Shown: positions 1-64,000 of the stretch, one piece after another
Layout: every line of letters starts with the position of its first letter
How positions within the stretch are numbered: the first letter of the stretch is position 1
DNA from: Sporosalibacterium faouarense
GTDB taxonomy: Bacteria; Bacillota; Clostridia; Tissierellales; VENL01
Assembly: GCF_016765695.1 (NCBI RefSeq)
Contig: NZ_JAETGO010000034.1
Span: forward strand, 62,001 to 126,000
DNA length: 64,000 bases
Reading direction: 5' to 3'
The notes under the pieces: generated by a model
What the model was told of the DNA's origin: nothing
The model's input: only the letters and a program-made list of their open reading frames with translations
Databases searched by the model: none
Translations under genes and position numbers: made by a program

Positions 1-502
1 AATTGCAATGGAGCGAGGAAGGCTTATTGAGGTTAGAAAAAAAGCAGACCACATTATAGATACTACAAATTTAACCCTATCCTTGTTAAAAGAAGAAATG
101 AAGGAAATTTTCTTAGAAGGCAAAGACAGTGATAATCTTACCATATCTGTAATATCCTTTGGATTTAAAAAAGGAGTATTATTAGACGCAGACTTAGTAT
201 TTGATGTTAGGTTTTTACCTAATCCTCATTATGTTAGTGAGTTAAGGGAACATACTGGCAATGATAAGAATGTACAAGATTATGTAATGAAATGGGAAGA
301 AAGTAATATATTTATTGAGAAGCTTAAAGATATGATAGATTTTTTAATTCCATTCTATATAAAAGAAGGAAAGACTCAGCTGGTAATAGGAATAGGGTGT
401 ACGGGGGGAAAGCACAGATCTGTAACTATTGCCAATGTTTTGTATGAGCACTTGAAAAAGAATGACAGGAGAGTAATTATAGATCATAGGGATTGTCAAT
501 AA
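1..502 (+). CDS. rapZ: RapZ-family nucleotide-binding protein, 3' part only
   Basis: C-terminal part of RapZ/YvcJ, a P-loop ATP/GTP-binding protein; in enterobacteria the C-terminal domain binds the sRNA GlmZ and controls amino-sugar synthesis, while in Bacillota its role is less clear. The reading frame stays open to the left edge of the window, so the first ATG at position 8 is internal and the N-terminal Walker domain is missing from view. The conserved C-terminal motif GCTGGKHRSV is present, followed by the usual HRD near the end. It is followed after 19 bp by yvcK, the standard gene order (rapZ-yvcK-whiA) in Bacillota. Family assignment is firm; function in this organism is by homology. 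Confidence 0.93.
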   Translation, partial: IAMERGRLIEVRKKADHIIDTTNLTLSLLKEEMKEIFLEGKDSDNLTISVISFGFKKGVLLDADLVFDVRFLPNPHYVSELREHTGNDKNVQDYVMKWEESNIFIEKLKDMIDFLIPFYIKEGKTQLVIGIGCTGGKHRSVTIANVLYEHLKKNDRRVIIDHRDCQ

Positions 503-521
503 TCTTTAAAGGAGTAAAATA

Positions 522-1796
522 ATGAGTATCTTAAAGTGGTTAAAACCTGGTCTGAAAATAAAGAGATGGGTATTATTGGGGATTATAGGAATATTAGTAT
601 TAGGGGTTGGTTTATCATCAGTATTGAATAATTTATTTTCTGATATAAGAAGAATATTAGTTATAGATCCTATTTTAGTAGTTATAGGAATTTTATTGAT
701 AATAATATCATTAAGACGGGGGATAACCTCCGTATTAATAGTTATGAGATATTATAAAAAAAATGTACAGCTTGATAGAGATTTAGTTAATGAATTATTA
801 TATAAAGATAGGATATTAACTAAACGACCTAAAATAGTAGTAATTGGTGGTGGAACAGGTCTATCTGTTTTATTGAGAGGTCTAAAAGAGTATACTACTA
901 ATATAACTGCCATAGTAACTGTAGCAGACGATGGTGGTGGTTCAGGAATACTAAGGGAAGACCTGGGAATGCTACCTCCTGGAGATATTAGAAGTTGTAT
1001 TTTAGCACTGGCTAATACAGAACCTACTATGGAAAAACTTCTTCAATATAGATTTAAAGAAGGAAAGCTTAAAGGACAGAGTTTTGGAAATCTATTTATT
1101 GCTGCAATGGATGGTATTTATGACAATTTTGAAATTGCTATAAAAGAAATGAGTAATGTTTTAGCAGTTACTGGACGGGTTTTACCAATGACTCTAGAGG
1201 ATGTTGAATTATATGCAAAACTTAAAAATGGGACTGTAATTAAAGGAGAATCAAATATTCCAGAGGAAAACATTAAGCTTGGTAGTGAAATAGATAAAGT
1301 ATTTATAAAACCAAGAAATAGCAGACCTCTAAATGAAGCATTAACGGCTATTAATGAGGCAGATTGTATTGTTTTAGGACCTGGAAGTCTTTATACTAGC
1401 GTGATTCCAAATCTTCTAGTTAGAGATATTACATATAAAATTTGGAGATCTAAGGCGATTAAGGTTTATATACCAAACGTTATGACCCAGCCTGGGGAGA
1501 CTGATGGGTATGATGTACTTCAACATGTAGAGGCCATATTAAGGCATAGTAAAAGAAATATTATAGATTACGTTATTACCAATATAGAGCCTATTCCTAA
1601 AAGTACATTAAATATATATGCTAAAGATGGAGCAAAGCCAATAATAATGACTGAAGAACAAGAAAAAGAATTAATGAAGAAGGATATTAAGGTTGTAAAA
1701 GATAAGCTGATAGATATAAAAAAGAATTATATTAGACATGATGCACCTAAGGTAAGTGAAATAATAATTGATTTAGTAAATAAAAAAAGATGGTGA
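522..1796 (+). CDS. yvcK: YvcK/CofD-like gluconeogenesis factor
   Basis: A 424-residue YvcK-family protein. In Bacillus it is needed for growth on gluconeogenic carbon sources and for normal cell shape, and it binds UDP-sugars. Two hydrophobic segments near the N-terminus (about residues 16-38 and 44-66) suggest membrane anchoring, as in many clostridial members. The catalytic-like core follows with GGGTGLS (about residue 109) and VADDGGGSG (about 136-144), then LPPGDIR. The start has a good AAAGGAG site 8-9 bases upstream. It is probably cotranscribed with rapZ. In most relatives whiA follows directly, but here about 5 kb of other genes intervenes. Confidence 0.93.
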   Translation: MSILKWLKPGLKIKRWVLLGIIGILVLGVGLSSVLNNLFSDIRRILVIDPILVVIGILLIIISLRRGITSVLIVMRYYKKNVQLDRDLVNELLYKDRILTKRPKIVVIGGGTGLSVLLRGLKEYTTNITAIVTVADDGGGSGILREDLGMLPPGDIRSCILALANTEPTMEKLLQYRFKEGKLKGQSFGNLFIAAMDGIYDNFEIAIKEMSNVLAVTGRVLPMTLEDVELYAKLKNGTVIKGESNIPEENIKLGSEIDKVFIKPRNSRPLNEALTAINEADCIVLGPGSLYTSVIPNLLVRDITYKIWRSKAIKVYIPNVMTQPGETDGYDVLQHVEAILRHSKRNIIDYVITNIEPIPKSTLNIYAKDGAKPIIMTEEQEKELMKKDIKVVKDKLIDIKKNYIRHDAPKVSEIIIDLVNKKRW

Positions 1797-1801
1797 TACG
1801 A

Positions 1802-1827
1802 AAAGGGGCTTTAAAAGAAGTCTCTTT
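1802..1827 (+). terminator. probable terminator of rapZ-yvcK
   Basis: Eleven-pair hairpin just after the yvcK stop: arm 1802-1812, loop AAAA, arm 1817-1827, with three G-T wobbles. The tail is only moderately T-rich, so strength is uncertain. Confidence 0.42.
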
Positions 1828-2072
1828 ATATTGTTCTACTGATTTAGATAAATAGTTCACTATAGAATGTCTAGGGATTTATGATAGAAAATAGAATAAG
1901 GATATATTAATGTATGGAATACTAATCATGATGTTTTAGTTGTTACAAAAGTGTTAAAGAAAACTATTAAAAAATGAAGGGATTTATAAATTAAAATAGA
2001 AGTTTTATTATTGTTTGAAAATTTAAAATTGTGTGATTCTAACTATAATTCAAAATATAAGGAGGGGAAATT

Positions 2073-3452
2073 ATGTATGATAAAATGGCAGAACCATATA
2101 GAATAAAAATGGTTGAGAGAATTAAATTAATTTCTAAAGAGGAAAGAGAAAGAAAAATCCAAGAGGTTGGATACAATCAATTTGGATTAAAGAGTGAAGA
2201 TATATTTATTGACCTATTAACTGATAGTGGTACTGGAGCTATGAGTGATAATCAATGGGCTGGCTTGATGCTAGGTGATGAGTCCTATGCCGGTAGTAAA
2301 AACTACTATAATTTAATGGATAGTATTAAAGATATTATTGGGTATGATTATTTTGTACCGACTCATCAAGGTAGAGGTGCGGAAAACGTTTTATTCCCGT
2401 TGCTTATTAAAGAAGGACAATATGTACTAGGTAATATGCACTTTGACACTACCAAAGCACATATTGAGTTGAAGGGTGGAAGAGCAATAAACTTAGTTAT
2501 CGAAGATGCTTACGATACACAAAAAGAACATCCATTCAAAGGTAACTTTGACATTGATAAGCTTGTTAGTTTTATTGAAGAAAAAGGTGTAGAGAAGTGT
2601 GCTTTTATACTTATAACTATAACTTGTAATAGTGCCGGAGGACAGCCTGTTTCTATGGAAAATATTAAGGCTGTTAAAGAAGTTGCAGACAAGTATGGTT
2701 TAAGGGTATTCTTTGATGCAGCTAGATTTGCTGAAAATGCACACTTTATTAAGCAAAGAGAAAAAGGATATGAAAATAAAACTGTAAAAGAAATAGTTAG
2801 AGAAATGTTTTCATATGGGGAAGGATTAACCATGAGTGCTAAAAAAGATGGTTTAGTAAATATGGGTGGTATGATTGCCATTAATAATGATGAAGATTTG
2901 TATGAAGGCGTTAGAAAAATGGTTATACCTATAGAAGGATTTCCTACTTATGGTGGACTTTCAGGTAGAGATATGGAAGCTTTAGCAAGAGGATTAAGAG
3001 AAGTTGTAGAAGAAGACTATCTTCAATCAAGAATTGGTCAAGTTGAATACTTAGGCAGAAAGCTAGACGAAGCAGGCATTCCTATTCAAAAGCCTGTTGG
3101 AGGTCATGCTGTATTTGTTGATGCTAAGAAGATGCTTCCTCATATCCCATATCATCAATTCCCTGCGCAAGCATTGTGTGTAGAATTATATAAAGAAGCA
3201 GGCATTAGGGCTGTTGAAATAGGGTCATTCCTATTAGGAAGAGATCCGGACACTAAAGAGCAACTAGAATCGCCTCTAGAGCTTTTAAGACTTACTATAC
3301 CAAGAAGAATGTACACTAATAATCACATGGACGTTATAGTAGAGGCATTTAAAAATATTAACAAGAGAAAAGATCAATTAAAAGGATATGACTTTACTTA
3401 TGAGCCAGAGGTATTAAGACACTTTATAGCTAAGTTAAAGCCAGTTGAGTAA
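2073..3452 (+). CDS. tnaA: tryptophanase (tryptophan indole-lyase)
   Basis: A 459-residue PLP-dependent beta-eliminating lyase that splits tryptophan into indole, pyruvate and ammonia. The family is shared with tyrosine phenol-lyase (TPL). Here the discriminating stretches [23 protein letters not shown] and [13 protein letters not shown] follow tryptophanase rather than TPL, which has DATRCVENAYF. The PLP lysine lies in MSAKKDG near residues 257-258, and QGRGAEN provides cofactor contacts. The start has a strong GGAGGGG site, with a TATAAT hexamer (2044-2049) about 25 bp upstream. No Trp-containing leader peptide like enterobacterial TnaC was found, and no tnaB-like permease is next to it. 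A strong terminator follows. Confidence 0.92.
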
Positions 3453-3491
3453 AGAATAGTATTAGATTGTAGAGATAATTAAAAAAATTAT

Positions 3492-3532
3492 AAAGAATCA
3501 TTGTGACATTTTTAATGTCACAATGATTCTTT
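3492..3532 (+). terminator. terminator of tnaA
   Basis: Perfect inverted repeat with about 19 paired bases (arms from AAAGAATCA at 3492 to TGATTCTTT ending at 3532) around a TTT loop, 40 bp after the tnaA stop. Confidence 0.85.
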
Positions 3533-3588
3533 AGTCTTAAGCAAGAAAAAGAATTTTATAAAGAAAATTAAATTAGAGTATAAAAAAT

Positions 3589-3642
3589 AAACCCCTTTAA
3601 ATAGCTAATATTAAAATAATTATTAGCTATTTAAAGGGGTTT
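3589..3642 (-). terminator. terminator of the ferritin-like gene (bidirectional)
   Basis: Perfect 22-bp inverted repeat (3589-3610 with 3621-3642, 10-base loop). On the minus strand a T-rich tail follows, as expected for the end of the 3649-4107 gene. It sits between convergent genes and could also act on plus-strand transcripts. Confidence 0.85.
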
Positions 3643-3648
3643 TAGAAT

Positions 3649-4107
3649 TTAAGATAACTCTTCACTACTAAATTCACTTTTTAGGCTTTCCATTATTTCT
3701 ATATGGCTTTTATCCTTTGACAATATATCCTTAACTAGATTCATGGACTCAGAATCTAAATCTCCTCTAGCTATCTCTTCTGACATAGAAACACCCTTTG
3801 AGACTCCTTTATATGCCTTATCAAGTATATGTTTATCAGTGTCATCCATTTTAAGGTCAAAATTAAGCATAGTATCTGCCATAACACCTTTTAATCCTAA
3901 TTTTTCATGGGGAGTACCACCTAAATCTTGAATCCGTTTTGATAATTGAGCTGAATGATCTCTATGGTCCTTTTGCATCTTTTGAAAAGTATTTCTAAGC
4001 CTTGTATCCTTTACTTTACTTATTAATAAATTAAAGGAGTCTACACCCATTTGTTCTCCTTGTAAAAGAGTATTAAGGGTTTTAAGATTATTTTCTCCAC
4101 TATTCAT
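3649..4107 (-). CDS. ferritin-like DUF2383-type protein
   Basis: A 152-residue, mostly helical protein that looks like the DUF2383/PA2169 group of ferritin-like four-helix proteins. Candidate metal ligands occur in the expected pattern: GEQMG near residue 18, HRDHSAQL near 47-54, SEEIARGD near 108-115 and KSHIEIMESL near the C-terminus. Members are common in spore-forming clostridia, but the biochemical role is not established. It reads opposite to tnaA and follows the 4128-4676 gene on the same strand after about 20 bp, so the two are likely cotranscribed. Confidence 0.72.
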   Translation of the reverse strand: MNSGENNLKTLNTLLQGEQMGVDSFNLLISKVKDTRLRNTFQKMQKDHRDHSAQLSKRIQDLGGTPHEKLGLKGVMADTMLNFDLKMDDTDKHILDKAYKGVSKGVSMSEEIARGDLDSESMNLVKDILSKDKSHIEIMESLKSEFSSEELS

Positions 4108-4127
4108 AGTTACACCTCATTTATATT

Positions 4128-4676
4128 TTAATGTCTATTATATTTTTCATCTAGCATACGTGATATTAAGCTTCCAGCACTACGTTTAGTTAAATTACGG
4201 TAATCAACCTCTACATCTAAAGTACTAGATAATTTTTTTAGTGTATCAACCTGTCTTTGAGTGGGAGGTTCATCGTTATATAGTCCAACGTTAGTTGAAG
4301 TGTATTCCTGATGTACAGTTTCATTAGGTTCAGATATGTCCTCTGTATTTAATTCTTCGATTGCTGTCATGCCTATATTTGTTAAATCTCTTAGAGCTCT
4401 AGCCTTAGCCCTTGTAGACGCCATTCTAATGATATGAGGGGCTATTTTAGAGTTCACAGACATAGGACTAGCATCGCCATAGTCGACAAATTTATTGCTA
4501 TTTGTTATTGCGGTTGCTCTGCAAATAGCAGTCATATTATTATCTTTACTAGGATATTGAACTAAATCAACCTCAATTGACTTTAATTGATTCTGATGAG
4601 CTAAGTCTAAAAGTCCTTCATAAGTAACATAGGATTTTCCCTGTAGAGTTATTACGAACTTTTCATTAATAGGCAT
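4128..4676 (-). CDS. conserved protein of unknown role, phage-recombination-like tail
   Basis: A 182-residue soluble protein I cannot name. Its conserved-looking core contains AICRATAIT, GDASPMSV and HIIRMASTRAKARALRD, followed by TNIGMTAIEEL. The C-terminus has the short pattern QRQVDTLKKLSS...LTKRSAGSLISRML, resembling tails seen in phage single-strand annealing and DNA-binding proteins (RecT/ERF/Rad52 type). That resemblance suggests a nucleic-acid role but is only inference. The start ATG has a GGAAGG-like site. It is the first gene of a two-gene minus-strand unit with the ferritin-like protein, in otherwise ordinary chromosome. Confidence 0.6.
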   Translation of the reverse strand: MPINEKFVITLQGKSYVTYEGLLDLAHQNQLKSIEVDLVQYPSKDNNMTAICRATAITNSNKFVDYGDASPMSVNSKIAPHIIRMASTRAKARALRDLTNIGMTAIEELNTEDISEPNETVHQEYTSTNVGLYNDEPPTQRQVDTLKKLSSTLDVEVDYRNLTKRSAGSLISRMLDEKYNRH

Positions 4677-4882
4677 AATTTCACCTTCCTTCAGTATTAT
4701 TTTTTATTTCTTTATATATAAATAAACATCTTAATTAAGTAAAAGAATTAAAAATATGGTTCTAAAAGAAAGAAATTGAAATAGGATCTTTGAAATTTAT
4801 ATAATGAATTTTTTTAGCAGAAAAGATTACAGAAAGATATATTACTAAATATATTAATCAATAAGAGTGATATATTTGTAAT

Positions 4883-4916
4883 AAAAAATCACATCCTGTT
4901 TAGGATGTGGTTTTTT
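4883..4916 (-). terminator. terminator of the M42 peptidase gene
   Basis: Hairpin with arms around ATCACATCCT and AGGATGTGGT (GTTT loop) flanked by A and T runs, just beyond the end of the 4957-5994 minus-strand gene. It could also act on the plus strand. Confidence 0.82.
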
Positions 4917-4956
4917 ATTATAGCAAATAAAGATATTATTTAAATCTTATATTAGA

Positions 4957-5994
4957 TTAATCAATTATATACTTCATTCCAAGCTTGATAGTATTTTCAA
5001 TTGCTTCTTTATGAGTTCTTTCATGGGAGTGGGATGCATCTACACCAGGTCCGATAAGACCATGTTTAAATTCCCAACCAGCTCTCATAGCAGCGCTGGC
5101 ATCTGAACCATAAAAAGGATAGATATCAATTTTATAATTAATATCATTTTCCCTTGCAATCTTGACTAATTTCTTTCTTAGTTCAAAATCATAAGGTCCA
5201 CTAGAATCTTTGGCACAAATTGTAACACTAAATTCATCAGATGTTTGACCTTCACCAGGGGCTGACATATCAATTGCTACAAATTCAAAGGTCTTTTCAG
5301 GGATTGAAGCCGATGCTCCATGACCTACTTCTTCATAATTACTAATAAAGAAGTTTGTAGTATGAGTAGGAGTAATATTATTATCTTTGATGTATTTAGC
5401 CATACCTAATATAGCAGCTACACCAGCTTTATCATCCAGATGTCTTGATTTCACAAATCCGCTTTCTGTAACTGTAGTTCTAGGATCAAAGTAAACAAAA
5501 TCACCAACTTCTATACCTAGTTTCTGTACATCCTCTTTATCTTCTACCTTTTCATCTAGTCTAACTTCCATTGTACTTTGTTTTCTTTCGAGATTTTTAG
5601 CTTCTCCACCATGTACATGAGTTGAGGCCTTAGTGATTAAAACTGTACCAGTGTATTTTTTACCATCATATGTTTCTATAGTACAATGTTCACCTTCAAT
5701 CGAATTCCACATGTAACCACCTAATTGAGTAAGCTTAAGTTTTCCATTACTCTTGACTTCTTTTACCATAGCACCTAAAGTATCAACATGGGCTGATAAA
5801 GTTCTATGTTTATCATCGTTATCGCCTTTAATTGTACCTACTAAAGCACCTTTATTAGTTATGTAGTTTTCTACTCCTAATTCGTCAAGCTCTTTTTTAA
5901 TAAGATTAATTACTTCTTTTGTATTTCCCGATGGACTTGGTGTTTCTAAAATCTCAACAAGTTTGTCTGTAACATAATTCATATCAATTTTCAT
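4957..5994 (-). CDS. M42-family metallo-aminopeptidase/endoglucanase-like peptidase
   Basis: A 345-residue dinuclear-metal aminopeptidase of family M42 (FrvX/PepA/TET type), cytoplasmic, likely trimming peptides. Metal and catalytic positions are recognisable: AHVDTLGAM (first His/Asp), SRHLDDKAG (bridging Asp), NYEEVGHGA (catalytic and metal Glu), FVAIDMSAPGEG (Asp) and the C-terminal DASHSHERTH (last His). Length is normal for the family. The start has a GGAGGA site. It stands alone on the minus strand with its own terminator, opposite to the NUDIX-whiA operon. Annotations as cellulase or glucanase in this family are usually misleading; peptidase is the better call. Confidence 0.9.
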   Translation of the reverse strand: MKIDMNYVTDKLVEILETPSPSGNTKEVINLIKKELDELGVENYITNKGALVGTIKGDNDDKHRTLSAHVDTLGAMVKEVKSNGKLKLTQLGGYMWNSIEGEHCTIETYDGKKYTGTVLITKASTHVHGGEAKNLERKQSTMEVRLDEKVEDKEDVQKLGIEVGDFVYFDPRTTVTESGFVKSRHLDDKAGVAAILGMAKYIKDNNITPTHTTNFFISNYEEVGHGASASIPEKTFEFVAIDMSAPGEGQTSDEFSVTICAKDSSGPYDFELRKKLVKIARENDINYKIDIYPFYGSDASAAMRAGWEFKHGLIGPGVDASHSHERTHKEAIENTIKLGMKYIID

Positions 5995-6346
5995 TTAAAT
6001 TCCTCCATCCTTTGAAATTCAATTTATATTTTAGGAATATGATTATATAAATATGTTTAATTATGTAATAGAGCAAATTATTAGTCAATTATTTAATCAT
6101 ACACCTAAATTTATTTTATAACAAAAAGATTAATTATTCCAATAAAAAACATCTATGATATAATAAGTCTATAGAAAAATGAATTGATAAATATATTTAG
6201 TATAAGACTATAAATATTAACAAGTAAACCTACTATTGAGTATCATTAAACTAAAGATAATAGTTGAAAGATTTTAGCAGATATGATAATTTAATTGTAT
6301 AAAAATTCATAGTATTTATGTATTCTGAATATAGGAGCGTGGCAGT
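5995..6346. other. intergenic region between divergent genes
   Basis: 352 bp of AT-rich DNA between the divergent M42 peptidase and NUDIX genes. It holds one recognisable signal, the extended -10 promoter listed separately. No ORF with a ribosome site and no strong hairpin was seen. Confidence 0.6.
6156..6164 (+). promoter_or_regulatory. extended -10 promoter candidate for NUDIX-whiA-HPr
   Basis: TGATATAAT at 6156-6164 is a perfect extended -10 element (TGn plus TATAAT) facing the NUDIX gene. No good -35 is seen, which is tolerated in extended -10 promoters. It lies about 180 bp from the start codon, so other promoters may exist. Confidence 0.38.
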
Positions 6347-6751
6347 ATGAAAGAAGAAGTAAGTGCAGGAGGGGTTGTGGTTTTTGGAAATGCAATATTA
6401 CTTCTAAAAAAGTACAATGGTGACTGGGTATTACCTAAAGGTAAGATTGAAGAGGATGAAAACTTTAAAGAAGCTGCTTTAAGAGAGGTATTTGAAGAGG
6501 GAGGAGTAAAGGGTAAAATCATTAAGTATCTTGGGAAAATACATTACAGCTTCAGAAATAATAGAGAAGAAAGCCAAGTTGTTAATAAAACTGTACACTG
6601 GTTTTTAATGGTTACTCGGAGTATGGAATGCACACCCCAAAGAAAAGAAGGATTTATTGATGCTAGATTTGTTCATGTTAATAGAGCAGCAAAGCTAGCT
6701 AAATATGAAGATGAAAGAAGTATAATTAGAAAAGCAATTCAAGAAATGTAA
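6347..6751 (+). CDS. NUDIX hydrolase
   Basis: A 134-residue NUDIX pyrophosphohydrolase. The NUDIX box is intact, from GKIEED through REVFEEGG (about residues 27-48), matching the GX5EX7REUXEEXGU pattern that binds the catalytic metal. Substrate cannot be told from sequence; the small size and the motif ending in GKIHYSFR resemble Ap4A/ADP-ribose-type members. Start chosen at the ATG after AGGAG (spacing 9). It is the first gene of a unit with whiA (39 bp downstream) and HPr. A small NTP-sanitising or dinucleotide role beside whiA is plausible but unproven. Confidence 0.85.
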   Translation: MKEEVSAGGVVVFGNAILLLKKYNGDWVLPKGKIEEDENFKEAALREVFEEGGVKGKIIKYLGKIHYSFRNNREESQVVNKTVHWFLMVTRSMECTPQRKEGFIDARFVHVNRAAKLAKYEDERSIIRKAIQEM

Positions 6752-6790
6752 TAATACCTGATTATAGTATTAAGTAGGGAGTAGATGTAA

Positions 6791-7756
6791 ATGTCTTTTT
6801 CATCTAAAACTAAAAACGACTTATCAAGGATAGATGTTCAAAATAGATGTTGCTTGATAGCTGAGCTTGCAGCATTGATTAGAATGAGTGGTACAATACA
6901 AATTGGTGGTTTAGAAAGAATAAATATAAAATTTACCACTGAAAACGCAGCGATTGCAAGAAGGATTTTTACTCTTTTAAAAAAAATATATAATGTTCAT
7001 ACAGAAGTAATGGTAAGGAGAAATAGACAATTAAAGAAAAATAATAACTATTTGATAATTGTAAACCATAGGTATAATACAAGAAGAATACTAGAGGATA
7101 CTGGGGTACTAGCTAAAGATAATAATAATTTGTATAAGATTAGTTATAAAATACCTAAAAGTATATTAAAGGATAGATGTTGCAAAAGAGCATATATTAG
7201 AGGAGCCTTTTTAGGCGGAGGTTCAATAAGTGATCCTGAAAAGACTTATCATCTTGAGTTTGTAACCCATAGTGAAGAGCATGGAATCGGACTATCAAAG
7301 TTAATTAACTCCTTTGGATTAAATTCAAAATTAATACAGCGTAAGGAGGAAAGCTTTGTTATATATCTTAAGGAAGGAGAGCAAATAGTTGACCTATTAA
7401 ATATCATAGGGGCTCATTCAGCACTTCTTAAACTAGAGGATATAAGAATACTTAAAGAGGTAAGAAATAACATCAATAGGATTGTAAATTGTGAGACAGC
7501 TAATTTAAGTAAAACTATAAATGCAGCAATTAGACAAACAAATAATATTGAATATATTGACCAATTAAAAGGATTAGATTATTTGCCAGAGAATTTAGTA
7601 GAAATTGCTAGATTGAGGTTAGAGCATAGAGAGGCAAGCTTAAAAGAGCTTGGGCAAATGTTAAATCCTCCTGTCGGTAAGTCTGGAGTCAATCATAGGC
7701 TTAGAAAGATTGAAAAGATTGCTGAGAGACTAAAAAAAGAGAAGGGAGAAAGCTAA
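6791..7756 (+). CDS. whiA: DNA-binding protein WhiA
   Basis: A 321-residue WhiA protein with an N-terminal LAGLIDADG-homing-endonuclease-like fold and a C-terminal helix-turn-helix (about 225-315, ending in [16 protein letters not shown]). In Streptomyces it is a sporulation regulator; in Bacillota it is a conserved nucleoid-associated protein linked to division and carbon status. Start supported by a GGGAG site. The stop codon overlaps by one base the HPr start, indicating translational coupling. The usual partner genes rapZ and yvcK are 5 kb upstream rather than adjacent. Confidence 0.94.
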
Positions 7757-8022
7757 TGCAAGCCAAAAATATTGTTATTAAAAGTAAAGTGGGTTTACAT
7801 GCTAGAGCCGCAGCATTATTTGTACAAACTGCCAGCAGATTTTTAAGTGATATTTTTATTAAGATGGATGATAAAAGGGTAAATGCTAAAAGCATAATGG
7901 GAATTATGGCTTTAGGGGCTTCAAAGGGGGATGAAGTAGAGATTACCATTAAAGGTGATGATGAAAAGGAAGCAATGGATGCTTTAATTGAGCTATTAGA
8001 AGTTAAACTACCTCAGGAATAG
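7756..8022 (+). CDS. ptsH: HPr-family phosphocarrier protein
   Basis: An 88-residue HPr-like protein of the phosphotransferase system. The active histidine is present (SKVGLHARAAALF), as is the regulatory serine region (NAKSIMGIMALG). In this genomic position Bacillus carries Crh, which lacks the histidine; because the histidine is kept here, this copy could still carry phosphate from EI and is better called HPr. Ser phosphorylation by HPr kinase would support catabolite control. Its start overlaps the whiA stop (sequence TAATG) and a terminator overlaps its own stop codon. Confidence 0.9.
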   Translation: MQAKNIVIKSKVGLHARAAALFVQTASRFLSDIFIKMDDKRVNAKSIMGIMALGASKGDEVEITIKGDDEKEAMDALIELLEVKLPQE

Positions 8023-8042
8023 GTTTTCAGCCTATTCTTTAT
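8016..8042 (+). terminator. terminator of NUDIX-whiA-HPr
   Basis: Hairpin GAATAGG (8017-8023) / CCTATTC (8031-8037), loop of 7, overlapping the HPr stop codon and followed by a T-rich tail. Confidence 0.72.
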
Positions 8043-8090
8043 TTGTATTTTTATGGATTAATATATAGAGATGATGTTTAAAAAACTTTC

Positions 8091-8125
8091 TGATATAATG
8101 TAAGTAGTGTAGAAGCTACTTTTTT
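8091..8125 (+). promoter_or_regulatory. extended -10 promoter and leader hairpin of dnaE
   Basis: TGATATAAT at 8091-8099 is a perfect extended -10 motif. The first transcribed bases would form a six-pair hairpin (AAGTAG 8102-8107 with CTACTT 8116-8121) followed by a run of T, which looks like a weak attenuator. Promoter call is moderate; attenuation is inference. Confidence 0.4.
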
Positions 8126-8141
8126 ATTATATAGGAGAAAT

Positions 8142-8174
8142 ATGTTGATTACACCTTTTTATTGTATAATTTGA
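8142..8174 (+). CDS. possible 10-residue leader peptide upstream of dnaE
   Basis: A ten-codon frame (MLITPFYCII) with an AGGAG ribosome site 5-6 bases before its ATG. Its TGA stop lies within the dnaE ribosome site (GAGAGG at 8173-8178), 13 bases before the preferred dnaE start. This arrangement would allow translational coupling. No family is recognisable and such short frames arise by chance, so confidence is low. Confidence 0.25.
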   Translation: MLITPFYCII

Positions 8175-8187
8175 GAGGATGAAAATT

Positions 8188-11100
8188 ATGAAATTTACTC
8201 ACCTACATGTTCATACTGAATATAGTCTTTTAGATGGCGCATCTAGGGTAGATAAGCTCATAGATCGGGTTAAGGAGCTAGGAATGGAGAGTATAGCTAT
8301 TACTGATCATGGATCGATGTTTGGCGTAGTTGATTTTTACAAAACGGCAGTTAAAAAAGGTGTAAAGCCAATATTAGGCTGTGAAGTTTATGTGTCAAAA
8401 GGAAAATATACTGAAAAAAATCCAGGTAGAGATAAAAATCAATATCATCTTGTTCTGTTAGCTGAGAATAATACAGGGTATAAAAATTTAATGAAGATAG
8501 TTTCAGAAGGATATGTAAATGGCTTTTATTATAAGCCAAGAGTAGATCATTCAGTTTTGAAAAAATATAGTGAGGGAATCATAGTTTTAAGTGCTTGTTT
8601 AGGTGGGGAAGTTCAGAGTTACCTACTTAATAATAACTATGAAAAAGCCAAAGAGACTGCCCTATTATATAAATCCATTTTTGGAGAAGATAATTATTAT
8701 TTAGAATTACAAGATCATGGAATAGATGAACAAAAAGAAGTTAATAGGCAACTAATTAAATTAAGTAAAGAATGTAATATTCCTTTGATAGCTACTAACG
8801 ATATTCATTATACAAACAAGGAAGATTCAAAAGTTCATGATGTATTGTTATGTGTGCAAACTGGAACAACTGTTGATGAAGAAAATAGAATGAAGTTTCC
8901 ATCACCTGAGTTTTATTTAAAGTCACCAGAAGAAATGCAAAGTCTATTTCCAGATGTGCCTGAAGCAATGGAAAATACAGTGAAAATAGCCGAGAGATGT
9001 AATGTTAAATTGGATTTTGATACCTTACATCTTCCAGAGTATAAGGTCCCTGAAGGGTTTACGAATTCTGAATACTTAAGGAAGCTTTGTTATGATGGAT
9101 TAAAAGAAAGGTATAAAAATATAACTGATGAAATTAGGGAAAGGTTAGAGTTTGAATTAAATGTTATCGAAAGCATGGGATATGTGGATTATTTCTTAAT
9201 AGTATGGGATTTTATCAAATATGCTAAAGATAATGGAATCATGGTAGGGCCTGGAAGAGGATCGGCAGCAGGTAGTGTTGTATCCTATACTTTAGAGATA
9301 ATTGATATAGATCCAATAAAATATGGATTAATCTTTGAGAGATTTTTAAATCCTGAGAGAGTTACAATGCCCGATATAGATATTGACTTTTGCTATGAGA
9401 GAAGAGAGGAAGTTATTGAATATGTAGTTAGAAAATATGGTAAGGATAAGGTAGCTCAAATTGCTACTTTTGGTACAATGGCAGCAAGGGGTGCTATTAG
9501 AGATATAGGAAGAGCACTAAATATGAGCTATGGAGAAGTCGATATTATATGTAAGCAAATACCTATGGAATTAGGTATGACTATAGATAAGGCTTTAGAG
9601 GTTAATAAAAAGCTTTTAGAGCTGTATGAAGATGATGAAAGAATAAAAGAGTTATTGGACTTAGCTAGAGCCGTAGAAGGACTTTCTAGACACACTTCTA
9701 CCCATGCAGCTGGTGTTGTGATTTCTAAGCTACCGATTACTGAATATGTACCTTTATCACGAAATAATGATGCTATAACAACTCAATTTACAATGACTCA
9801 ATTAGAGGAATTAGGACTATTAAAAATGGACTTTTTAGGGTTGAGAACCTTAACTGTTATTAGGGATGCAATTGAGTTGATTAAAGAAAATCATAATAGA
9901 GAGATTGATTTTTCGGATTCAAATCATGATGATTCAAAGGTATATGAAATGTTTAGTAAAGGTGATACACTAGGTATATTCCAATTTGAAAGCACTGGTA
10001 TGAGACAATTCCTTAAGGAACTAAAGCCAACAGGATTTGAGGATATTGTGGCTGCAAACTCTTTGTTTAGACCAGGTCCTATGAATCAAATACCTAGATA
10101 TATTCAAAATAAAAATAATCCTGAGAAAGTTGAATATTTACATCCTAAATTAGAGCCAATACTAGATGTTACTTATGGTTGCATGGTTTATCAAGAACAG
10201 GTTATGCAAATTGTAAGAGATATCGGTGGATATTCTATGGGTCGTTCTGACTTAGTTAGAAGGGCAATGGGTAAAAAGAAAATGGATGTAATGGAGGAAG
10301 AAAGAAAGAACTTCATTTATGGCAAAAAGGATGATGATGGAAACATTGAAATAGCAGGTGCTATACGCAATGGTGTAAATGAAAAAATTGCTAATAAAGT
10401 ATATGATGACATGATAGAGTTTGGCAAGTATGCCTTTAATAAATCTCATTCTGCAGCCTATGCAGTTATAGCTTATCAAACAGCATATCTAAAGCAGTAC
10501 TATCCTGTTGAATTCATGGCAGCTCTTATGACTAGTGTTATCAATAATACTAACTCAGTATCTTTATATATACAAGAATGTAGAAGATTAGGTATAGAAG
10601 TATTACCGCCAGATGTAAACGAGAGCTTTTCTAAGTTTACAGTTTATGAAGGGAATATAAGGTTTGGTTTAGCTGCAGTTAAAAATGTGGGAAGGCCTGC
10701 CATAAAAGCTATTGTAAAGGCAAGGGAAGCAAAGGGCAGATTTAAAAGCTTTATGGATTTTTGCCAGAGAGTAGATACACAAGCTATAAACAAACGTGCT
10801 GTAGAGAGTCTTATAAAGTCTGGTGCCTTTGATTCTTTAGGAGTATATAGGGCTCAGCTATTAGCGGTATATGAAAGGATATTAGAAGGGGTTCATCAAG
10901 ATAGAAAGAGGAATATCCAAGGACAATTTTCACTATTTGATAAATTATCATCTGAAAATAATGGTAATTTAGGAGATGTTCAATTGCCAGATATAAAAGA
11001 ATTTCCGGAGAAGGTCAAGCTTTCAATGGAGAAAGAGATGACGGGAGTATACATCAGTGGACATCCTTTATCAAGTCATGAAGAAGAATTAAAGAAAATC

Positions 11101-11664
11101 TCAACTATTAATACTAATGAACTCATTGAATTAGGAGAGAATGCAGAGGAAGTCAGTTCAACTAGCAATATCAAGGATGGCAGTATAATCACCATTGGTG
11201 GCATTATTATTAGTAAGAAAAATAAAATAACTAAGAATAATAATATGATGGCATTTGCTACACTAGAAGATTTATATGGAACGGTTGAACTAATTGTATT
11301 TCCCAGGACATATGACAAATACACAAAGTATATTGCTGAAGATAGCATAGTTGTGGTCAAAGGTAGAATTAATATGAATGAAGAAGAAGAGCCAAAGGTA
11401 ATATGTGAAAGCATCAAGCCCCTTACTTCAATCAATAAAGAAAAATTATATGTTAAGATAGATACAGTTCAATCAATGTCAGTGTTAGAAGATGTAAAGA
11501 GTATCCTAGCTAATCATAGTGGTAATGTACCTGTTTATGTATATCTAGAGAAGAAGAAACAGACAATAATGGCAGAAAGGAACTATTGGGTCAATATCAA
11601 TAGTAAAAATTTATTATCTGAATTGAAGGGAATTCTAGGCAATAATAATGTTAAAGTCTGTTGA
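8188..11664 (+). CDS. dnaE: DNA polymerase III alpha subunit (DnaE type)
   Basis: A C-family replicative polymerase of 1158 residues. It has an N-terminal PHP domain (starts FTHLHVHTEYSLLDGA), the polymerase core with the catalytic PDIDIDF motif near residues 395-401, a palm/fingers region with GPGRGSAAGS, a helix-hairpin-helix region near 850-880 and a C-terminal OB fold (about 990-1075). In Bacillota DnaE works beside PolC, probably extending primers on the lagging strand. A longer frame begins at ATG 8179, but the ribosome site GAGAGG abuts that codon; the ATG at 8188 has proper spacing and gives the conserved MKFTHLHVH start. Confidence 0.95.
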   Translation: MKFTHLHVHTEYSLLDGASRVDKLIDRVKELGMESIAITDHGSMFGVVDFYKTAVKKGVKPILGCEVYVSKGKYTEKNPGRDKNQYHLVLLAENNTGYKNLMKIVSEGYVNGFYYKPRVDHSVLKKYSEGIIVLSACLGGEVQSYLLNNNYEKAKETALLYKSIFGEDNYYLELQDHGIDEQKEVNRQLIKLSKECNIPLIATNDIHYTNKEDSKVHDVLLCVQTGTTVDEENRMKFPSPEFYLKSPEEMQSLFPDVPEAMENTVKIAERCNVKLDFDTLHLPEYKVPEGFTNSEYLRKLCYDGLKERYKNITDEIRERLEFELNVIESMGYVDYFLIVWDFIKYAKDNGIMVGPGRGSAAGSVVSYTLEIIDIDPIKYGLIFERFLNPERVTMPDIDIDFCYERREEVIEYVVRKYGKDKVAQIATFGTMAARGAIRDIGRALNMSYGEVDIICKQIPMELGMTIDKALEVNKKLLELYEDDERIKELLDLARAVEGLSRHTSTHAAGVVISKLPITEYVPLSRNNDAITTQFTMTQLEELGLLKMDFLGLRTLTVIRDAIELIKENHNREIDFSDSNHDDSKVYEMFSKGDTLGIFQFESTGMRQFLKELKPTGFEDIVAANSLFRPGPMNQIPRYIQNKNNPEKVEYLHPKLEPILDVTYGCMVYQEQVMQIVRDIGGYSMGRSDLVRRAMGKKKMDVMEEERKNFIYGKKDDDGNIEIAGAIRNGVNEKIANKVYDDMIEFGKYAFNKSHSAAYAVIAYQTAYLKQYYPVEFMAALMTSVINNTNSVSLYIQECRRLGIEVLPPDVNESFSKFTVYEGNIRFGLAAVKNVGRPAIKAIVKAREAKGRFKSFMDFCQRVDTQAINKRAVESLIKSGAFDSLGVYRAQLLAVYERILEGVHQDRKRNIQGQFSLFDKLSSENNGNLGDVQLPDIKEFPEKVKLSMEKEMTGVYISGHPLSSHEEELKKISTINTNELIELGENAEEVSSTSNIKDGSIITIGGIIISKKNKITKNNNMMAFATLEDLYGTVELIVFPRTYDKYTKYIAEDSIVVVKGRINMNEEEEPKVICESIKPLTSINKEKLYVKIDTVQSMSVLEDVKSILANHSGNVPVYVYLEKKKQTIMAERNYWVNINSKNLLSELKGILGNNNVKVC

Positions 11665-11697
11665 TTTAGTTTCAGAGTTCTCTATATTTTTTGGATA

Positions 11698-11706
11698 TGA
11701 TATAAT
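11698..11706 (+). promoter_or_regulatory. extended -10 promoter candidate
   Basis: TGATATAAT at 11698-11706, a perfect extended -10 element 58 bp before the small gene at 11764 and downstream of dnaE. The lack of a clear -35 is compatible with this promoter class. Confidence 0.42.
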
Positions 11707-11763
11707 TGTTTTAATAGACTGGTGCAGAATCTTTTAATATATATTTACTTTGGGGGTTTAAGA

Positions 11764-11955
11764 ATGTGGACAGCAATTCATATGATTGAAGGAATTGAGG
11801 CTGCAAATGACATTAAAGATAAGCTTACTCAAGAAGGCTTTTTAGTTAAGGTGCAGTTGTTTTCAAAAGAAGGAGATAATACTATATATGAGATATTAGT
11901 ACCTGAATTTGAAGCTAGCGATGCCCATTCTGTATTAATTGACATAGGGTATTAA
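11764..11955 (+). CDS. small conserved protein upstream of pfkA
   Basis: A 63-residue protein beginning MWTAIHMIEGIEAANDI. It has a compact alpha/beta look (IYEILVPEFEASDAHSVL) resembling small putative signal-transducing or DUF2007-like ferredoxin-fold proteins found in clostridia before pfkA. I cannot assign a function. The ATG at 11764 is preferred because it follows a GGGGG site; an in-frame ATG at 11722 lies almost at the predicted transcription start and has no ribosome site. A terminator overlaps its stop codon, separating it partly from pfkA. Confidence 0.62.
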   Translation: MWTAIHMIEGIEAANDIKDKLTQEGFLVKVQLFSKEGDNTIYEILVPEFEASDAHSVLIDIGY

Positions 11956-11987
11956 GTATTTTAAAATACCCTATATTAAATTTTTTT
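11944..11987 (+). terminator. terminator between the small gene and pfkA
   Basis: Perfect 10-bp stem ATAGGGTATT (11944-11953) with AATACCCTAT (11965-11974), then TTTTTTT at 11981-11987. It overlaps the stop of the 63-residue protein and may attenuate read-through into pfkA. Confidence 0.78.
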
Positions 11988-12043
11988 GGTGGTGGGTCGA
12001 ATGGTGACCTGCATGGCATAATTCATTTATGAGGAGGTTTTTC

Positions 12044-13003
12044 ATGAAAACAATAGGAGTTTTAACAAGTGGGGGAGATGCACCAGGAATGAATGCAGCT
12101 GTTAGAGCAGTTGTAAGGTCTGGTATTTTCCATGGATTAAAGGTTATGGGTATTAAGCAAGGATATAAAGGATTAATAGAGGGAAACATAGAAGAGATGA
12201 ATTTATCCTCTGTAGCAGATATAATTCATAGAGGTGGTACTACCCTTAGAACTGCTAGAAGTGAAGAGTTTAAAACTGATGAAGGCAGAGGAAAGGCATT
12301 AAATGTTTTAAAGGTCTTTGGAATTGACGGATTAGTAGTTATAGGTGGTGACGGTTCCTTTAGAGGAGCAAATGCTTTAAGTAAGGAAGGAATTAAAACA
12401 ATTGGAGTACCTGGTACTATAGATAATGACTTAGGATATACTGATTATACTATAGGCTTTGATACGGCAATAAATACAGTAATTGATGCTATAAGCAAAA
12501 TAAGAGATACAACTACATCTCACGGTAGAGCTAATATTATAGAAGTTATGGGAAGACATTGTGGTGATATAGCTCTATATGCTGGATTAGCAGGAGGAGC
12601 AGAGAGTGTTATTGTCCCAGAAGAGGAATTTAGTGCTGATGCAGTCTGTAAAAAACTTATTAAAGGAAGAAATAGGGGCAAATTACATAGTATAATAATA
12701 TTAGCTGAGCATATAGTGAATCCATATGAGCTTAGCGAAGAAATAGAGGAAAAGACTGGTATAACGACAAGAGTTACTATTTTAGGGCATATTCAGAGGG
12801 GTGGGAGTCCATCGGCCTTCGATAGAATTTTGGCAAGTAAAATGGGAGCAAAGGCAGTAGAGCTTTTAACTAGTGAAGAGACTGGCAGAGTAGTTGGTGT
12901 CAAAGGTAATGAGATAATAAACTTACCCATTGATGAGGCTCTTAAAATAGAAAATAAATTTGATAAAAATATGTATAACTTAACAAAAATACTTTCAATT
13001 TAG
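12044..13003 (+). CDS. pfkA: ATP-dependent 6-phosphofructokinase
   Basis: A 319-residue bacterial PfkA converting fructose-6-phosphate to fructose-1,6-bisphosphate, the committed step of glycolysis. It starts [19 protein letters not shown] with the ATP-binding glycine loop; GGDGSF, the substrate/catalytic PGTIDND, MGRHCGD and the [13 protein letters not shown] segment are all present. Length is typical. The start at 12044 follows a strong AGGAGG site; the upstream in-frame ATG at 12029 overlaps that site and is rejected. It is followed by pyk after about 14 bp, a standard pfkA-pyk glycolytic operon. Confidence 0.96.
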
Positions 13004-13017
13004 AGGTGAAAATTAAT

Positions 13018-14775
13018 ATGAGAAAAACGAAAATTGTATGTACTTTAGGACCTGCATCGGAGAGTGAAGATGTTTTAAAGCAATTAATTAATAATGGATT
13101 AAATGTTGCTAGGATGAATTTTTCCCATGGGAATCATCCTGAGCATAAAGTGAGAATTGATTTAGTTAAGAAAATTAGAAAGGATTTAAATAGACCTATA
13201 GCAATTATGCTTGATACAAAGGGACCTGAAATTAGAACAGGTGATTTTGAAAATGGCGAAATACATCTTGAAGAAGGTCAAGAATTCATAATTACAACTA
13301 GAGATATTTCAGGAAATCAAGAGATTTGTAATATTACATATAAGGGATTACCAAATGATATTGAAAAAGGTAATATTATTTTGATTGATGATGGACTAAT
13401 AGAGCTAGAGGTAGCAGAGGTAATTAATGAAACAGATATTAAATGTATTGTGCAAAATCCAGGACCAGTTAAAAATCATAAAGGTGTGAATGTACCAGGA
13501 GTTAAAATAAACTTACCTGCTATAACTGAAAAAGATATTAGTGATATCAAGTTCGGAATAGAAAATGACATTGATTTTATTGCTGCTTCCTTTATTAGAA
13601 AGCCAGAAGATGTTATAGAAATCAGGAAAATTTTAGAGGAAAATGATGCTGAACATGTTCAAATAATCTCTAAAATAGAAAATCAAGAGGGTGTAGACAA
13701 TATAAGAGAAATAATAGAGGTATCCGATGGAATCATGGTTGCCAGAGGAGACTTAGGAGTTGAAATCCCACCTGAAGATGTACCTTTAGTTCAAAAAAGC
13801 ATTATTAAATTATGTAATTTGGTAGGAAAGCCAGTTATAACAGCAACTCAAATGTTAGATTCTATGATAAGAAATCCTAGACCAACTAGAGCTGAAGTAA
13901 CTGATGTTGCCAATGCTATTATTGATGGAACCGATGCAATAATGTTATCAGGAGAAACAGCTGCAGGTAGATATCCAGAAGAAGCTGTTGAGACTATGTC
14001 AAGTATTGCAAAACGTATAGAAGATTCTCTTGACTATAAGAGAGCTCAGAGAGCTAAAATATTGGGTAAGGATATCACAATTACTAATGCAATAAGTCAT
14101 GCTACTTGTACAACAGCACAAAGCTTAGAGGCTTCAGCTATAATTACAGCTACTTCATCAGGGTATACTGCAAATGCTGTATCTAAGTTTAGACCTGAAT
14201 GTCCTATAATCGCACCTACTCCTTCAGATAAAGTAATGAGAAAGCTAGCACTTGTGTGGGGAGTATATCCAATATTATCTAAGGAAACTTCATCAACAGA
14301 TGAAATTATAGATATTTCAGTAGAAGATGCATTAAAGGAAGGTTTAATTCAGGAAGGAGATTTAGTAGTTATTACAGCAGGTGTTCCAGTTGGAGTATCA
14401 GGTAGTACCAACCTTATCAAAGTTCATGTAGTTGGAGAAATACTTATGAAAGGGACTGGAATTGGTGATAGGTCTGCCATAGGTAGAGTGTGCATAGCAA
14501 AAGATGAAAATGAGTTAAAAGAAAAATTTAAAGATGGGGATATAATCGTAGCTATTGACACTAATAAAGATATGGTGCCTTTTATGGAAAGAGCTTCTGC
14601 AATTGTTACAGAGCAAGGCGGACTTACTTCCCATGCTGCAATAGTAGGCTTAAGTCTTGGTAAACCAGTTATCGTAGGCGCTCATGACGCCGTTAAAGAA
14701 TTAACCCACTCAGAAATAGTTACTGTAGATAGTACTAGAGGATTAATTTATAAAGGAGAAGCTAGGGTCTTATAA
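13018..14775 (+). CDS. pyk: pyruvate kinase with C-terminal PEP-utiliser domain
   Basis: A 585-residue pyruvate kinase (PEP plus ADP to pyruvate plus ATP). It starts MRKTKIVCTLGPAS, with the active-site region ISKIENQEGVDN and MVARGDLGVEIP, then ATQMLDSM. Beyond the usual 470 residues it carries an extra C-terminal domain of about 80 residues containing GGLTSHAAIVGLSLGKPVIVG, the mobile PEP-utiliser/histidine domain found in Bacillus and clostridial enzymes. Start 13018 is preferred over the in-frame GTG at 13006, since GAGGTG is its ribosome site. Cotranscribed with pfkA; a strong terminator follows. Confidence 0.95.
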   Translation: MRKTKIVCTLGPASESEDVLKQLINNGLNVARMNFSHGNHPEHKVRIDLVKKIRKDLNRPIAIMLDTKGPEIRTGDFENGEIHLEEGQEFIITTRDISGNQEICNITYKGLPNDIEKGNIILIDDGLIELEVAEVINETDIKCIVQNPGPVKNHKGVNVPGVKINLPAITEKDISDIKFGIENDIDFIAASFIRKPEDVIEIRKILEENDAEHVQIISKIENQEGVDNIREIIEVSDGIMVARGDLGVEIPPEDVPLVQKSIIKLCNLVGKPVITATQMLDSMIRNPRPTRAEVTDVANAIIDGTDAIMLSGETAAGRYPEEAVETMSSIAKRIEDSLDYKRAQRAKILGKDITITNAISHATCTTAQSLEASAIITATSSGYTANAVSKFRPECPIIAPTPSDKVMRKLALVWGVYPILSKETSSTDEIIDISVEDALKEGLIQEGDLVVITAGVPVGVSGSTNLIKVHVVGEILMKGTGIGDRSAIGRVCIAKDENELKEKFKDGDIIVAIDTNKDMVPFMERASAIVTEQGGLTSHAAIVGLSLGKPVIVGAHDAVKELTHSEIVTVDSTRGLIYKGEARVL

Positions 14776-14803
14776 TAAAAAAATAGTTGTTAAGATTTAA
14801 ATT

Positions 14804-14835
14804 AAGGAGCTGAAATTTATATTTCAGCTCCTTTT
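14804..14835 (+). terminator. terminator of pfkA-pyk
   Basis: Perfect 13-bp stem AAGGAGCTGAAAT / ATTTCAGCTCCTT with TTAT loop, followed by TT. Confidence 0.88.
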
Positions 14836-14892
14836 AGAGATTCCAAATAGTATATGTTAGGATTTAGATATCTTTTATTTAACATAGGTAAG

Positions 14893-14901
14893 TGTTATAA
14901 T
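14893..14901 (+). promoter_or_regulatory. extended -10 promoter candidate for thioesterase-fxsA operon
   Basis: TGTTATAAT at 14893-14901, another TGn plus TATAAT element, about 90 bp before the TTG start at 14992. Confidence 0.4.
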
Positions 14902-14991
14902 TATAGACATAGTATTTTATTTTAGGACAAAAGCATTGATGGATAAATAAATAACTAAAATTATTAATACATATGTAATGGAGGGATAAAA

Positions 14992-15405
14992 TTGTCTCAA
15001 GAAACTACTTTTAGAACTAGATATGCTGAAACAGATCAAATGGGAGTAATATATCATGCAAACTATTTTACGTGGTTTGAAATAGGGAGAACTGATTTTT
15101 TTAGAAAAATGGGAATGACCTACAGAAGTTTGGAAGATGAAAATATTTTATTACCTGTTATAGATGTAGGATGTAAGTATATAATAGCTGCGAAATATGA
15201 TGATGAGATTACTGTTAAAACGAAACTAACTAAGTTAAAAGGGGTAAAGTTGCAATTTGAGTATGAAGTTTATAGAAAAGCTGATGATGTACTTTTAGCA
15301 AAGGGATATACTATGCATGCCTTTGTAAATAAAGAATTAAAACCTGTGAATTTTAGGAAAAGCTATAAGGCAGTTTGGGATATGCTGAGTGAAAATATAG
15401 AATAA
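14992..15405 (+). CDS. YbgC/4-hydroxybenzoyl-CoA-type acyl-CoA thioesterase
   Basis: A 137-residue hot-dog fold thioesterase. The signature RYAETDQMGVIYHANYFTWFE holds the catalytic Asp and the conserved Tyr/His/Asn of the YbgC/4HBT group. It likely hydrolyses short acyl-CoA thioesters; the natural substrate is not predictable. It starts with TTG at 14992, supported by GGAGGG about 8 bases upstream; no ATG fits better. fxsA follows after 13 bp, then a PPC-domain gene, forming a small operon of housekeeping proteins. Confidence 0.87.
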   Translation: MSQETTFRTRYAETDQMGVIYHANYFTWFEIGRTDFFRKMGMTYRSLEDENILLPVIDVGCKYIIAAKYDDEITVKTKLTKLKGVKLQFEYEVYRKADDVLLAKGYTMHAFVNKELKPVNFRKSYKAVWDMLSENIE

Positions 15406-15418
15406 TGGAGGAATTGCC

Positions 15419-15811
15419 ATGTTAATGAAGCTAATATTGCTATTTACAATTACACCCATTGTAGAGCTATACATTTTGTTTCAATTGTCAGGTGTGATGG
15501 GGACTTGGTCTACAATAGGATTAGTATTAGTAACAGGTATAGCAGGAGCATATTTAGCCAAAAGTGAAGGAAGACTCATTATAAGTAAAATAAAGATGGA
15601 GTTAAATGAAGGTAGAATTCCAGGGAACCAGCTTTTAAATGGACTATGTGTGTTGATAGGGGGAGCTTTCTTATTGACACCAGGGTTGATTACAGATATA
15701 TTAGGGTTTTGTCTAGTTATTCCAGGCATAAGAGAAATATTTAAGGCATTTATTAAGAGGAAATTTAAAAAAATGATAGAAGAGGGAAATATGAATATTT
15801 ATTTTAGATAA
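15419..15811 (+). CDS. fxsA: FxsA-family membrane protein
   Basis: A 130-residue FxsA homologue with three to four hydrophobic segments (about 4-22, 30-48, 75-105). The conserved PIVELYILFQL start and LLTPGLITDILGF core are present. FxsA is a cytoplasmic-membrane protein first known for suppressing F-plasmid exclusion of phage T7; its cellular role is unclear. Start at 15419 has a GGAGG site; the second ATG two codons later is also possible. It is in an operon with the thioesterase. Confidence 0.87.
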   Translation: MLMKLILLFTITPIVELYILFQLSGVMGTWSTIGLVLVTGIAGAYLAKSEGRLIISKIKMELNEGRIPGNQLLNGLCVLIGGAFLLTPGLITDILGFCLVIPGIREIFKAFIKRKFKKMIEEGNMNIYFR

Positions 15812-15858
15812 CTAGGGAGTAATAAAATTATAAAAGGGTATACAGAAAGGATGGTTTT

Positions 15859-16281
15859 ATGAAGTCTAAAAGATTTGGCAATAAGTATTTTTTAAGAATT
15901 GATAAAGGTGAGGAGGTTGTAGGTTCACTATATAACTTCTGTAAAGAGAATAATGTAAAACTAGGTTCACTAACGGGTTTAGGGGCAGCAGATAGATTAA
16001 CTGTAGGTCTATATAATACTGAGACCCATGAGTACCATAATAAAGAGTTGATAGGGGAATACGAGATAACTAATTTAACTGGTAATATAACTACTAAAGA
16101 TGGTGAATTGTACCTGCACTTACACATAACTGTTGGAAATGAGGAATATGAAGCCTTTGGTGGACATTTAAATGAATGTCATATAAGTGGAACTTGTGAA
16201 ATTATACTTGATACAGTAGATGGAGAAGTTGGTAGGTTCTTTGATGAATCATCTGGATTGAATATTTTTAAGATTGACTAA
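15859..16281 (+). CDS. PPC/DUF296-domain protein
   Basis: A 140-residue single-domain PPC (plant and prokaryote conserved, DUF296) protein, a fold related to AT-hook nuclear-localised proteins of plants. The conserved histidine pattern LHLHITVG...FGGHLNE could bind a metal ion. Prokaryotic members form trimers and are often called DNA-binding, but this is not established for stand-alone copies. Start ATG follows GAAAGG. It is probably the last gene of the thioesterase-fxsA operon; a terminator lies about 180 bp downstream. Confidence 0.82.
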   Translation: MKSKRFGNKYFLRIDKGEEVVGSLYNFCKENNVKLGSLTGLGAADRLTVGLYNTETHEYHNKELIGEYEITNLTGNITTKDGELYLHLHITVGNEEYEAFGGHLNECHISGTCEIILDTVDGEVGRFFDESSGLNIFKID

Positions 16282-16459
16282 AAAAAGTGGTAATAAAAAG
16301 ATGAATTGTAAACCTAAATGTCTATATAATCTATTATAAGGAAAATACTTAAGAGAGTATTTGTAAATATGGGTTAAAATGTATAAAATCATAAAAATTG
16401 GTTAAAAATGTTTAGTATGTCCTTGAATAGATCAGGGCTACTGATTCTAATTTATCTAA

Positions 16460-16497
16460 GCACACCTGATGTCTATTTCTAGGTGTGTACTTTTTTT
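16460..16497 (+). terminator. terminator of the thioesterase-fxsA-PPC operon
   Basis: Stem GCACACCT / AGGTGTGT with a 13-base loop followed by TTTTTTT. Confidence 0.65.
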
Positions 16498-16554
16498 GTA
16501 GCTACATGATAGGTGTATATTTTTAAAATTTAATTATTTGATTTTTAATTTAAT

Positions 16555-16590
16555 TATTACCCGCTATAAGCTAGCTTATAGCGGGTAATA
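16555..16590 (-). terminator. terminator of the small Cys-rich gene
   Basis: Perfect 36-bp palindrome centred between 16572 and 16573 (TATTACCCGC at one end, GCGGGTAATA at the other); minus-strand tail is T-rich. Confidence 0.75.
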
Positions 16591-16615
16591 TTACAAATAC
16601 TAAATTGTATTACTC

Positions 16616-16858
16616 TTATTCATTTGAAACAATAGTAGTCAAATTACTTAATATACCATTAAGAGAATTCATTAGGTCATTAGCTTGATCTGAACTCATA
16701 TCATCAGGAGCTGTTATACGAATACAGGGGATATCAACATTTAATTCAAAGCCAAGTATAACAACAGTTATAGGAACTGGAATAGCAATACATAGAAGCT
16801 CATCACCCTTACAGCATTTATTATGACATCTATGATTGCAGTATTCTCCGTCAGTCAT
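16616..16858 (-). CDS. small Cys/His-rich protein of unknown function
   Basis: An 80-residue protein I do not recognise. Its first 20 residues hold a dense Cys/His cluster (YCNHRCHNKCCKGDELLC), which may bind zinc. A hydrophobic stretch of about 20 residues (IAIPVPITVVILGFELNVDI) and an acidic, Ser/Asn-rich C-terminus follow. The ATG at 16858 is chosen because GGGAG lies about 10 bases upstream; an in-frame TTG two codons earlier is possible. The gene stands alone with a perfect palindromic terminator, supporting that it is real. A spore or surface role is speculation. Confidence 0.5.
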   Translation of the reverse strand: MTDGEYCNHRCHNKCCKGDELLCIAIPVPITVVILGFELNVDIPCIRITAPDDMSSDQANDLMNSLNGILSNLTTIVSNE

Positions 16859-17280
16859 TAGCAACTCACTCCCTTCGATTAAGCTAGTACATTATATTGT
16901 ATGATCTATAATATGTTACAAAGTAAGGCGTTATTTATATTGCTTAATAATAAAGTATTTGTTTAAAAAATCAAATAAAGGAGATTCGACTTGTAATTGG
17001 TAGAAAAATAATTATAAAATATAACTAACTTAAGATATACTATTTGAGTGAGGGAATGATAGTTAATATATATGAAAATTACTTATCAAACCTTTATGAA
17101 AGACTATATCATAGTGAATCATGTGTTCAGATATTTTAATATTAAAATTAAATGAAAATGATTCAATAAGCCATATAACCTATATAATCTAGAAAATAGA
17201 CTTAATATAAATATGGAATTACCCACTTGTATAATTCCTTTGAAAAATATGTTTACTAATAATAAGTAGGAGTGAGAAAG
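16859..17280. other. intergenic region upstream of rlmD
   Basis: About 420 bp of AT-rich DNA between divergent genes. A TATAAT hexamer at 17230-17235 lies about 45 bp before rlmD and could be its -10, but no -35 is convincing. On the minus strand a TATAAT about 35 bp before the Cys-rich gene is also possible. No ORF or stable hairpin stands out. Confidence 0.5.
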
Positions 17281-18651
17281 ATGACAGTACCAGTTAAAAA
17301 GAATGAGGTAAAAGAAATTGAAATAATTAATTTGAATCATAAAGGTCAAGGAGTAGGAAAGATAGATAGTTTCACTGTTTTTGTAAATGGTGGACTTATT
17401 GGAGATAAAATAGAAGTCAAAATTATACTAGTCAAAAAGAATTATGCTGTTGGAAAGATGATAAAGTTAATAGAGCCTTCTAAGAATAGAATTCAGCCAA
17501 AATGCTCAGTAGCAGATATATGTGGCGGATGTCAGCTTCAAGGATTAAGCTATGAAGTACAGCTAGATATTAAAACAGATAAGGTTAAGAATGATATAGA
17601 GAGAATAGGGAAACTAGATGGAGTTCAAATACATAACACTATAGGTATGAAAACACCATATAATTATAGAAATAAAGCTCAATTTCCAGTAGGAATGAGT
17701 GCTGATGGAGTAAAAATAGGTTTTTATGAGAGGGGAACCCACGATATTGTTGACATAAAAAGCTGTGTTATTCAGCATGATTTGAATGACAAAGTTTTAG
17801 ATATTGTAAGGACTTATATGAATGAGAATAATATTAAACCATATAATGAAAAAACAAGAGAAGGAATAATAAGACATGTTTTAACCAAAACAGCGTTTGC
17901 AACTGAAGATATTATGGTTGTGATAATTACAAATGGAAAAGAACTTCCATATAGAGAGAAACTGATTGATTCTTTAACAAGTGAATTATCAAATATAAAA
18001 AGTATAGTACAGAATATCAATACTAGTAGAAATAATAGAATTTTAGGGAAGAAAAGCAAAACGCTTCATGGAGAAGATAAGATAGTCGATTATATAGGAG
18101 AATTGAAATTTAAAATATCTGCTGAGTCATTTTTTCAAGTTAATCCTATGCAGACAGAGGTTCTTTATAATAAGGCCCTTGAGTACGCTAACTTGACTGG
18201 AAATGAAACTGTATTTGATTTGTATTGTGGTATAGGTAGTATATCTTTATTTCTAGCCAAAAAAGCAAAAAAAGTATATGGAGTGGAAATAGTCGACCAA
18301 GCTATTAAGGATGCTAGGGAGAATGCTAAAATTAACTCGATAACTAATGCAGAATTTCACACTGGCAAAGCTGAAGAAGTATTCCCTAAGTTATATTCTC
18401 AAGGAGTCAATGCGGATGTAGTAGTGGTAGACCCTCCTAGAAAAGGCTGTGACCAAGAGGTTTTAGATACGATCGTAAATATGCAACCTGATAGAGTTGT
18501 ATATGTGTCCTGTAACCCTTCAACATTGGCTAGAGATTTGAAATATCTTGATGAAAAAGGATATAAAACTGTAGAGGTTCAACCAGTGGATATGTTTCCT
18601 CATACTATGCATGTAGAGACGGTGGTGCGAATACAACGCCAGAACCATTGA
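17281..18651 (+). CDS. rlmD: 23S rRNA (uracil-C5)-methyltransferase, RlmD/RumA family
   Basis: A 456-residue SAM-dependent RNA methyltransferase: N-terminal TRAM domain (about 1-60), Cys cluster for a 4Fe-4S centre (KCSVADICGGCQLQ plus SCVIQHD), and a Rossmann domain with LYCGIGSISLFLA, VVVDPPRKGCD and the catalytic YVSCNPSTLARDL. The ATG at 17281 follows AGGAG; a GTG nine bases earlier overlaps it. The extreme C-terminus, HVETVVRIQRQNH, departs from the hydrophobic ending (VVLLSR-like) that I recall for relatives, right after the HVETV codons. Those codons are a known integration site for mobile elements in Bacillota, so the last codons may be supplied by the ICE. Confidence 0.92.
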   Translation: MTVPVKKNEVKEIEIINLNHKGQGVGKIDSFTVFVNGGLIGDKIEVKIILVKKNYAVGKMIKLIEPSKNRIQPKCSVADICGGCQLQGLSYEVQLDIKTDKVKNDIERIGKLDGVQIHNTIGMKTPYNYRNKAQFPVGMSADGVKIGFYERGTHDIVDIKSCVIQHDLNDKVLDIVRTYMNENNIKPYNEKTREGIIRHVLTKTAFATEDIMVVIITNGKELPYREKLIDSLTSELSNIKSIVQNINTSRNNRILGKKSKTLHGEDKIVDYIGELKFKISAESFFQVNPMQTEVLYNKALEYANLTGNETVFDLYCGIGSISLFLAKKAKKVYGVEIVDQAIKDARENAKINSITNAEFHTGKAEEVFPKLYSQGVNADVVVVDPPRKGCDQEVLDTIVNMQPDRVVYVSCNPSTLARDLKYLDEKGYKTVEVQPVDMFPHTMHVETVVRIQRQNH

Positions 18652-18762
18652 TTTTACTGGAGTTTAAGCACTATTATGACTTCTTTAGTTTTAGCAAAAA
18701 TAGTGAAAATTACCCTCAAAAAGACCTAAAAAGGAGTATCAAAATCAAAATCGCAATATGAC

Positions 18763-18788
18763 CTGGTACGTGGGAACACGTCTACCAG
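18763..18788. repeat. two-part hairpin with GGAA loop near the ICE end
   Basis: CTGGTA (18763-18768) pairs with TACCAG (18783-18788). Inside it CGTG (18769-18772) pairs with CACG (18777-18780) around a GGAA loop, leaving a two-base bulge. This is an unusually GC-rich, well-formed stem for this AT-rich DNA. Function unknown: recombinase site, small RNA or leader are possible. Confidence 0.5.
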
Positions 18789-18826
18789 CAGTGGGTTTTG
18801 AGGTTAAAAAATGGAAAATAGGTAGC

Positions 18827-18866
18827 AAAAAATCCTGAATTCGTGAGAGTGAATTCAGGATTTTTT
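18827..18866 (+). terminator. strong bidirectional terminator
   Basis: Sixteen-base arms (AAAAAATCCTGAATTC, 18827-18842, with its complement 18851-18866) around an 8-base loop. The A and T runs make it work on either strand; it may insulate the element from rlmD transcription. Confidence 0.85.
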
Positions 18867-18881
18867 AGTGCTTGTTTTATA

Positions 18882-19055
18882 CTAAAAGCAGTTCATTACA
18901 TCGATAAAAATAAAATCGTCAGCTTTCTTATTTGTTTTTCCAAGTAAGTCTTTTCTCATAGCCAACACAATTTTACCTACAGCAGCTTTTCCTATAACTG
19001 GATCAATTCCTGGATTCGGATTACTCATAATAATGTTCTTTGTATTTAAGTGCAT
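18882..19055 (-). pseudogene. short frame, possible gene remnant
   Basis: A 57-codon minus-strand frame (MHLNTKNIIMSNPNPGIDP... ending FIFIDVMNCF) with no clear ribosome site. The residue composition is protein-like, with a basic helical stretch, but no family is recognised. It may be the degraded end of an ICE gene or chance. The bidirectional terminator lies just past its stop. Confidence 0.25.
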
Positions 19056-19199
19056 TTTTCGTTTTTAGAATTCTGGTTAGTAAAATGGTATGTTAAATAT
19101 GATCCTATTATACCTGGGAGAGGTGGGAAAATGATAAAGATAATATCTTTGTAATTCATTTTTTTCTCCATATACATTAGATTTAAAATGCTAGTTGTC

Positions 19200-20054
19200 T
19201 TACCAATAAACTTCATAATAGTGCTCTGGATTAACTAGACTCTTATTTTTAGAAAGATTGCATTCTGAGCAGGTTAACTGCATATTCGTCGAGTCATTTG
19301 TTCCGCCTTTCTCAAGTGGAATTATATGATCAAAGTGTTTTTCGTTATCTTCAAGAATGCTATATAAACCAGAAATGTCACGACTGCAGTATTGGCATCT
19401 TCCACGATCACGGTAATAAACTGCTCTTTTAAGCCACTCTGGCAGATATTTTATACGAATTAGGTGATTATGTTCGTCAAACATATCTACTGGTAAGTAA
19501 TCTTTTGATATAAATGATGACATGTATTCATTGAAGTAAAATAGGAACTTCTTATTGCCAAATAATAAAAAAAATATTGAATCCACTATGTTAGGAATAA
19601 ATTTTTCGAATTCCTCTTCGTATTTTTCATAAAGAGTTCTAAGATTCTCTTTATATTCTTTATGGCATTGGTAGTCCGAGTTTTCATATTCTGAATCAAG
19701 GGTTTCAATTATCTCCTCATAATCGATTTCACTGCTTTGATACTCATTTATGAGGTCATACTGCCTGTGGAAAAAGTCGATAATTAGTTCCTTTTCAAAA
19801 TCATCACAAAGTGAATCTAGTAAGTAGTACCTTTCATGTGACAAATAGCAGTATAAATAGCCTTCTATTAAATGATGAAGAAGTGAATACTTTTCAGGTT
19901 TCTTAATGCAATTACTTCCATTCTCAAGAACTATTTTAATGAACTCATCTGATGAAGAAAAATTTACAAAAGTTAATGATTTAAAATTTTCATCAACAGA
20001 GGCTGGATCAAAAATATTAATAATTTCACTGGCAAATTTAAAGTTAATTCCCAT
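19200..20054 (-). CDS. HNH endonuclease-domain protein
   Basis: A 284-residue protein with a C-terminal HNH nuclease domain (about residues 215-280): CQYC, FDHIIPLEKGG, then NMQLTCSECNLSK, giving the two CxxC zinc pairs and the HNH catalytic pattern. The first 200 residues are acidic and helical with no recognised domain. It may act in restriction, anti-phage defence or element maintenance. The start ATG lies only 17 bp from the IS21 insertion, which has cut it off from upstream DNA. Before that insertion the XRE regulator gene would have been 17 bp upstream on the same strand. Confidence 0.8.
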   Translation of the reverse strand: MGINFKFASEIINIFDPASVDENFKSLTFVNFSSSDEFIKIVLENGSNCIKKPEKYSLLHHLIEGYLYCYLSHERYYLLDSLCDDFEKELIIDFFHRQYDLINEYQSSEIDYEEIIETLDSEYENSDYQCHKEYKENLRTLYEKYEEEFEKFIPNIVDSIFFLLFGNKKFLFYFNEYMSSFISKDYLPVDMFDEHNHLIRIKYLPEWLKRAVYYRDRGRCQYCSRDISGLYSILEDNEKHFDHIIPLEKGGTNDSTNMQLTCSECNLSKNKSLVNPEHYYEVYW

Positions 20055-20066
20055 ATTAATTTTACG

Positions 20067-20071
20067 TAGAA
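20067..20071. repeat. IS21 target-site duplication, left copy
   Basis: TAGAA directly abutting the left end of the insertion sequence; the same five bases abut its right end at 22224-22228. Confidence 0.85.
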
Positions 20072-20173
20072 TGTAAATTATATAATCAAATTAACCAAAA
20101 ATTATAATCTCAAAATACACAGATTTATACATTTTTTTAGTATAATATTTTCAAAAAAGATAGGAGAAATATT

Positions 20174-21391
20174 ATGCGAAAAGATGTGTCTAATCAAATA
20201 AAACTTCTGAGGGAGGAGGTTGAATTATTGAACAAAAGTGAGCTAGCAAGAAGATTCAATTGTGATAGGAGGACAGTAGAAAAGTATATTAATAGCTCAG
20301 GAGATGTATCGAGAAAATCTAGAGAAGTAAAAAGTAAGTTAGATGAGTATAAAGAAATAGTAATAGATAAAGTAGATAACTATGGATCTAAGTCAATGGC
20401 GATATTTAAGTTCATTCAAAAAAAGGGATATGAAGGAGGATATCAGACAGTAAATAACTTTGTTAAGAGTCATAGGAAATCTGAAATAAAAAAAGCAACA
20501 ATCAGATTTGATACTAGCCCAGGTCTTCAAGCACAAGTAGATTGGAAAGAAAGTATAAAGATGATTAGTAAGCAAGGGGAAGTATTTGAAGTTAACATAT
20601 TTTTAATGGTTTTAGGTTATTCAAGACTTAAATTCTTAAAACTCACAACAGATAGGACTCAAGAAACACTATTTGAATGTCTGTTTGAAGGGTTTAAATA
20701 TTATCAAGGAATTCCAAAGGAAATACTGTTTGATAATATGTCCACAGTAGTAGATAGAAATAGGACAACCTTTAAGAATATAACCATAAATAAAAATTTT
20801 AAATACTTTTCAATAGATGCTGGCTTTGAAGTGATAACCTGTAGGCCATATAGACCTGAAACCAAAGGAAAAGTAGAAACTGTTGCAAAACTAACAGATA
20901 GATTGGTTCCATTTAATGAAGAGTTTGATACCTTCGAGGAATTAGAAACCATTGTGGAATCATTTAATCAAGACGTAAATAGTGAGATATCACAAGCAAC
21001 AAATGAAGTACCTTTTTTAAGATTTAAAAAAGAAAAAGAGTATTTAAACCCCTTACCACCTATGGATCTCCTTTTATCATATTTCTACCACGAAAAAGAA
21101 TATAAGGTATCTAACGAATCCATGATTAGGTATAAAGGTAAAAAATACTCTGTTCCAACAAGTTATATAGGTTGTTACTTAACAGTATCACAAATAGAAA
21201 CTGAATTATACATTTATTATACTAAAGATTTAATTGCTTGTCATAAAATATCTGATAAAATTCTTCACTACAAAAGAGATCATGCAAAGGACATATTACG
21301 TTCAGATGCACTTAAACACTATTCTGATGAGGATGTGGAGCTATTTATTGAGGAAAATCTAAAAAATATGGATATATTTTTGGAGGATTGA
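20174..21391 (+). CDS. istA: IS21 transposase IstA
   Basis: A 405-residue IS21-family transposase. The N-terminal helix-turn-helix (SELARRFNCDRRTVEKYI, about 21-38) binds the ends. The rve/DDE core shows the three acidic residues in QAQVDWKE, EILFDNMS and ETKGKVET. The C-terminal region has the beta-barrel-like RYKGKKYSVPTSYIG segment typical of IstA. The start ATG follows AGGAG. istB follows after 4 bp, as usual for the family. No frameshift or stop is seen, so the enzyme is probably active. Confidence 0.95.
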   Translation: MRKDVSNQIKLLREEVELLNKSELARRFNCDRRTVEKYINSSGDVSRKSREVKSKLDEYKEIVIDKVDNYGSKSMAIFKFIQKKGYEGGYQTVNNFVKSHRKSEIKKATIRFDTSPGLQAQVDWKESIKMISKQGEVFEVNIFLMVLGYSRLKFLKLTTDRTQETLFECLFEGFKYYQGIPKEILFDNMSTVVDRNRTTFKNITINKNFKYFSIDAGFEVITCRPYRPETKGKVETVAKLTDRLVPFNEEFDTFEELETIVESFNQDVNSEISQATNEVPFLRFKKEKEYLNPLPPMDLLLSYFYHEKEYKVSNESMIRYKGKKYSVPTSYIGCYLTVSQIETELYIYYTKDLIACHKISDKILHYKRDHAKDILRSDALKHYSDEDVELFIEENLKNMDIFLED

Positions 21392-21395
21392 TTTC

Positions 21396-22163
21396 ATGAG
21401 TACATATAATAAGCTGATGAATAACCTTGAGATACTTAAACTGGAGAAGTTCAAAAGTTTCTTACCAAACTTTTTAGAAGAAATAGCTAAAAATGAAATT
21501 CCATTTATTGATGCTTTATTAAAGTTGACTGAAAAGGAATTGGAATTTAGAGATGAGAGAGCTTCAAAGATTCAAATAGCAGTATCGGCTTTTCCTTTTG
21601 AAAAAACACTATCAGACTTTAACTTTGATTTTCAGCCTTCCATTAATAAAGCGGAATTATTAGATTTACAGAGTTTAAGATTTCTTGAAAATAAGGAAAA
21701 TATACTGTTTTTTGGTTCATCAGGAGTTGGTAAAACTCACTTGGCTGTAGCACTTGGTGTTGCTGCAGCTAAGAAAAGGCATTTAACTTATTTTATATCA
21801 TGCCATGACTTAATTATGCAACTTAACAAGGCACATGCTGAAAATAGACTAGAAACTAAACTAAAGCACTATGCAAAATATAAGCTACTGATAATTGATG
21901 AGATAGGCTATCTACCTATTGATAAACAAGGGGCTAATTTATTATTTCAACTCATCAATAAACGTTACGAAAAGAACTCTACCATTATCACCACTAATCA
22001 ACCCTTTAGTAAATGGGGAGAAGTTTTTTCAGACATTACACTTGCTAATGCAATACTAGATAGGTTAATCCATCATTCGAGTATTATTAAAATAACAGGT
22101 CCCTCTTATAGACTAAAAGGAAAAGTAGAATTATTAGAAGCTAAGAAAAACAATAACCACTAA
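21396..22163 (+). CDS. istB: IS21 helper ATPase IstB
   Basis: A 255-residue AAA+ ATPase that selects targets and assists IstA, related to DnaC. Walker A GSSGVGKTHLAVAL lies near residue 109 and Walker B LLIIDEIGYLPI near 165; sensor residues follow in STIITTNQPFSKW. The N-terminal helical domain is complete. It is in the same operon as istA, and its stop is about 60 bp from the right inverted repeat. Confidence 0.95.
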   Translation: MSTYNKLMNNLEILKLEKFKSFLPNFLEEIAKNEIPFIDALLKLTEKELEFRDERASKIQIAVSAFPFEKTLSDFNFDFQPSINKAELLDLQSLRFLENKENILFFGSSGVGKTHLAVALGVAAAKKRHLTYFISCHDLIMQLNKAHAENRLETKLKHYAKYKLLIIDEIGYLPIDKQGANLLFQLINKRYEKNSTIITTNQPFSKWGEVFSDITLANAILDRLIHHSSIIKITGPSYRLKGKVELLEAKKNNNH

Positions 22164-22223
22164 TTATAATAATTGTACATTTTGAGATTATAATTTTTAT
22201 ACATTTTAGGATTGACATTTACA

Positions 22224-22228
22224 TAGAA
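22224..22228. repeat. IS21 target-site duplication, right copy
   Basis: TAGAA immediately after the right inverted repeat and immediately before the stop codon of the minus-strand XRE gene. Confidence 0.85.
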
Positions 22229-22444
22229 TCATATCCTATCCCCATTCCTATCAACAAAATATCCTTCAAACTCACAGTCAAGAGCTTCTGCAATCTCTTC
22301 TAGTTCATTCATTGAAAAGTTATCTCTTTTGAATTTATTTGCCATGTTTTGATTTGTGGTTCCAAGTCTTTTGCTAAGTTCTATAATCGTTACATTCTTT
22401 CTTTTAAGTAAAATGCGGATTTTCTCACCCATTGTTAATTTCAT
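22229..22444 (-). CDS. XRE-family helix-turn-helix regulator
   Basis: A 71-residue Cro/C1-type regulator, essentially one HTH domain (MGEKIRILLKRKNVTIIELS, then LGTTNQNMANKFKRDNFS). The length and C-terminus (LDCEFEGYFVDRNGDRI) match the small repressor-like proteins at ICE control regions. It is divergent from parA, with 170 bp between them, so it may control that promoter. The IS21 insertion lies five bases after its stop codon and leaves the protein intact while separating it from the HNH gene formerly downstream. Confidence 0.85.
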   Translation of the reverse strand: MKLTMGEKIRILLKRKNVTIIELSKRLGTTNQNMANKFKRDNFSMNELEEIAEALDCEFEGYFVDRNGDRI

Positions 22445-22545
22445 TAATTATCACCTGCCTAAGTTAAATAATACACCTATTAGTGAATATCTGCAATAAT
22501 TTTGCAGAATGACTTGCTATATAGAAAAGTAAAATAGATGAAACC

Positions 22546-22574
22546 TTGTTTAAATTAATTATAAAATGTATTAT
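22546..22574 (+). promoter_or_regulatory. promoter candidate for parAB and downstream ICE genes
   Basis: TTGTTT (22546-22551), 17-bp spacer, TATTAT (22569-22574), about 40 bp before the parA start. An imperfect inverted repeat (ATGT...ACATTATAA, about 22562-22584) overlaps the -10 and could be an operator for the divergent XRE protein. Confidence 0.5.
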
Positions 22575-22614
22575 CACATTATAAAGTGAATATTAGAAAG
22601 GAGCAAAAAAAATC

Positions 22615-23397
22615 ATGAGTAAAATTATAGCCGTAGCATCCCAAAAAGGTGGGGTAGCAAAAAGCACAACTTGTAGGAATTTAGCAACGATTTTAGCAAA
22701 GGAGGGTTACAAGGTACTCGCAATTGATACGGACAATCAAGCTTCAATGACTGACTGCTTTGGTATTGAGAAACCTGAAACACTTGATACGACACTGTAT
22801 CATTTGATGATGGCTGTTATGAATGAAGATGATTTTCCACCAAAAGAGAACTACATACTAAACATGGATGGCGTGGATGTCATCCCCAGCAGTATTGAAA
22901 TGTCAGCCATTGAGATGAACTTGGTCAGTACCATGAGCAGAGAATACGTTCTAAAAACAATCATAGAACAGCTTAGAGCAGATTATGATTACATCATTGT
23001 AGATTCAGCTCCATCCTTAGGCTTAATGACATTAAATGTATTAGCTGCTTGTGACAGTGTATTGATTCCAGCAACACCGGAGTACTTATCGGTAAAAGGA
23101 CTGGAACTATTGCTTCATACTATTATGAAGATAAAGCGCCGAATTAATCCAAGTATTACTTTTGAAGGCATTCTGCTAACGATGTTTGATGAGCGAACCA
23201 ATCTATCCAAAAATATGATTGAAATGGTAGATGAATCTTATGGTGAGCATATCAAAGTGTTTGATATTAGAATCCCCAAATCTGTAAAAGTTGGAGAAGC
23301 CAATCTTCAAAGTAAATGTATCGTGGATTATATGCCAACGAATAAAGCGGCTATTGCTTATCAGGAACTGACAAAGGAGTTGATTAACAATGGATAA
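22615..23397 (+). CDS. parA: ParA-family partition ATPase
   Basis: A 260-residue ParA/Soj ATPase with the deviant Walker A QKGGVAKSTTCRNLA (about 8-22), the A' motif DTDNQASMTDCFG and Walker B YIIVDSAPSLGLM. With ParB it partitions or stabilises DNA. On ICEs such pairs probably help the excised circular form persist and replicate in the cell. Start follows GAAAGGAG. parB overlaps its end by 8 bp, indicating translational coupling. Confidence 0.92.
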   Translation: MSKIIAVASQKGGVAKSTTCRNLATILAKEGYKVLAIDTDNQASMTDCFGIEKPETLDTTLYHLMMAVMNEDDFPPKENYILNMDGVDVIPSSIEMSAIEMNLVSTMSREYVLKTIIEQLRADYDYIIVDSAPSLGLMTLNVLAACDSVLIPATPEYLSVKGLELLLHTIMKIKRRINPSITFEGILLTMFDERTNLSKNMIEMVDESYGEHIKVFDIRIPKSVKVGEANLQSKCIVDYMPTNKAAIAYQELTKELINNG

Positions 23398-24412
23398 AGC
23401 AAAAATGAAAAAAGTGGAAACATTTGCCTCAATCTTTGGGGAGGATCATAGTGATGCGCCATCTGAAAAAACAGATGGCACCACGTCATTAAAGCTTGAT
23501 GATCTCATTCCTTTTAGAAATCATCCATTCAAGCTTTATGAAGGGGAACGATTCAATGACATGGTTGAGAGTATTAAAAACTATGGCGTGATTGTTCCTA
23601 TCGTTGTAAGAAAAGTAGATGATAAATTTGAAATTTTATCTGGCCACAACAGAGTTAATGCAGCTAAAGAAGCCGGGTTAACTGAGATTCCAACGGTAAT
23701 AAAGGAAGGGCTCACAGAAGAAGAAGCGACACTAATTGTCACTGAAACAAATTTAATGCAACGTTCCTTTTCAGAACTGGCTCACTCAGAAAGAGCCACA
23801 GTTCTTGCTACTAGACACAGTGTAATGAAAAGCCAAGGTGTCAGAACAGATTTACTAAGTGAGATTGAGAAGTTGTCTAAAGCGCCTAATGCAATGGAAG
23901 ATTTAACTTCATGCCCAGTGGGCACGAAGTTAGATACAAAAAAAGAGATTGGTGAAAAATATGATTTGTCCTCTCGCTCAGTAGCCCGCTATTTGCGTAT
24001 CAACGAATTAAATGCTCCATTAAAAGACTTAGTTGATGAAGGCAAAATTGCCATGCGAGCTGGTGTAGACCTTTCTTATCTATCACAGGAAAATCAAGAA
24101 ATGGTGGAAGCCATTATTTCTGAGAACACCTTTAAAGTAGATATGAAAAAGGCAGCTCTTTTGAGAAAGCATGAGAGAGAGGGTAATCTTAATTGGAATA
24201 TAGCCCAAAAGATTATCAGTGGTGATATGCTTAAAAGCACAGGTAAAGTGAAACCGTTTAAGCTTCAACCCACAATCATTTCAAAGTACTTTAATCCAAA
24301 TGAGGATAAGAAGGCTATTGAAAAAACAATTGAAAAAGCTCTGGATTTTTACTTTAGCCAGGTGAAAAACCAATCACATGACTTAGAGGAGGGGGAGGAG
24401 ATGATTGAGTAG
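23390..24412 (+). CDS. parB: ParB-family partition protein
   Basis: A 340-residue ParB homologue. The N-terminal ParB/Srx domain binding CTP is seen as [27 protein letters not shown] and [19 protein letters not shown] (about 35-135). The central HTH domain ([14 protein letters not shown]) follows near residue 200. The C-terminal part is ICE-specific and was not recognised. Start ATG overlaps parA and follows AAAGGAG; its end overlaps the following giant gene by 8 bp. No parS repeats were seen nearby. Confidence 0.88.
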
Positions 24413-27400
24413 ACTGACAGAAATCAAGGAAATTTATGACTACATCTTGAAAGAAATCATGCAAGATGAGCAGGCGTGGAAAGAATTTCTAACATTTCAC
24501 GCAAGGATATATAAGCATAGCTTTAATAATGCCGTGCTTATATATGCTCAAAGACCTGAAGCTACATTAGTTGCAGATATGGAAATTTGGAATCGTCGCA
24601 TTGGCAGATGGATTAACAGGGGCGCTAAGAGTATCGCAGTCTTTGATGATCAAAGTGCTTATTTAAAACTGAAATATCTATTTGACATTGAAGACACTCA
24701 TGGTCAACCACATACCATTCCTAAAGTATGGCAATTAAATGAAGCATTAGAATCACAATTATTAGAAAGCTTTAGAGCTAATACGTTGTCAGAATGGATT
24801 GCAAGGCGGACCCATGAATCAGTCATAGCTTATGCCTCTGATATTCAGCAAGGACTTGAAAAAGAACTGTCTAAGACCAAATTATCGGGACTTCCCCTTG
24901 AAGGTGTTAGAAAGCAGTTTATGCAGTCTCTCATTGATAGTGTGGAGTACATGACAGCCATCCGCTCAGGTATTGAAGAACCTAAATTAAGTAATTTAAA
25001 TGCATTTAGTACAGTAACAGATTTTGAGACAAAAGCATTAACCTTAAGATTAGGCTATATGACAAGCATCATCTCAGAGCAAATTTTACGAGAAATTGAA
25101 AGAGAAATTAAAAGCATAAAAAAAGAAAAAAGGAGTGTGAATGTCAATGAAACCCATGGAACTCAGTTACCAAGAAGTACAAGGGATTTATCATCCTCAG
25201 ATTCAAATATCGAAGGAGGAAAGCTACGACAAGAAGCCACTAGGGAAGTACGGACAGATGGCAATGAATTACCTGAAAGAGGAACACATCAATCGGTACA
25301 ATTATCTAGTGACCGAAGGGACGCTGCTTCTACTGATGCATCAAGTGAACGAGGAAGCATGGGAGAGGATGGAGAAACTAGAGGAGCAGATGCTACAGAA
25401 AGAACCATTACAAGATCCAACCAACACCTATCAGACTTATCGTCACAGGGAGATGATTCGAACGAGAGCGGAGGAGATCGTTCTTCAAGAAATCATCTTC
25501 AAGGAGAGATAGCAAAAGATTTAGAGCTGCCGGAGCGTAGCTCTTTTTTAATGGAACTAACAGATGATGAGCTTATTGAAAAGGTACTGCTAAGAGGTTC
25601 TGGATTTCAAGGTGGGAAACAACGGATTGTTGATTTCTTTTCAGAAGAACATACTGCAAAAGAAAGAGCAGACTTTCTAAAAAATGAATATGGTACTGGT
25701 GGTGGTTCTGTTACATTCACTGATGACCTAAGCGGTTTTGAAAATCACGACAGTAAAGGGATTACCATTGATTTATATAAATCTGATAAAGAAATTCATT
25801 TGTCTTGGGCTAAAGTTGTTTCCGGTATTGATGCCTTAATTGATAACGGTAAATACTTTGAACCTCGGTATAAAAATGATAAGCCACCAACAAGAAAGGC
25901 AGTGTATCAACCAACATTATTTGACATCAATTATGCTGAAAATGACATTACACATGAGAACTATAAAAAGTTAATGAAGATAGCCCCTGGTATCTTAAGC
26001 GGACGTTATCGCTATATGAAACTGAAAGCACCTGGCTTTATGGATCTTGTCATTGAAAAGCTCTATGAGAATCGAATCTCTCTATCCCATTATTACGAGC
26101 AAAATGGAGACCTGATGAGTGATCCGGATATGGAACTCATTGTGGATCAGAATCATAAAACATTAACAGCAGCCACTTTTCAACAGGATAACATGGCAAT
26201 CTATCATGAAGCGTATCAGGGTGATGAATTAGTTAATCCTGATTTAGAAGATGAGTTAAATGATTTTCTGAAAGATTGGTTATCGAATATTGCTAGGCAA
26301 GGTCACATTGTTTATAAGGCTTATTATTCAGAGGATGTAGACGTGGCAAACGTAGAAGCAACCTTTGATGATAAAGGTCATGAAATCATTATTGAAGCAC
26401 CTTCAGAAACAGATGATTTATTGGACCTAGAAGATGAGGATCTCCATGAATACCCCTTAGAAGTTGGCATGGAAGTGGATATTGAGGGAAGGAAATTTCA
26501 AATCGAATTCATTGACTATGATAACAATGCGGTATCTCTTATGGATTTAAGCTTTGCAGGGCAAACTGGTTATCCAATTTTCAGAAAAGAAAGTGTTGAT
26601 TTTGTTTTAGATTATCTGCCCGATGAGAAACCACTGACGGAAGAAGAAAAGTGGGGTATTGTATCCATAGGTCCAGTTGAAGATGAAAAGCAAAAACAGG
26701 AACAATCTACAAAAATCAATTATCAATTTTCACCTGAAGATGAAATTGGTATTGGTGGGTTAAAAACAAAATTTAGAGCTAATATTGAAGCGATTAAAAC
26801 GTTAAAAGTCATTGAAACAGAAAACCGTATGGCCACTGACAAAGAACAGTCCATCTTAGCCAAATACGTTGGTTGGGGTGGTATGCCACAAGCTTTTGAT
26901 GTGGGGGCAAGTGGTTGGAGCAATGAATACGGTGAACTAAAAAAACTATTGTCACAAGAAGAATATGATAGTGCAAAAGCGTCAACGCCTAATGCCCACT
27001 ATACATCCTCTGTTGTCATTCAAAGTATTTATCAGGCACTAGATCAGTTTGGTTTTAAAAAAGGGAACATCTTGGAACCTTCCATGGGCGTTGGTAATTT
27101 CTTTTCCCACCTTCCTGATTCTATGAACAAGTCAAAGCTTTTTGGGGTTGAACTGGATGATATATCCGGACGTATTGCAAGGCAGCTCTATCAGAAAGCG
27201 CAGATTCAAGTCAAAGGCTATGAAGAAACACAATTTGAAGATAACTTTTTTGATGTATCCATTGGCAATGTACCTTTTGGGAATTACAAAGTATATGACA
27301 GACTTTATGATAAGCATAACTTTATGATCCATGATTATTTCTTTGCAAAAACACTAGATAAAGTGCGTCCTGGTGGCATCATTGCCTTTGTTACCAGTAA

Positions 27401-30400
27401 GGGAACCATGGATAAAAAAGATCAAGCTGTCAGGAAGTATATTTCTGAAAGAGCTGAATTAATTGGTGCTATACGATTACCTAATACAGCATTTAAGGAA
27501 AATGCCAATACCGATGTAACAGCAGATATCCTTTTTCTAAAAAAGAGAGAACGTAGGTCGGTGGAAATACCAACGTGGTTATCGGTTGCAGATAATGAAA
27601 ATGGGGTCCCCGTCAATCAATACTTTATTGACCATCCCCATATGATGCTTGGTGAGATGGTATTTGATGAAAGGATGTTTGGTAGAGACAGTCGCTATAC
27701 GACGTGTGTAAATACAGAAAATAACTTTAATCTAGGGGAAGCTCTATCAGAAGCTGTGTCTCATCTTCAAGCTGAAATTGGTTACTACGAGCAGGCAAAA
27801 AAAGAGGACAGCAATGACATACCTGCTGATCCTAAGTACAAGAACTACTGTTATGCCTTTATTGATGAGAAACTTTATTACCGTGAAAACTCTATTATGA
27901 GACGAATGGATTATACCGGTAAAACCCTTGAGCGGATTCAAGGCATGATGGCGATTCGGGATATAACTAGAGAAATCATTACACTTCAAACGGAAGGCTG
28001 CACGAAAGAATCACTTGAAAAGGCTCAAGACCAGTTAAACCAAATCTATGATGCTTTTGTTAAAGATTATGGATATATTACTTCAAGACCCAATGCCAGC
28101 GCCTTCCGTGATGACAATGACTATCCACTTTTATGTTCTTTAGAAGTGGAGGATGAGGATCATCATGTAACAAAGGCAGATATGTTCACAAAACAGACCA
28201 TTAAGCCTTATGAATCCATAACCGATGTAGATTCTGCTTTTGAAGCATTAACAGCATCCTTAAATGAAAAAGGCATGGTGGACATTCCATTTATGGCTGA
28301 GCTTTATGATGAAGAACCAAAAGTCATCATTAAAGAGCTTAAACAGGATATCTACTTAAACCCTGAAAAGTATGATGAAAATGATGCTTTGAGAGGTTGG
28401 GAAACTGCTGATGAATATCTCTCAGGTGATGTAAGGCAAAAGCTTAAATTTGCCAAAGTCTTTGCGGACATGAATTCGAAACTCTTTTCAAAAAATGTTA
28501 CTGCCCTAGAAAAAGTACAACCCATTGATCTTGAGGCCAGTGATATTGATGTAAGGTTAGGAACCACATGGATTGAACCAGCAGATTATGAGCAGTTTAT
28601 CTATGAGACCTTGAAAACACCGAGATATTATCATAATACTGGTGGCAGAAACGAAATCAAAGTGCATTATAACAATTACAATGCAAGCTTTGGTGTTGAG
28701 AACAAAGGCTTAGATGGGTATTCAGTTTCAGCCAAAGAAACCTATGGTACATCTAGAATTAATGCTTACTACATCATTGAAGACAGCTTGAATCTTAGAA
28801 ATTCTACGGTTAAGGATCGTGTTGAAGATGGAGATACCGTCAAATATGTCATCAACAAAAAAGAGACCATGCTGGCGAGAGAAAAACAATCGCTGCTAAA
28901 ACAAGCCTTTAAAGAATGGCTATTTAAAGATCCAGAGAGACGTAAAAAGTATGTGGATTATTACAATCAGCATTATAACAATATTCGCCTGAGAGAATAT
29001 GATGGCAGTCATTTAAAATTGCCAGGGATGAATCCAGACATTAAATTAAGAGAACACCAAACAGCTGCCATTGCAAGGATTATCTATGGTGGCAGTACAC
29101 TTCTAGCACATTCCGTAGGTGCAGGAAAGACTTTCGAAATGGTTGCCAGCTGTATGGAGCAAAAGCGACTGGGACTGATTAATAAAGCAGTTCTTGTTGT
29201 ACCAAATCATTTAACACAGCATATCGGCAGTGAATTCTTAAGGCTTTATCCATCGGCTAATATTCTAGTCACTACAAAAAAGGACTTTAAAAAATCTAAT
29301 CGAAGACGTTTCGTCAGTCGTATTGCTACAGGAGCTTATGATGCTGTTATTATGGGACACTCGCAATTCGAGAAAATCCCTGTATCGAAAGAGCGTCAGG
29401 AAGAAATGATCTATCGGCAGATTAATGATATCTCAGCTGCTATTGCTGATGCAAAAAAGAGTAATGGCGAAAATTGGAGTATCAAGCAGATGGAAAAACT
29501 CAAGCTTTCATTAACAGCTGAAATCAAACGACTTCACGACAGCCCCAAAGATGATGTGATTAACTTTGAAGAACTTGGAATAGATTGTGTTTATGTAGAT
29601 GAAGCTCATTATTTTAAGAACTGTGCTGTATTTTCAAAGATAAGAAATGGTGCGGGAATCTCCAATACACGTAGTAAAAAATCCATGGATATGCTCATGA
29701 AAACCCAGTATATCCAAGAAATCAATCAAGGACGTGGCGTCATCTTTGCGACTGGTACACCCATCAGTAATAGCATGACTGAAATGTATGTTATGCAAAG
29801 GTATATTCAAAATAAGGAGCTTGAAGCAAGAGGTATCCATCACTTTGATGCATGGGCAGCTCAGTTTGGAGAAGTGGTTTCAAGTCTAGAATTGGCTCCT
29901 GAAGGTACGGGCTATCGCTATAAAAGCAGATTTGCTAAGTTCTCTAATTTACCGGAGCTCATGACGATTTTTAAAAATATGGCAGATGTAAAAACAGCGG
30001 ATATGCTTAAATTACCTGTGCCTAAATTAAAGGGAGACAAACATAAGTTGATTTCAGCTGAGTCCAGTGATTTTACAAAAGAGATCATGGAAAGCTTTGT
30101 TGAAAGGGCAAGTGATATTCGAAATGGTATGGTTGATCCAAGGATTGACAACATGCTAAAGATAACCAATGAAGCAAGACTTCTAGGACTTGATCCAAGA
30201 TTACTTTATGATGAAGCACCAAATGAAGCAGATAGCAAAGTCAATCAGTGTATTGATAAGGTCTTTGAAGAATATAAGGAGAGTGATTTTTTTAAAGGAA
30301 CACAAATCATATTTTGTGATGTAGGAACGCCTAATACAGATGGGCGTTTTTCTGTTTATCCTTATATCAAGGAAGAATTGATAAAGAGAGGTATTCCAGA

Positions 30401-31511
30401 AAAAGAAGTCTGTTTCATACATGATGCCAGTAGTGAAGCGCAAAGAGAAGCTCTATTTGCTGATATGCGTAGTGGTAACAAACGCATTATTCTTGGTTCA
30501 ACTGCCAAGATGGGCACAGGAACCAATATACAGGACCGCTTAATTGCTCTTCATCATTTAGACTGCCCGTGGCGCCCAAGTGACCTGGAACAGCGGGAAG
30601 GAAGAATCTTAAGACAAGGCAATCAAAATGAAGCTGTAAACATCTATAAATATGTGACAAAATCAACTTTTGACAGCTATTTGTGGCAAATTGTTGAGAA
30701 CAAACAGCGCTTCATCAGCCAAATTATGACCAGCAAATCTGTTGCAAGAAATGCTGAGGATATTGATGAAACAGTACTATCTTTTGCAGAAGTCAAAGCC
30801 CTAGCAACAGGTAATCCTTTGATTAAAGAAAAGATGGATATTGATAATGAAGTCAGTCGTTTAAGTCTTTTAAAGTCTGAATACAACAGCAGGAGGTATG
30901 CCATGGAGGATAATTTCACCTACAAATACCCTAAGTTGATTCAGCAGGCAAAACAGCGACTTGAAGGATTGATTAAAGACATCAGTCGACGAGACATGAA
31001 TAAGACAGAAGAATTTCAAATTAATATTGATGGCAAATTCTTTGATGAAAGGGAAAAAGCAGGGACCTATCTTCAAGTGCTATTATCAAGACTCGAACCG
31101 GATAAAGAGGCTCATGTGGGTACATTTAATGGATTTGATCTTTTAATCCTAAAGAACAATTTCTTTGGTCAACACAAGATGATCCTTCATGCAGAGCAAA
31201 AATACGAAGTTGAATTTGGAGATAGTCCCCACGGTAATATGGTTAGGCTTGAAAATCTTTTGGAAGGGCTTGAAAAGCGGATTGAAAAGACGGAAAGTCA
31301 GATTGATGAGTATGAAAGAAATATGGCACAGTCCAAGGAAGAATGGGAAAAACCATTTATGTATAAGGAAGCATTTGCGCAGAAGCTAAAGCGACAATTC
31401 GAGCTTAATGCTGAACTGGATATGGATAAAGGAGATGATGGTCTGGCGGTGAGTGAAGATGATTTTAATGAAGATACGATAGTTGAAGATGATGAAGAAA
31501 TGACAGTTTAG
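24405..31511 (+). CDS. giant ICE protein: ArdC-like N-terminus, N6-methylase and SNF2-type helicase
   Basis: A 2368-residue protein typical of clostridial ICEs. Order: ArdC-like region binding ssDNA (1-150, with [12 protein letters not shown]); disordered Ser/Asp/Arg/Gly-rich linker (about 246-370); LPD-like domains; N6-adenine methylase fold with [10 protein letters not shown] (about 891) and GNVPFG (about 954) in place of the classical NPPY; then superfamily-2 helicase with [11 protein letters not shown] (about 1570), [10 protein letters not shown] (about 1731), [10 protein letters not shown] and [10 protein letters not shown] (about 2063). It may protect the transferred DNA from restriction or remodel it. 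TTG start after GGGGGAGGAG, overlapping parB. A second gene is encoded in another frame inside the linker. Confidence 0.88.
25141..25512 (+). CDS. tnpV: TnpV homologue nested in another frame of the giant gene
   Basis: A 123-residue frame lying wholly inside the 24405-31511 gene but in a different phase. Its residues fit the TnpV family of Tn4451-like elements: [11 protein letters not shown] near the start, [34 protein letters not shown] and the ending [18 protein letters not shown] textbook AGGAG site (25131-25135) precedes ATG 25141; a second ATG at 25147 is possible. In the main frame the same DNA codes for low-complexity linker, as expected if the linker was overprinted onto tnpV. TnpV function is unknown. 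Confidence 0.8.
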
Positions 31512-31533
31512 CAGGGGTTATCCTCTGCTTTTT
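31510..31533 (+). terminator. terminator after the giant gene
   Basis: Eight-pair stem AGCAGGGG / CCTCTGCT (one G-T) with a TTAT loop and T-run, overlapping the stop codon. It may attenuate transcription into the radC group. Confidence 0.65.
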
Positions 31534-31554
31534 AAATGAAAGGAGTGGAATTTA

Positions 31555-31803
31555 GTGACTAGACAAATGATTCAAAATCTCAAACAAGAAAACGTCATAG
31601 AACTTATGTGTGAGGTGCTGGAGCTATCGGGAAGCTCAGAAAAGAAAGTGGTAAAAGCAGTAGAAAAATTAGGCGTTCAGGCATTCTTTACAAGCATTGA
31701 TGCTTTGGATGTTGAAGAAGTTGAAAAAGACAGAATTAAGGCGCTTAAAGAAGTAATTGAAGCTAAGGCAAAATCATTAGAAGCATTGGAAGGGGGACAG
31801 TGA
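31555..31803 (+). CDS. small ICE protein, paralogue of the 32525 gene
   Basis: An 82-residue protein with GTG start after AAAGGAG. It is predicted as mixed helix and alignable by eye with the 85-residue protein after radC: a stretch of about 55 residues ending KDRIKALKEVIEAK here and HEKIVVLKRVIKTF there, with similar spacing (VEKLGVQAFFTS versus ILDHGIKALLLH). The pattern resembles helix-hairpin-helix domains usually fused to RadC. Function unknown; probable partner of RadC in this element. Confidence 0.6.
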   Translation: MTRQMIQNLKQENVIELMCEVLELSGSSEKKVVKAVEKLGVQAFFTSIDALDVEEVEKDRIKALKEVIEAKAKSLEALEGGQ

Positions 31804-31804
31804 T

Positions 31805-32512
31805 ATGGCAACTAAAGCAAAATACTCAGATAGCTTTTTTCAAAGCTTAAATAAACTGACCGGTATTCCAATGAGTAAATTAAAAAGTTATGCAAAAGAA
31901 AATAATCCCTTTAATATCTTAGAACATCCTGGTGTTGTTGAACCTAATGATAGACAGCTTGAAAAGCTTAATAAACTCAATGAATTTATTGCCTCTTATA
32001 ATGTGCTAAAACTGGAACAGGAAAACGATAAAATCACCTTTAAATCTCCTAATGATTCGGGGAAATACTTCGCCTCACTACTTGGTGGTGTGAAAGATAA
32101 GGAAAGGTTCTTAGTTGCCTTTTTAGACAACAGCAATAGCATTATTGAGCTTAGAACAGTGTCGCAAGGCACTACCAATATGGCAGTTGTATACCCAAGA
32201 GATATCCTTAAAATGGCTCTTGCAAATGATTGTAGTAGCATCATTCTTTCCCATAATCATCCCGGGGGTAGTTTAAAAGCTTCTCGTGAAGATGTTGCTT
32301 TAACACAACGAATTGTTGATATCTTTAGACCCTTAGACATTAAAGTTTTAGACCATATTATTGTGGGTGGCTATAGCTTTAGTTCTATGGCAGAAAATGG
32401 CGTATTACCAAACGATAGAATGGATGTTGCAAATTATGAACCTATTAAATTATCAGCAGCTGAAGAAGAGCAGGTTGAATATATTTCAGTGGATGAAGAG
32501 ATGGAATTGTAG
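31805..32512 (+). CDS. radC: RadC/JAMM-domain protein
   Basis: A 235-residue RadC-family protein. The JAMM metalloprotease-like motif is intact: SHNHPGGSLKASRED gives HxH and the downstream Asp. The preceding strand (VVYPRDILKMALANDCSSIIL) is typical. ICE and plasmid copies of RadC are common and are suspected to act in DNA metabolism or single-strand handling, although no activity is established. Start ATG follows GGGGACAGTG, 1 bp after the previous stop; the next small paralogous gene follows after 12 bp. Part of one operon. Confidence 0.88.
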   Translation: MATKAKYSDSFFQSLNKLTGIPMSKLKSYAKENNPFNILEHPGVVEPNDRQLEKLNKLNEFIASYNVLKLEQENDKITFKSPNDSGKYFASLLGGVKDKERFLVAFLDNSNSIIELRTVSQGTTNMAVVYPRDILKMALANDCSSIILSHNHPGGSLKASREDVALTQRIVDIFRPLDIKVLDHIIVGGYSFSSMAENGVLPNDRMDVANYEPIKLSAAEEEQVEYISVDEEMEL

Positions 32513-32524
32513 GAGGGATAATCG

Positions 32525-32782
32525 ATGAATAATAGAACAGAACAAATTCGAGAGAATAATGCTGAAACCATTACATGGATTCTTGGTGCAACAGGCGAAA
32601 CAAAGGAAAAGATTAAAAGCTATATTTTAGATCATGGCATTAAAGCACTTTTGCTACATCATAAGTCTTTGGAGCTTACCACTGAAGAACATGAGAAAAT
32701 TGTTGTATTAAAACGAGTGATTAAAACCTTTGACGGAGATATCGAAACAATAAACTTTGGTGATATGGATGAGGGGTGTTAG
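32525..32782 (+). CDS. small ICE protein, paralogue of the 31555 gene
   Basis: An 85-residue protein (ETITWILGATGETKEKI... ) related by eye to the 82-residue protein before radC. Start ATG follows GGAGGG. Both flank radC, so duplication around it or separated helix-hairpin-helix modules are likely explanations. No function known. Confidence 0.58.
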   Translation: MNNRTEQIRENNAETITWILGATGETKEKIKSYILDHGIKALLLHHKSLELTTEEHEKIVVLKRVIKTFDGDIETINFGDMDEGC

Positions 32783-32785
32783 GCT

Positions 32786-33748
32786 TTGAAGCGATTTACA
32801 GAAGCTGAAATTAATGAAGCGAACAGCATCAATCTCATTGCATATGCTGAACAAATAGGACTTAATCTCAAAAAGGTGGGTAATTCCTATAAAGTCAAAG
32901 ATTACGGAGGTCTTTACATCAATTCAACTGGTGCTAAATGGAATTGGTTTTCTAAAGATGCAGGCGGTGGTCCTATTCAATTTGTTATGGAAATGGAAGG
33001 TAAGAACTGGGTAGATGCAGTTTATACACTTCTTGGTACAGAAAAAAGTGATTTTACCCCAAGACCTAAACTAATTGATGATGCAAAAGGACCATTTGTA
33101 TTGCCAGATAAAAATGATACCTATAAGCATGTCATTGCCTATCTCATACAATCAAGAGGTATTGATAAAGAAGTTGTTTACGATTTTATCAGTCAAGACA
33201 AGCTATTTGAAAATACTCATAGGAGCTGTGTCTTTGTAGGTTATGATGAAAAGCATGAAGCCAAATACGCCAGTGTACGTAGTACCAATACAAGGGGAAA
33301 TTCCTATCGGGGAGATGTAAAAAACTCCGATAAGGCATTTCCCTTTTCTTATGAGGGAAGTAGCACAACGGTATGTGTCTTTGAATCACCCATTGATCTG
33401 ATGAGCTATTTAACTTTACTCCAGTATCATGGAATTGAATCATTTGAACATCATATGATTTCACTTGGAGGTGTAGCTGATCGAGCATTAGATTATTATT
33501 TAAAACTTCATCCAGAGATTAATAGAATTATGCTCTGCCTCGACAATGACGAAGCAGGGCATTTTGCTTGCCAGCAATTTAATGAGAAATATCATGAGAA
33601 CTATAAGCTGTTAAGGCATAGTCCAATAGGTAAGGATTTTAATGAAGATTTACTTTCAATTCGAAATAGTCATCAATCAGATCAGGTTAATGAGCCATCA
33701 GTAGTTTATAACTTAGATAGGGATATGGAAGAAGAAATGGAGCTATGA
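32786..33748 (+). CDS. DUF3991/Toprim primase-like protein
   Basis: A 320-residue protein with an N-terminal DUF3991-like, primase-zinc-finger-like region (YKVKDYGGLYIN, WNWFSKDAGGGPIQFVMEMEG) and a C-terminal Toprim domain (VCVFESPIDLMSYLTLL with the Glu; IMLCLDNDEAGHFA with the DxD). It resembles DnaG-like enzymes of ICEs and probably primes the complementary strand after transfer or during element replication. TTG start at 32786 follows GAGGGGTG; it begins 3 bp after the previous stop. Confidence 0.85.
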   Translation: MKRFTEAEINEANSINLIAYAEQIGLNLKKVGNSYKVKDYGGLYINSTGAKWNWFSKDAGGGPIQFVMEMEGKNWVDAVYTLLGTEKSDFTPRPKLIDDAKGPFVLPDKNDTYKHVIAYLIQSRGIDKEVVYDFISQDKLFENTHRSCVFVGYDEKHEAKYASVRSTNTRGNSYRGDVKNSDKAFPFSYEGSSTTVCVFESPIDLMSYLTLLQYHGIESFEHHMISLGGVADRALDYYLKLHPEINRIMLCLDNDEAGHFACQQFNEKYHENYKLLRHSPIGKDFNEDLLSIRNSHQSDQVNEPSVVYNLDRDMEEEMEL

Positions 33749-33761
33749 AAGGAGGCAGGCT

Positions 33762-34175
33762 ATGTATTTTCTAAATAAGGATCATGCTCATAATTTTCAA
33801 AATGTGATATTACATGACAAAACACATCCAGGAGATACAGAGAGAATGGCGCTTTTCTATATTTTAGGGGGCAATGAAGATCTGTTTATGAAATGCAAAC
33901 ACATCTATGATTTCAAAAATCATGAAATCAATCCTGAAGTCTTAACCAGTGTTGAGATTGACCTATGCTCCAGCAGCAAAGCCTTAGTGAGATTATCCTA
34001 TAATCTTTTTAATGGCTATGAAGATGAGTATACAACGCCAAGAGATCTATTTTATAACTTGGATCGAAAGAACTTTCTCATTGCAAAAGGTGGTATGGAA
34101 ATGCGCTTTGGAATATATATTGAAAAACAAGTAGCAGAGAAAATGGATGAAAAAATGGAGATTGAGTTTCTTTAA
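33762..34175 (+). CDS. conserved ICE protein, DUF6075-like
   Basis: A 137-residue protein (starts MYFLNKDHAHNFQNVI) that resembles DUF6075, a family without known function found in clostridial ICEs and phages. It has a conserved-looking THPGDTERMALFYILGGN segment. Start follows AAAGGAGG. It is the last gene of the radC group; the first cargo block begins about 100 bp later. Confidence 0.65.
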   Translation: MYFLNKDHAHNFQNVILHDKTHPGDTERMALFYILGGNEDLFMKCKHIYDFKNHEINPEVLTSVEIDLCSSSKALVRLSYNLFNGYEDEYTTPRDLFYNLDRKNFLIAKGGMEMRFGIYIEKQVAEKMDEKMEIEFL

Positions 34176-34216
34176 ACATAAAGCAAATTGATAAATATGA
34201 TAAAATTTACTTTCTG

Positions 34217-34239
34217 AAGCTATGCTCTTAGCTTATAAT
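34217..34239 (+). promoter_or_regulatory. possible promoter with overlapping inverted repeat for cargo block 1
   Basis: TATAAT at 34234-34239 about 45 bp before the TTG start at 34283. The upstream -35 is poor (TTTCTG at 34211). An inverted repeat AAGCTA / TAGCTT (34217-34222, 34229-34234) touches the -10 and could be an operator. Confidence 0.35.
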
Positions 34240-34282
34240 GTTAATATGATAACAATTTGAGATATTAAAAGGATGTGATTAT

Positions 34283-35740
34283 TTGAGTGAAAATAAATTA
34301 TCCGAACATATTTTTAAAAAAGGAAAGTTTATAACACCTTGGAACAGTCTGCTTGGTGATGTAACTAAAAACCAATCATGGTGTTTAAATAGGTTCCCAG
34401 AGTATTTATGGTTATCACTTATTCTATATAAGTACGGTAGGAAAAAAGGGTTAGAAAAATCATATTTTGTTCTAAAAAAGTTACATGAAATTAGTGGAGA
34501 ATTAAAAGCTCCTGCTTTTTCATTAGTTTTAGGTCTAAATGAAGCAAAGCAAAACGAGCTGTTTTCTTATGTTGTAGAAATTATGGACTCGAATGTATTT
34601 ACGCCTTTAACTCTTTTATACACTTATAGTGAAAATAGAGTTTTTTCTAAATATTTCACTGATATGACGATGCACCCGAGTAAGCGGCAAGAAATCCTTA
34701 CAAAAGTGTTGGAAAAGGGATACATGCATCAATCTGAATTTGCAACAGATATAAGATTTTTAGTTCTGTTTTTCACTCTCTTAACAGGTACTTATGGTCT
34801 TCCAAAACAAGAATTAGACTTAATTTTAGAGTATCCTAAACTTGAGCATTCGGATGAGAAGATGAGAATTATAAGACCTTCTATTAGGAGTATGGAAATG
34901 ATGGTCCTAAATTTGGAAATCTTAGATGTTACATTTTTAGAAAATTTTTGGGGGAGGATTAGTAAGATGAGTGATTGTAAATTGTTTTTTATGAAATGGC
35001 CTGAGAATAATGAAGATGCGAATAGATACGTGGAGTTACTCTATGAAGTATTTCAATACTACACGAATTGTTTTATAGCGGTAAACCCTCTAGATAAAAA
35101 AACATTAGTGTTATTAGGTTTAGGTACATACTCATATAAGAGGATTATAGAAATATATGAACACAATTTATATAATTCTATTGCCGCAAGAAGCTCGATT
35201 CGAACAGTGATTGAAAATTATATCATGATGAAATATTTGATTAAAGCTGAAGAAAGTCAAGATGATATTTGGGAAAAATATCAAATGTATGGCATTGGGT
35301 TATATAAAGTGGTAGTGGCTAGATTTAGAGATGCAGAGAAGGAACTTCCAGATAGTCATGTAGATTATAAATATCTTGAGATGTTAGTAAATGAAATGAT
35401 TGATGAGAGATATTTGGACATGGATACATCGTACTTTGATAAACAGAATATTAGAGACAAAGCTATTTCAGTAGGGCAGAAAGAATTGTTTGGTCTTTAT
35501 TATGACTATGATTCGTCTTTTGAACATGGATTATGGGGAGCAATTAGAGAAAGCTCGTTGTTAAAATGCGATTCACCAGCGCATCAATATCATTGTGTAC
35601 CTGATTATGAGAACAAACAGAATTTGAAGAGTGTGTGGCCAGATTGTATATCAACTATGAATAGTACGATCAAATTATTAAATGAGTTTTTCGCTTTACC
35701 CGAGTCGTTATTTAATGAGGTGATGAAATTTGATAAATGA
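34283..35740 (+). CDS. DUF5677-like cargo protein
   Basis: A 485-residue soluble helical protein. The segment from AARSSIRTVIENYIMMKYLI (about residue 308 on) to the C-terminal WGAIRESSLLKCD looks like DUF5677, a family of unknown role seen in defence-rich and mobile regions. The first 280 residues are not recognised. TTG start follows AAAGGATGTGA. It overlaps the next gene by 11 bp, so the two are translationally coupled and probably work together. Placement as cargo in an ICE suggests a host-interaction or anti-phage role, but that is inference. Confidence 0.55.
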   Translation: MSENKLSEHIFKKGKFITPWNSLLGDVTKNQSWCLNRFPEYLWLSLILYKYGRKKGLEKSYFVLKKLHEISGELKAPAFSLVLGLNEAKQNELFSYVVEIMDSNVFTPLTLLYTYSENRVFSKYFTDMTMHPSKRQEILTKVLEKGYMHQSEFATDIRFLVLFFTLLTGTYGLPKQELDLILEYPKLEHSDEKMRIIRPSIRSMEMMVLNLEILDVTFLENFWGRISKMSDCKLFFMKWPENNEDANRYVELLYEVFQYYTNCFIAVNPLDKKTLVLLGLGTYSYKRIIEIYEHNLYNSIAARSSIRTVIENYIMMKYLIKAEESQDDIWEKYQMYGIGLYKVVVARFRDAEKELPDSHVDYKYLEMLVNEMIDERYLDMDTSYFDKQNIRDKAISVGQKELFGLYYDYDSSFEHGLWGAIRESSLLKCDSPAHQYHCVPDYENKQNLKSVWPDCISTMNSTIKLLNEFFALPESLFNEVMKFDK

Positions 35741-36806
35741 TTTTTTGCTTACTAAGATTAAGGAACTTCAAAATGAATACGTAGATTTTTTAAGAAATGC
35801 CTTAAATAATTTTGAAAAAGAAGATTTTTATCCGACTCTGGATGAAATTAATCTGTTTTGGTACTCTAATAGAGAAATTGTTAAACTCATTCTAAATAAT
35901 ATATCTAATGAGCATGAGTGCTATACATTCACAGGCGCATCATTTCTAGATATAGAAGATAATGAGCATTTTCCGTTTGTAGCATTTGGTGAAATACATA
36001 TAGTTGATGACCCTCTACATAAATTCATTGAAACATCTCAAAACATTAAAGATGCAGATTATAAAGCTAGACTAAAGGAACAAATAGTAAATGCAATAAG
36101 AGATAATATCCGAATAATTGAAGAATATTCAGATGCTATTTTAATATTTCCTGTAACATTATTAACTGACATTGGTTCTGATATAATTATGAATGCAACA
36201 GAACAAGCATTTCTTAGCATGTTTAAAGACGTGACAATGACTAAAGAAAGGTATTTAACTGAATTTAATAATATTGAAGATGTTATCAATTCTCTCGACG
36301 AAAATGCCTTAAATAAAATTATTTTTGATGAATATGATGATTTGACAATTAAACTCGACAAACGGTTTAGAGATTTTCTGACTGAAACAAATCCTTTTGG
36401 TAATCAATTAAATGAAGCTGTTATATTTTTTTCGATAATCAGTGGCTTTTTTGCTCAAGCTTTTAACATTTTACTTACTTGTGCTCAGTATAATATGATT
36501 CCGTATATTAGATACAATGTGACTTATAGGTATACTGTTTTATTAGGAGGTAATTTAACAGGAAATGAAGGTATGGATAGAATTTTGTTCAAGATGTCAT
36601 GCGCACACTTGCTCTATAGAAACTTTGATAAGGGACTTATTGTAAATATTAATTTTGATGACTATCTAAAACGTATTCGTAGTGATGGTTTCAATGATGT
36701 TGTTTTTAACAGAATACAGGAGCGAGGATTTGACATTAAAAAGTTCAATGCAAAAGAAATTTCAGAAATAATTAAAAACGAATTAAATAGGGTACTAAAT
36801 GATTGA
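35730..36806 (+). CDS. unknown cargo protein coupled to the DUF5677-like gene
   Basis: A 358-residue, acidic, helical protein with no recognised domain. One hydrophobic stretch near residues 228-250 (AVIFFSIISGFFAQAFNILL) could be buried or membrane-associated. TTG start at 35730 follows GAGGTGATG within the previous gene; the overlap of 11 bp indicates coupled translation. A two-gene module with the DUF5677-like protein is the best reading. No nuclease or ATPase motif is visible. Confidence 0.5.
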   Translation: MINDFLLTKIKELQNEYVDFLRNALNNFEKEDFYPTLDEINLFWYSNREIVKLILNNISNEHECYTFTGASFLDIEDNEHFPFVAFGEIHIVDDPLHKFIETSQNIKDADYKARLKEQIVNAIRDNIRIIEEYSDAILIFPVTLLTDIGSDIIMNATEQAFLSMFKDVTMTKERYLTEFNNIEDVINSLDENALNKIIFDEYDDLTIKLDKRFRDFLTETNPFGNQLNEAVIFFSIISGFFAQAFNILLTCAQYNMIPYIRYNVTYRYTVLLGGNLTGNEGMDRILFKMSCAHLLYRNFDKGLIVNINFDDYLKRIRSDGFNDVVFNRIQERGFDIKKFNAKEISEIIKNELNRVLND

Positions 36807-36870
36807 ATTAATTCGATGTGAGTACTTTATTATCAATACCCCAAAGACCGAATAAGAAAGCTCTGCTTTT

Positions 36871-36955
36871 ATGAGGGCAAGCTTCCACAATGTATGACAT
36901 TGTGCTTGATGGGAGTTTCCCATACCCTTTAATACTTGGGACTTTGTCCCAAACC
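36871..36955. repeat. cluster of three hairpins upstream of the mobilisation genes
   Basis: Three consecutive perfect stems: CACAATGT / ACATTGTG (36886-36904, loop ATG), ATGGGA / TCCCAT (36909-36923, loop GTT), TTGGGAC / GTCCCAA (36936-36952, loop TTT). Such clusters suit an origin of transfer or a structured RNA. The cluster precedes mobC and the relaxase gene, with one cargo gene in between. Function not proven. Confidence 0.5.
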
Positions 36956-37065
36956 CTAAATAACATATGATGTAATCTGAAAAGAATGAAAATAGTGGAG
37001 TGATTTAAATAAAATGTATATTGTATAACATATATTTTAATTAATGGGAGATGAAAGGATCCAGT

Positions 37066-37917
37066 ATGAAAATATTTATTGACACATATTCAAAACTTGA
37101 TATGGAAAGATCTTTATTTGAGTATTTTGAAATTGGTAAAGAAGAATTATTAGATTTATTCTACGAAGCAGATAGAGAATCTAATAAAGATTCTTTTACT
37201 GACGATCAAATATTTAATGATGTAATCAATAGTTTTATAGAAACAAGAATTAATTATGATGAACTAACCCACATGTTATTTTTTCATCTTAGCAGAAGGT
37301 TAAATGATACTTATCAAGATAGTCCGGGCTTAAATCTATATGAACTTTTGACAAAACCTACTACAATGAGCTTATTCTTAAAAGATCACGGGATCGTTTT
37401 TGAGCCTGAAGGAACTAAGTTGAATTTACTGTTTAATGGTAGACTAATACCACTTGATGATAATTATAAACATGAGAGCAGTTATCTACGTTGGCGCCTA
37501 GGTCATACTAGAAGAATTGACTTCTGCTTTAATGGTTTTATGTTAAAAGATCAAATATATAAAAATCACTATGCTCGCGACTTAGCTGCTGTACCTGAGT
37601 TTATAAATGTATTAGCAAATTATCTAGGAGATAAAAATATTGGAAATGATTACATAAAGAATAGCGAGTATTTTTGTTTCGAATATTGCGTACCAATTGA
37701 AAAGGTTATTTTTGATTCAGATGATTACACTGCAATAAACAACAAACCATTGTATGTAATAAATAGAGTTTTAAATAGGTTGCACGACTATTATGCGTAT
37801 GAAGAAAGGTATGTTTTTGATCATGATAATCCCATATTACGATTGAGAGATGATGATATCATGGAACATGAGTATTTTGTTACAAAGGAGAAAATCAGCC
37901 ATTCAATGTTAAAATAA
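37066..37917 (+). CDS. unknown cargo protein
   Basis: A 283-residue soluble protein not recognised. It is rich in Asp, Tyr and Phe, with segments such as YLRWRLGHTRRIDFCFNGF. ATG 37066 is preferred because AAAGGA sits 7 bases upstream; an in-frame ATG at 37051 overlaps that site. It stands alone between the hairpin cluster and mobC, followed by its own terminator, which suggests a late insertion into the mobilisation region. Confidence 0.5.
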   Translation: MKIFIDTYSKLDMERSLFEYFEIGKEELLDLFYEADRESNKDSFTDDQIFNDVINSFIETRINYDELTHMLFFHLSRRLNDTYQDSPGLNLYELLTKPTTMSLFLKDHGIVFEPEGTKLNLLFNGRLIPLDDNYKHESSYLRWRLGHTRRIDFCFNGFMLKDQIYKNHYARDLAAVPEFINVLANYLGDKNIGNDYIKNSEYFCFEYCVPIEKVIFDSDDYTAINNKPLYVINRVLNRLHDYYAYEERYVFDHDNPILRLRDDDIMEHEYFVTKEKISHSMLK

Positions 37918-38038
37918 GAGTGGATAATTAGTGATTCGAAGATGGTGGTTCAATTTGAAAGACTATTACTATAAATTCAGATGTGATATTAGTTACTGGT
38001 GATATTGAGATTAGAATAAGTAAAACTTTATGAAATCG

Positions 38039-38075
38039 AAACTCAAGGGATTTAATAATACTTTGAGTTTTTTAT
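38039..38075 (+). terminator. terminator of cargo block 1
   Basis: Stem AAACTCAA / TTGAGTTT with a 16-base loop followed by a T-run, between the cargo gene and mobC. Confidence 0.65.
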
Positions 38076-38093
38076 TAGTTTTGAAGAGAGGCG

Positions 38094-38408
38094 ATGATTT
38101 TGAATAAGACTAGACGAATCAACTTACGAGTTACAGAAAAAGAATATCAAAAGATTGTAGGTAAAGCTAAAAAAGCAAATCTTAGTATTAGCAGATATGT
38201 CTCCCTGTCCGCACTGGACAAGGAGATTATTTTTTTTGACGACATTAAAAGAATGAATCATGAGCTATCCAAAATCGGTAACAATTTAAACCAGTTAACC
38301 GTATTAGCCCATCAAGGAAAAATGAAGGAAATCAATCTAACGAAAACCAGAGAAGCATTTACCGGTTTATGGGATGAGTTATGCAAATTAGTAAAAGGAA
38401 AGAGGTAA
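38094..38408 (+). CDS. mobC: MobC-like relaxosome accessory protein
   Basis: A 104-residue MobC-family protein with an N-terminal ribbon-helix-helix-like DNA-binding part (RRINLRVTEKEYQKIV) and the signature ELSKIGNNLNQLTVLAHQGK. MobC binds oriT and helps the relaxase nick. The start is ambiguous: ATG 38094 has GAGAGG only 3 bases upstream, while TTG 38100 has better spacing. Followed at 6 bp by a small conserved gene and then the relaxase gene. Confidence 0.85.
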   Translation: MILNKTRRINLRVTEKEYQKIVGKAKKANLSISRYVSLSALDKEIIFFDDIKRMNHELSKIGNNLNQLTVLAHQGKMKEINLTKTREAFTGLWDELCKLVKGKR

Positions 38409-38414
38409 TGACAA

Positions 38415-38771
38415 ATGAAATATCATATTTATCGGTTTGGACATGGTTGCAAATGGATGGATGAACTTAAGGAAGCTGCTGATTATTTCAATCAATTACC
38501 GACAGATGGAAAGTATACCACTGTAGGTATTACTGACGGTTCTTATGCAGTGGATGTTGTAATTAAGGGACAATATGCTGAAGGACAAGATTTTTTAATA
38601 TCTCAAGACATCAGGCAATCAAAACTTTTTGAAGAAAATCCTGAAAAAATGATTGGCGCATTATCGAATCTATATGAAGCTGTAGGTGTTAAAGCAGAAA
38701 TTAGTCAGAAGATGCTTGAGGATTTAAAGGATTTAGCCAATGAACTAGATCATGAGTTAGATGAGATGTAG
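38415..38771 (+). CDS. conserved ICE protein between mobC and relaxase
   Basis: A 118-residue acidic protein (starts MKYHIYRFGHGCKWMDEL) of unknown function, with no recognised domain. It sits between mobC and the relaxase gene with gaps of only 5-6 bp, so it is likely part of the mobilisation operon and may belong to the relaxosome. Confidence 0.55.
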   Translation: MKYHIYRFGHGCKWMDELKEAADYFNQLPTDGKYTTVGITDGSYAVDVVIKGQYAEGQDFLISQDIRQSKLFEENPEKMIGALSNLYEAVGVKAEISQKMLEDLKDLANELDHELDEM

Positions 38772-38776
38772 AGCTT

Positions 38777-39733
38777 ATGGCTGTTATTGAATTTATTAAC
38801 GGGAAAAATAATACCCTTTCAGCGCTCAAAAGAGTTCTTAAATATATTATCAATCCGGCTAAAACAGAAGAGAATCTTAAAGGTGGTCATAACTGTGACG
38901 TTAATACGGCTTATAACGACTTCTTTATGATAAAAGAACTCAACAGTAAAACAAAAGGAAGGCAATATATCCACTTTACTCAGAGCTTTGCACCATATGA
39001 TAAGGTGACTCCTGAAATCGTTAAACAGATTGCTGATGAACTGGTTCAGATCGAAGCCTTTAAAGGTTTTCAGATTGCCTATGCAGTGCATATTGATAAG
39101 GAGCATCTTCATACACATTTTATCGTGAATACTGTTAATGAAGAAACTGGACTTAAGTGGAAACAAAGTGCTGAAGAGCTTCAAATGATGAAAGATTATT
39201 CCGATGAGATTTGTAGAAAATACGGATTAATTATTACTCAGGGCAAATCAGGCAGCCATGTCAATCGGGGCGAATACCGTTCTAAAGAAAAAGGACATAG
39301 CTGGAAGTATGAACTTTATTTAGCTGTGAAAAAAGTAAAATGGATTGCCAGAAGCAAAGAGGAGTTTATAGCCAATATGAATGCATTAGGCTATCAAGTG
39401 AATTGGAGTGATACTAGAAAATATATTACTTTTACAAATGGGGAAGGCAAAAAATGCAGAAACAGAAAGCTATATCCTCCAGAGCATTTTACGAAGGAAG
39501 CGCTGTTAAAAGCTTTTGAATTAAACAGCCAGAGGATGGATGCTAAGCTTTCTCGAAATAAAATGGAAATGCTTTTATCGGCAGTACAACTTGTCAAAAT
39601 GGATGATCCATTAGATACCGGTAAGAACTATCCATTATCAACACTGGAAGGGGAAGCACTCAAAGAAAAAATTGAAGAATCAAAGAAAGGAAAAGGTCTT
39701 AACTGGGACAAAGAAAGTGAAAATAGTATGTAG
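38777..39733 (+). CDS. relaxase/mobilisation nuclease
   Basis: A 318-residue relaxase with the PF03432-type nuclease domain. The metal-binding histidine motif is visible as HIDKEHLHTHFIVNTVN (about 112-128), and the catalytic Tyr region may be near YIHFTQSFAPYD. It nicks oriT and pilots the transferred strand. It is shorter than many relatives (often above 400 residues), mainly at the C-terminus, yet ends naturally before the next gene. ATG start 38777. Confidence 0.88.
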   Translation: MAVIEFINGKNNTLSALKRVLKYIINPAKTEENLKGGHNCDVNTAYNDFFMIKELNSKTKGRQYIHFTQSFAPYDKVTPEIVKQIADELVQIEAFKGFQIAYAVHIDKEHLHTHFIVNTVNEETGLKWKQSAEELQMMKDYSDEICRKYGLIITQGKSGSHVNRGEYRSKEKGHSWKYELYLAVKKVKWIARSKEEFIANMNALGYQVNWSDTRKYITFTNGEGKKCRNRKLYPPEHFTKEALLKAFELNSQRMDAKLSRNKMEMLLSAVQLVKMDDPLDTGKNYPLSTLEGEALKEKIEESKKGKGLNWDKESENSM

Positions 39734-39749
39734 AAAGGTGGACGATTGA

Positions 39750-40199
39750 ATGACAAAATTAATGGAACTCTACAATCAACTCAGACCATTGCAGGCAGAT
39801 GGATTAAAAGATGGCTATCGTAAAATTTTAGAACATGATGGACATGTTCTAGCTATGGGCAAAATGCAGGAAGGCTTTGAATTTGTGACTTGGCGATATA
39901 CCTATGATGGTAACTCCGTTACATTGGGGCATTATTTTACAAGTCTTGAAGCTGCAAAAGAAGATTTTGCTAAACGAGCAGGACTTATTAATGCCAATCG
40001 GATGTTTGGCGAAACAGATTTAAAGTTAATCCATTCAAGCCTAGTGAATTATGTGGGACTTAATGGTAACTTGAATTATAAGGACGAAAAAGCCATCGGT
40101 TCGATTCTTGAAAAAATCGAATTGATTGTCCCGGAGATTCTACGCCATGAGAAGCTTGAAGACCTCGAAATGGTTGCTGATGACGGGATAGAACTGTGA
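39750..40199 (+). CDS. conserved ICE protein downstream of relaxase
   Basis: A 149-residue soluble protein (MTKLMELYNQLRPLQADG...), not recognised beyond frequent occurrence next to relaxase genes in clostridial elements, as I recall. Start follows AGGTGG. The adjacent coupling-protein gene starts 13 bp later, so a role near the relaxosome-coupling interface is plausible but unproven. Confidence 0.55.
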   Translation: MTKLMELYNQLRPLQADGLKDGYRKILEHDGHVLAMGKMQEGFEFVTWRYTYDGNSVTLGHYFTSLEAAKEDFAKRAGLINANRMFGETDLKLIHSSLVNYVGLNGNLNYKDEKAIGSILEKIELIVPEILRHEKLEDLEMVADDGIEL

Positions 40200-40212
40200 G
40201 GTGATGTGAAAG

Positions 40213-42282
40213 ATGAAGTATAAACAACTGAAGCTGATGATATCAGCACTAATATTTCTTGTAGGTTTATGGATGAATATTTATTTTTCCACGAACCTAC
40301 ATTTTTTATTGTCAGGAAAAATGAAGGTGTTATCTTTTATCCCAATAAAATCATGTTTTGAAAGTATGACGGCAGGTGGTCAACATTTGTCACTATTTCT
40401 TTATTTACAAGGCTTTATCCTTCTGTGCTCTATTTATTTCTATCTGGCAAATATGAAGCCCTATCAATCAGATTTAGAAGCAATTACTCCTGATATAGCA
40501 ACGCCGGTTAGAGCAGGACAAATGCAATTTGGATCAGCTAGATGGCTCACAGAAGAAGAAAAAAACAAAGGGTTTAAATCTATAAAGCTTAGAAGAAACG
40601 AACTAAAAATATTAATGGAAAGGATCAGGCAGGATGAAGAAAAAGAATACTGTTCAAAAAAAGAAAACTTATCCCAAGGAGAAACCCTTCAAAGACTATC
40701 AGAAAGAAGTAATGAAAAGTCAAATGAAAAAGACTTACCAGAAACCGATACGCAGGAATATCCGTTACCCAAGCTAAACCAAGGCGGTATCGTTGTTGGT
40801 TTTCATAAAGAGGGAGATACTGAGAAGATATTTTACATTGATGAGGATACTCATAGTCTCTGTATTGGTGCAACACGATCAGGAAAAACAAGGTCTGTAG
40901 TGCTTCAATCTGTTGGACTACTGGGACTTTCAGCTGAAAGCTTAGTTATTAGTGATCCAAAAGGTGAAATCTTCACTTATACCTATCCCTATTTTGAAGC
41001 TCTTGGTTATGAAGTGATTTGCATTGATTTTAAAAACCCTCTAAAGAGTGATCGGTATAACTTCTTACAGCCGGTCATTGATGCCATTGATGAAAATGAT
41101 ATTCCTAAAGCAGTTGATGCCACATGGGATTTAACAGCTGCCCTTGTACCGGAAAATAGCCATAATGAAAAAATATGGACCAATGGAGAAGCCAGTATTA
41201 TTGCCAGTGCAATTATGGCAGTCGTTTATGACAATCGTAATGGTAAAGACAGAAGATATCAGAACATGAGCAATGTTTATTTCTTCATCAGTGAGATGTG
41301 CAAAGTGGTGGATGGCGCAATGCCTATCATTAAATACATGAAGAACATGCCGGCACATCATCCTGCAAAAGCCTTACTTGCCATAAGTGAAGTTGCTCCA
41401 AGCAAAACTAGGGGATCATTTTATACTTCAGCGCTGACAACATTAAGGCTGTTTACAAACCCGTTGATCCATTCAATGTCAGAGGCCAGTGATTTTGATT
41501 TAAGGAAAATGGGAACGGATAAGCAGGTGCTATTTATTGTTCTTCCTGATGAAAAGACAACCTATTACAGTTTGGCAAGTCTCTTTGTTAATCAATGCTA
41601 TATGCAACTGGTTAAAAATGCAGATGAAAGAGGTGGACGATTAAAAAGACGAGTAAACTTCATGCTTGAAGAGTTCGGTAACTTTGTTAAAATCCCCGAT
41701 TTTGCAAACAAGCTGACAGTTGGTGGTGGAAGGGGTATAAGGTTTAATTTATTTCTTCAAAGTTTTATGCAACTAGATGAGAAGTATGGCAAAGAAGTCG
41801 CTGGAACTATTAAATCTAACTGTGAAACATGGCTTTATCTTCAGGCAGATGATTTGGGAACTTTGGATGAAATATCAAAGAAGCTGGGGAACTACACTGT
41901 ATCCACCTATTCTTTAAGTTCGTCTCATGGTAAATATTCTAATCCATCAAGTTCCCATAGCGTTAATCTGACCCATCGAGCACTTTTAACAGTAGATGAA
42001 ATCAGACGAATTAATAGACCATATACATTAATCACTTCGAGAAATCACCCGGCAATGATGCAATTGCCAGATTTATCAGAGTGGTTTTTTAATACCCTAT
42101 TTGGGCTTGGAGACAAAGAACACAACAGAAAGGTGCGTGAAAAAAGAGAAGAAAATCGTAACGTAAGAAAATCTCCTAATGCCATTGATACATGGAACAT
42201 TTGGGAGTATTACACCCAAGAAGAAAAATCGAATTTTGTCTATATGCGAAATATGAAAGGCGGTGAACAAGGTGAAACTTAA
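40213..42282 (+). CDS. VirD4/TraG-type coupling protein
   Basis: A 689-residue type IV coupling ATPase that brings relaxosome DNA to the secretion channel. Two N-terminal membrane segments (about 8-30 and 58-76) anchor it. Walker A is CIGATRSGKTRSV (about 217-229); Walker B LEEFGNFVKIPDF and the GGRGIRFNLFLQSF segment follow. The C-terminal NTLFGLGDKEHNRK tail is charged. Start ATG follows GAGGTGATG. The next gene overlaps its end by 20 bp. Confidence 0.93.
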   Translation: MKYKQLKLMISALIFLVGLWMNIYFSTNLHFLLSGKMKVLSFIPIKSCFESMTAGGQHLSLFLYLQGFILLCSIYFYLANMKPYQSDLEAITPDIATPVRAGQMQFGSARWLTEEEKNKGFKSIKLRRNELKILMERIRQDEEKEYCSKKENLSQGETLQRLSERSNEKSNEKDLPETDTQEYPLPKLNQGGIVVGFHKEGDTEKIFYIDEDTHSLCIGATRSGKTRSVVLQSVGLLGLSAESLVISDPKGEIFTYTYPYFEALGYEVICIDFKNPLKSDRYNFLQPVIDAIDENDIPKAVDATWDLTAALVPENSHNEKIWTNGEASIIASAIMAVVYDNRNGKDRRYQNMSNVYFFISEMCKVVDGAMPIIKYMKNMPAHHPAKALLAISEVAPSKTRGSFYTSALTTLRLFTNPLIHSMSEASDFDLRKMGTDKQVLFIVLPDEKTTYYSLASLFVNQCYMQLVKNADERGGRLKRRVNFMLEEFGNFVKIPDFANKLTVGGGRGIRFNLFLQSFMQLDEKYGKEVAGTIKSNCETWLYLQADDLGTLDEISKKLGNYTVSTYSLSSSHGKYSNPSSSHSVNLTHRALLTVDEIRRINRPYTLITSRNHPAMMQLPDLSEWFFNTLFGLGDKEHNRKVREKREENRNVRKSPNAIDTWNIWEYYTQEEKSNFVYMRNMKGGEQGET

Positions 42283-42619
42283 ACCACTAAAAATGAAAGC
42301 AAGGAATACTTTAAAGACAATCTTTGGAACACTGGTCGTGATGATGATGTCATCGGTTCCAGTCATGGCAGATACGGTTCAGGACAGTCAGATTGTCAAA
42401 GGCACTGAAAAATTGATTCAAGACGTAACGACATGGCTAATGGTTTTAGCTCCCATTGTCGGTGTTTTGCTGATTATTTATTTCTTCATTAGAAGAAGTG
42501 CAGCAGATGAAATCGATCAAAAGAAATGGAACAACCGTATTGTAACGGTGATTGTTTCAGTTATAGGAGCAGTACTAGCTTCTGCAACACTTAATCTGAT
42601 TATTGGTTACTACGTTTAA
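42263..42619 (+). CDS. VirB2/TrbC-like conjugation pilin candidate
   Basis: A 118-residue protein with an N-terminal signal-like hydrophobic segment (about 20-36, ending VPVMAD) and two further membrane helices (about 58-74 and 92-116) joined by a short charged loop (RRSAADEIDQKKW). This is the layout of VirB2/TrbC pilins or the ICE pilin-like families. Position right after the coupling protein agrees. GTG start after AAAGG; a second GTG at 42272 is possible. Sequence-level family proof is lacking. Confidence 0.65.
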   Translation: MNKVKLKPLKMKARNTLKTIFGTLVVMMMSSVPVMADTVQDSQIVKGTEKLIQDVTTWLMVLAPIVGVLLIIYFFIRRSAADEIDQKKWNNRIVTVIVSVIGAVLASATLNLIIGYYV

Positions 42620-42677
42620 TCATGGGCAGGTCTCGATTAAAAATAAAAAATAAATTTAAACTTACGGAGGTAATGAA

Positions 42678-42908
42678 ATGAGAAAGTTAATGAACAAAGC
42701 ACAAATGGAAATGGTAAAAGTAATGATTAAAGGAAGAGCAATTCTTGCGGGAAATAGCGGTGAAGGAATGGTTGATTCAGCCGTCAAAATTTTGATCTCG
42801 ATTGTAATTGGAGCATTGCTATTAGCGGGTTTGTACGCTCTTTTCGGTGACGTAATTTTGCCAACTTTGCAAGAGCGTATTGAAGAAATGTTTAACTTTG
42901 CAGGATAA
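42678..42908 (+). CDS. small prepilin-like membrane protein (DUF6133-like)
   Basis: A 76-residue protein: basic N-terminus of 27 residues, then GEGMVDSA (Gly28-Glu29-Gly30) and a hydrophobic helix of about 20 residues (ILISIVIGALLLAGLYALF). It resembles DUF6133. The cleavage-like Gly/Glu motif before a single hydrophobic helix is what a prepilin peptidase substrate would show, and the same GEGx[VI]D motif occurs in the DUF4320-like protein at 54754. Start ATG follows GGAGG. Candidate major Flp-like pilin of this element; alternatively a T4SS membrane component. Confidence 0.65.
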   Translation: MRKLMNKAQMEMVKVMIKGRAILAGNSGEGMVDSAVKILISIVIGALLLAGLYALFGDVILPTLQERIEEMFNFAG

Positions 42909-42924
42909 AAGGAGAGAGATGACA

Positions 42925-45900
42925 ATGAATAAAAATAAAAGGCAGTGGTTAAGTTTTATTTTAGTTTTAAGTATATTATTATCCAACTTTTCAGGGTTGG
43001 TTTATGCAACAGAAAGTTCTTTCGCTGACGCAAAAGGGCATTGGGCAGAGAACGTCATAAATCGACTAACAGAAAAAGGTATCGTGCATGGATATCCGGA
43101 TGGGCTGTGTCATCCGGATTCAATGATTACAAGAGCAGAGTTCTCTGCTCTTATTGCACGAGTAACGAAGCTTCAGCCTAAGGATAAAGAGGCTGATTTT
43201 ACAGGTTTTGAAGACATCCAAGGAAATTTTGCTCAAGAAGACATTGAAAAGCTTGTTGGCGCAGGGATTATCCTCCAAGAAGAATATGGGCAGTATTACT
43301 ATCCCAATGTACCGATTACTCGATTAGAAATCATAAGAATGATGGTTCGATCCATTTATGAACATTCTCATGAGGAAAATTTCACAGAGGATGTAAACTT
43401 TACTGATATAGCTGGTTTATCTAAAGAAGACCTAGAATATATCTATCAAGGCAAACAGCATGGAATTATTTCAGGATATCCGGATGGAACGGTTCGACCG
43501 GAGGGAAAAGCTACTCGTGCAGAAGCTTTTTCTATGCTTGATCGGTTGAAGAAAATCAAGGATGAGAGAGACCAGGTACAGGAGGAAGCGACGGATGAGG
43601 TGGAACTTATTGATGAAACTAAAGAACGTGAGCAAACATCAGAGCATCGCCCATCACGTGTTCCTGCACCACAGTATCACTTTGAAATTCCACAAACTGC
43701 GTATGTAAATGAAGAAATAAACATCGCACCTGAGAGTCGTTATGTCAAATCTGTTACATGGACGGTTAGCAAAAATAATATTCCTATCGAACTTAACACA
43801 GCTATCGAAGGAGAGTTAACAGCTGATGGTGGTTGGGTTAAAATCAAATCCATGGGTAGCTATACACTGATGGCAACAGCGATGAATAGTCGAGGAAGAA
43901 CGGTAACCCATGAGCAGACAATAACAGTCTATTCCAATATTACAACAGAATTAGATTTACTAGAAAAAGCGCATACGGATACATCAGTTATTGTTGATTT
44001 GATAACCGAAAATCTTGGAGAAAGAGATCTTGAGTGGTCGATTAAACAAGATGATAAAGTTATTGAGATGGACTCAGCTTTTACAGGAGAATTGTCAAAT
44101 GAAGGTGGTACTGTACAATTCAAAAGTCAAGGGACTTATGAATTGATAGCAACCATTGAAGATGACTTGGGAAAGGTTATTACTGCATCGGATACAATCA
44201 ACATTTATCCTGTAGCAAAAATTAACCTAGAGATGGAATCAATTACACATTCGGATAGACCAATCACCATCAAAACGGAAACAGAAAATATAGGAGATAT
44301 GGAGCTTCAATGGACTCTGGTACGAAATGGTGAGGATGTTCCGATTGTTGATTTTATTGAGGGTGAAATTACTGCAGGAAAACAAAGGATTCGTTTTAAA
44401 GAAAAAGGCGTCTATAACTTAACAGCTTCGGCTACCGATGAAACCGGTCGAGTCTTTACAGATAGTACTTCCGTTATGGTATATCCTGTAGGCTCTGCCG
44501 GTTTTTATTTGCCTGAACTATTTCATACAGATGATACGGTAACCGTTGAAGCGACTTTTAATGAAATTGGAGAACATCGTGCAGATTGGACCTTACTTAA
44601 AGATGGCGAACCAGTCGAGATTTCCAAGGTTACAACCGGACAATTAACGAATCAAGGTGGTGAATTACGTTTTAAACATAAAGGACAGTACATTTTAAGA
44701 GCGTCTTTCACTGATGATGGTGGAAGGAGCTATAGTTATGAGCAAACATTCAAGGTATATCCGGTACCTACTATAACGTATTCACTTCCTGAATACGCTC
44801 ATACGGATACAGACATAAAGGTAGATGCAAATAGTACCGAGATCAATGACTTGACCGTTGAGTGGTTGCTTGATAATACCTTTGGATTTCAAGATTGGTA
44901 TACTTATGTTGATGGCACACTAAATAATGATGGAGGAACCATTCAATTTAAAAGAGCAGGCATCTATGAATTGGTCGCACGAATAATTGATGAAACCGGT
45001 CGTGTATTCTTATTTGAACCAGGAGATAGGACAGAGGTGTTACCGGTCTTAAATATCGATTTTGAGCTTCCTGAACTTGCCTATACGGATAGCACGATGG
45101 ATATAAGAACACATGGTAACAATAGTGTTCTTCCTGTTGAATGGAAGATAACAAAAGATGGCGAAGAAATTTCTATGAATAAAGCCATTATGGGTGAACT
45201 GAATGCTTATGGTGGTAAAATAACCTTTCTTAATGCGGGAGACTATGTTTTAACAGCAACGATAACAGATTTTCTTGGTCGAAGTTTTTCCCATAGTCAA
45301 GAAATAAGTATCAATCCAGTTATTCAGTATACGTTTACGATGCCGGAATCCATACATTTCGGAAAGACATTTGAGGTGGAAACGAGATCGTTGAACCTTG
45401 ATGAAAATCAAGCGAAATGGACATTAGAAAAAAATGAAGAATCAGTTGAGTTTGAAGGAGAACTCACAAATGATGGAGGAGAAATAGCAATCCGAGATAC
45501 CGGAGAATTTGTTCTTACAGCAACAATTATTGATCCTTACGGTCGCATGTATCAATCATCTGAGGGGATTGAAGTGACGAACACAGCACCGGAAGTCACT
45601 TTATCAGCAGTACCAACTCGAACAGCTAAGGAAGGAAAATTCTTCGTCAACATTGAAGCCAAAGCAACAGATGCCGATGGAGATGCAACAAAGTTAGAAT
45701 ACGATGGAAGAAATCCCGACGATTACTATGAAGTTGGTAATCACATGATAAGGGTAAGAGCAAAAGATGAAGCTGGCTTCTATTCACCGTGGTTAGAAAT
45801 GAGTTTTTCTGTGGTAAATGCAGCGCCAACGGTAACATTATCTGCAATACCAACACCAACAAGAACCACTAAAGATGGTAAGTTCTTTGTTGAAGTTGAA

Positions 45901-47346
45901 GCTTCAGCAACAGATATGGATGGTGATGCAACAACCTTGGAATATGAAGGAAGAACTCCTGATGATTACTACGAAGTTGGCACCCATACGATACGAGTAC
46001 GTGCAAAAGATGAGGCTGGCTTCTATTCTCCATGGCTAGAAAAGAGCTTTTCTGTGGTAAATGCAGCGCCAACGGTAACGTTAACAGCGACGCAAACAAG
46101 AATCACTAAAAATGGTAAGTTCTTGGTTAAATTTGAAGCTTCAGCAACAGATGCCGATGGTGATGCAACAACATTAGAATACGAAGGAAGAACACCGGGT
46201 GATTACTATGAAGTAGGCGATCACATTATACGAGTAAGAGCAAAAGATGAGGCTGGCTTCTATTCTCCGTGGTTAGAGAAAAGCTTTACTGTAGTTAATG
46301 CAGCTCCAAAAGTTACGTTAACAGCGACTCAAACAAGAACCACTAAAGATGGTAAGTTCTTGGTTGAAGTTGAAGCATCAGCAACAGATGCTGATGGTGA
46401 TGCAACAACGTTAGAACATGAAGGAAGAACAGAGGATGATTATTATGAAGTAGGCGATCACATTATACGAGTAAGAGCAAAAGATGAGGCAGGGTTCTAT
46501 TCTCCATGGTTAGAAAAGAGTTTTACTGTAGTAAATGTAGCACCAACAGTTACATTAACAGCAACCCCAACTAGAACCATTAAGAATGGTAAGTTCTTGG
46601 TTAATATTCAAGCCTCAGCAACAGATGCCGATGGTGATCAGACAACATTAGAATACGAAGGAAGAACAGCGGACGATTACTATGTAGTCGGTACGCATAC
46701 AGTAAGAGTAAGAGCAAAAGACGAAGCCGGATTTTATTCACCATGGTTGGCAAAAACCTTTACTGTAAGAAACTCAGCGCCGACAGCGCCGGTCATTAGT
46801 AGATCACCAAGCGGTAACAGCGTTTCACCGGGGACACCTGTCACTATTACAGCCCAAAGTACAGATCCTGAGGGAGACTCGATTTCATATGTTTGGGATG
46901 GTCGAAGTTCAGAAACACAGACATATCCTCGTGGGAAAAATGTTGTTCGTGTGAAGGCAGTCGATGCCGCCGGAGCTGAATCGCCTTGGGCAGCCATTGT
47001 CTTTTTCGTGGCTGATGCGAACGGTGGTGGAGGAATGACTTTGACTGGTCCAGATTCTGTTATTTTAGAAGAAGGTCTGGAAGGAGCGACGATTACTGAA
47101 TATACCTTTACCGTGCCCCCTGTATCCGGTCATAGCGGAAGTGATTTTGGTCGTGTACGAGGATATAATGTGACAACTAAAAAATGGGATCAGCTTGACT
47201 ATGAAACAACCAAGAACGGGATTACATTCAGTAAGACGTTAAATGCAGGTGTTTATTCTCAACTAGAATTCTATTACTATACAAATCACAATTGCATGTA
47301 CAACAAATCAAATATCACCTATTCAGTAAAGTATCACTTTGAGTAG
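42925..47346 (+). CDS. giant SLH-anchored surface protein with Ig-like and tandem repeats
   Basis: A 1473-residue secreted protein. A signal peptide (about 1-28) is followed by three S-layer homology repeats (about 30-75, 93-143, 157-210) that bind cell-wall polymer. Then come seven Ig-like repeats of about 90 residues (about 251-888), five nearly identical repeats of about 79-81 residues (889-1285), one diverged copy (to about 1365), and a C-terminal domain of about 105 residues. Each late repeat carries DADGDATTLE-like and DEAGFYSPWL segments. It is probably an adhesin for mating contact. ATG 42925 is chosen because GGAGAGAG sits 7 bases upstream; in-frame ATGs at 42880 and 42919 fit worse. 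Confidence 0.88.
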   Translation: MNKNKRQWLSFILVLSILLSNFSGLVYATESSFADAKGHWAENVINRLTEKGIVHGYPDGLCHPDSMITRAEFSALIARVTKLQPKDKEADFTGFEDIQGNFAQEDIEKLVGAGIILQEEYGQYYYPNVPITRLEIIRMMVRSIYEHSHEENFTEDVNFTDIAGLSKEDLEYIYQGKQHGIISGYPDGTVRPEGKATRAEAFSMLDRLKKIKDERDQVQEEATDEVELIDETKEREQTSEHRPSRVPAPQYHFEIPQTAYVNEEINIAPESRYVKSVTWTVSKNNIPIELNTAIEGELTADGGWVKIKSMGSYTLMATAMNSRGRTVTHEQTITVYSNITTELDLLEKAHTDTSVIVDLITENLGERDLEWSIKQDDKVIEMDSAFTGELSNEGGTVQFKSQGTYELIATIEDDLGKVITASDTINIYPVAKINLEMESITHSDRPITIKTETENIGDMELQWTLVRNGEDVPIVDFIEGEITAGKQRIRFKEKGVYNLTASATDETGRVFTDSTSVMVYPVGSAGFYLPELFHTDDTVTVEATFNEIGEHRADWTLLKDGEPVEISKVTTGQLTNQGGELRFKHKGQYILRASFTDDGGRSYSYEQTFKVYPVPTITYSLPEYAHTDTDIKVDANSTEINDLTVEWLLDNTFGFQDWYTYVDGTLNNDGGTIQFKRAGIYELVARIIDETGRVFLFEPGDRTEVLPVLNIDFELPELAYTDSTMDIRTHGNNSVLPVEWKITKDGEEISMNKAIMGELNAYGGKITFLNAGDYVLTATITDFLGRSFSHSQEISINPVIQYTFTMPESIHFGKTFEVETRSLNLDENQAKWTLEKNEESVEFEGELTNDGGEIAIRDTGEFVLTATIIDPYGRMYQSSEGIEVTNTAPEVTLSAVPTRTAKEGKFFVNIEAKATDADGDATKLEYDGRNPDDYYEVGNHMIRVRAKDEAGFYSPWLEMSFSVVNAAPTVTLSAIPTPTRTTKDGKFFVEVEASATDMDGDATTLEYEGRTPDDYYEVGTHTIRVRAKDEAGFYSPWLEKSFSVVNAAPTVTLTATQTRITKNGKFLVKFEASATDADGDATTLEYEGRTPGDYYEVGDHIIRVRAKDEAGFYSPWLEKSFTVVNAAPKVTLTATQTRTTKDGKFLVEVEASATDADGDATTLEHEGRTEDDYYEVGDHIIRVRAKDEAGFYSPWLEKSFTVVNVAPTVTLTATPTRTIKNGKFLVNIQASATDADGDQTTLEYEGRTADDYYVVGTHTVRVRAKDEAGFYSPWLAKTFTVRNSAPTAPVISRSPSGNSVSPGTPVTITAQSTDPEGDSISYVWDGRSSETQTYPRGKNVVRVKAVDAAGAESPWAAIVFFVADANGGGGMTLTGPDSVILEEGLEGATITEYTFTVPPVSGHSGSDFGRVRGYNVTTKKWDQLDYETTKNGITFSKTLNAGVYSQLEFYYYTNHNCMYNKSNITYSVKYHFE
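45589..46779 (+). repeat. five tandem coding repeats of 237-243 bp
   Basis: Units begin near 45589, 45825, 46069, 46305 and 46543. The marker GATGAGGCTGGCTTCTATTC or a close variant recurs at about 45768, 46012, 46248, 46485 and 46722. The high DNA-level similarity indicates recent duplication or gene conversion, and copy number is likely variable. Confidence 0.9.
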
Positions 47347-47363
47347 AAAGAAAATATCAAGAA

Positions 47364-47390
47364 AGTGGCTTAAGTTATTCTTAGGCCACT
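47364..47390 (+). promoter_or_regulatory. hairpin between the adhesin and TrbL genes
   Basis: Eleven-pair stem AGTGGCTTAAG / CTTAGGCCACT (one G-T) with a TTATT loop, ending 24 bp before the next start. No long T-run, so mRNA processing or partial attenuation is likelier than full termination. Confidence 0.5.
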
Positions 47391-47414
47391 CTTTCTGAAA
47401 GGAGGTCGGAAGCG

Positions 47415-48254
47415 ATGGAGTATGTCATCATGCTATTAATTGGAGCAATATTAACAGGCTGTTTGGCATATGCAAATACACTCTTAGATGGCCTTGTTCC
47501 CATTGCCCTTCATGCAGAAGACTATATGGATACACTTCTTGGAACTAGCGGCATAAGTGGAATATTTGATATTTTCTTTTCATTTGGTGTTTCACTGATT
47601 GTCTTAAAATTTCTAAAAAAAGGCTTTGAGAGATACATTTTATGGACGGAAGGTGATGCAGAGATTGAACCCATTATGCTACTTACAGGTTTCTTTAAGT
47701 CACTTGCCATCGCCATTAGTTTTCCAACATTATATGGCTGGTTGTCAGAAATTGTTGAAGACTTAAGCAATGAATTAATTACCACTGTCTCTAATGATAT
47801 GGCAACGGATTTTAGTACCATTATTACCGGTATTACTAGCGCAGGGATTTTCACAGGTATTGTGTCCATCATCTTCTTCATCTGCTTCTTTATGCTGTAT
47901 ATACAGTTCCTAACAAGAGGACTTGAAATTCTGATTCTTAGAATAGGACTTCCCCTAGCTTGTGTGGGATTAATGGATCAAGACAATGGTGTGTTTAGAA
48001 CCTATATACAAAAGTTCTTTCAAAGTACAACAGCAGTTTTGGTACAGATTGTACTAGCAAAACTTGGCGTTTCATTAATGCTCAATGCCCATGTGTTTTG
48101 GGGACTAGCAGCTCTGTTATTAGCCTTAAGGACACCGAAGTTCTTACAGGAATTTTTGATCGTTTCAAGTGGTAACAGTGGTGGTGGCATGATGAACCGA
48201 ATTTACTCAACTGCTCGAATATACCAGATGGGAAAAGCAGTATTTAGAAAATAG
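47415..48254 (+). CDS. TrbL/VirB6-like polytopic membrane protein
   Basis: A 279-residue protein with about six membrane segments (about 1-25, 48-70, 90-110, 135-165, 175-195, 205-240). The layout and the short motif LRIGLPLACVGLMDQDNG resemble TrbL/VirB6-like inner-membrane channel proteins of clostridial conjugation systems. It probably forms part of the translocation pore. Start ATG after AAAGGAGG. Confidence 0.75.
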   Translation: MEYVIMLLIGAILTGCLAYANTLLDGLVPIALHAEDYMDTLLGTSGISGIFDIFFSFGVSLIVLKFLKKGFERYILWTEGDAEIEPIMLLTGFFKSLAIAISFPTLYGWLSEIVEDLSNELITTVSNDMATDFSTIITGITSAGIFTGIVSIIFFICFFMLYIQFLTRGLEILILRIGLPLACVGLMDQDNGVFRTYIQKFFQSTTAVLVQIVLAKLGVSLMLNAHVFWGLAALLLALRTPKFLQEFLIVSSGNSGGGMMNRIYSTARIYQMGKAVFRK

Positions 48255-48269
48255 AAGGATGGTGAGGCA

Positions 48270-48479
48270 GTGGATCTATTAAAAGAAATGGCTGATGCTT
48301 TCATCCTTTTAATTCGTGTAGGAGCAGTATTGAGAGTCGTTCACTGCTTTATTCATATAGGAATTGATGAAGAACAAGGTGCTAGCTATAAAAAGAGAAT
48401 GAAAAACACAGTAATCTTTTATGTCTTAGCAGAAAGCATATGGCAGATTAAAGATTTAGTCATGAGCTATTACATGTGA
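48270..48479 (+). CDS. small membrane protein of the transfer cluster
   Basis: A 69-residue protein with two weak hydrophobic segments and a central charged loop (GIDEEQGASYKKRMKN). Unknown function; GTG start after GGTGAGG. It lies between the TrbL-like and PrgI-like genes with 4-15 bp gaps or overlaps, so it is a likely T4SS accessory. Confidence 0.55.
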   Translation: MDLLKEMADAFILLIRVGAVLRVVHCFIHIGIDEEQGASYKKRMKNTVIFYVLAESIWQIKDLVMSYYM

Positions 48480-48490
48480 TGGAGGTGCGT

Positions 48491-48814
48491 ATGGAAGAAA
48501 GAAAAAAGAATCCCTTGTATATTCCACAAGGATTGAAAACAAGGGTTGAGATTTTTGACGGGTTCGGTAAAGAAGAGTTATTAAAAACCATTATGGTAAC
48601 CATAGTCGTTGGCATCCTTGATATTATGTATTATCTGATTTTTAAGAATACGGTGGTAAGTATTGTTACCATTCTTGTTGCAATTGCAGGAAGCGTCATG
48701 ATGTTGACGAAAGACCATACCAATATTTCAGTAGTAGATCAGGTCGGGTTTATGGTTCGCTTTGCCAGGTCGCAAAAATATTATCCTTACAAATACCAAG
48801 ATGAATGGAGGTAG
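48491..48814 (+). CDS. PrgI/VirB3-like membrane protein
   Basis: A 107-residue PrgI-family protein with a short cytosolic start (YIPQGLKTRVEIFDGFGKEE), two adjacent membrane helices (about 38-75) and a C-terminal tail QKYYPYKYQDEW. PrgI-type proteins correspond to VirB3 and dock VirB4 at the membrane. Start 48491 is preferred because GGAGGTG is its ribosome site; the in-frame ATG at 48476 precedes that site. In other ICEs the VirB4 gene follows directly; here about 14 kb of Tad and other genes intervene. Confidence 0.8.
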   Translation: MEERKKNPLYIPQGLKTRVEIFDGFGKEELLKTIMVTIVVGILDIMYYLIFKNTVVSIVTILVAIAGSVMMLTKDHTNISVVDQVGFMVRFARSQKYYPYKYQDEWR

Positions 48815-48819
48815 CGCAC

Positions 48820-49476
48820 GTGGAACCAACTAATAAAGAAAAAGTGTTATCAAAGATGGATAAGGAGTTGGCAGTTATCTCGGATGGTAATTATGATTTG
48901 AGGTCTGGTGAAAATTATATGACTGCTGAAAGTATCCATTATGCAATTAGAAAATGGTTTTTGGAAGAACACATTCCTGATCATATTGCTGGACTGATGG
49001 TAAATCAAGATGAGCCACTGGAAAGAATGTATGATTTCTATGTGGATTCCGGTTATTTAACAAAAGAGGTTGATCATAAGCGTTTCATTAAAGACTATAC
49101 GACATGTCTTTACTATGAACATTTTAAAAGTATTCTTCATGAAAAAGTAGAAAGAGAATATCAGCAATTTATTGAAGAATTCAAGCAAAAGTCACCTTAT
49201 GATATGCCTAGATTGATTACAGAAATGACAGTAAAAATGCAGACCTACAGTATCTTTCGATATGATGATCAGTTTGATTTTACTGAGAGGTATTTTGAAA
49301 ATCTTATCCCTATTGAAAACATCCTAGATAAGGTTTATAAAGCTTCTGAATTGAAAAGTGTATCAACGAATGATTTAGGGATTGTCGAAAAAGAAGTTAA
49401 CAATAGTCTTATGGATTTGGCAAGAACTATAGAGGAAAATCAAGCAATCGAGGATGATGGCTATGAAATGGATTGA
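48820..49476 (+). CDS. uncharacterised cytoplasmic protein of the transfer/Tad cluster
   Basis: A 218-residue soluble, acidic, helical protein, not recognised. GTG 48820 is favoured since GGAGGT lies about 8 bases upstream; an in-frame ATG at 48805 overlaps that site. Its end overlaps the prepilin peptidase gene, so translation is coupled to the Tad genes. Confidence 0.5.
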   Translation: MEPTNKEKVLSKMDKELAVISDGNYDLRSGENYMTAESIHYAIRKWFLEEHIPDHIAGLMVNQDEPLERMYDFYVDSGYLTKEVDHKRFIKDYTTCLYYEHFKSILHEKVEREYQQFIEEFKQKSPYDMPRLITEMTVKMQTYSIFRYDDQFDFTERYFENLIPIENILDKVYKASELKSVSTNDLGIVEKEVNNSLMDLARTIEENQAIEDDGYEMD

Positions 49477-49903
49477 TATGATGCAGTACATTCATATTGT
49501 TCAATTGGTATCCTTCATCATGCTATTAACTTATGCTGCCATGATTGACCTCAAGACAAGAACAATACCGGATCATATACCTGTGCTAATCATTCTTATT
49601 GGATTGATTGATATTGAACCTATATCAGCAGTATTAGGGCTGATGCTTGTTCCTTTGCCTTATTTTATAATGGCACTTCTTAAAGAAAACAGCATAGGTG
49701 GTGGTGATATTAAGCTCATGGGTGCTTGTGGCTTTTGCTTAGGCTTGGAAGCTGGATATATGGCAAGTATTCTTGGACTAATGCTTGCGATTATCATTCA
49801 TTTCGCTTATAGCGTGATTGGAAATAAAAAGGTGATTAAAAATATACCCCTTGCCCCATATCTAGGAGCAGGCTGTTTAATAGCCTATTTCCTAGTAAAA
49901 TAA
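49463..49903 (+). CDS. tadV: A24-family prepilin peptidase (TadV/CpaA-like)
   Basis: A 146-residue aspartic prepilin peptidase with about five membrane segments. The two catalytic aspartates are seen in AMIDLKTRTIPD and GGGDIKLMGA (the GxGD motif). It lacks the methyltransferase domain, like TadV/CpaA. It cleaves Flp-type and pseudopilin leaders; likely substrates are the proteins at 42678, 54754 and 55146. Several in-frame ATGs exist (49454, 49457, 49463); 49463 has the best spacing to GAGG. Confidence 0.9.
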   Translation: MKWIDMMQYIHIVQLVSFIMLLTYAAMIDLKTRTIPDHIPVLIILIGLIDIEPISAVLGLMLVPLPYFIMALLKENSIGGGDIKLMGACGFCLGLEAGYMASILGLMLAIIIHFAYSVIGNKKVIKNIPLAPYLGAGCLIAYFLVK

Positions 49904-49930
49904 CAAGAAAAGACAGGAGGAATACAAGTA

Positions 49931-50779
49931 ATGAAAAAAATATTAAGAAACAGGACAGTTCTAGGGATAGCCAGTATCGTGCTATCTCTTATTATTTGTT
50001 TTGGATTGACCCCATTATTCAATCAGGCGATTTCTGAGAAGGTATCGGTCGCAAGAGTAACAGAGAATATTCAAAAGGGTGAGCGAATTACATCAAAGAT
50101 GATAGAAACGGTTGAAATTGGTGGATATAATCTGCCACATACAGTTTTACGTCAGGAAGAAAACATCATCGGTAGTTATGCCTTAACAGAACTTCATACA
50201 GGTGACTATATTTTAAATTCTAAGATTTCAAGTAAACCGCTTGTAAATTATGAGTATTTGACGGATTTTGATGGTAGTGAACGAGCCATATCTGTCAGCA
50301 TTAAAAGCTTTGCTGCTGGGTTGTCAGGAAAATTAGAACCAGGGGATATTATTACTGTTATGGCTTCTGATTTTGGAGATATGAGAGAAACAGTAAGTCC
50401 TGCGGAACTTCAATATGTAGAGGTGCTAGCAGTGACAGCCGGAACGGGTCTTGATACAGATGAATATGAAATAGATCGAGAAGCAATAGAAAAAGATAAA
50501 GAATTACCGGTTACAGTGACATTAAAGGCAACCTATGAACAAGCAAAACTCCTTGCAGAAATGGAAGCCAAGGGTAAAATTCATGTGGTTTTTGTGTATC
50601 GTGGTACAAAGGAAAATGCAGATAAGTTCTTGGATGAACAGAAGTTAATATTATCTGAAAGTATTGATGAAGCGCAAAAGGATGCAAATGAACCCGATGT
50701 TACCAATCAAGAAGATGAGGTACAAGGAACTAGCCAAGAAGTTGGGGAACAATTGGAGGAAGATAACGATGAAGAATAA
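49931..50779 (+). CDS. cpaB: CpaB/RcpC-like SAF-domain protein
   Basis: A 282-residue protein with one N-terminal membrane helix (about 12-32), a SAF domain (VTENIQKGERITSKMI...GSYALTELHTGDYI, about 42-90) and a middle region typical of CpaB/RcpC (GSERAISVSIKSFAAG, LEPGDIITVMAS). CpaB proteins sit in the cell envelope and stabilise the Tad pilus. The C-terminus is very acidic. ATG start after AGGAGG. The next gene's start lies 11 bp inside its end. Confidence 0.85.
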   Translation: MKKILRNRTVLGIASIVLSLIICFGLTPLFNQAISEKVSVARVTENIQKGERITSKMIETVEIGGYNLPHTVLRQEENIIGSYALTELHTGDYILNSKISSKPLVNYEYLTDFDGSERAISVSIKSFAAGLSGKLEPGDIITVMASDFGDMRETVSPAELQYVEVLAVTAGTGLDTDEYEIDREAIEKDKELPVTVTLKATYEQAKLLAEMEAKGKIHVVFVYRGTKENADKFLDEQKLILSESIDEAQKDANEPDVTNQEDEVQGTSQEVGEQLEEDNDEE

Positions 50780-51590
50780 TAAAATCATTGCTATATGGGG
50801 CAATCCCAATAGCGGAAAAACTACTCTCAGCATTAAGATTGCAAATGAACTGGTTAAAAAAAATAAAAGTGTCATATTAGTGATGGCAAATCCATTCACT
50901 CCGGCTATTCATACCGTGCTTCCCTTTACAGAAACAAAGGATCAGTCATTAGGAGCGTTATTGTCTTCTATTCAGATTTCACAGGAAAATATTTTGAAAA
51001 AGTGCATTCCAGTCCAGAATACCAAAAACTTAAGTATTTTAAGCTATCTTCATGGTGAGAATATTCGAACTTATGCAGACTATGGGAAAGAGAGAGTTCT
51101 TGATTTTTTCATTCTGTTAAAGCATCTTGCAGATCACATTATTGTGGATTGCAGTAGTCAGTTTCACCATGATTTACTGTCAAGAGGTGCACTTGAATTA
51201 TCAGATCAAGTCATTCGTTTAATATCACCAGACTTAAAAGCCATTAGTTTCTATGACGCTTCGTTACCTTTATTGGAAGAGCGAAAATACAACCTGGCAA
51301 ATCATACTAAGATATTATCCAATGTGAAACCAGAAATGCCTAAAGATATTGTTGGGAATCGTTTTGGTGGCATTCAGAATGAACTGGATTATAGTGAGGA
51401 ACTTCAACGACAAGTACTAGAAGCGAGACTCTTTGAAACACTAACAGATAAAAAAAGCGAGGGTTACAATAAGCAACTTCAAAGCCTTATGGATATATTG
51501 TTCTTTGGTGAAGATGATCATGAGAAAAAAGAAAAGAAGAAGGAAAAGAAACTTAAAATTGCTTTTCTCAAAAAAGGGAGTGATGCGTAG
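50769..51590 (+). CDS. CpaE/TadZ-like P-loop ATPase
   Basis: A 273-residue P-loop protein with Walker A WGNPNSGKTTLSIKIA near the N-terminus and HIIVDCSSQF as Walker B-like, similar to MinD/ParA-type CpaE/TadZ proteins that position the Tad pilus machine. There is no receiver domain. C-terminus Lys/Glu-rich. ATG 50769 follows GGAGGA; it overlaps cpaB. The gap to cpaF is zero. Confidence 0.75.
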   Translation: MKNNKIIAIWGNPNSGKTTLSIKIANELVKKNKSVILVMANPFTPAIHTVLPFTETKDQSLGALLSSIQISQENILKKCIPVQNTKNLSILSYLHGENIRTYADYGKERVLDFFILLKHLADHIIVDCSSQFHHDLLSRGALELSDQVIRLISPDLKAISFYDASLPLLEERKYNLANHTKILSNVKPEMPKDIVGNRFGGIQNELDYSEELQRQVLEARLFETLTDKKSEGYNKQLQSLMDILFFGEDDHEKKEKKKEKKLKIAFLKKGSDA

Positions 51591-52934
51591 ATGAGTGGCG
51601 TGTTTTTAGAATCAGCAAAGAATATCCGGGATTTTTCTGATATCCTTCATGAAGTGCAGGAATATATATCAGGGAAATATGCAATTTTAATATCCCATGA
51701 CAGTGAAAATCAAAAAGACCAGATGAAGTCCTATATTACTAAGTATCTGATGGACTATTCTTTAGCGGTTGAAGATATGAACCTAGATGAGTTGGTAGAA
51801 ACCCTATACTCAGAAATGGCGGAGTATTCATTCCTAACCAAGTATTTGTTTCGTAGTGACATAGAAGAAATCAATATTAACGCATGGAATGATATTAAGG
51901 TCACTTATTCAAATGGCGATATTTTACCTATAAAAGAAACCTTTAATTCACCAAGCCATGCCATTGATGTCATCCGAAGACTGCTTCATAAAAGTGGTAT
52001 GATTCTTGACCAGTCACAGCCCATTGTTGTAGGTCATTTATCGGAACGTATTAGAATCACAGTTTTAGGACAAGGTGTTATTGATCCTGCTATTGGTGTT
52101 GCAGTTTCTATTCGTATCGTCAATCCCAAGAAACTGGTCAAAGAGGATTTCATCAGACAGAATACAGCAAGCGAGGAAATGCTAGACTTCCTGTCACTTG
52201 CACACCGATATGGTGAAAGTCTCTGTATAACAGGCGCAACGTCTAGCGGTAAAACCACACTCATGAGTTGGATTCTTTCAACACTACCGGATAATAAGAG
52301 GCTATATACCATTGAAAACGGTACAAGAGAGTTTAATTTAGTCAAGAAAAATGAAAAAGGTGAAGTTATCAACAATGTTATCCACACTGTAACACGACAT
52401 AGTGATGATCCAAAACAGAATATTACCATGGTTAAATTGCTTGAAACAGGACTTACAGTTAACCCAGATTATATCTGTGTTGCTGAGATGAAGTCGGAAG
52501 AAGCCTTTTTCGCTCAGGAATCGGCAAGGACAGGGCATGGGGTAACTACTACGATACATGCCAGCTCTTGTATTGCTACCTATTATCGAATGGTAACCCT
52601 TTGTAAACAGCGATATGATATGGATGAAAGAACCCTTTATAATTTGGTAACAGAAGCCTTTCCCATTGTTGCTTTTTCAAAGAAGCTAGAAGACAACTCA
52701 AGGCATATCATGGAAATTACCGAGTGCGAGATCAAAGAAGATGGTTCAAGAGCAATCAGGACACTGTATAAATTCAATGTAATAGATAATGCATTTATAG
52801 ACGGAAAACTTAAAATCATTGGAGAATATGAAAAGGTCAATGACATATCATCATCCCTTGAGAAAAGGCTTTTAGAAAACGGTATGCCAAGTAGCCTATT
52901 AAAACGTTTTAAGGGAGGTGGTAGCCATGAATAG
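51591..52934 (+). CDS. cpaF: CpaF/TadA secretion ATPase
   Basis: A 447-residue type II/IV secretion hexameric ATPase of the CpaF/TadA group, the motor of Tad pilus assembly. N-terminal domain (about 1-190), Walker A GATSSGKTTLMSW (about 215-227), Asp box in PDYICVAEMKSEEA, His box GHGVTTTIHASS. The usual Arg/Glu of RxGE is replaced by VAEMK, a variation worth noting. It overlaps tadB by a few bases. Not a VirB11 of classical T4SS, because it is followed by TadB-TadC. Confidence 0.92.
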   Translation: MSGVFLESAKNIRDFSDILHEVQEYISGKYAILISHDSENQKDQMKSYITKYLMDYSLAVEDMNLDELVETLYSEMAEYSFLTKYLFRSDIEEININAWNDIKVTYSNGDILPIKETFNSPSHAIDVIRRLLHKSGMILDQSQPIVVGHLSERIRITVLGQGVIDPAIGVAVSIRIVNPKKLVKEDFIRQNTASEEMLDFLSLAHRYGESLCITGATSSGKTTLMSWILSTLPDNKRLYTIENGTREFNLVKKNEKGEVINNVIHTVTRHSDDPKQNITMVKLLETGLTVNPDYICVAEMKSEEAFFAQESARTGHGVTTTIHASSCIATYYRMVTLCKQRYDMDERTLYNLVTEAFPIVAFSKKLEDNSRHIMEITECEIKEDGSRAIRTLYKFNVIDNAFIDGKLKIIGEYEKVNDISSSLEKRLLENGMPSSLLKRFKGGGSHE

Positions 52935-53856
52935 TTTATTGCTTATCGCATTTATTGTAATGATTAGTGGTCTCTTTGTCGCATTTAGACTTTCACCCTT
53001 TGATATGGTAACGGATATTCTAAAAAAGAGAGCTAAAAAGGAAGAGGCATTAAATGAAAGAATCAAAACATTAACCACAAAGAAAAAGAAAAAAGGACTG
53101 AAAAAGCTCATTGATGAAACCAAACACGTATTACAAATGACCAATAAAGAAAATCTATTTATGCTGATCGTCATGCTCTCACTTGTATTTATGACCATCG
53201 GCTTTTTTATTGCCATTACACTAGGGAATATGTTCCTTGTGCCGGTACTAGCTATTGGGTTTTCACTACTTCCTTTTTGGTACGTCCAATTTACAGCGAC
53301 AAAATGGAAAAAGGGATTAATTAGTGAACTGGAAACAGCTTTATCAGTCATTACAACATCTTATTTAAGAAGTGAGAGTATTATCACAGCTATAGAAGAA
53401 AACGTAAACTATATCAATCCACCGGTTCAGAATGTGTTTCATGCTTTTTTAACACAAACGAAATTGATTAATGCCAATACAAAAATGGCACTTGAGAGCT
53501 TAAAACCAAAAATAGAAAGTTCAGTATTTCATGAGTGGGTAGATGCGCTCATTGACTGTCAGGAAGATAAAAACCTTAAAAGTACGCTGACACCTATTGT
53601 ATCTAAATTATCAGATATGCGGATGGTTTCAGCTGAACTTGATTATCTTCTGTATGAACCAATTAAAGAATTTGTTACCATGGCAATATTATTAGTTGGC
53701 AACATACCACTCATGTATATGCTCAATAAAGATTGGTACCATACGTTAATGTTCACAGGCATTGGTAAATTTGTACTGGCAGTCTGTGGCATCGTCATAT
53801 TTGTTTCATTGGCAGCCGTCGTTAAATTATCTAAGCCTGTGGAATACAAAAGGTAG
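52927..53856 (+). CDS. tadB: TadB-like pilus platform protein
   Basis: A 309-residue T2SS-F/GspF-type membrane protein. One N-terminal helix (about 1-20), a central pair (about 80-120) and a C-terminal pair (about 248-305) enclose a cytosolic helical domain (LISELETALSVITTSYLRSE). TadB and TadC form the inner-membrane platform driven by CpaF. ATG 52927 follows GGGAGGTGG; the in-frame GTG at 52918 overlaps this site. Confidence 0.85.
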   Translation: MNSLLLIAFIVMISGLFVAFRLSPFDMVTDILKKRAKKEEALNERIKTLTTKKKKKGLKKLIDETKHVLQMTNKENLFMLIVMLSLVFMTIGFFIAITLGNMFLVPVLAIGFSLLPFWYVQFTATKWKKGLISELETALSVITTSYLRSESIITAIEENVNYINPPVQNVFHAFLTQTKLINANTKMALESLKPKIESSVFHEWVDALIDCQEDKNLKSTLTPIVSKLSDMRMVSAELDYLLYEPIKEFVTMAILLVGNIPLMYMLNKDWYHTLMFTGIGKFVLAVCGIVIFVSLAAVVKLSKPVEYKR

Positions 53857-53866
53857 AAAGGGGGAT

Positions 53867-54742
53867 ATGATGATACAAATTTTACTTTTATTTTCGATGG
53901 CCTTTTCTTTAGGTGTGTATCTGATTTTGAAGGATGTATTAAAGCTGCCTTCAGGACGAGCTATTAAAGCGGTTCACGTCATAGATAAAAGGGAAAGAAA
54001 AAAATCAAAGAATCTTGAAGTGTTAATCAATGAGTGGGCTATTAGATTATCTAAAATAGTTCGTCTTACGGATTACAGTAGACGAAGACTTACAGCGACT
54101 TTAAAATCAGCAAATATAAAGCTCTCACCAGAAACATTTGTTGCGAGAGCTTGGCTAAAAGCGGGGATGATGCTACTTTTTATAATCCCTGCTTTATTTA
54201 TTTTCCCGATGGTATTTCCAGTCATATTGTTTTTAGCAGTAGCAGTTTATTTCAAAGAAATCCGAAGTGCTGATGAAGCTGTCAGAAAAAGAAGAGAAGA
54301 TATCGAGTTTGAATTGCCACGTTTTGTTTCTACCTTATCTCAGGAATTAAAAGCCAATCGAAATGTGCTTAATATCCTAGAAACGTACAAACAAAATACG
54401 GGCAAGAGTTTTAAAAATGAGCTAGAGATTACCGTGGCAGACATGAAGTCAGGCAGCTATGAATCAGCCCTTACAAGAATGGAAGCAAGGCTCAACAGCC
54501 CATCGTTGTCTGAAACGATTCGTGGGCTTATTGGTGTACTAAGAGGTGATGATGGTGTTGTGTATTTTCAAATGCTGTCCCATGATTTGAAACAATTAGA
54601 ATTACAACGATTAAAGACAATCGCCATGAAAAGACCGGCAAAGATAAGGAAATATTCCTTTGCCATGCTCTTTTGCTTCTTGATGATGTATCTATCCGTT
54701 ATGTTTGTTGAAATTATTGAAACCCTTGGGAAACTATTTTAG
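53867..54742 (+). CDS. tadC: TadC-like pilus platform protein
   Basis: A 291-residue T2SS-F-domain protein, partner of TadB. N-terminal helix (about 2-22), middle hydrophobic region (about 97-130), cytosolic domain (IEFELPRFVSTLSQELKANR) and C-terminal helices ending in FCFLMMYLSVMFVEIIETLG. Two adjacent ATGs (53867, 53870) follow AAGGGGG; the longer frame upstream into tadB is rejected for lack of a site. It is followed by two prepilin-like genes. Confidence 0.85.
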   Translation: MMIQILLLFSMAFSLGVYLILKDVLKLPSGRAIKAVHVIDKRERKKSKNLEVLINEWAIRLSKIVRLTDYSRRRLTATLKSANIKLSPETFVARAWLKAGMMLLFIIPALFIFPMVFPVILFLAVAVYFKEIRSADEAVRKRREDIEFELPRFVSTLSQELKANRNVLNILETYKQNTGKSFKNELEITVADMKSGSYESALTRMEARLNSPSLSETIRGLIGVLRGDDGVVYFQMLSHDLKQLELQRLKTIAMKRPAKIRKYSFAMLFCFLMMYLSVMFVEIIETLGKLF

Positions 54743-54753
54743 GAGGTGGTCGA

Positions 54754-55146
54754 ATGATAGAGATTTTAAAGTCGAAACGGGGAGAGGGATATATTGATGT
54801 CGTGGTGGTTGTCCTTGTAGCGATGATGGTCATTGCCATGGCAGTTAAGGTATATCCTGTTTTTGTGGTGAAGGGGGATTTAAACACATTTGCAAACGAG
54901 CTTGCAAGAGTGGCTGAAATTGAAGGACGCATTGGTTCAGAAACCACAGCTAAGAAAAATGAACTTAGGGCAAGTCTTGGGATTGATCCAACAGTGAATT
55001 GGTCTACGTCAGGGAATATTGATCTCAATGAAGAGTTTAGCGTTGTCTTAACATTACCTGTAGATATTGGATTTTTCGAATTTGGCTCCTTTCCCATTAC
55101 CTTGACCGCTAAGGCAACAGGTAGATCGGAGGTATATCACAAGTGA
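54754..55146 (+). CDS. DUF4320-like prepilin-like protein
   Basis: A 130-residue protein with a short basic leader and Gly10-Glu11-Gly12 (RGEGYIDVV) before a hydrophobic helix (about 16-35), then a beta-rich C-terminus. It resembles DUF4320, often found beside tadC in clostridial elements. The leader and helix are arranged like a prepilin or minor pseudopilin, and the motif matches the 42678 protein. ATG after AGGAGG. It overlaps the next gene. Confidence 0.75.
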   Translation: MIEILKSKRGEGYIDVVVVVLVAMMVIAMAVKVYPVFVVKGDLNTFANELARVAEIEGRIGSETTAKKNELRASLGIDPTVNWSTSGNIDLNEEFSVVLTLPVDIGFFEFGSFPITLTAKATGRSEVYHK

Positions 55147-55664
55147 TGAAAATCATAAAAGATAAACAAGGGAATGCAGCACTCTTTGCCATTGTCATTA
55201 TTTTATGTCTGATACTTCTCTTTACAGTTGCAAGTGAATACTTAAGATTACAAATAATAGCAAGTGGTGTCAGAGATGCCCTGCAATCCTCTGTTATTGC
55301 AGTAGCGACTGAAAACTATGATGAAGTCTACAACGGTTTAAGAGAAGGCTACTCTGGTGGTTATCAGCTAAATGAAATGGATAGATGGGTAGAGCGAGTT
55401 GACTCAGGTGCAGTGCTCATGAAATTGAGTGATAAACTGGGACTAATCGGTGGAAATAAATATGCAGGTGGGTATTTGGAATATCGCTTATACGATTTGG
55501 ATATTCAGATTAATAATGCGCCTTTTGCAATGAGTGACAATAACAACAGATTTGAAGCAGAAGCCTGGGTGACACTTCTTGTACCTTTATCCTTTGGTTG
55601 GGAGCACTTACCGCCAATGGAGATTCGACTTAAAGTTAATGCTGGATATAGTCCAAAGTTCTAA
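55146..55664 (+). CDS. TadE-like minor prepilin
   Basis: A 172-residue protein starting MKIIKDKQGNAALFAIVII: short basic leader, Gly9, one hydrophobic helix (to about 28), then an extracellular domain. This is the TadE/minor pilin layout. It overlaps the previous stop codon (GTGATG context at 55143), so ATG 55146 or GTG 55143 may be used. It is the last gene before the PadR regulator's promoter region. Confidence 0.7.
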   Translation: MKIIKDKQGNAALFAIVIILCLILLFTVASEYLRLQIIASGVRDALQSSVIAVATENYDEVYNGLREGYSGGYQLNEMDRWVERVDSGAVLMKLSDKLGLIGGNKYAGGYLEYRLYDLDIQINNAPFAMSDNNNRFEAEAWVTLLVPLSFGWEHLPPMEIRLKVNAGYSPKF

Positions 55665-55680
55665 AAAAATAAGTGAAGTA

Positions 55681-55709
55681 TAGACAAATAAAATCACTCA
55701 TGATAATAT
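55681..55709 (+). promoter_or_regulatory. promoter candidate for padR
   Basis: TAGACA (55681-55686), 17-bp spacer, TAATAT (55704-55709); a GATAAT at 55702 is an alternative -10. It lies just after the TadE-like stop and overlaps the first operator below. Confidence 0.45.
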
Positions 55710-55739
55710 GTATATATAGAACATGTATAATTTATACAT
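55708..55739 (+). promoter_or_regulatory. two tandem PadR-type operators
   Basis: Two 17-bp ATGT-N9-ACAT sites in tandem, sharing two bases: 55708-55724 and 55723-55739. The second is a near-perfect palindrome (ATGTATAA / TTATACAT around one base). ATGT/ACAT half-sites are characteristic of PadR-family regulators. They cover the likely transcription start of padR, which fits autorepression. Confidence 0.7.
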
Positions 55740-55761
55740 ATCGTTATTGGAGTTGATGAAC

Positions 55762-56088
55762 ATGAAAAATAAACCATCTATAAATCTGAATGAACCAAGC
55801 TTTTATATCTTATTGGCATTGTCAAAGGAGCCGATGAGTGGTTACGAACTAACAAGAGACATACTAAATATCACAAAAGGTAGACTTGAAGTAAAAACTG
55901 GAACAATGTACCCAACCCTAAAAAAGTTGTTGAAGCTTGAGCTCATTGAACAGATCGATGAGAACGGTCAGGAAAGAAATAAGAAGATATATCAATTGAC
56001 AGAAGAAGGGAAGAAAATCCTTCAATATAAAGTTGATATGCTGAAAGAAAAATTAGAAGAAGTAAAGTTAATTATAAACGAAACCTAA
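55762..56088 (+). CDS. PadR-family regulator
   Basis: A 108-residue PadR winged-helix protein: PSFYILLALSKEPMSGYELT, then KTGTMYPTLKKLLKLELIE (the recognition region) and a C-terminal dimerisation helix. ATG 55762 with GGAG 9 bases upstream is preferred; the in-frame ATGs at 55723 and 55756 fit worse, the former lying inside the operator. It sits between the Tad genes and the later surface and T4SS genes, so it probably adjusts transcription of the downstream part (56103 onward) as well as its own. Confidence 0.88.
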   Translation: MKNKPSINLNEPSFYILLALSKEPMSGYELTRDILNITKGRLEVKTGTMYPTLKKLLKLELIEQIDENGQERNKKIYQLTEEGKKILQYKVDMLKEKLEEVKLIINET

Positions 56089-56102
56089 GGAGGTCGTGGA
56101 AT

Positions 56103-56699
56103 ATGAAAAAAATGAATTCAAAACAAATAACTTTGTTTACAGGAACATCTTTAATCATAGTTGCAGTAATATTCGGTGCTTTGATTTTTTCGAAGCTCAA
56201 TACTCAAGAAGTTGGAAAGGACAATGTATTATCTGATATTGAAAATAATGCACCTGTTGTAGAAAAAATTGAAGAATCAGATGAAATTGAACAAGTTGTT
56301 GAAGTTCCTAAAATTCAGGATACTGAAACGAAGCTGATAGAAGACAAAGCAGAAGTTACTTCCATTGAGGAGCCGATGCCTGAACCACCAGAAAAACCAG
56401 AACTAGAAGCACCAAAGGACAAACCGGAAACCAATGACGATTTAGAGGATATGGATAATGTACCTGAATACAATGAAGAAGATTTGGTTATTGAACCTGA
56501 GGAAGTTGTTGTGGTAAATGAAACTGAAAAAACAACAGAACCAGAGTCAGTAGTAATCGAGGAAGAGCAATCAAGTGAAAGCAATTTAGTACCACCATCT
56601 GAAAATCCTTTTGCTAACCCAGCTAATGCAGGGAATCCTAAAGAAATTGATGGATCAGATTTAAGTGATTATGTTCCGGGTACTGGCGATAAATTTTAA
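56103..56699 (+). CDS. membrane-anchored acidic stalk protein (DUF6550-like)
   Basis: A 198-residue protein with one N-terminal membrane helix (about 10-31), then a long, highly acidic Glu/Pro-rich stretch without predicted fold, ending in NPFANPANAGNPKE and VPGTGDKF. The ending resembles DUF6550 of clostridial ICEs. It probably protrudes from the membrane as a spacer or binds an envelope partner. It follows padR by 14 bp with a GGAGG site. Confidence 0.6.
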   Translation: MKKMNSKQITLFTGTSLIIVAVIFGALIFSKLNTQEVGKDNVLSDIENNAPVVEKIEESDEIEQVVEVPKIQDTETKLIEDKAEVTSIEEPMPEPPEKPELEAPKDKPETNDDLEDMDNVPEYNEEDLVIEPEEVVVVNETEKTTEPESVVIEEEQSSESNLVPPSENPFANPANAGNPKEIDGSDLSDYVPGTGDKF

Positions 56700-56716
56700 A
56701 TACGAAAAATCATGTG

Positions 56717-56750
56717 GAGATAGTTCAAATATGAGCTGTCTCTATTTTTA
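56717..56750 (+). terminator. terminator-like hairpin inside the transfer cluster
   Basis: Ten-pair stem GAGATAGTTC / GAGCTGTCTC (two G-T) with a six-base loop and TATTTTTA tail, between the stalk gene and the large secreted protein. May lower expression of downstream genes. Confidence 0.5.
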
Positions 56751-56768
56751 TGGAAGGAGATATGGAAA

Positions 56769-58802
56769 ATGAAGTCTTTAAAAAATATAATGATAGTCAT
56801 GCTTATTGGTATGATTTTTTTGAGTTCTATAGCAGTTTATGCCGACGACAATGCTGATACAGGCTCAGGTGATACTAGCAATGCTCTAGATGGTAAAGGG
56901 TTTTACCGTGGCAGTGAATACATGTACAAAGTATCTGTATATGTTGGTTTGTCAGATCAAGCTGACAAGAATACAAGTTTAAGCTCGGACTGGAAAATGA
57001 TTGGTTCAAGGCCTATATATGTTAAACCATCAAACTTTTCAATGCCATCAAATGTTTTCTATGGCATTGAAAATAAAGTGAATTATCAAAAGGGGAGTGC
57101 ATTAGAACCGAATGGCGATTCTATGGTTATTGTAGATAATCCGCCACCAATCCCTATTACAAATGGTGGTAATATTAATTCGGTGAAATCCTATTTTGGT
57201 GATACAGCAACACTCAACTATTTTATTGATGCCTTTGCAACTCAAAAAGGAATAACAAGAGAAACATTGGTGGAAAGCATGACATTTACCATAGAAGGTG
57301 AAACAAAATCCTATCCCGCAGAAGAAATCCTGCCCATAAAAGTTGATGGCCAATATCAAAATAAAGTGCCATGGCTTATTGTGTATGAACCTGTGATTAT
57401 TTCATACCTAAAAGACCGTACAACTATATTAGCCTTTACTGCCACAGAATATGCCTTAGCTCAAAAGCTAGGATATTTTAATTTTAGGGGTGGAGCTGAT
57501 GGACAATATATATCAGGTATGACCCATTCTGATTTGCCAAATTCCATTTTTTTAGAAGAAAGTTGGTTTGGTTATCCGGTAACGTCGGCACTTCCTGATA
57601 ATGTGTATTGGGATTTAGATCGTATCATAGCAGGCGGTGGTTGGGGTATGCGCCTATTAAAGGCGAATGCGGTCAATGTAGTTGAAAATGATACAGAGTA
57701 TGACTATGAGTATCGTGTTGACACAGATGTTATTACGTCAGTTCGAATTTACGCAAGTGATGACATAACGCCTGATAACCGCCATGAAAGTGAAGCTGCC
57801 TATAACAATCCAGTTAAGAATACAGCTACTGTTACCATAAGTGCCAATGGCTATTCAAAGAGTACAGAAGTTGTTATTCCTGATGGCGGTTCAGAACTGG
57901 TCTGGCTTAAATGGCATACTCCAAGTGTACCTGGTGATGTAACAATTCAAGTAAATGTTAGTGGTAATAGTGCAGCCAAAATTGATGGAACAAGTCGAAG
58001 TGCTACTTTAATTGGTAAAGTTATAGATTTAAGCTTGAGCGAACCACCAAATCCAACGGCCAATGACCGAAACGATCATTTTACCTTACCAAGTATTCCG
58101 GTAAAAGCAGAGAAAATTAATGCGAACTGGGGTGTGTATGATTGTAACTGGATTCCAAAATGGGTATGGCATCCAAAATGGGAATGGGAATCTGATTGGC
58201 AGAAGGATTACTATACCTATCATCATTCTGGTGGATGCAGGGATACTGATGGTGATGGAGATGATGATTATTGTCCGGGGCACAGAAGATATCGCTGGGT
58301 TGATCGAGGTGAGTGGGTTGATAACGGTCATTGGGTAGATGAAGGACACTGGGAATATGATTATACAAACTATAATGCCAGTCTCACAGGCACGATGACA
58401 TTGGAACCAGATGAAAAATCTCCAACTGCTGATGGAGAGGTTATGAGATCAGGTTATGGTGTAAATATCAATGTTTCAACCTTCCCAACAACCAATGCCC
58501 CAAGTTCTCATGTTACCAATGCTCAAAATGTCATTACTTATTTCCCAGAGTTTCATTATGATATTTATTGGAGGTTGCTGGATGCAAGGGAATATGGTGA
58601 ATTTGCTTTCAAGGAAAATAAATATTCAACTTATAATGGCCGAGTCCATTTCACACCGCTTTGGTTTCCCGATGGAAGGTACAGTGTTCATGCTGAAATA
58701 ATAGACACGTGGACGCCTGACGGGATGTTAAGAATTAACTTAAATGATAATGTGACCATTGATGGAGATTTATATATGGATTGGCACATTGGACCAAAAT
58801 AG
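56769..58802 (+). CDS. large secreted, Trp-rich surface protein
   Basis: A 677-residue protein with a signal peptide (about 1-25, ending VYADD) and no other membrane segment. Domain assignment failed. Near residues 455-540 it has a striking Trp-rich, charged segment (IPKWVWHPKWEWESDW) followed by an Asp/Gly calcium-loop-like DTDGDGDDDYCPGH and repeated W-V-D/E-x-G-H/E-W units. Beta-sandwich-like stretches precede and follow. It is likely exported to the surface or the fibre tip. ATG start after GAAGGAG. Confidence 0.65.
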   Translation: MKSLKNIMIVMLIGMIFLSSIAVYADDNADTGSGDTSNALDGKGFYRGSEYMYKVSVYVGLSDQADKNTSLSSDWKMIGSRPIYVKPSNFSMPSNVFYGIENKVNYQKGSALEPNGDSMVIVDNPPPIPITNGGNINSVKSYFGDTATLNYFIDAFATQKGITRETLVESMTFTIEGETKSYPAEEILPIKVDGQYQNKVPWLIVYEPVIISYLKDRTTILAFTATEYALAQKLGYFNFRGGADGQYISGMTHSDLPNSIFLEESWFGYPVTSALPDNVYWDLDRIIAGGGWGMRLLKANAVNVVENDTEYDYEYRVDTDVITSVRIYASDDITPDNRHESEAAYNNPVKNTATVTISANGYSKSTEVVIPDGGSELVWLKWHTPSVPGDVTIQVNVSGNSAAKIDGTSRSATLIGKVIDLSLSEPPNPTANDRNDHFTLPSIPVKAEKINANWGVYDCNWIPKWVWHPKWEWESDWQKDYYTYHHSGGCRDTDGDGDDDYCPGHRRYRWVDRGEWVDNGHWVDEGHWEYDYTNYNASLTGTMTLEPDEKSPTADGEVMRSGYGVNINVSTFPTTNAPSSHVTNAQNVITYFPEFHYDIYWRLLDAREYGEFAFKENKYSTYNGRVHFTPLWFPDGRYSVHAEIIDTWTPDGMLRINLNDNVTIDGDLYMDWHIGPK

Positions 58803-58816
58803 AGGGGGAATGAGAC

Positions 58817-60046
58817 ATGGCAATAGACCCAGCGACACTAAAAGCAGCAGCAAAAATTGCTACTACAGTTTTGTCAGATGAAAAGGGCAGGCGAATCGTA
58901 TTGGTTGCCTGCCTTGTTCCATTTATCATCATTCTACTAGTTTTATCATCACCATTTGCGATCTTTTTTTCAATACTTGATGGTCAAGAAGAAACGGTAT
59001 CGGTTATCAGTGTATTGAATGAGATGAAAGAAGATTTTAGATATAGTGTACAACAGGAACAAGCCGATTCGACCGCAGATATCATTAAAACCATAGTTAT
59101 TGGAAGTGAAGACGGATTACTAATTGATAATTCGGAAGATGTATTGATTGCTTTCGCAGTGAAATATAATGTGACAAAAGATAATGCAGAGCAGGTTGCA
59201 GTTCTATCTGACAACCAACTAGAAAAGCTTAGACAAGTCTACCTAGATATGAACGTAATAACCACTACTTATGAAACCACATCAAAAGAAGTTGAAGTCA
59301 CGACAACGAATGATGATGGAGAGTCGGTTACTGAGATTAAAACAGTTACAACAACCACTAAAATTATTACTATTGACAGTTTGACAACAGAAGATATCGG
59401 TGAAGTTTATGGATTTGATGATGTGCAGAATCAGATGATTGGTGAAATGCGTCAAAGTGGATATGGCATATTGATGGCTTCGGGTAACAGCAAGACTTTT
59501 CTGGCTAGGGAAGAAATTGAAGAGATAAAGAGTCATATCCCCGAAGGCATAATCATCGAAAGTGAAAAAGTTGTTGAAACAGCTGAAAGCTTAGTCGGGA
59601 AAGTAAATTATTTCTGGGGTGGAAAAAGTCTAGCTATCGGATGGGATAATCGCTTTGGAACAGATATGGAAGTAACTTCACCGGGAAGCTCATCTACAGG
59701 CACAATACGTCCCTTTGGCTTGGATTGTTCAGGCTTTGTGACTTGGGTATTCGTTAATGTAGAACTACCTACTGATTCAATTGAATCAACAATAGGCCAC
59801 GGCACAACAGCTCAGTGGAATGTATCTACAAGTATTCCGACAAGTGCAGTAATGAAAGGCGATTTCGCTTTTATTGCAATACCAGGAACGAGAAAGGTTA
59901 ATCATATTGGTATCGTTACAGGTAGAAACGATAACGGACAAATCATGGTCATTCACTGTTCATCAGGTGCTAACAACGTTTCAATATCAACAGCAGAAAG
60001 TGTTGGTTTTTTATATTATAGAAGACCGGCAGTTCTAATCAATTAA
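58817..60046 (+). CDS. membrane-anchored NlpC/P60 cell-wall hydrolase (VirB1-like)
   Basis: A 409-residue protein: N-terminal membrane helix (about 33-57), linker, and a C-terminal NlpC/P60 domain with the catalytic Cys in GLDCSGFVTW (Cys304), His in VNHIGIVTG (about 363) and a third polar residue in MVIHCSS. It opens peptidoglycan locally for the secretion channel, the role of VirB1/CwlT in Gram-positive conjugation. No lysozyme domain is seen. Start after AGAGGGGG. Confidence 0.88.
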   Translation: MAIDPATLKAAAKIATTVLSDEKGRRIVLVACLVPFIIILLVLSSPFAIFFSILDGQEETVSVISVLNEMKEDFRYSVQQEQADSTADIIKTIVIGSEDGLLIDNSEDVLIAFAVKYNVTKDNAEQVAVLSDNQLEKLRQVYLDMNVITTTYETTSKEVEVTTTNDDGESVTEIKTVTTTTKIITIDSLTTEDIGEVYGFDDVQNQMIGEMRQSGYGILMASGNSKTFLAREEIEEIKSHIPEGIIIESEKVVETAESLVGKVNYFWGGKSLAIGWDNRFGTDMEVTSPGSSSTGTIRPFGLDCSGFVTWVFVNVELPTDSIESTIGHGTTAQWNVSTSIPTSAVMKGDFAFIAIPGTRKVNHIGIVTGRNDNGQIMVIHCSSGANNVSISTAESVGFLYYRRPAVLIN

Positions 60047-60062
60047 AGTCGGGAGGTTAAGC

Positions 60063-60704
60063 ATGAATCCAGTATTACCAATTATTATGATTTTATTATG
60101 TGCTATTGCAGGAGCAGTAGCGTTTTTCTTTTTAAAGAGACCAAAGCAACTAAAGAATGATCAGATTAATGAGAATCAAAAGACAGCTCAGGAGTTTGTT
60201 AATGTGAAAGATATTCATGATAGATTTTTATATACAAGAGATGGTCAGATTATCGCTTATATTAAGATTCATCCAATTAGTATAGATTTATTTTCAGACA
60301 GTGAAAAAGAACAGATTTCAAAGGTTTTAACAGCTGAATTATCTAGTGTTCAGAAACCCTTTAAGTTTTTGGCAGTCTCACGACCGGTGGATATCACACC
60401 ACTGGTGAATGAGTACCAAAGTCTTTTATCAGAGACCACAGATCAAAAGCAAAAAGAGCTCCTCAGGCATGAAATCATGGAGATTAGCAATTTTGCTACC
60501 AGTGGTGAAGTTATAGAAAGAAACTTTTTTATCATGCTTTGGAGTCGATATCGAGAAGGCATAGAATCGGATTTGATTAAAGAGTGTCAGGAAATGATTC
60601 AAAAGTTTGAAAGTGTCAACATTCATTGCGACATCATAAAAGAACAAGAAATAACTAGGCTGTGTAATTCAATTAATAATCCTGCATATATTTATTATGA
60701 GTAG
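60063..60704 (+). CDS. VirB4/TraC-N-terminal-like membrane protein
   Basis: A 213-residue protein with one N-terminal membrane helix (about 4-24) and a cytosolic domain resembling the N-terminal part of VirB4/TraC (FLYTRDGQIIAYIKIHP, AVSRPVDITPLVNEYQSLL). It lacks a P-loop. In related ICEs such a gene normally precedes the VirB4 ATPase; here the defence-like cassette lies between them. It probably links VirB4 to the membrane. Confidence 0.65.
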   Translation: MNPVLPIIMILLCAIAGAVAFFFLKRPKQLKNDQINENQKTAQEFVNVKDIHDRFLYTRDGQIIAYIKIHPISIDLFSDSEKEQISKVLTAELSSVQKPFKFLAVSRPVDITPLVNEYQSLLSETTDQKQKELLRHEIMEISNFATSGEVIERNFFIMLWSRYREGIESDLIKECQEMIQKFESVNIHCDIIKEQEITRLCNSINNPAYIYYE

Positions 60705-60797
60705 GATGTTTGATGAATACGATCTTAAAATATGGTTATAATAAACGCTATATAAAATTAGAAATCGATACAAAATGTATCTTATGTAGAAAATATA

Positions 60798-60826
60798 TTT
60801 ACAAATCAAGTGTTTTGTGATAAGAT
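60798..60826 (+). promoter_or_regulatory. promoter of the ATPase-TOPRIM cassette
   Basis: TTTACA (60798-60803), 17-bp spacer, TAAGAT (60821-60826) with TG one base before it (extended -10). A small palindrome GATACA / TGTATC (60767-60781) lies upstream and could bind a regulator. Well placed before ATG 60851. Confidence 0.6.
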
Positions 60827-60850
60827 TTATTATAACCGGAGGTGTATGTA

Positions 60851-62239
60851 ATGAAAGATTCTATGATTCGTATAAAAGAAGCTGAACTGTATAATATAAA
60901 AAATGTTGAATATGGAAAAATTGATTTTCCAAATGATAATACATCATCAAATAAATTAATGGGTTCTGAGATCGTTGGCATATATGGTCAAAATGGCTCA
61001 GGTAAAACAGCATTTGTTGATGCTATGTGGATTATTAAACACCTTATAAGTGGAAAAGAGCTACCTAAAAACGCAGGTGACTATATCTTTGAAGCAGAAG
61101 AAACTGCCACGATTAAACTTGGTTTTGATTTGAACCAAGGTGACCATGAGTATCAGATTTTCTACGAAGTAGAGATTGAAAGAACAGATGAAAACAAAGC
61201 TAAAGTCATTCGAGAAAACTTAACGTACAAAGAGCTTATTGACGGTGCTTGGAAAAGTAAAGCGGGAATTATTGATTATCACGTAAAAAACAAAGAATAT
61301 GTTTTTAAACCGGTAAAAAACTATCGTTTACTCACTTCAAATAATGCTGATATTCAAATTGATTTAGGTGTTGCAAAAAAAATGTCAGATAAAAACAGTA
61401 CCTCTTTTGTTTTCAGCAGTGAGTTAGAAGATATCATTAAGAAAAGCGATGCTTTTAAAAACTACACAGACATTATTATAGCTTTAAAGCATTATGCTAA
61501 TGTTAATCTTTTCATCATTAAGAATCACCATTCAGGAATGATTAACATGAATGTGTTAATTCCCTTTAGTTTCAGGTTGTTAGATGAGAAAAAGGTGACA
61601 CAGGGAGATTTGGCAATCGGTCTGTTAAAGCCATCGGTTGTACCGGAAGAAGTTTATAATGTTGTGGTTAAGATTATTGACCAGATGAATATTGTCCTTG
61701 AGACTATTGTTCCAGGTCTTAATATAGGTTTGAAAAACCATGGCAAGCAACTTAGAGAAGATGGTAATGAAGGGATTCGGATTGAACTGATCTCCATAAG
61801 AGATGACATAAAAGTTCCTTTAAAGTATGAATCTGATGGTATCAAAAAAATCATCTCCATAATGAGTACTTTAATAACAATGTTTAATAATCCTACAGTT
61901 TGTATGGTGGTTGATGAATTGGATGCCGGCATATTTGAATATTTACTTGGTGAAATTCTTCAGATTATCAGTGAAAACGGAAAAGGACAGTTGATCTTTA
62001 CTTCTCATAATTTGAGACCCCTTGAAATGCTGGATACAAGTTCAATCATCTTTACAACAACGAATCCTAAAAATCGATATATGCGCTTTGCAAATGTTAA
62101 GAGCAATAATAACCTTCGAAACCTGTATTATCGAAGCATAAATCTTGGTGGACAAAAAGAGGAAATCTACAAAGAGACCAATAGCTTTGATATCAGTCGT
62201 GCCTTCAGGATTGCTGGGAGGGTGATTGATGAAAACTAA
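60851..62239 (+). CDS. AAA ATPase of a probable defence pair
   Basis: A 462-residue AAA_15/AAA_21-type ATPase of the OLD/ABC-like kind: Walker A IYGQNGSGKTAFVDAMW (about residues 45-60), Walker B CMVVDELDAGIFEYLLGEI and a switch His in FTSHNLRP. Such proteins pair with TOPRIM nucleases in AbiL, PARIS and related systems, sensing phage and releasing or activating the effector. ATG 60851 follows GGAGGTG; the in-frame GTG at 60842 overlaps this site. The next gene's start lies 11 bp inside its end. Confidence 0.82.
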   Translation: MKDSMIRIKEAELYNIKNVEYGKIDFPNDNTSSNKLMGSEIVGIYGQNGSGKTAFVDAMWIIKHLISGKELPKNAGDYIFEAEETATIKLGFDLNQGDHEYQIFYEVEIERTDENKAKVIRENLTYKELIDGAWKSKAGIIDYHVKNKEYVFKPVKNYRLLTSNNADIQIDLGVAKKMSDKNSTSFVFSSELEDIIKKSDAFKNYTDIIIALKHYANVNLFIIKNHHSGMINMNVLIPFSFRLLDEKKVTQGDLAIGLLKPSVVPEEVYNVVVKIIDQMNIVLETIVPGLNIGLKNHGKQLREDGNEGIRIELISIRDDIKVPLKYESDGIKKIISIMSTLITMFNNPTVCMVVDELDAGIFEYLLGEILQIISENGKGQLIFTSHNLRPLEMLDTSSIIFTTTNPKNRYMRFANVKSNNNLRNLYYRSINLGGQKEEIYKETNSFDISRAFRIAGRVIDEN

Positions 62240-62906
62240 AAAGGTCATTCTATTTATTGTAGAAGGTGTCACTGATAAAACATCTTTAGGTGGCATTATT
62301 GATAAATTGGTTTCGTCGAACCTGGTAAGGTTCTACATAACCGGAGGAGATATAACCAGTGATCGCTTTTCAAATAGCTCTAATGCCATTGCCAAAGTCA
62401 ATGACCATGTTAAAGCTTTTCTAGCAAGAGAACTAGGAATAAAAAAGAGCGATATCATTCAGATCGTTCATCTAATCGACATGGATGGGGCTTATATAAA
62501 AAGTGATCAAATTCAAGTGGAAGAAGTAGAGAAATTTGCTTATTCGGAATCTACGATTATTGCAAACGGGGTAGAGCGTGTTCTTGAAAGAAACAGTAGG
62601 AAACAGCAAGTCATTAATCGATTATCACTCTGTCCAAAGATATCGGGTATTCCGTATAGCATGTATTATTTTTCTTGTAATCTTGAACACGTTTTGCATA
62701 ATGAGATAAATCTGGCGGATGAACTGAAGATGGAGTATGCTGAGCGGTTTTCTGATTCCTATTATAAGACGGAAACGACATTTATTGACTTCATTCGAGA
62801 TGAACAGTTTGCAGTTAAAGGCGATTACAAAGAGACTTGGGAATTTATAAAACTAAACGGAAATTCCCTCAAGCGGTATAGCAATTTTCACTTGTTCTTT
62901 GAATAA
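62229..62906 (+). CDS. RloB/TOPRIM-like partner protein
   Basis: A 225-residue protein with a TOPRIM-like fold: the conserved Glu in FIVEGVTDKTSLGG near the N-terminus and the acidic LIDMDGAY (about residue 88) match the Glu and DxD of TOPRIM or RloB nucleases. Starting within the ATPase gene with a GGGAGGGTG site, it is translationally coupled. It is the likely effector nuclease of the pair. AbiL-like is the best comparison; PARIS-like (AriA/AriB) is an alternative. Not proven. Confidence 0.72.
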   Translation: MKTKKVILFIVEGVTDKTSLGGIIDKLVSSNLVRFYITGGDITSDRFSNSSNAIAKVNDHVKAFLARELGIKKSDIIQIVHLIDMDGAYIKSDQIQVEEVEKFAYSESTIIANGVERVLERNSRKQQVINRLSLCPKISGIPYSMYYFSCNLEHVLHNEINLADELKMEYAERFSDSYYKTETTFIDFIRDEQFAVKGDYKETWEFIKLNGNSLKRYSNFHLFFE

Positions 62907-62941
62907 AAAAGATAGATTAACTAAATGAATATAATCACGAG

Positions 62942-62973
62942 AAAACACAGCACATTGATGTTGTGTTTTTTTT
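62942..62973 (+). terminator. terminator of the ATPase-TOPRIM cassette
   Basis: Eleven-pair stem AAAACACAGCA / TGTTGTGTTTT (one G-T), CATTGA loop, ending in a run of T. The VirB4 ribosome site follows 13 bp later. Confidence 0.8.
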
Positions 62974-62999
62974 CGTGCAAAAAAATGGAGGAAAAGTGA

Positions 63000-64000
63000 A
63001 TGAAAAAGACACAGAATAATCAAGCAACAGTTAATAATAGCCTATTAAATATCATTACTCCAATTGGCCTTGAACTTAAAAGAAACAGCCTGATTGTAGG
63101 TGAAAACACAGGGAGAATTTATGGAATCGTCAAGTACCCGCAAAAAGTCGATTATGGATGGCTAGCAAAAATCACAAACATACCAGGAACAGTCGTCGGC
63201 ATTACATTTATACCGATCGATAATGGTGAATTTATTTCAGGATTATCGAAAAATGTCATCCAAAATCGAAGTGCAGCGGATTCAGCCAAAGATCCACTCA
63301 TTCGGCAAAGGGCAGAGCAAGCAGCTATGGATGGTGAAAAGATCATGCTTCAAATTGATAGAGAAGGTGAAACCGTTGGAACCATGATTATATCCATCAT
63401 GGTGATTGCAAGGGAAGAAAACAACTTTCAAAAAATTTGCAGAAAAACAGAAAGTATCATTGCCACAAGTAAAGCAAAATTAAGAATTATGGCAAATCTA
63501 CAAGAACAAGCATTTAAAAGTGTTGCACCATATTATACCCTCGATGAAGCGATTGGAGAAGTACTTAAAAGAGTCATTCCAATGAGCAGTTTTGTCGGAG
63601 GTTTTCCTTTTTCATCTTCCGGTTATAATGATGGAACCGGTTATTACTTTGGACGTGATAGTACAGGTGGTCTTGTTGTTCTTGATCCATGGAAAAGAGG
63701 GAATGACAGAACGAATACAAACTTTACCATTATGGGTGTGGCAGGGGTTGGCAAAAGCACCGTCGTTAAGCATATTGCCCTTGCAGAGTATATGAAAGGT
63801 ACAAAGATAATTTTTATCGATCCAGAAGCAGAGTACAAAGAATTAACAAAAGCATTGAATGGAGATTGGATTAATACGGGTGGAGGCCTTAATGGTAAAA
63901 TCAATCCATTGCAAATCAGACCCACACCTGTAGATGATGATGACAAATATTATAAGGATGAAGGTCATGGTATGGGAGATATGGCCATCTACATGAAGAA
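63000..64000 (+). CDS. VirB4-type conjugation ATPase, 5' part
   Basis: Frame from ATG 63000 (MKKTQNNQATVN..., GGAGG site) to the window edge, at least 333 residues. The first 240 residues form a VirB4 N-terminal-like region (GIVKYPQKVDYGWLAK); a P-loop GVAGVGKSTVVK (about 246-257) and KIIFIDPEAEYKEL follow. VirB4 energises DNA transfer and pilus assembly. The gene continues beyond the window. Confidence 0.9.
   Translation, partial: MKKTQNNQATVNNSLLNIITPIGLELKRNSLIVGENTGRIYGIVKYPQKVDYGWLAKITNIPGTVVGITFIPIDNGEFISGLSKNVIQNRSAADSAKDPLIRQRAEQAAMDGEKIMLQIDREGETVGTMIISIMVIAREENNFQKICRKTESIIATSKAKLRIMANLQEQAFKSVAPYYTLDEAIGEVLKRVIPMSSFVGGFPFSSSGYNDGTGYYFGRDSTGGLVVLDPWKRGNDRTNTNFTIMGVAGVGKSTVVKHIALAEYMKGTKIIFIDPEAEYKELTKALNGDWINTGGGLNGKINPLQIRPTPVDDDDKYYKDEGHGMGDMAIYMK

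Follow-up and report, generated by a model that had tools for sequence, protein, structure and literature searches.

Introduction

In bacteria, long overlapping genes on the same strand are considered rare and for the most part young, and annotation pipelines leave them out. Overprinting of this kind is well known in viruses and seldom shown in bacteria (for example PMC4683798, PMC8227390 and PMC9927249), and the bacterial cases met in the literature searched are few, come from E. coli and are often antisense. Overprinted pairs comprise two proteins from one stretch of DNA, a hydrophilic frame under low constraint and an inverted constraint on codon positions. The locus analysed here resembles them in these respects but is unlike the E. 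coli cases in that it extends over three Bacillota classes, involves a named protein family and has the nested gene dominating the constraint.

The closest described relatives of the nested gene are the TnpV genes (PF14198) of Tn4451/Tn4453, Tn6104 and other clostridial mobilisable transposons, which by profile belong to the same family. Known members are separate transposon genes, whereas the tnpV described here lies out of frame within a helicase gene and lacks their usual setting, that of a separate gene next to a large serine recombinase in a mobilisable transposon. For TnpV of Tn4451, an aid to excision was postulated from its likeness to lambda Xis (PMC3158075), and TnpX alone was reported to be sufficient for Tn4451/3 transposition (Lyras 2004, by its title as cited in PMC5704250). 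The helicase gene, in turn, has the same domains as the SNF2/methylase-helicase genes of ICEs and plasmids, for example snf2 of the Tn5252-superfamily ICEs. A nested tnpV is absent from most snf2 annotations examined, and IMEs that carry tnpV and are inserted into snf2 (PMC9815147) are a different matter. Overlapping genes and TnpV are both known; what we did not find in the open-access papers searched is any mention of a tnpV frame inside a helicase gene, or of a nested tnpV that appears deeply conserved in several classes.

The nested frame and its host gene

The window, the whole 64,000-nucleotide stretch of Sporosalibacterium faouarense DNA that was analysed, has the following features around the nested frame.

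22615..24412, + strand: ParA-like and ParB-like genes, directly upstream of the host gene and overlapping its start (sequence motifs)
24405..31511, + strand: host gene, methylase/SNF2-like helicase, 2368 aa, TTG start (ORF and domain matches)
24411..25124, + strand: N-terminal conserved domain of the host, aa 3-240 (iterated profile)
25131..25135, + strand: Shine-Dalgarno AGGAG of tnpV, part of the conserved AAAAAAGGAG
25138..25140, + strand: TGA in the nested frame, adjoining the first ATG
25141..25512, + strand: nested tnpV (PF14198), 123 aa, ATG start, in the +1 frame and wholly within the host ORF
25560..25934, + strand: following conserved host domain, aa 386-510, far border of the linker (iterated profile)
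26010..26309, + strand: DUF6908 domain of the host (Pfam match)
26787..27434, + strand: methylase region of the host, the query with which host genes were retrieved without bias (Pfam match)
29094..30620, + strand: SNF2-rel and Helicase_C domains of the host (Pfam match)

Pfam matches of the host ORF are to DUF6908, an Eco57I-type methylase, SNF2-rel, ResIII and Helicase_C. Methylase, SNF2-rel and Helicase_C are found in one long ORF, and a VirD4-type coupling protein encoded downstream (40213-42282) indicates that the element is conjugative. The N-terminal domain of the host, which has no Pfam match above the cut-off and is present by iterated profile in 101 of 111 host ORFs, ends about 5 residues ahead of tnpV. 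Just upstream of ParA, at 20174-22163, lie two adjacent ORFs that by sequence appearance are IS21-type istA/istB-like. Further downstream are an S-layer-homology surface protein with HYR/PKD repeats (42880-47346) and RcpC/CpaB and T2SSE genes of tad-pilus-like appearance (49931-52934).

The original prediction saw here a 123-residue TnpV frame, in another phase and wholly inside the helicase/methylase gene, and both points are borne out. The frame is +1 relative to ORF 24405-31511, and its product matches PF14198 with an E-value of 6.8e-25 (87.6 bits, the cut-off being 27 bits) over profile positions 2-111, that is, 110 of 111 positions, a strong similarity beyond chance. The conserved family residues GKYG...YLK and AEEI.L.E. 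are common to the nested protein, and divergent nested copies likewise score above the cut-off. Judged by these matches, the product of 25141-25512 is a genuine TnpV. No NCBIfam model matched it, its PHROG match is an entry of unknown function, and the sequence had no match in the PDB at E<0.05. Structure prediction from the single sequence was poor; prediction from 27 sequences (pLDDT 85) gave a beta hairpin and four main helices, a fold with no significant match in the PDB or among viral models.

Start signal of the nested gene

The nested frame has an initiation signal of its own. The AGGAG site attributed to it by the original prediction is indeed present, 5 nt before the ATG at 25141 and 11 nt before the ATG at 25147. 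Because two relatives (L008 and L010) are without the first ATG, the second is the better conserved start; it is likely the true one, with ATG 25141 as the alternative. A Shine-Dalgarno sequence resembling GAAAGGAG, followed by ATG, is present in 96 of 98 nested ORFs, a count somewhat inflated by taking the best of several candidate starts per ORF; the same combination is found at 12% (860/7086) of the other +1-frame ATGs of these genes. In the window and in its relatives L001-L010 a TGA stands directly before the first ATG, and the nested frame is not continuous with the host frame upstream.

Prevalence and position

Host genes were retrieved independently of TnpV by searching 391 genomes of the source's class with the host methylase region. 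The search led to 91 loci, and TnpV is nested in 81 of them, always in the +1 phase and always between the same two conserved host domains, where both are found. The ten other loci include two truncated where a contig ends (L081, L097) and three remote helicases without the N-terminal domain (L149-L151). Among host ORFs with the N-terminal domain, 97 of 101 carry a nested tnpV, a figure that includes loci found via TnpV. Ten close relatives (Alkaliphilus, Fusibacter, Petrocella, Petromonas and others) have both frames open through the overlap, and in none of the close relatives compared is the nested frame interrupted by a stop or a frameshift. The same arrangement occurs on plasmids of E. faecalis, E. 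hirae, E. wangshanyuanii, Virgibacillus, S. suis and Selenomonas; the cases from Bacilli and Negativicutes were found via TnpV searches, the host retrieval having used one domain and covered one class. Similarities of host and TnpV are correlated (rho 0.61, with 0 of 500 permutations as high), in keeping with co-inheritance. By these comparisons the nesting is old and general, in three Bacillota classes (Clostridia, Bacilli and Negativicutes), and is no local insertion. TnpV is not strictly required by the helicase, since one helicase (L127) has no TnpV nearby and another locus (L148) has seemingly lost its nested copy.

Large serine recombinases are near only 2 of 106 nested loci. They are near 11 of 76 free TnpV loci, many of which are too short to tell, and as a general neighbour of free TnpV they were rejected; other neighbours are mixed. 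The window's own genome has a second TnpV, freestanding and divergent (G000:C71:16393-16716).

Substitution patterns in the two frames

Comparing substitutions in both frames, as the original prediction had proposed, gave a clear result. In ten aligned sequences, third-position divergence of the host is 0.25 before tnpV, 0.054 within it and 0.23 after it, the drop coinciding exactly with the extent of tnpV, and first-position divergence is 0.07-0.09 in the flanks and 0.18 within. This inverted signature, with host wobble positions frozen and tnpV third positions varying, is seen in 11 of 11 clades, the window's included. Per possible change, the rate is 0.395 for substitutions that alter the helicase protein and leave TnpV the same, and 0.097 for those that alter TnpV and leave the helicase the same. 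In flanking helicase sequence the corresponding rates are 0.09-0.10 for the former class and 0.38-0.47 for silent helicase changes, so that the 0.395 equals the frequency of silent changes there. It is therefore the TnpV frame that bears the constraint while helicase residues drift, and the nested frame is under purifying selection.

The host frame is maintained as well. When the tnpV codons are shuffled, it stays open in 0.05% of trials for the window (median 1.8% over 98 cases), and the naive product of these chances over 44 divergent lineages, which are not strictly independent, is 1e-71. The equivalent frame is open in only 1 of 76 freestanding TnpV genes. A helicase frame open so far beyond what TnpV coding would lead one to expect suggests that both proteins are probably translated from the overlap. 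The original prediction was also right in calling the main frame a linker at this place: its residues drift, and the overlap is 84% hydrophilic, the whole protein 61% (counting S/D/E/R/K/N/Q/G/T/P/H); a further count gives 82% for the overlap and 63% for the whole host.

Two single loci may be noted here. The one freestanding TnpV whose host-equivalent frame is open (L160, a 162-aa ORF) may be the remnant of a nested copy. In L068 a stop interrupts the helicase frame inside the overlap (5655-5657 of the coding strand) with tnpV intact, either a real break or a sequencing error.

These patterns bear on whether the nested frame might have arisen by chance, or be what is left of a decayed tnpV, and have no product. 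In 9.7% of synonymous shuffles of the host, a +1 ORF of 123 codons or more turns up at some place, which such an explanation can claim for itself, and 5% leave the exact place of tnpV open; ORF length was accordingly rejected as evidence for tnpV, being not significant. The stop-free run of 123 codons in the +1 frame is, for its part, common to five full-length relatives, the second longest being 52 codons. Against a chance ORF stand the Pfam match, the roughly 30% identity kept across classes, the conserved Shine-Dalgarno sequence and ATG, and the inverted substitution pattern; we regard it as extremely improbable, the selection pattern refuting it unless RNA is what the constraint acts on. 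Taken together, homology, conservation, selection and the ribosome site place tnpV far beyond chance.

If the constraint on host wobble positions did reflect an RNA or DNA element, such as a recombination or IME site in snf2, no protein would be needed, and IMEs that carry tnpV integrate preferentially into the snf2 genes of streptococcal ICEs (PMC9815147). However, the constraint tracks TnpV codon positions rather than bases, tnpV third positions vary freely and the pattern ends at the tnpV borders, so that we consider such an element highly unlikely. Very probably, 25141-25512 is a functional nested out-of-frame gene, TnpV and helicase are both made, and the pair is ancient. Within this large and mobile gene family, the majority of the members sampled have the overlap, in three Bacillota classes and with a clear selection signal.

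Annotation of the overlap

Plasmids pEFM9-2 (NZ_CP098745.1) and pKUB3006-2 (NZ_AP018540.1) differ at 0 of 6400 nt, and RefSeq gives the former a TnpV and a shortened SNF2 gene and the latter a full SNF2 gene without TnpV. Identical DNA annotated in two ways indicates that the annotation pipeline forces the choice of one frame. As a rule, genome annotation displays only one of the two genes, and the proteome lists of many Firmicutes ICEs and plasmids are without a conserved TnpV protein.

Taken at face value, the PGAP entries for pEFM9-2 and Selenomonas, which list TnpV and a shortened SNF2 gene, would fit a helicase made of two genes with an ordinary TnpV between them, as would the helicase frames broken nearby in L068, L073 and L091; alternatively, TnpV might be reached by programmed frameshifting. 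We think either arrangement quite unlikely. In pKUB3006-2 the same DNA bears the annotation of a single full gene, the helicase frame stays open across the overlap to a degree that chance does not explain, and the TGA before the nested ATG bars entry from upstream, which excludes a frameshift fusion in the window's group.

Evolutionary history of the pair

A tnpV insertion that became a linker of the giant protein was the history put forward in the original prediction. Part of it stands: helicase homologues without nested tnpV have a much shorter linker (71-72 aa in L098 and L127) than those with it (at least 138 aa). A single capture without later escapes does not stand. The tree of 118 TnpV proteins, which is unrooted, has only 116 columns and many open forks and includes no TnpV outgroup, has 9 changes between nested and free (8-10 in bootstrap trees, 39.7 with shuffled labels), and a single nested/free split is rejected (AU test, p=6.6e-6).

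On this history a transposon-borne tnpV would have entered the helicase gene, once in the distant past or repeatedly, and its other frame, open by chance, would have been kept as a linker. Besides the linker lengths, which are predicted alike by tnpV insertion or by later loss, it agrees with freestanding TnpV being common; and since the frame required is open in roughly 1 of 76 free TnpV genes, capture is possible. However, a lone capture never followed by escape leaves the tree unexplained, several captures at the same site and in the same phase are improbable, and nested copies are more diverse than free ones (mean identity 31.6% against 40.6%, a gap that is partly a sampling effect). We give insertion a real chance, though one distinctly below even.

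Alternatively, TnpV was overprinted in the helicase linker, or its nesting predates the divergence of the sampled families, and free TnpV are later escapes. Because every nested copy has the same phase and position, a nested origin followed by escapes is the simplest reading. The few label changes in the bootstrap trees and the rejected single split agree with it, and the freestanding tnpV of L098 and L147 look like escapes inside the same operon. Weighing against it are the limits of the tree just given and the lack of polarity, the outgroup helicases L149-L151 being also without the N-terminal domain. One ancient nested origin with several escapes fits the tree no worse than capture does, and perhaps better, and we put this history at nearly an even chance. 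The freestanding genes of L098 and L147 may be escapes or may preserve an ancestral arrangement.

More tentatively, TnpV may itself have originated as an overprinted frame within the linker of such a helicase of mobile elements, several escapes then giving rise to the freestanding family. If this is true, a widespread bacterial protein family began as the second frame of another gene. The pair is a tractable case in which to study how one stretch of DNA serves two proteins in the long term and whether overprinting yields a gene family that is later freed.

Possible function

If both frames are translated, tnpV would initiate at its own internal ribosome site (AGGAG with ATG 25147 or 25141) on the helicase mRNA and be released as a separate protein of 121-123 aa, and ribosomes on the helicase would read the same bases as a linker, hydrophilic and probably disordered, that joins two folded domains. 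Selection acts mainly on the TnpV frame, the helicase frame being kept just open and hydrophilic. The pair is an ancient one, and most such helicases of mobile elements in Bacillota have it at the same position and in the same phase. As the most likely function we propose that TnpV would serve as a small accessory factor co-produced with the methylase-helicase; both may act in one step of maintaining or transferring the element, with nesting holding the pair together.

In L098, a freestanding tnpV (2713-3084) lies about 1.4 kb upstream of a helicase without a nested copy, in the order ParA-ParB-TnpV-helicase, similar to that of the window, and in L147 one (4407-4820) lies 84 nt upstream of such a helicase. 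Their position suggests that the two products work jointly, and the functional link that these two loci point to is suggestive.

A QL[SNT]LF motif is found beside the overlap, just past the tnpV stop, in many loci (for example L107, aa 398, and L076, aa 405), and also in helicases without tnpV (L098, aa 305). It resembles the bacterial sliding-clamp binding motif. Residues 502-506 of the window's host (25908-25922) read QPTLF.
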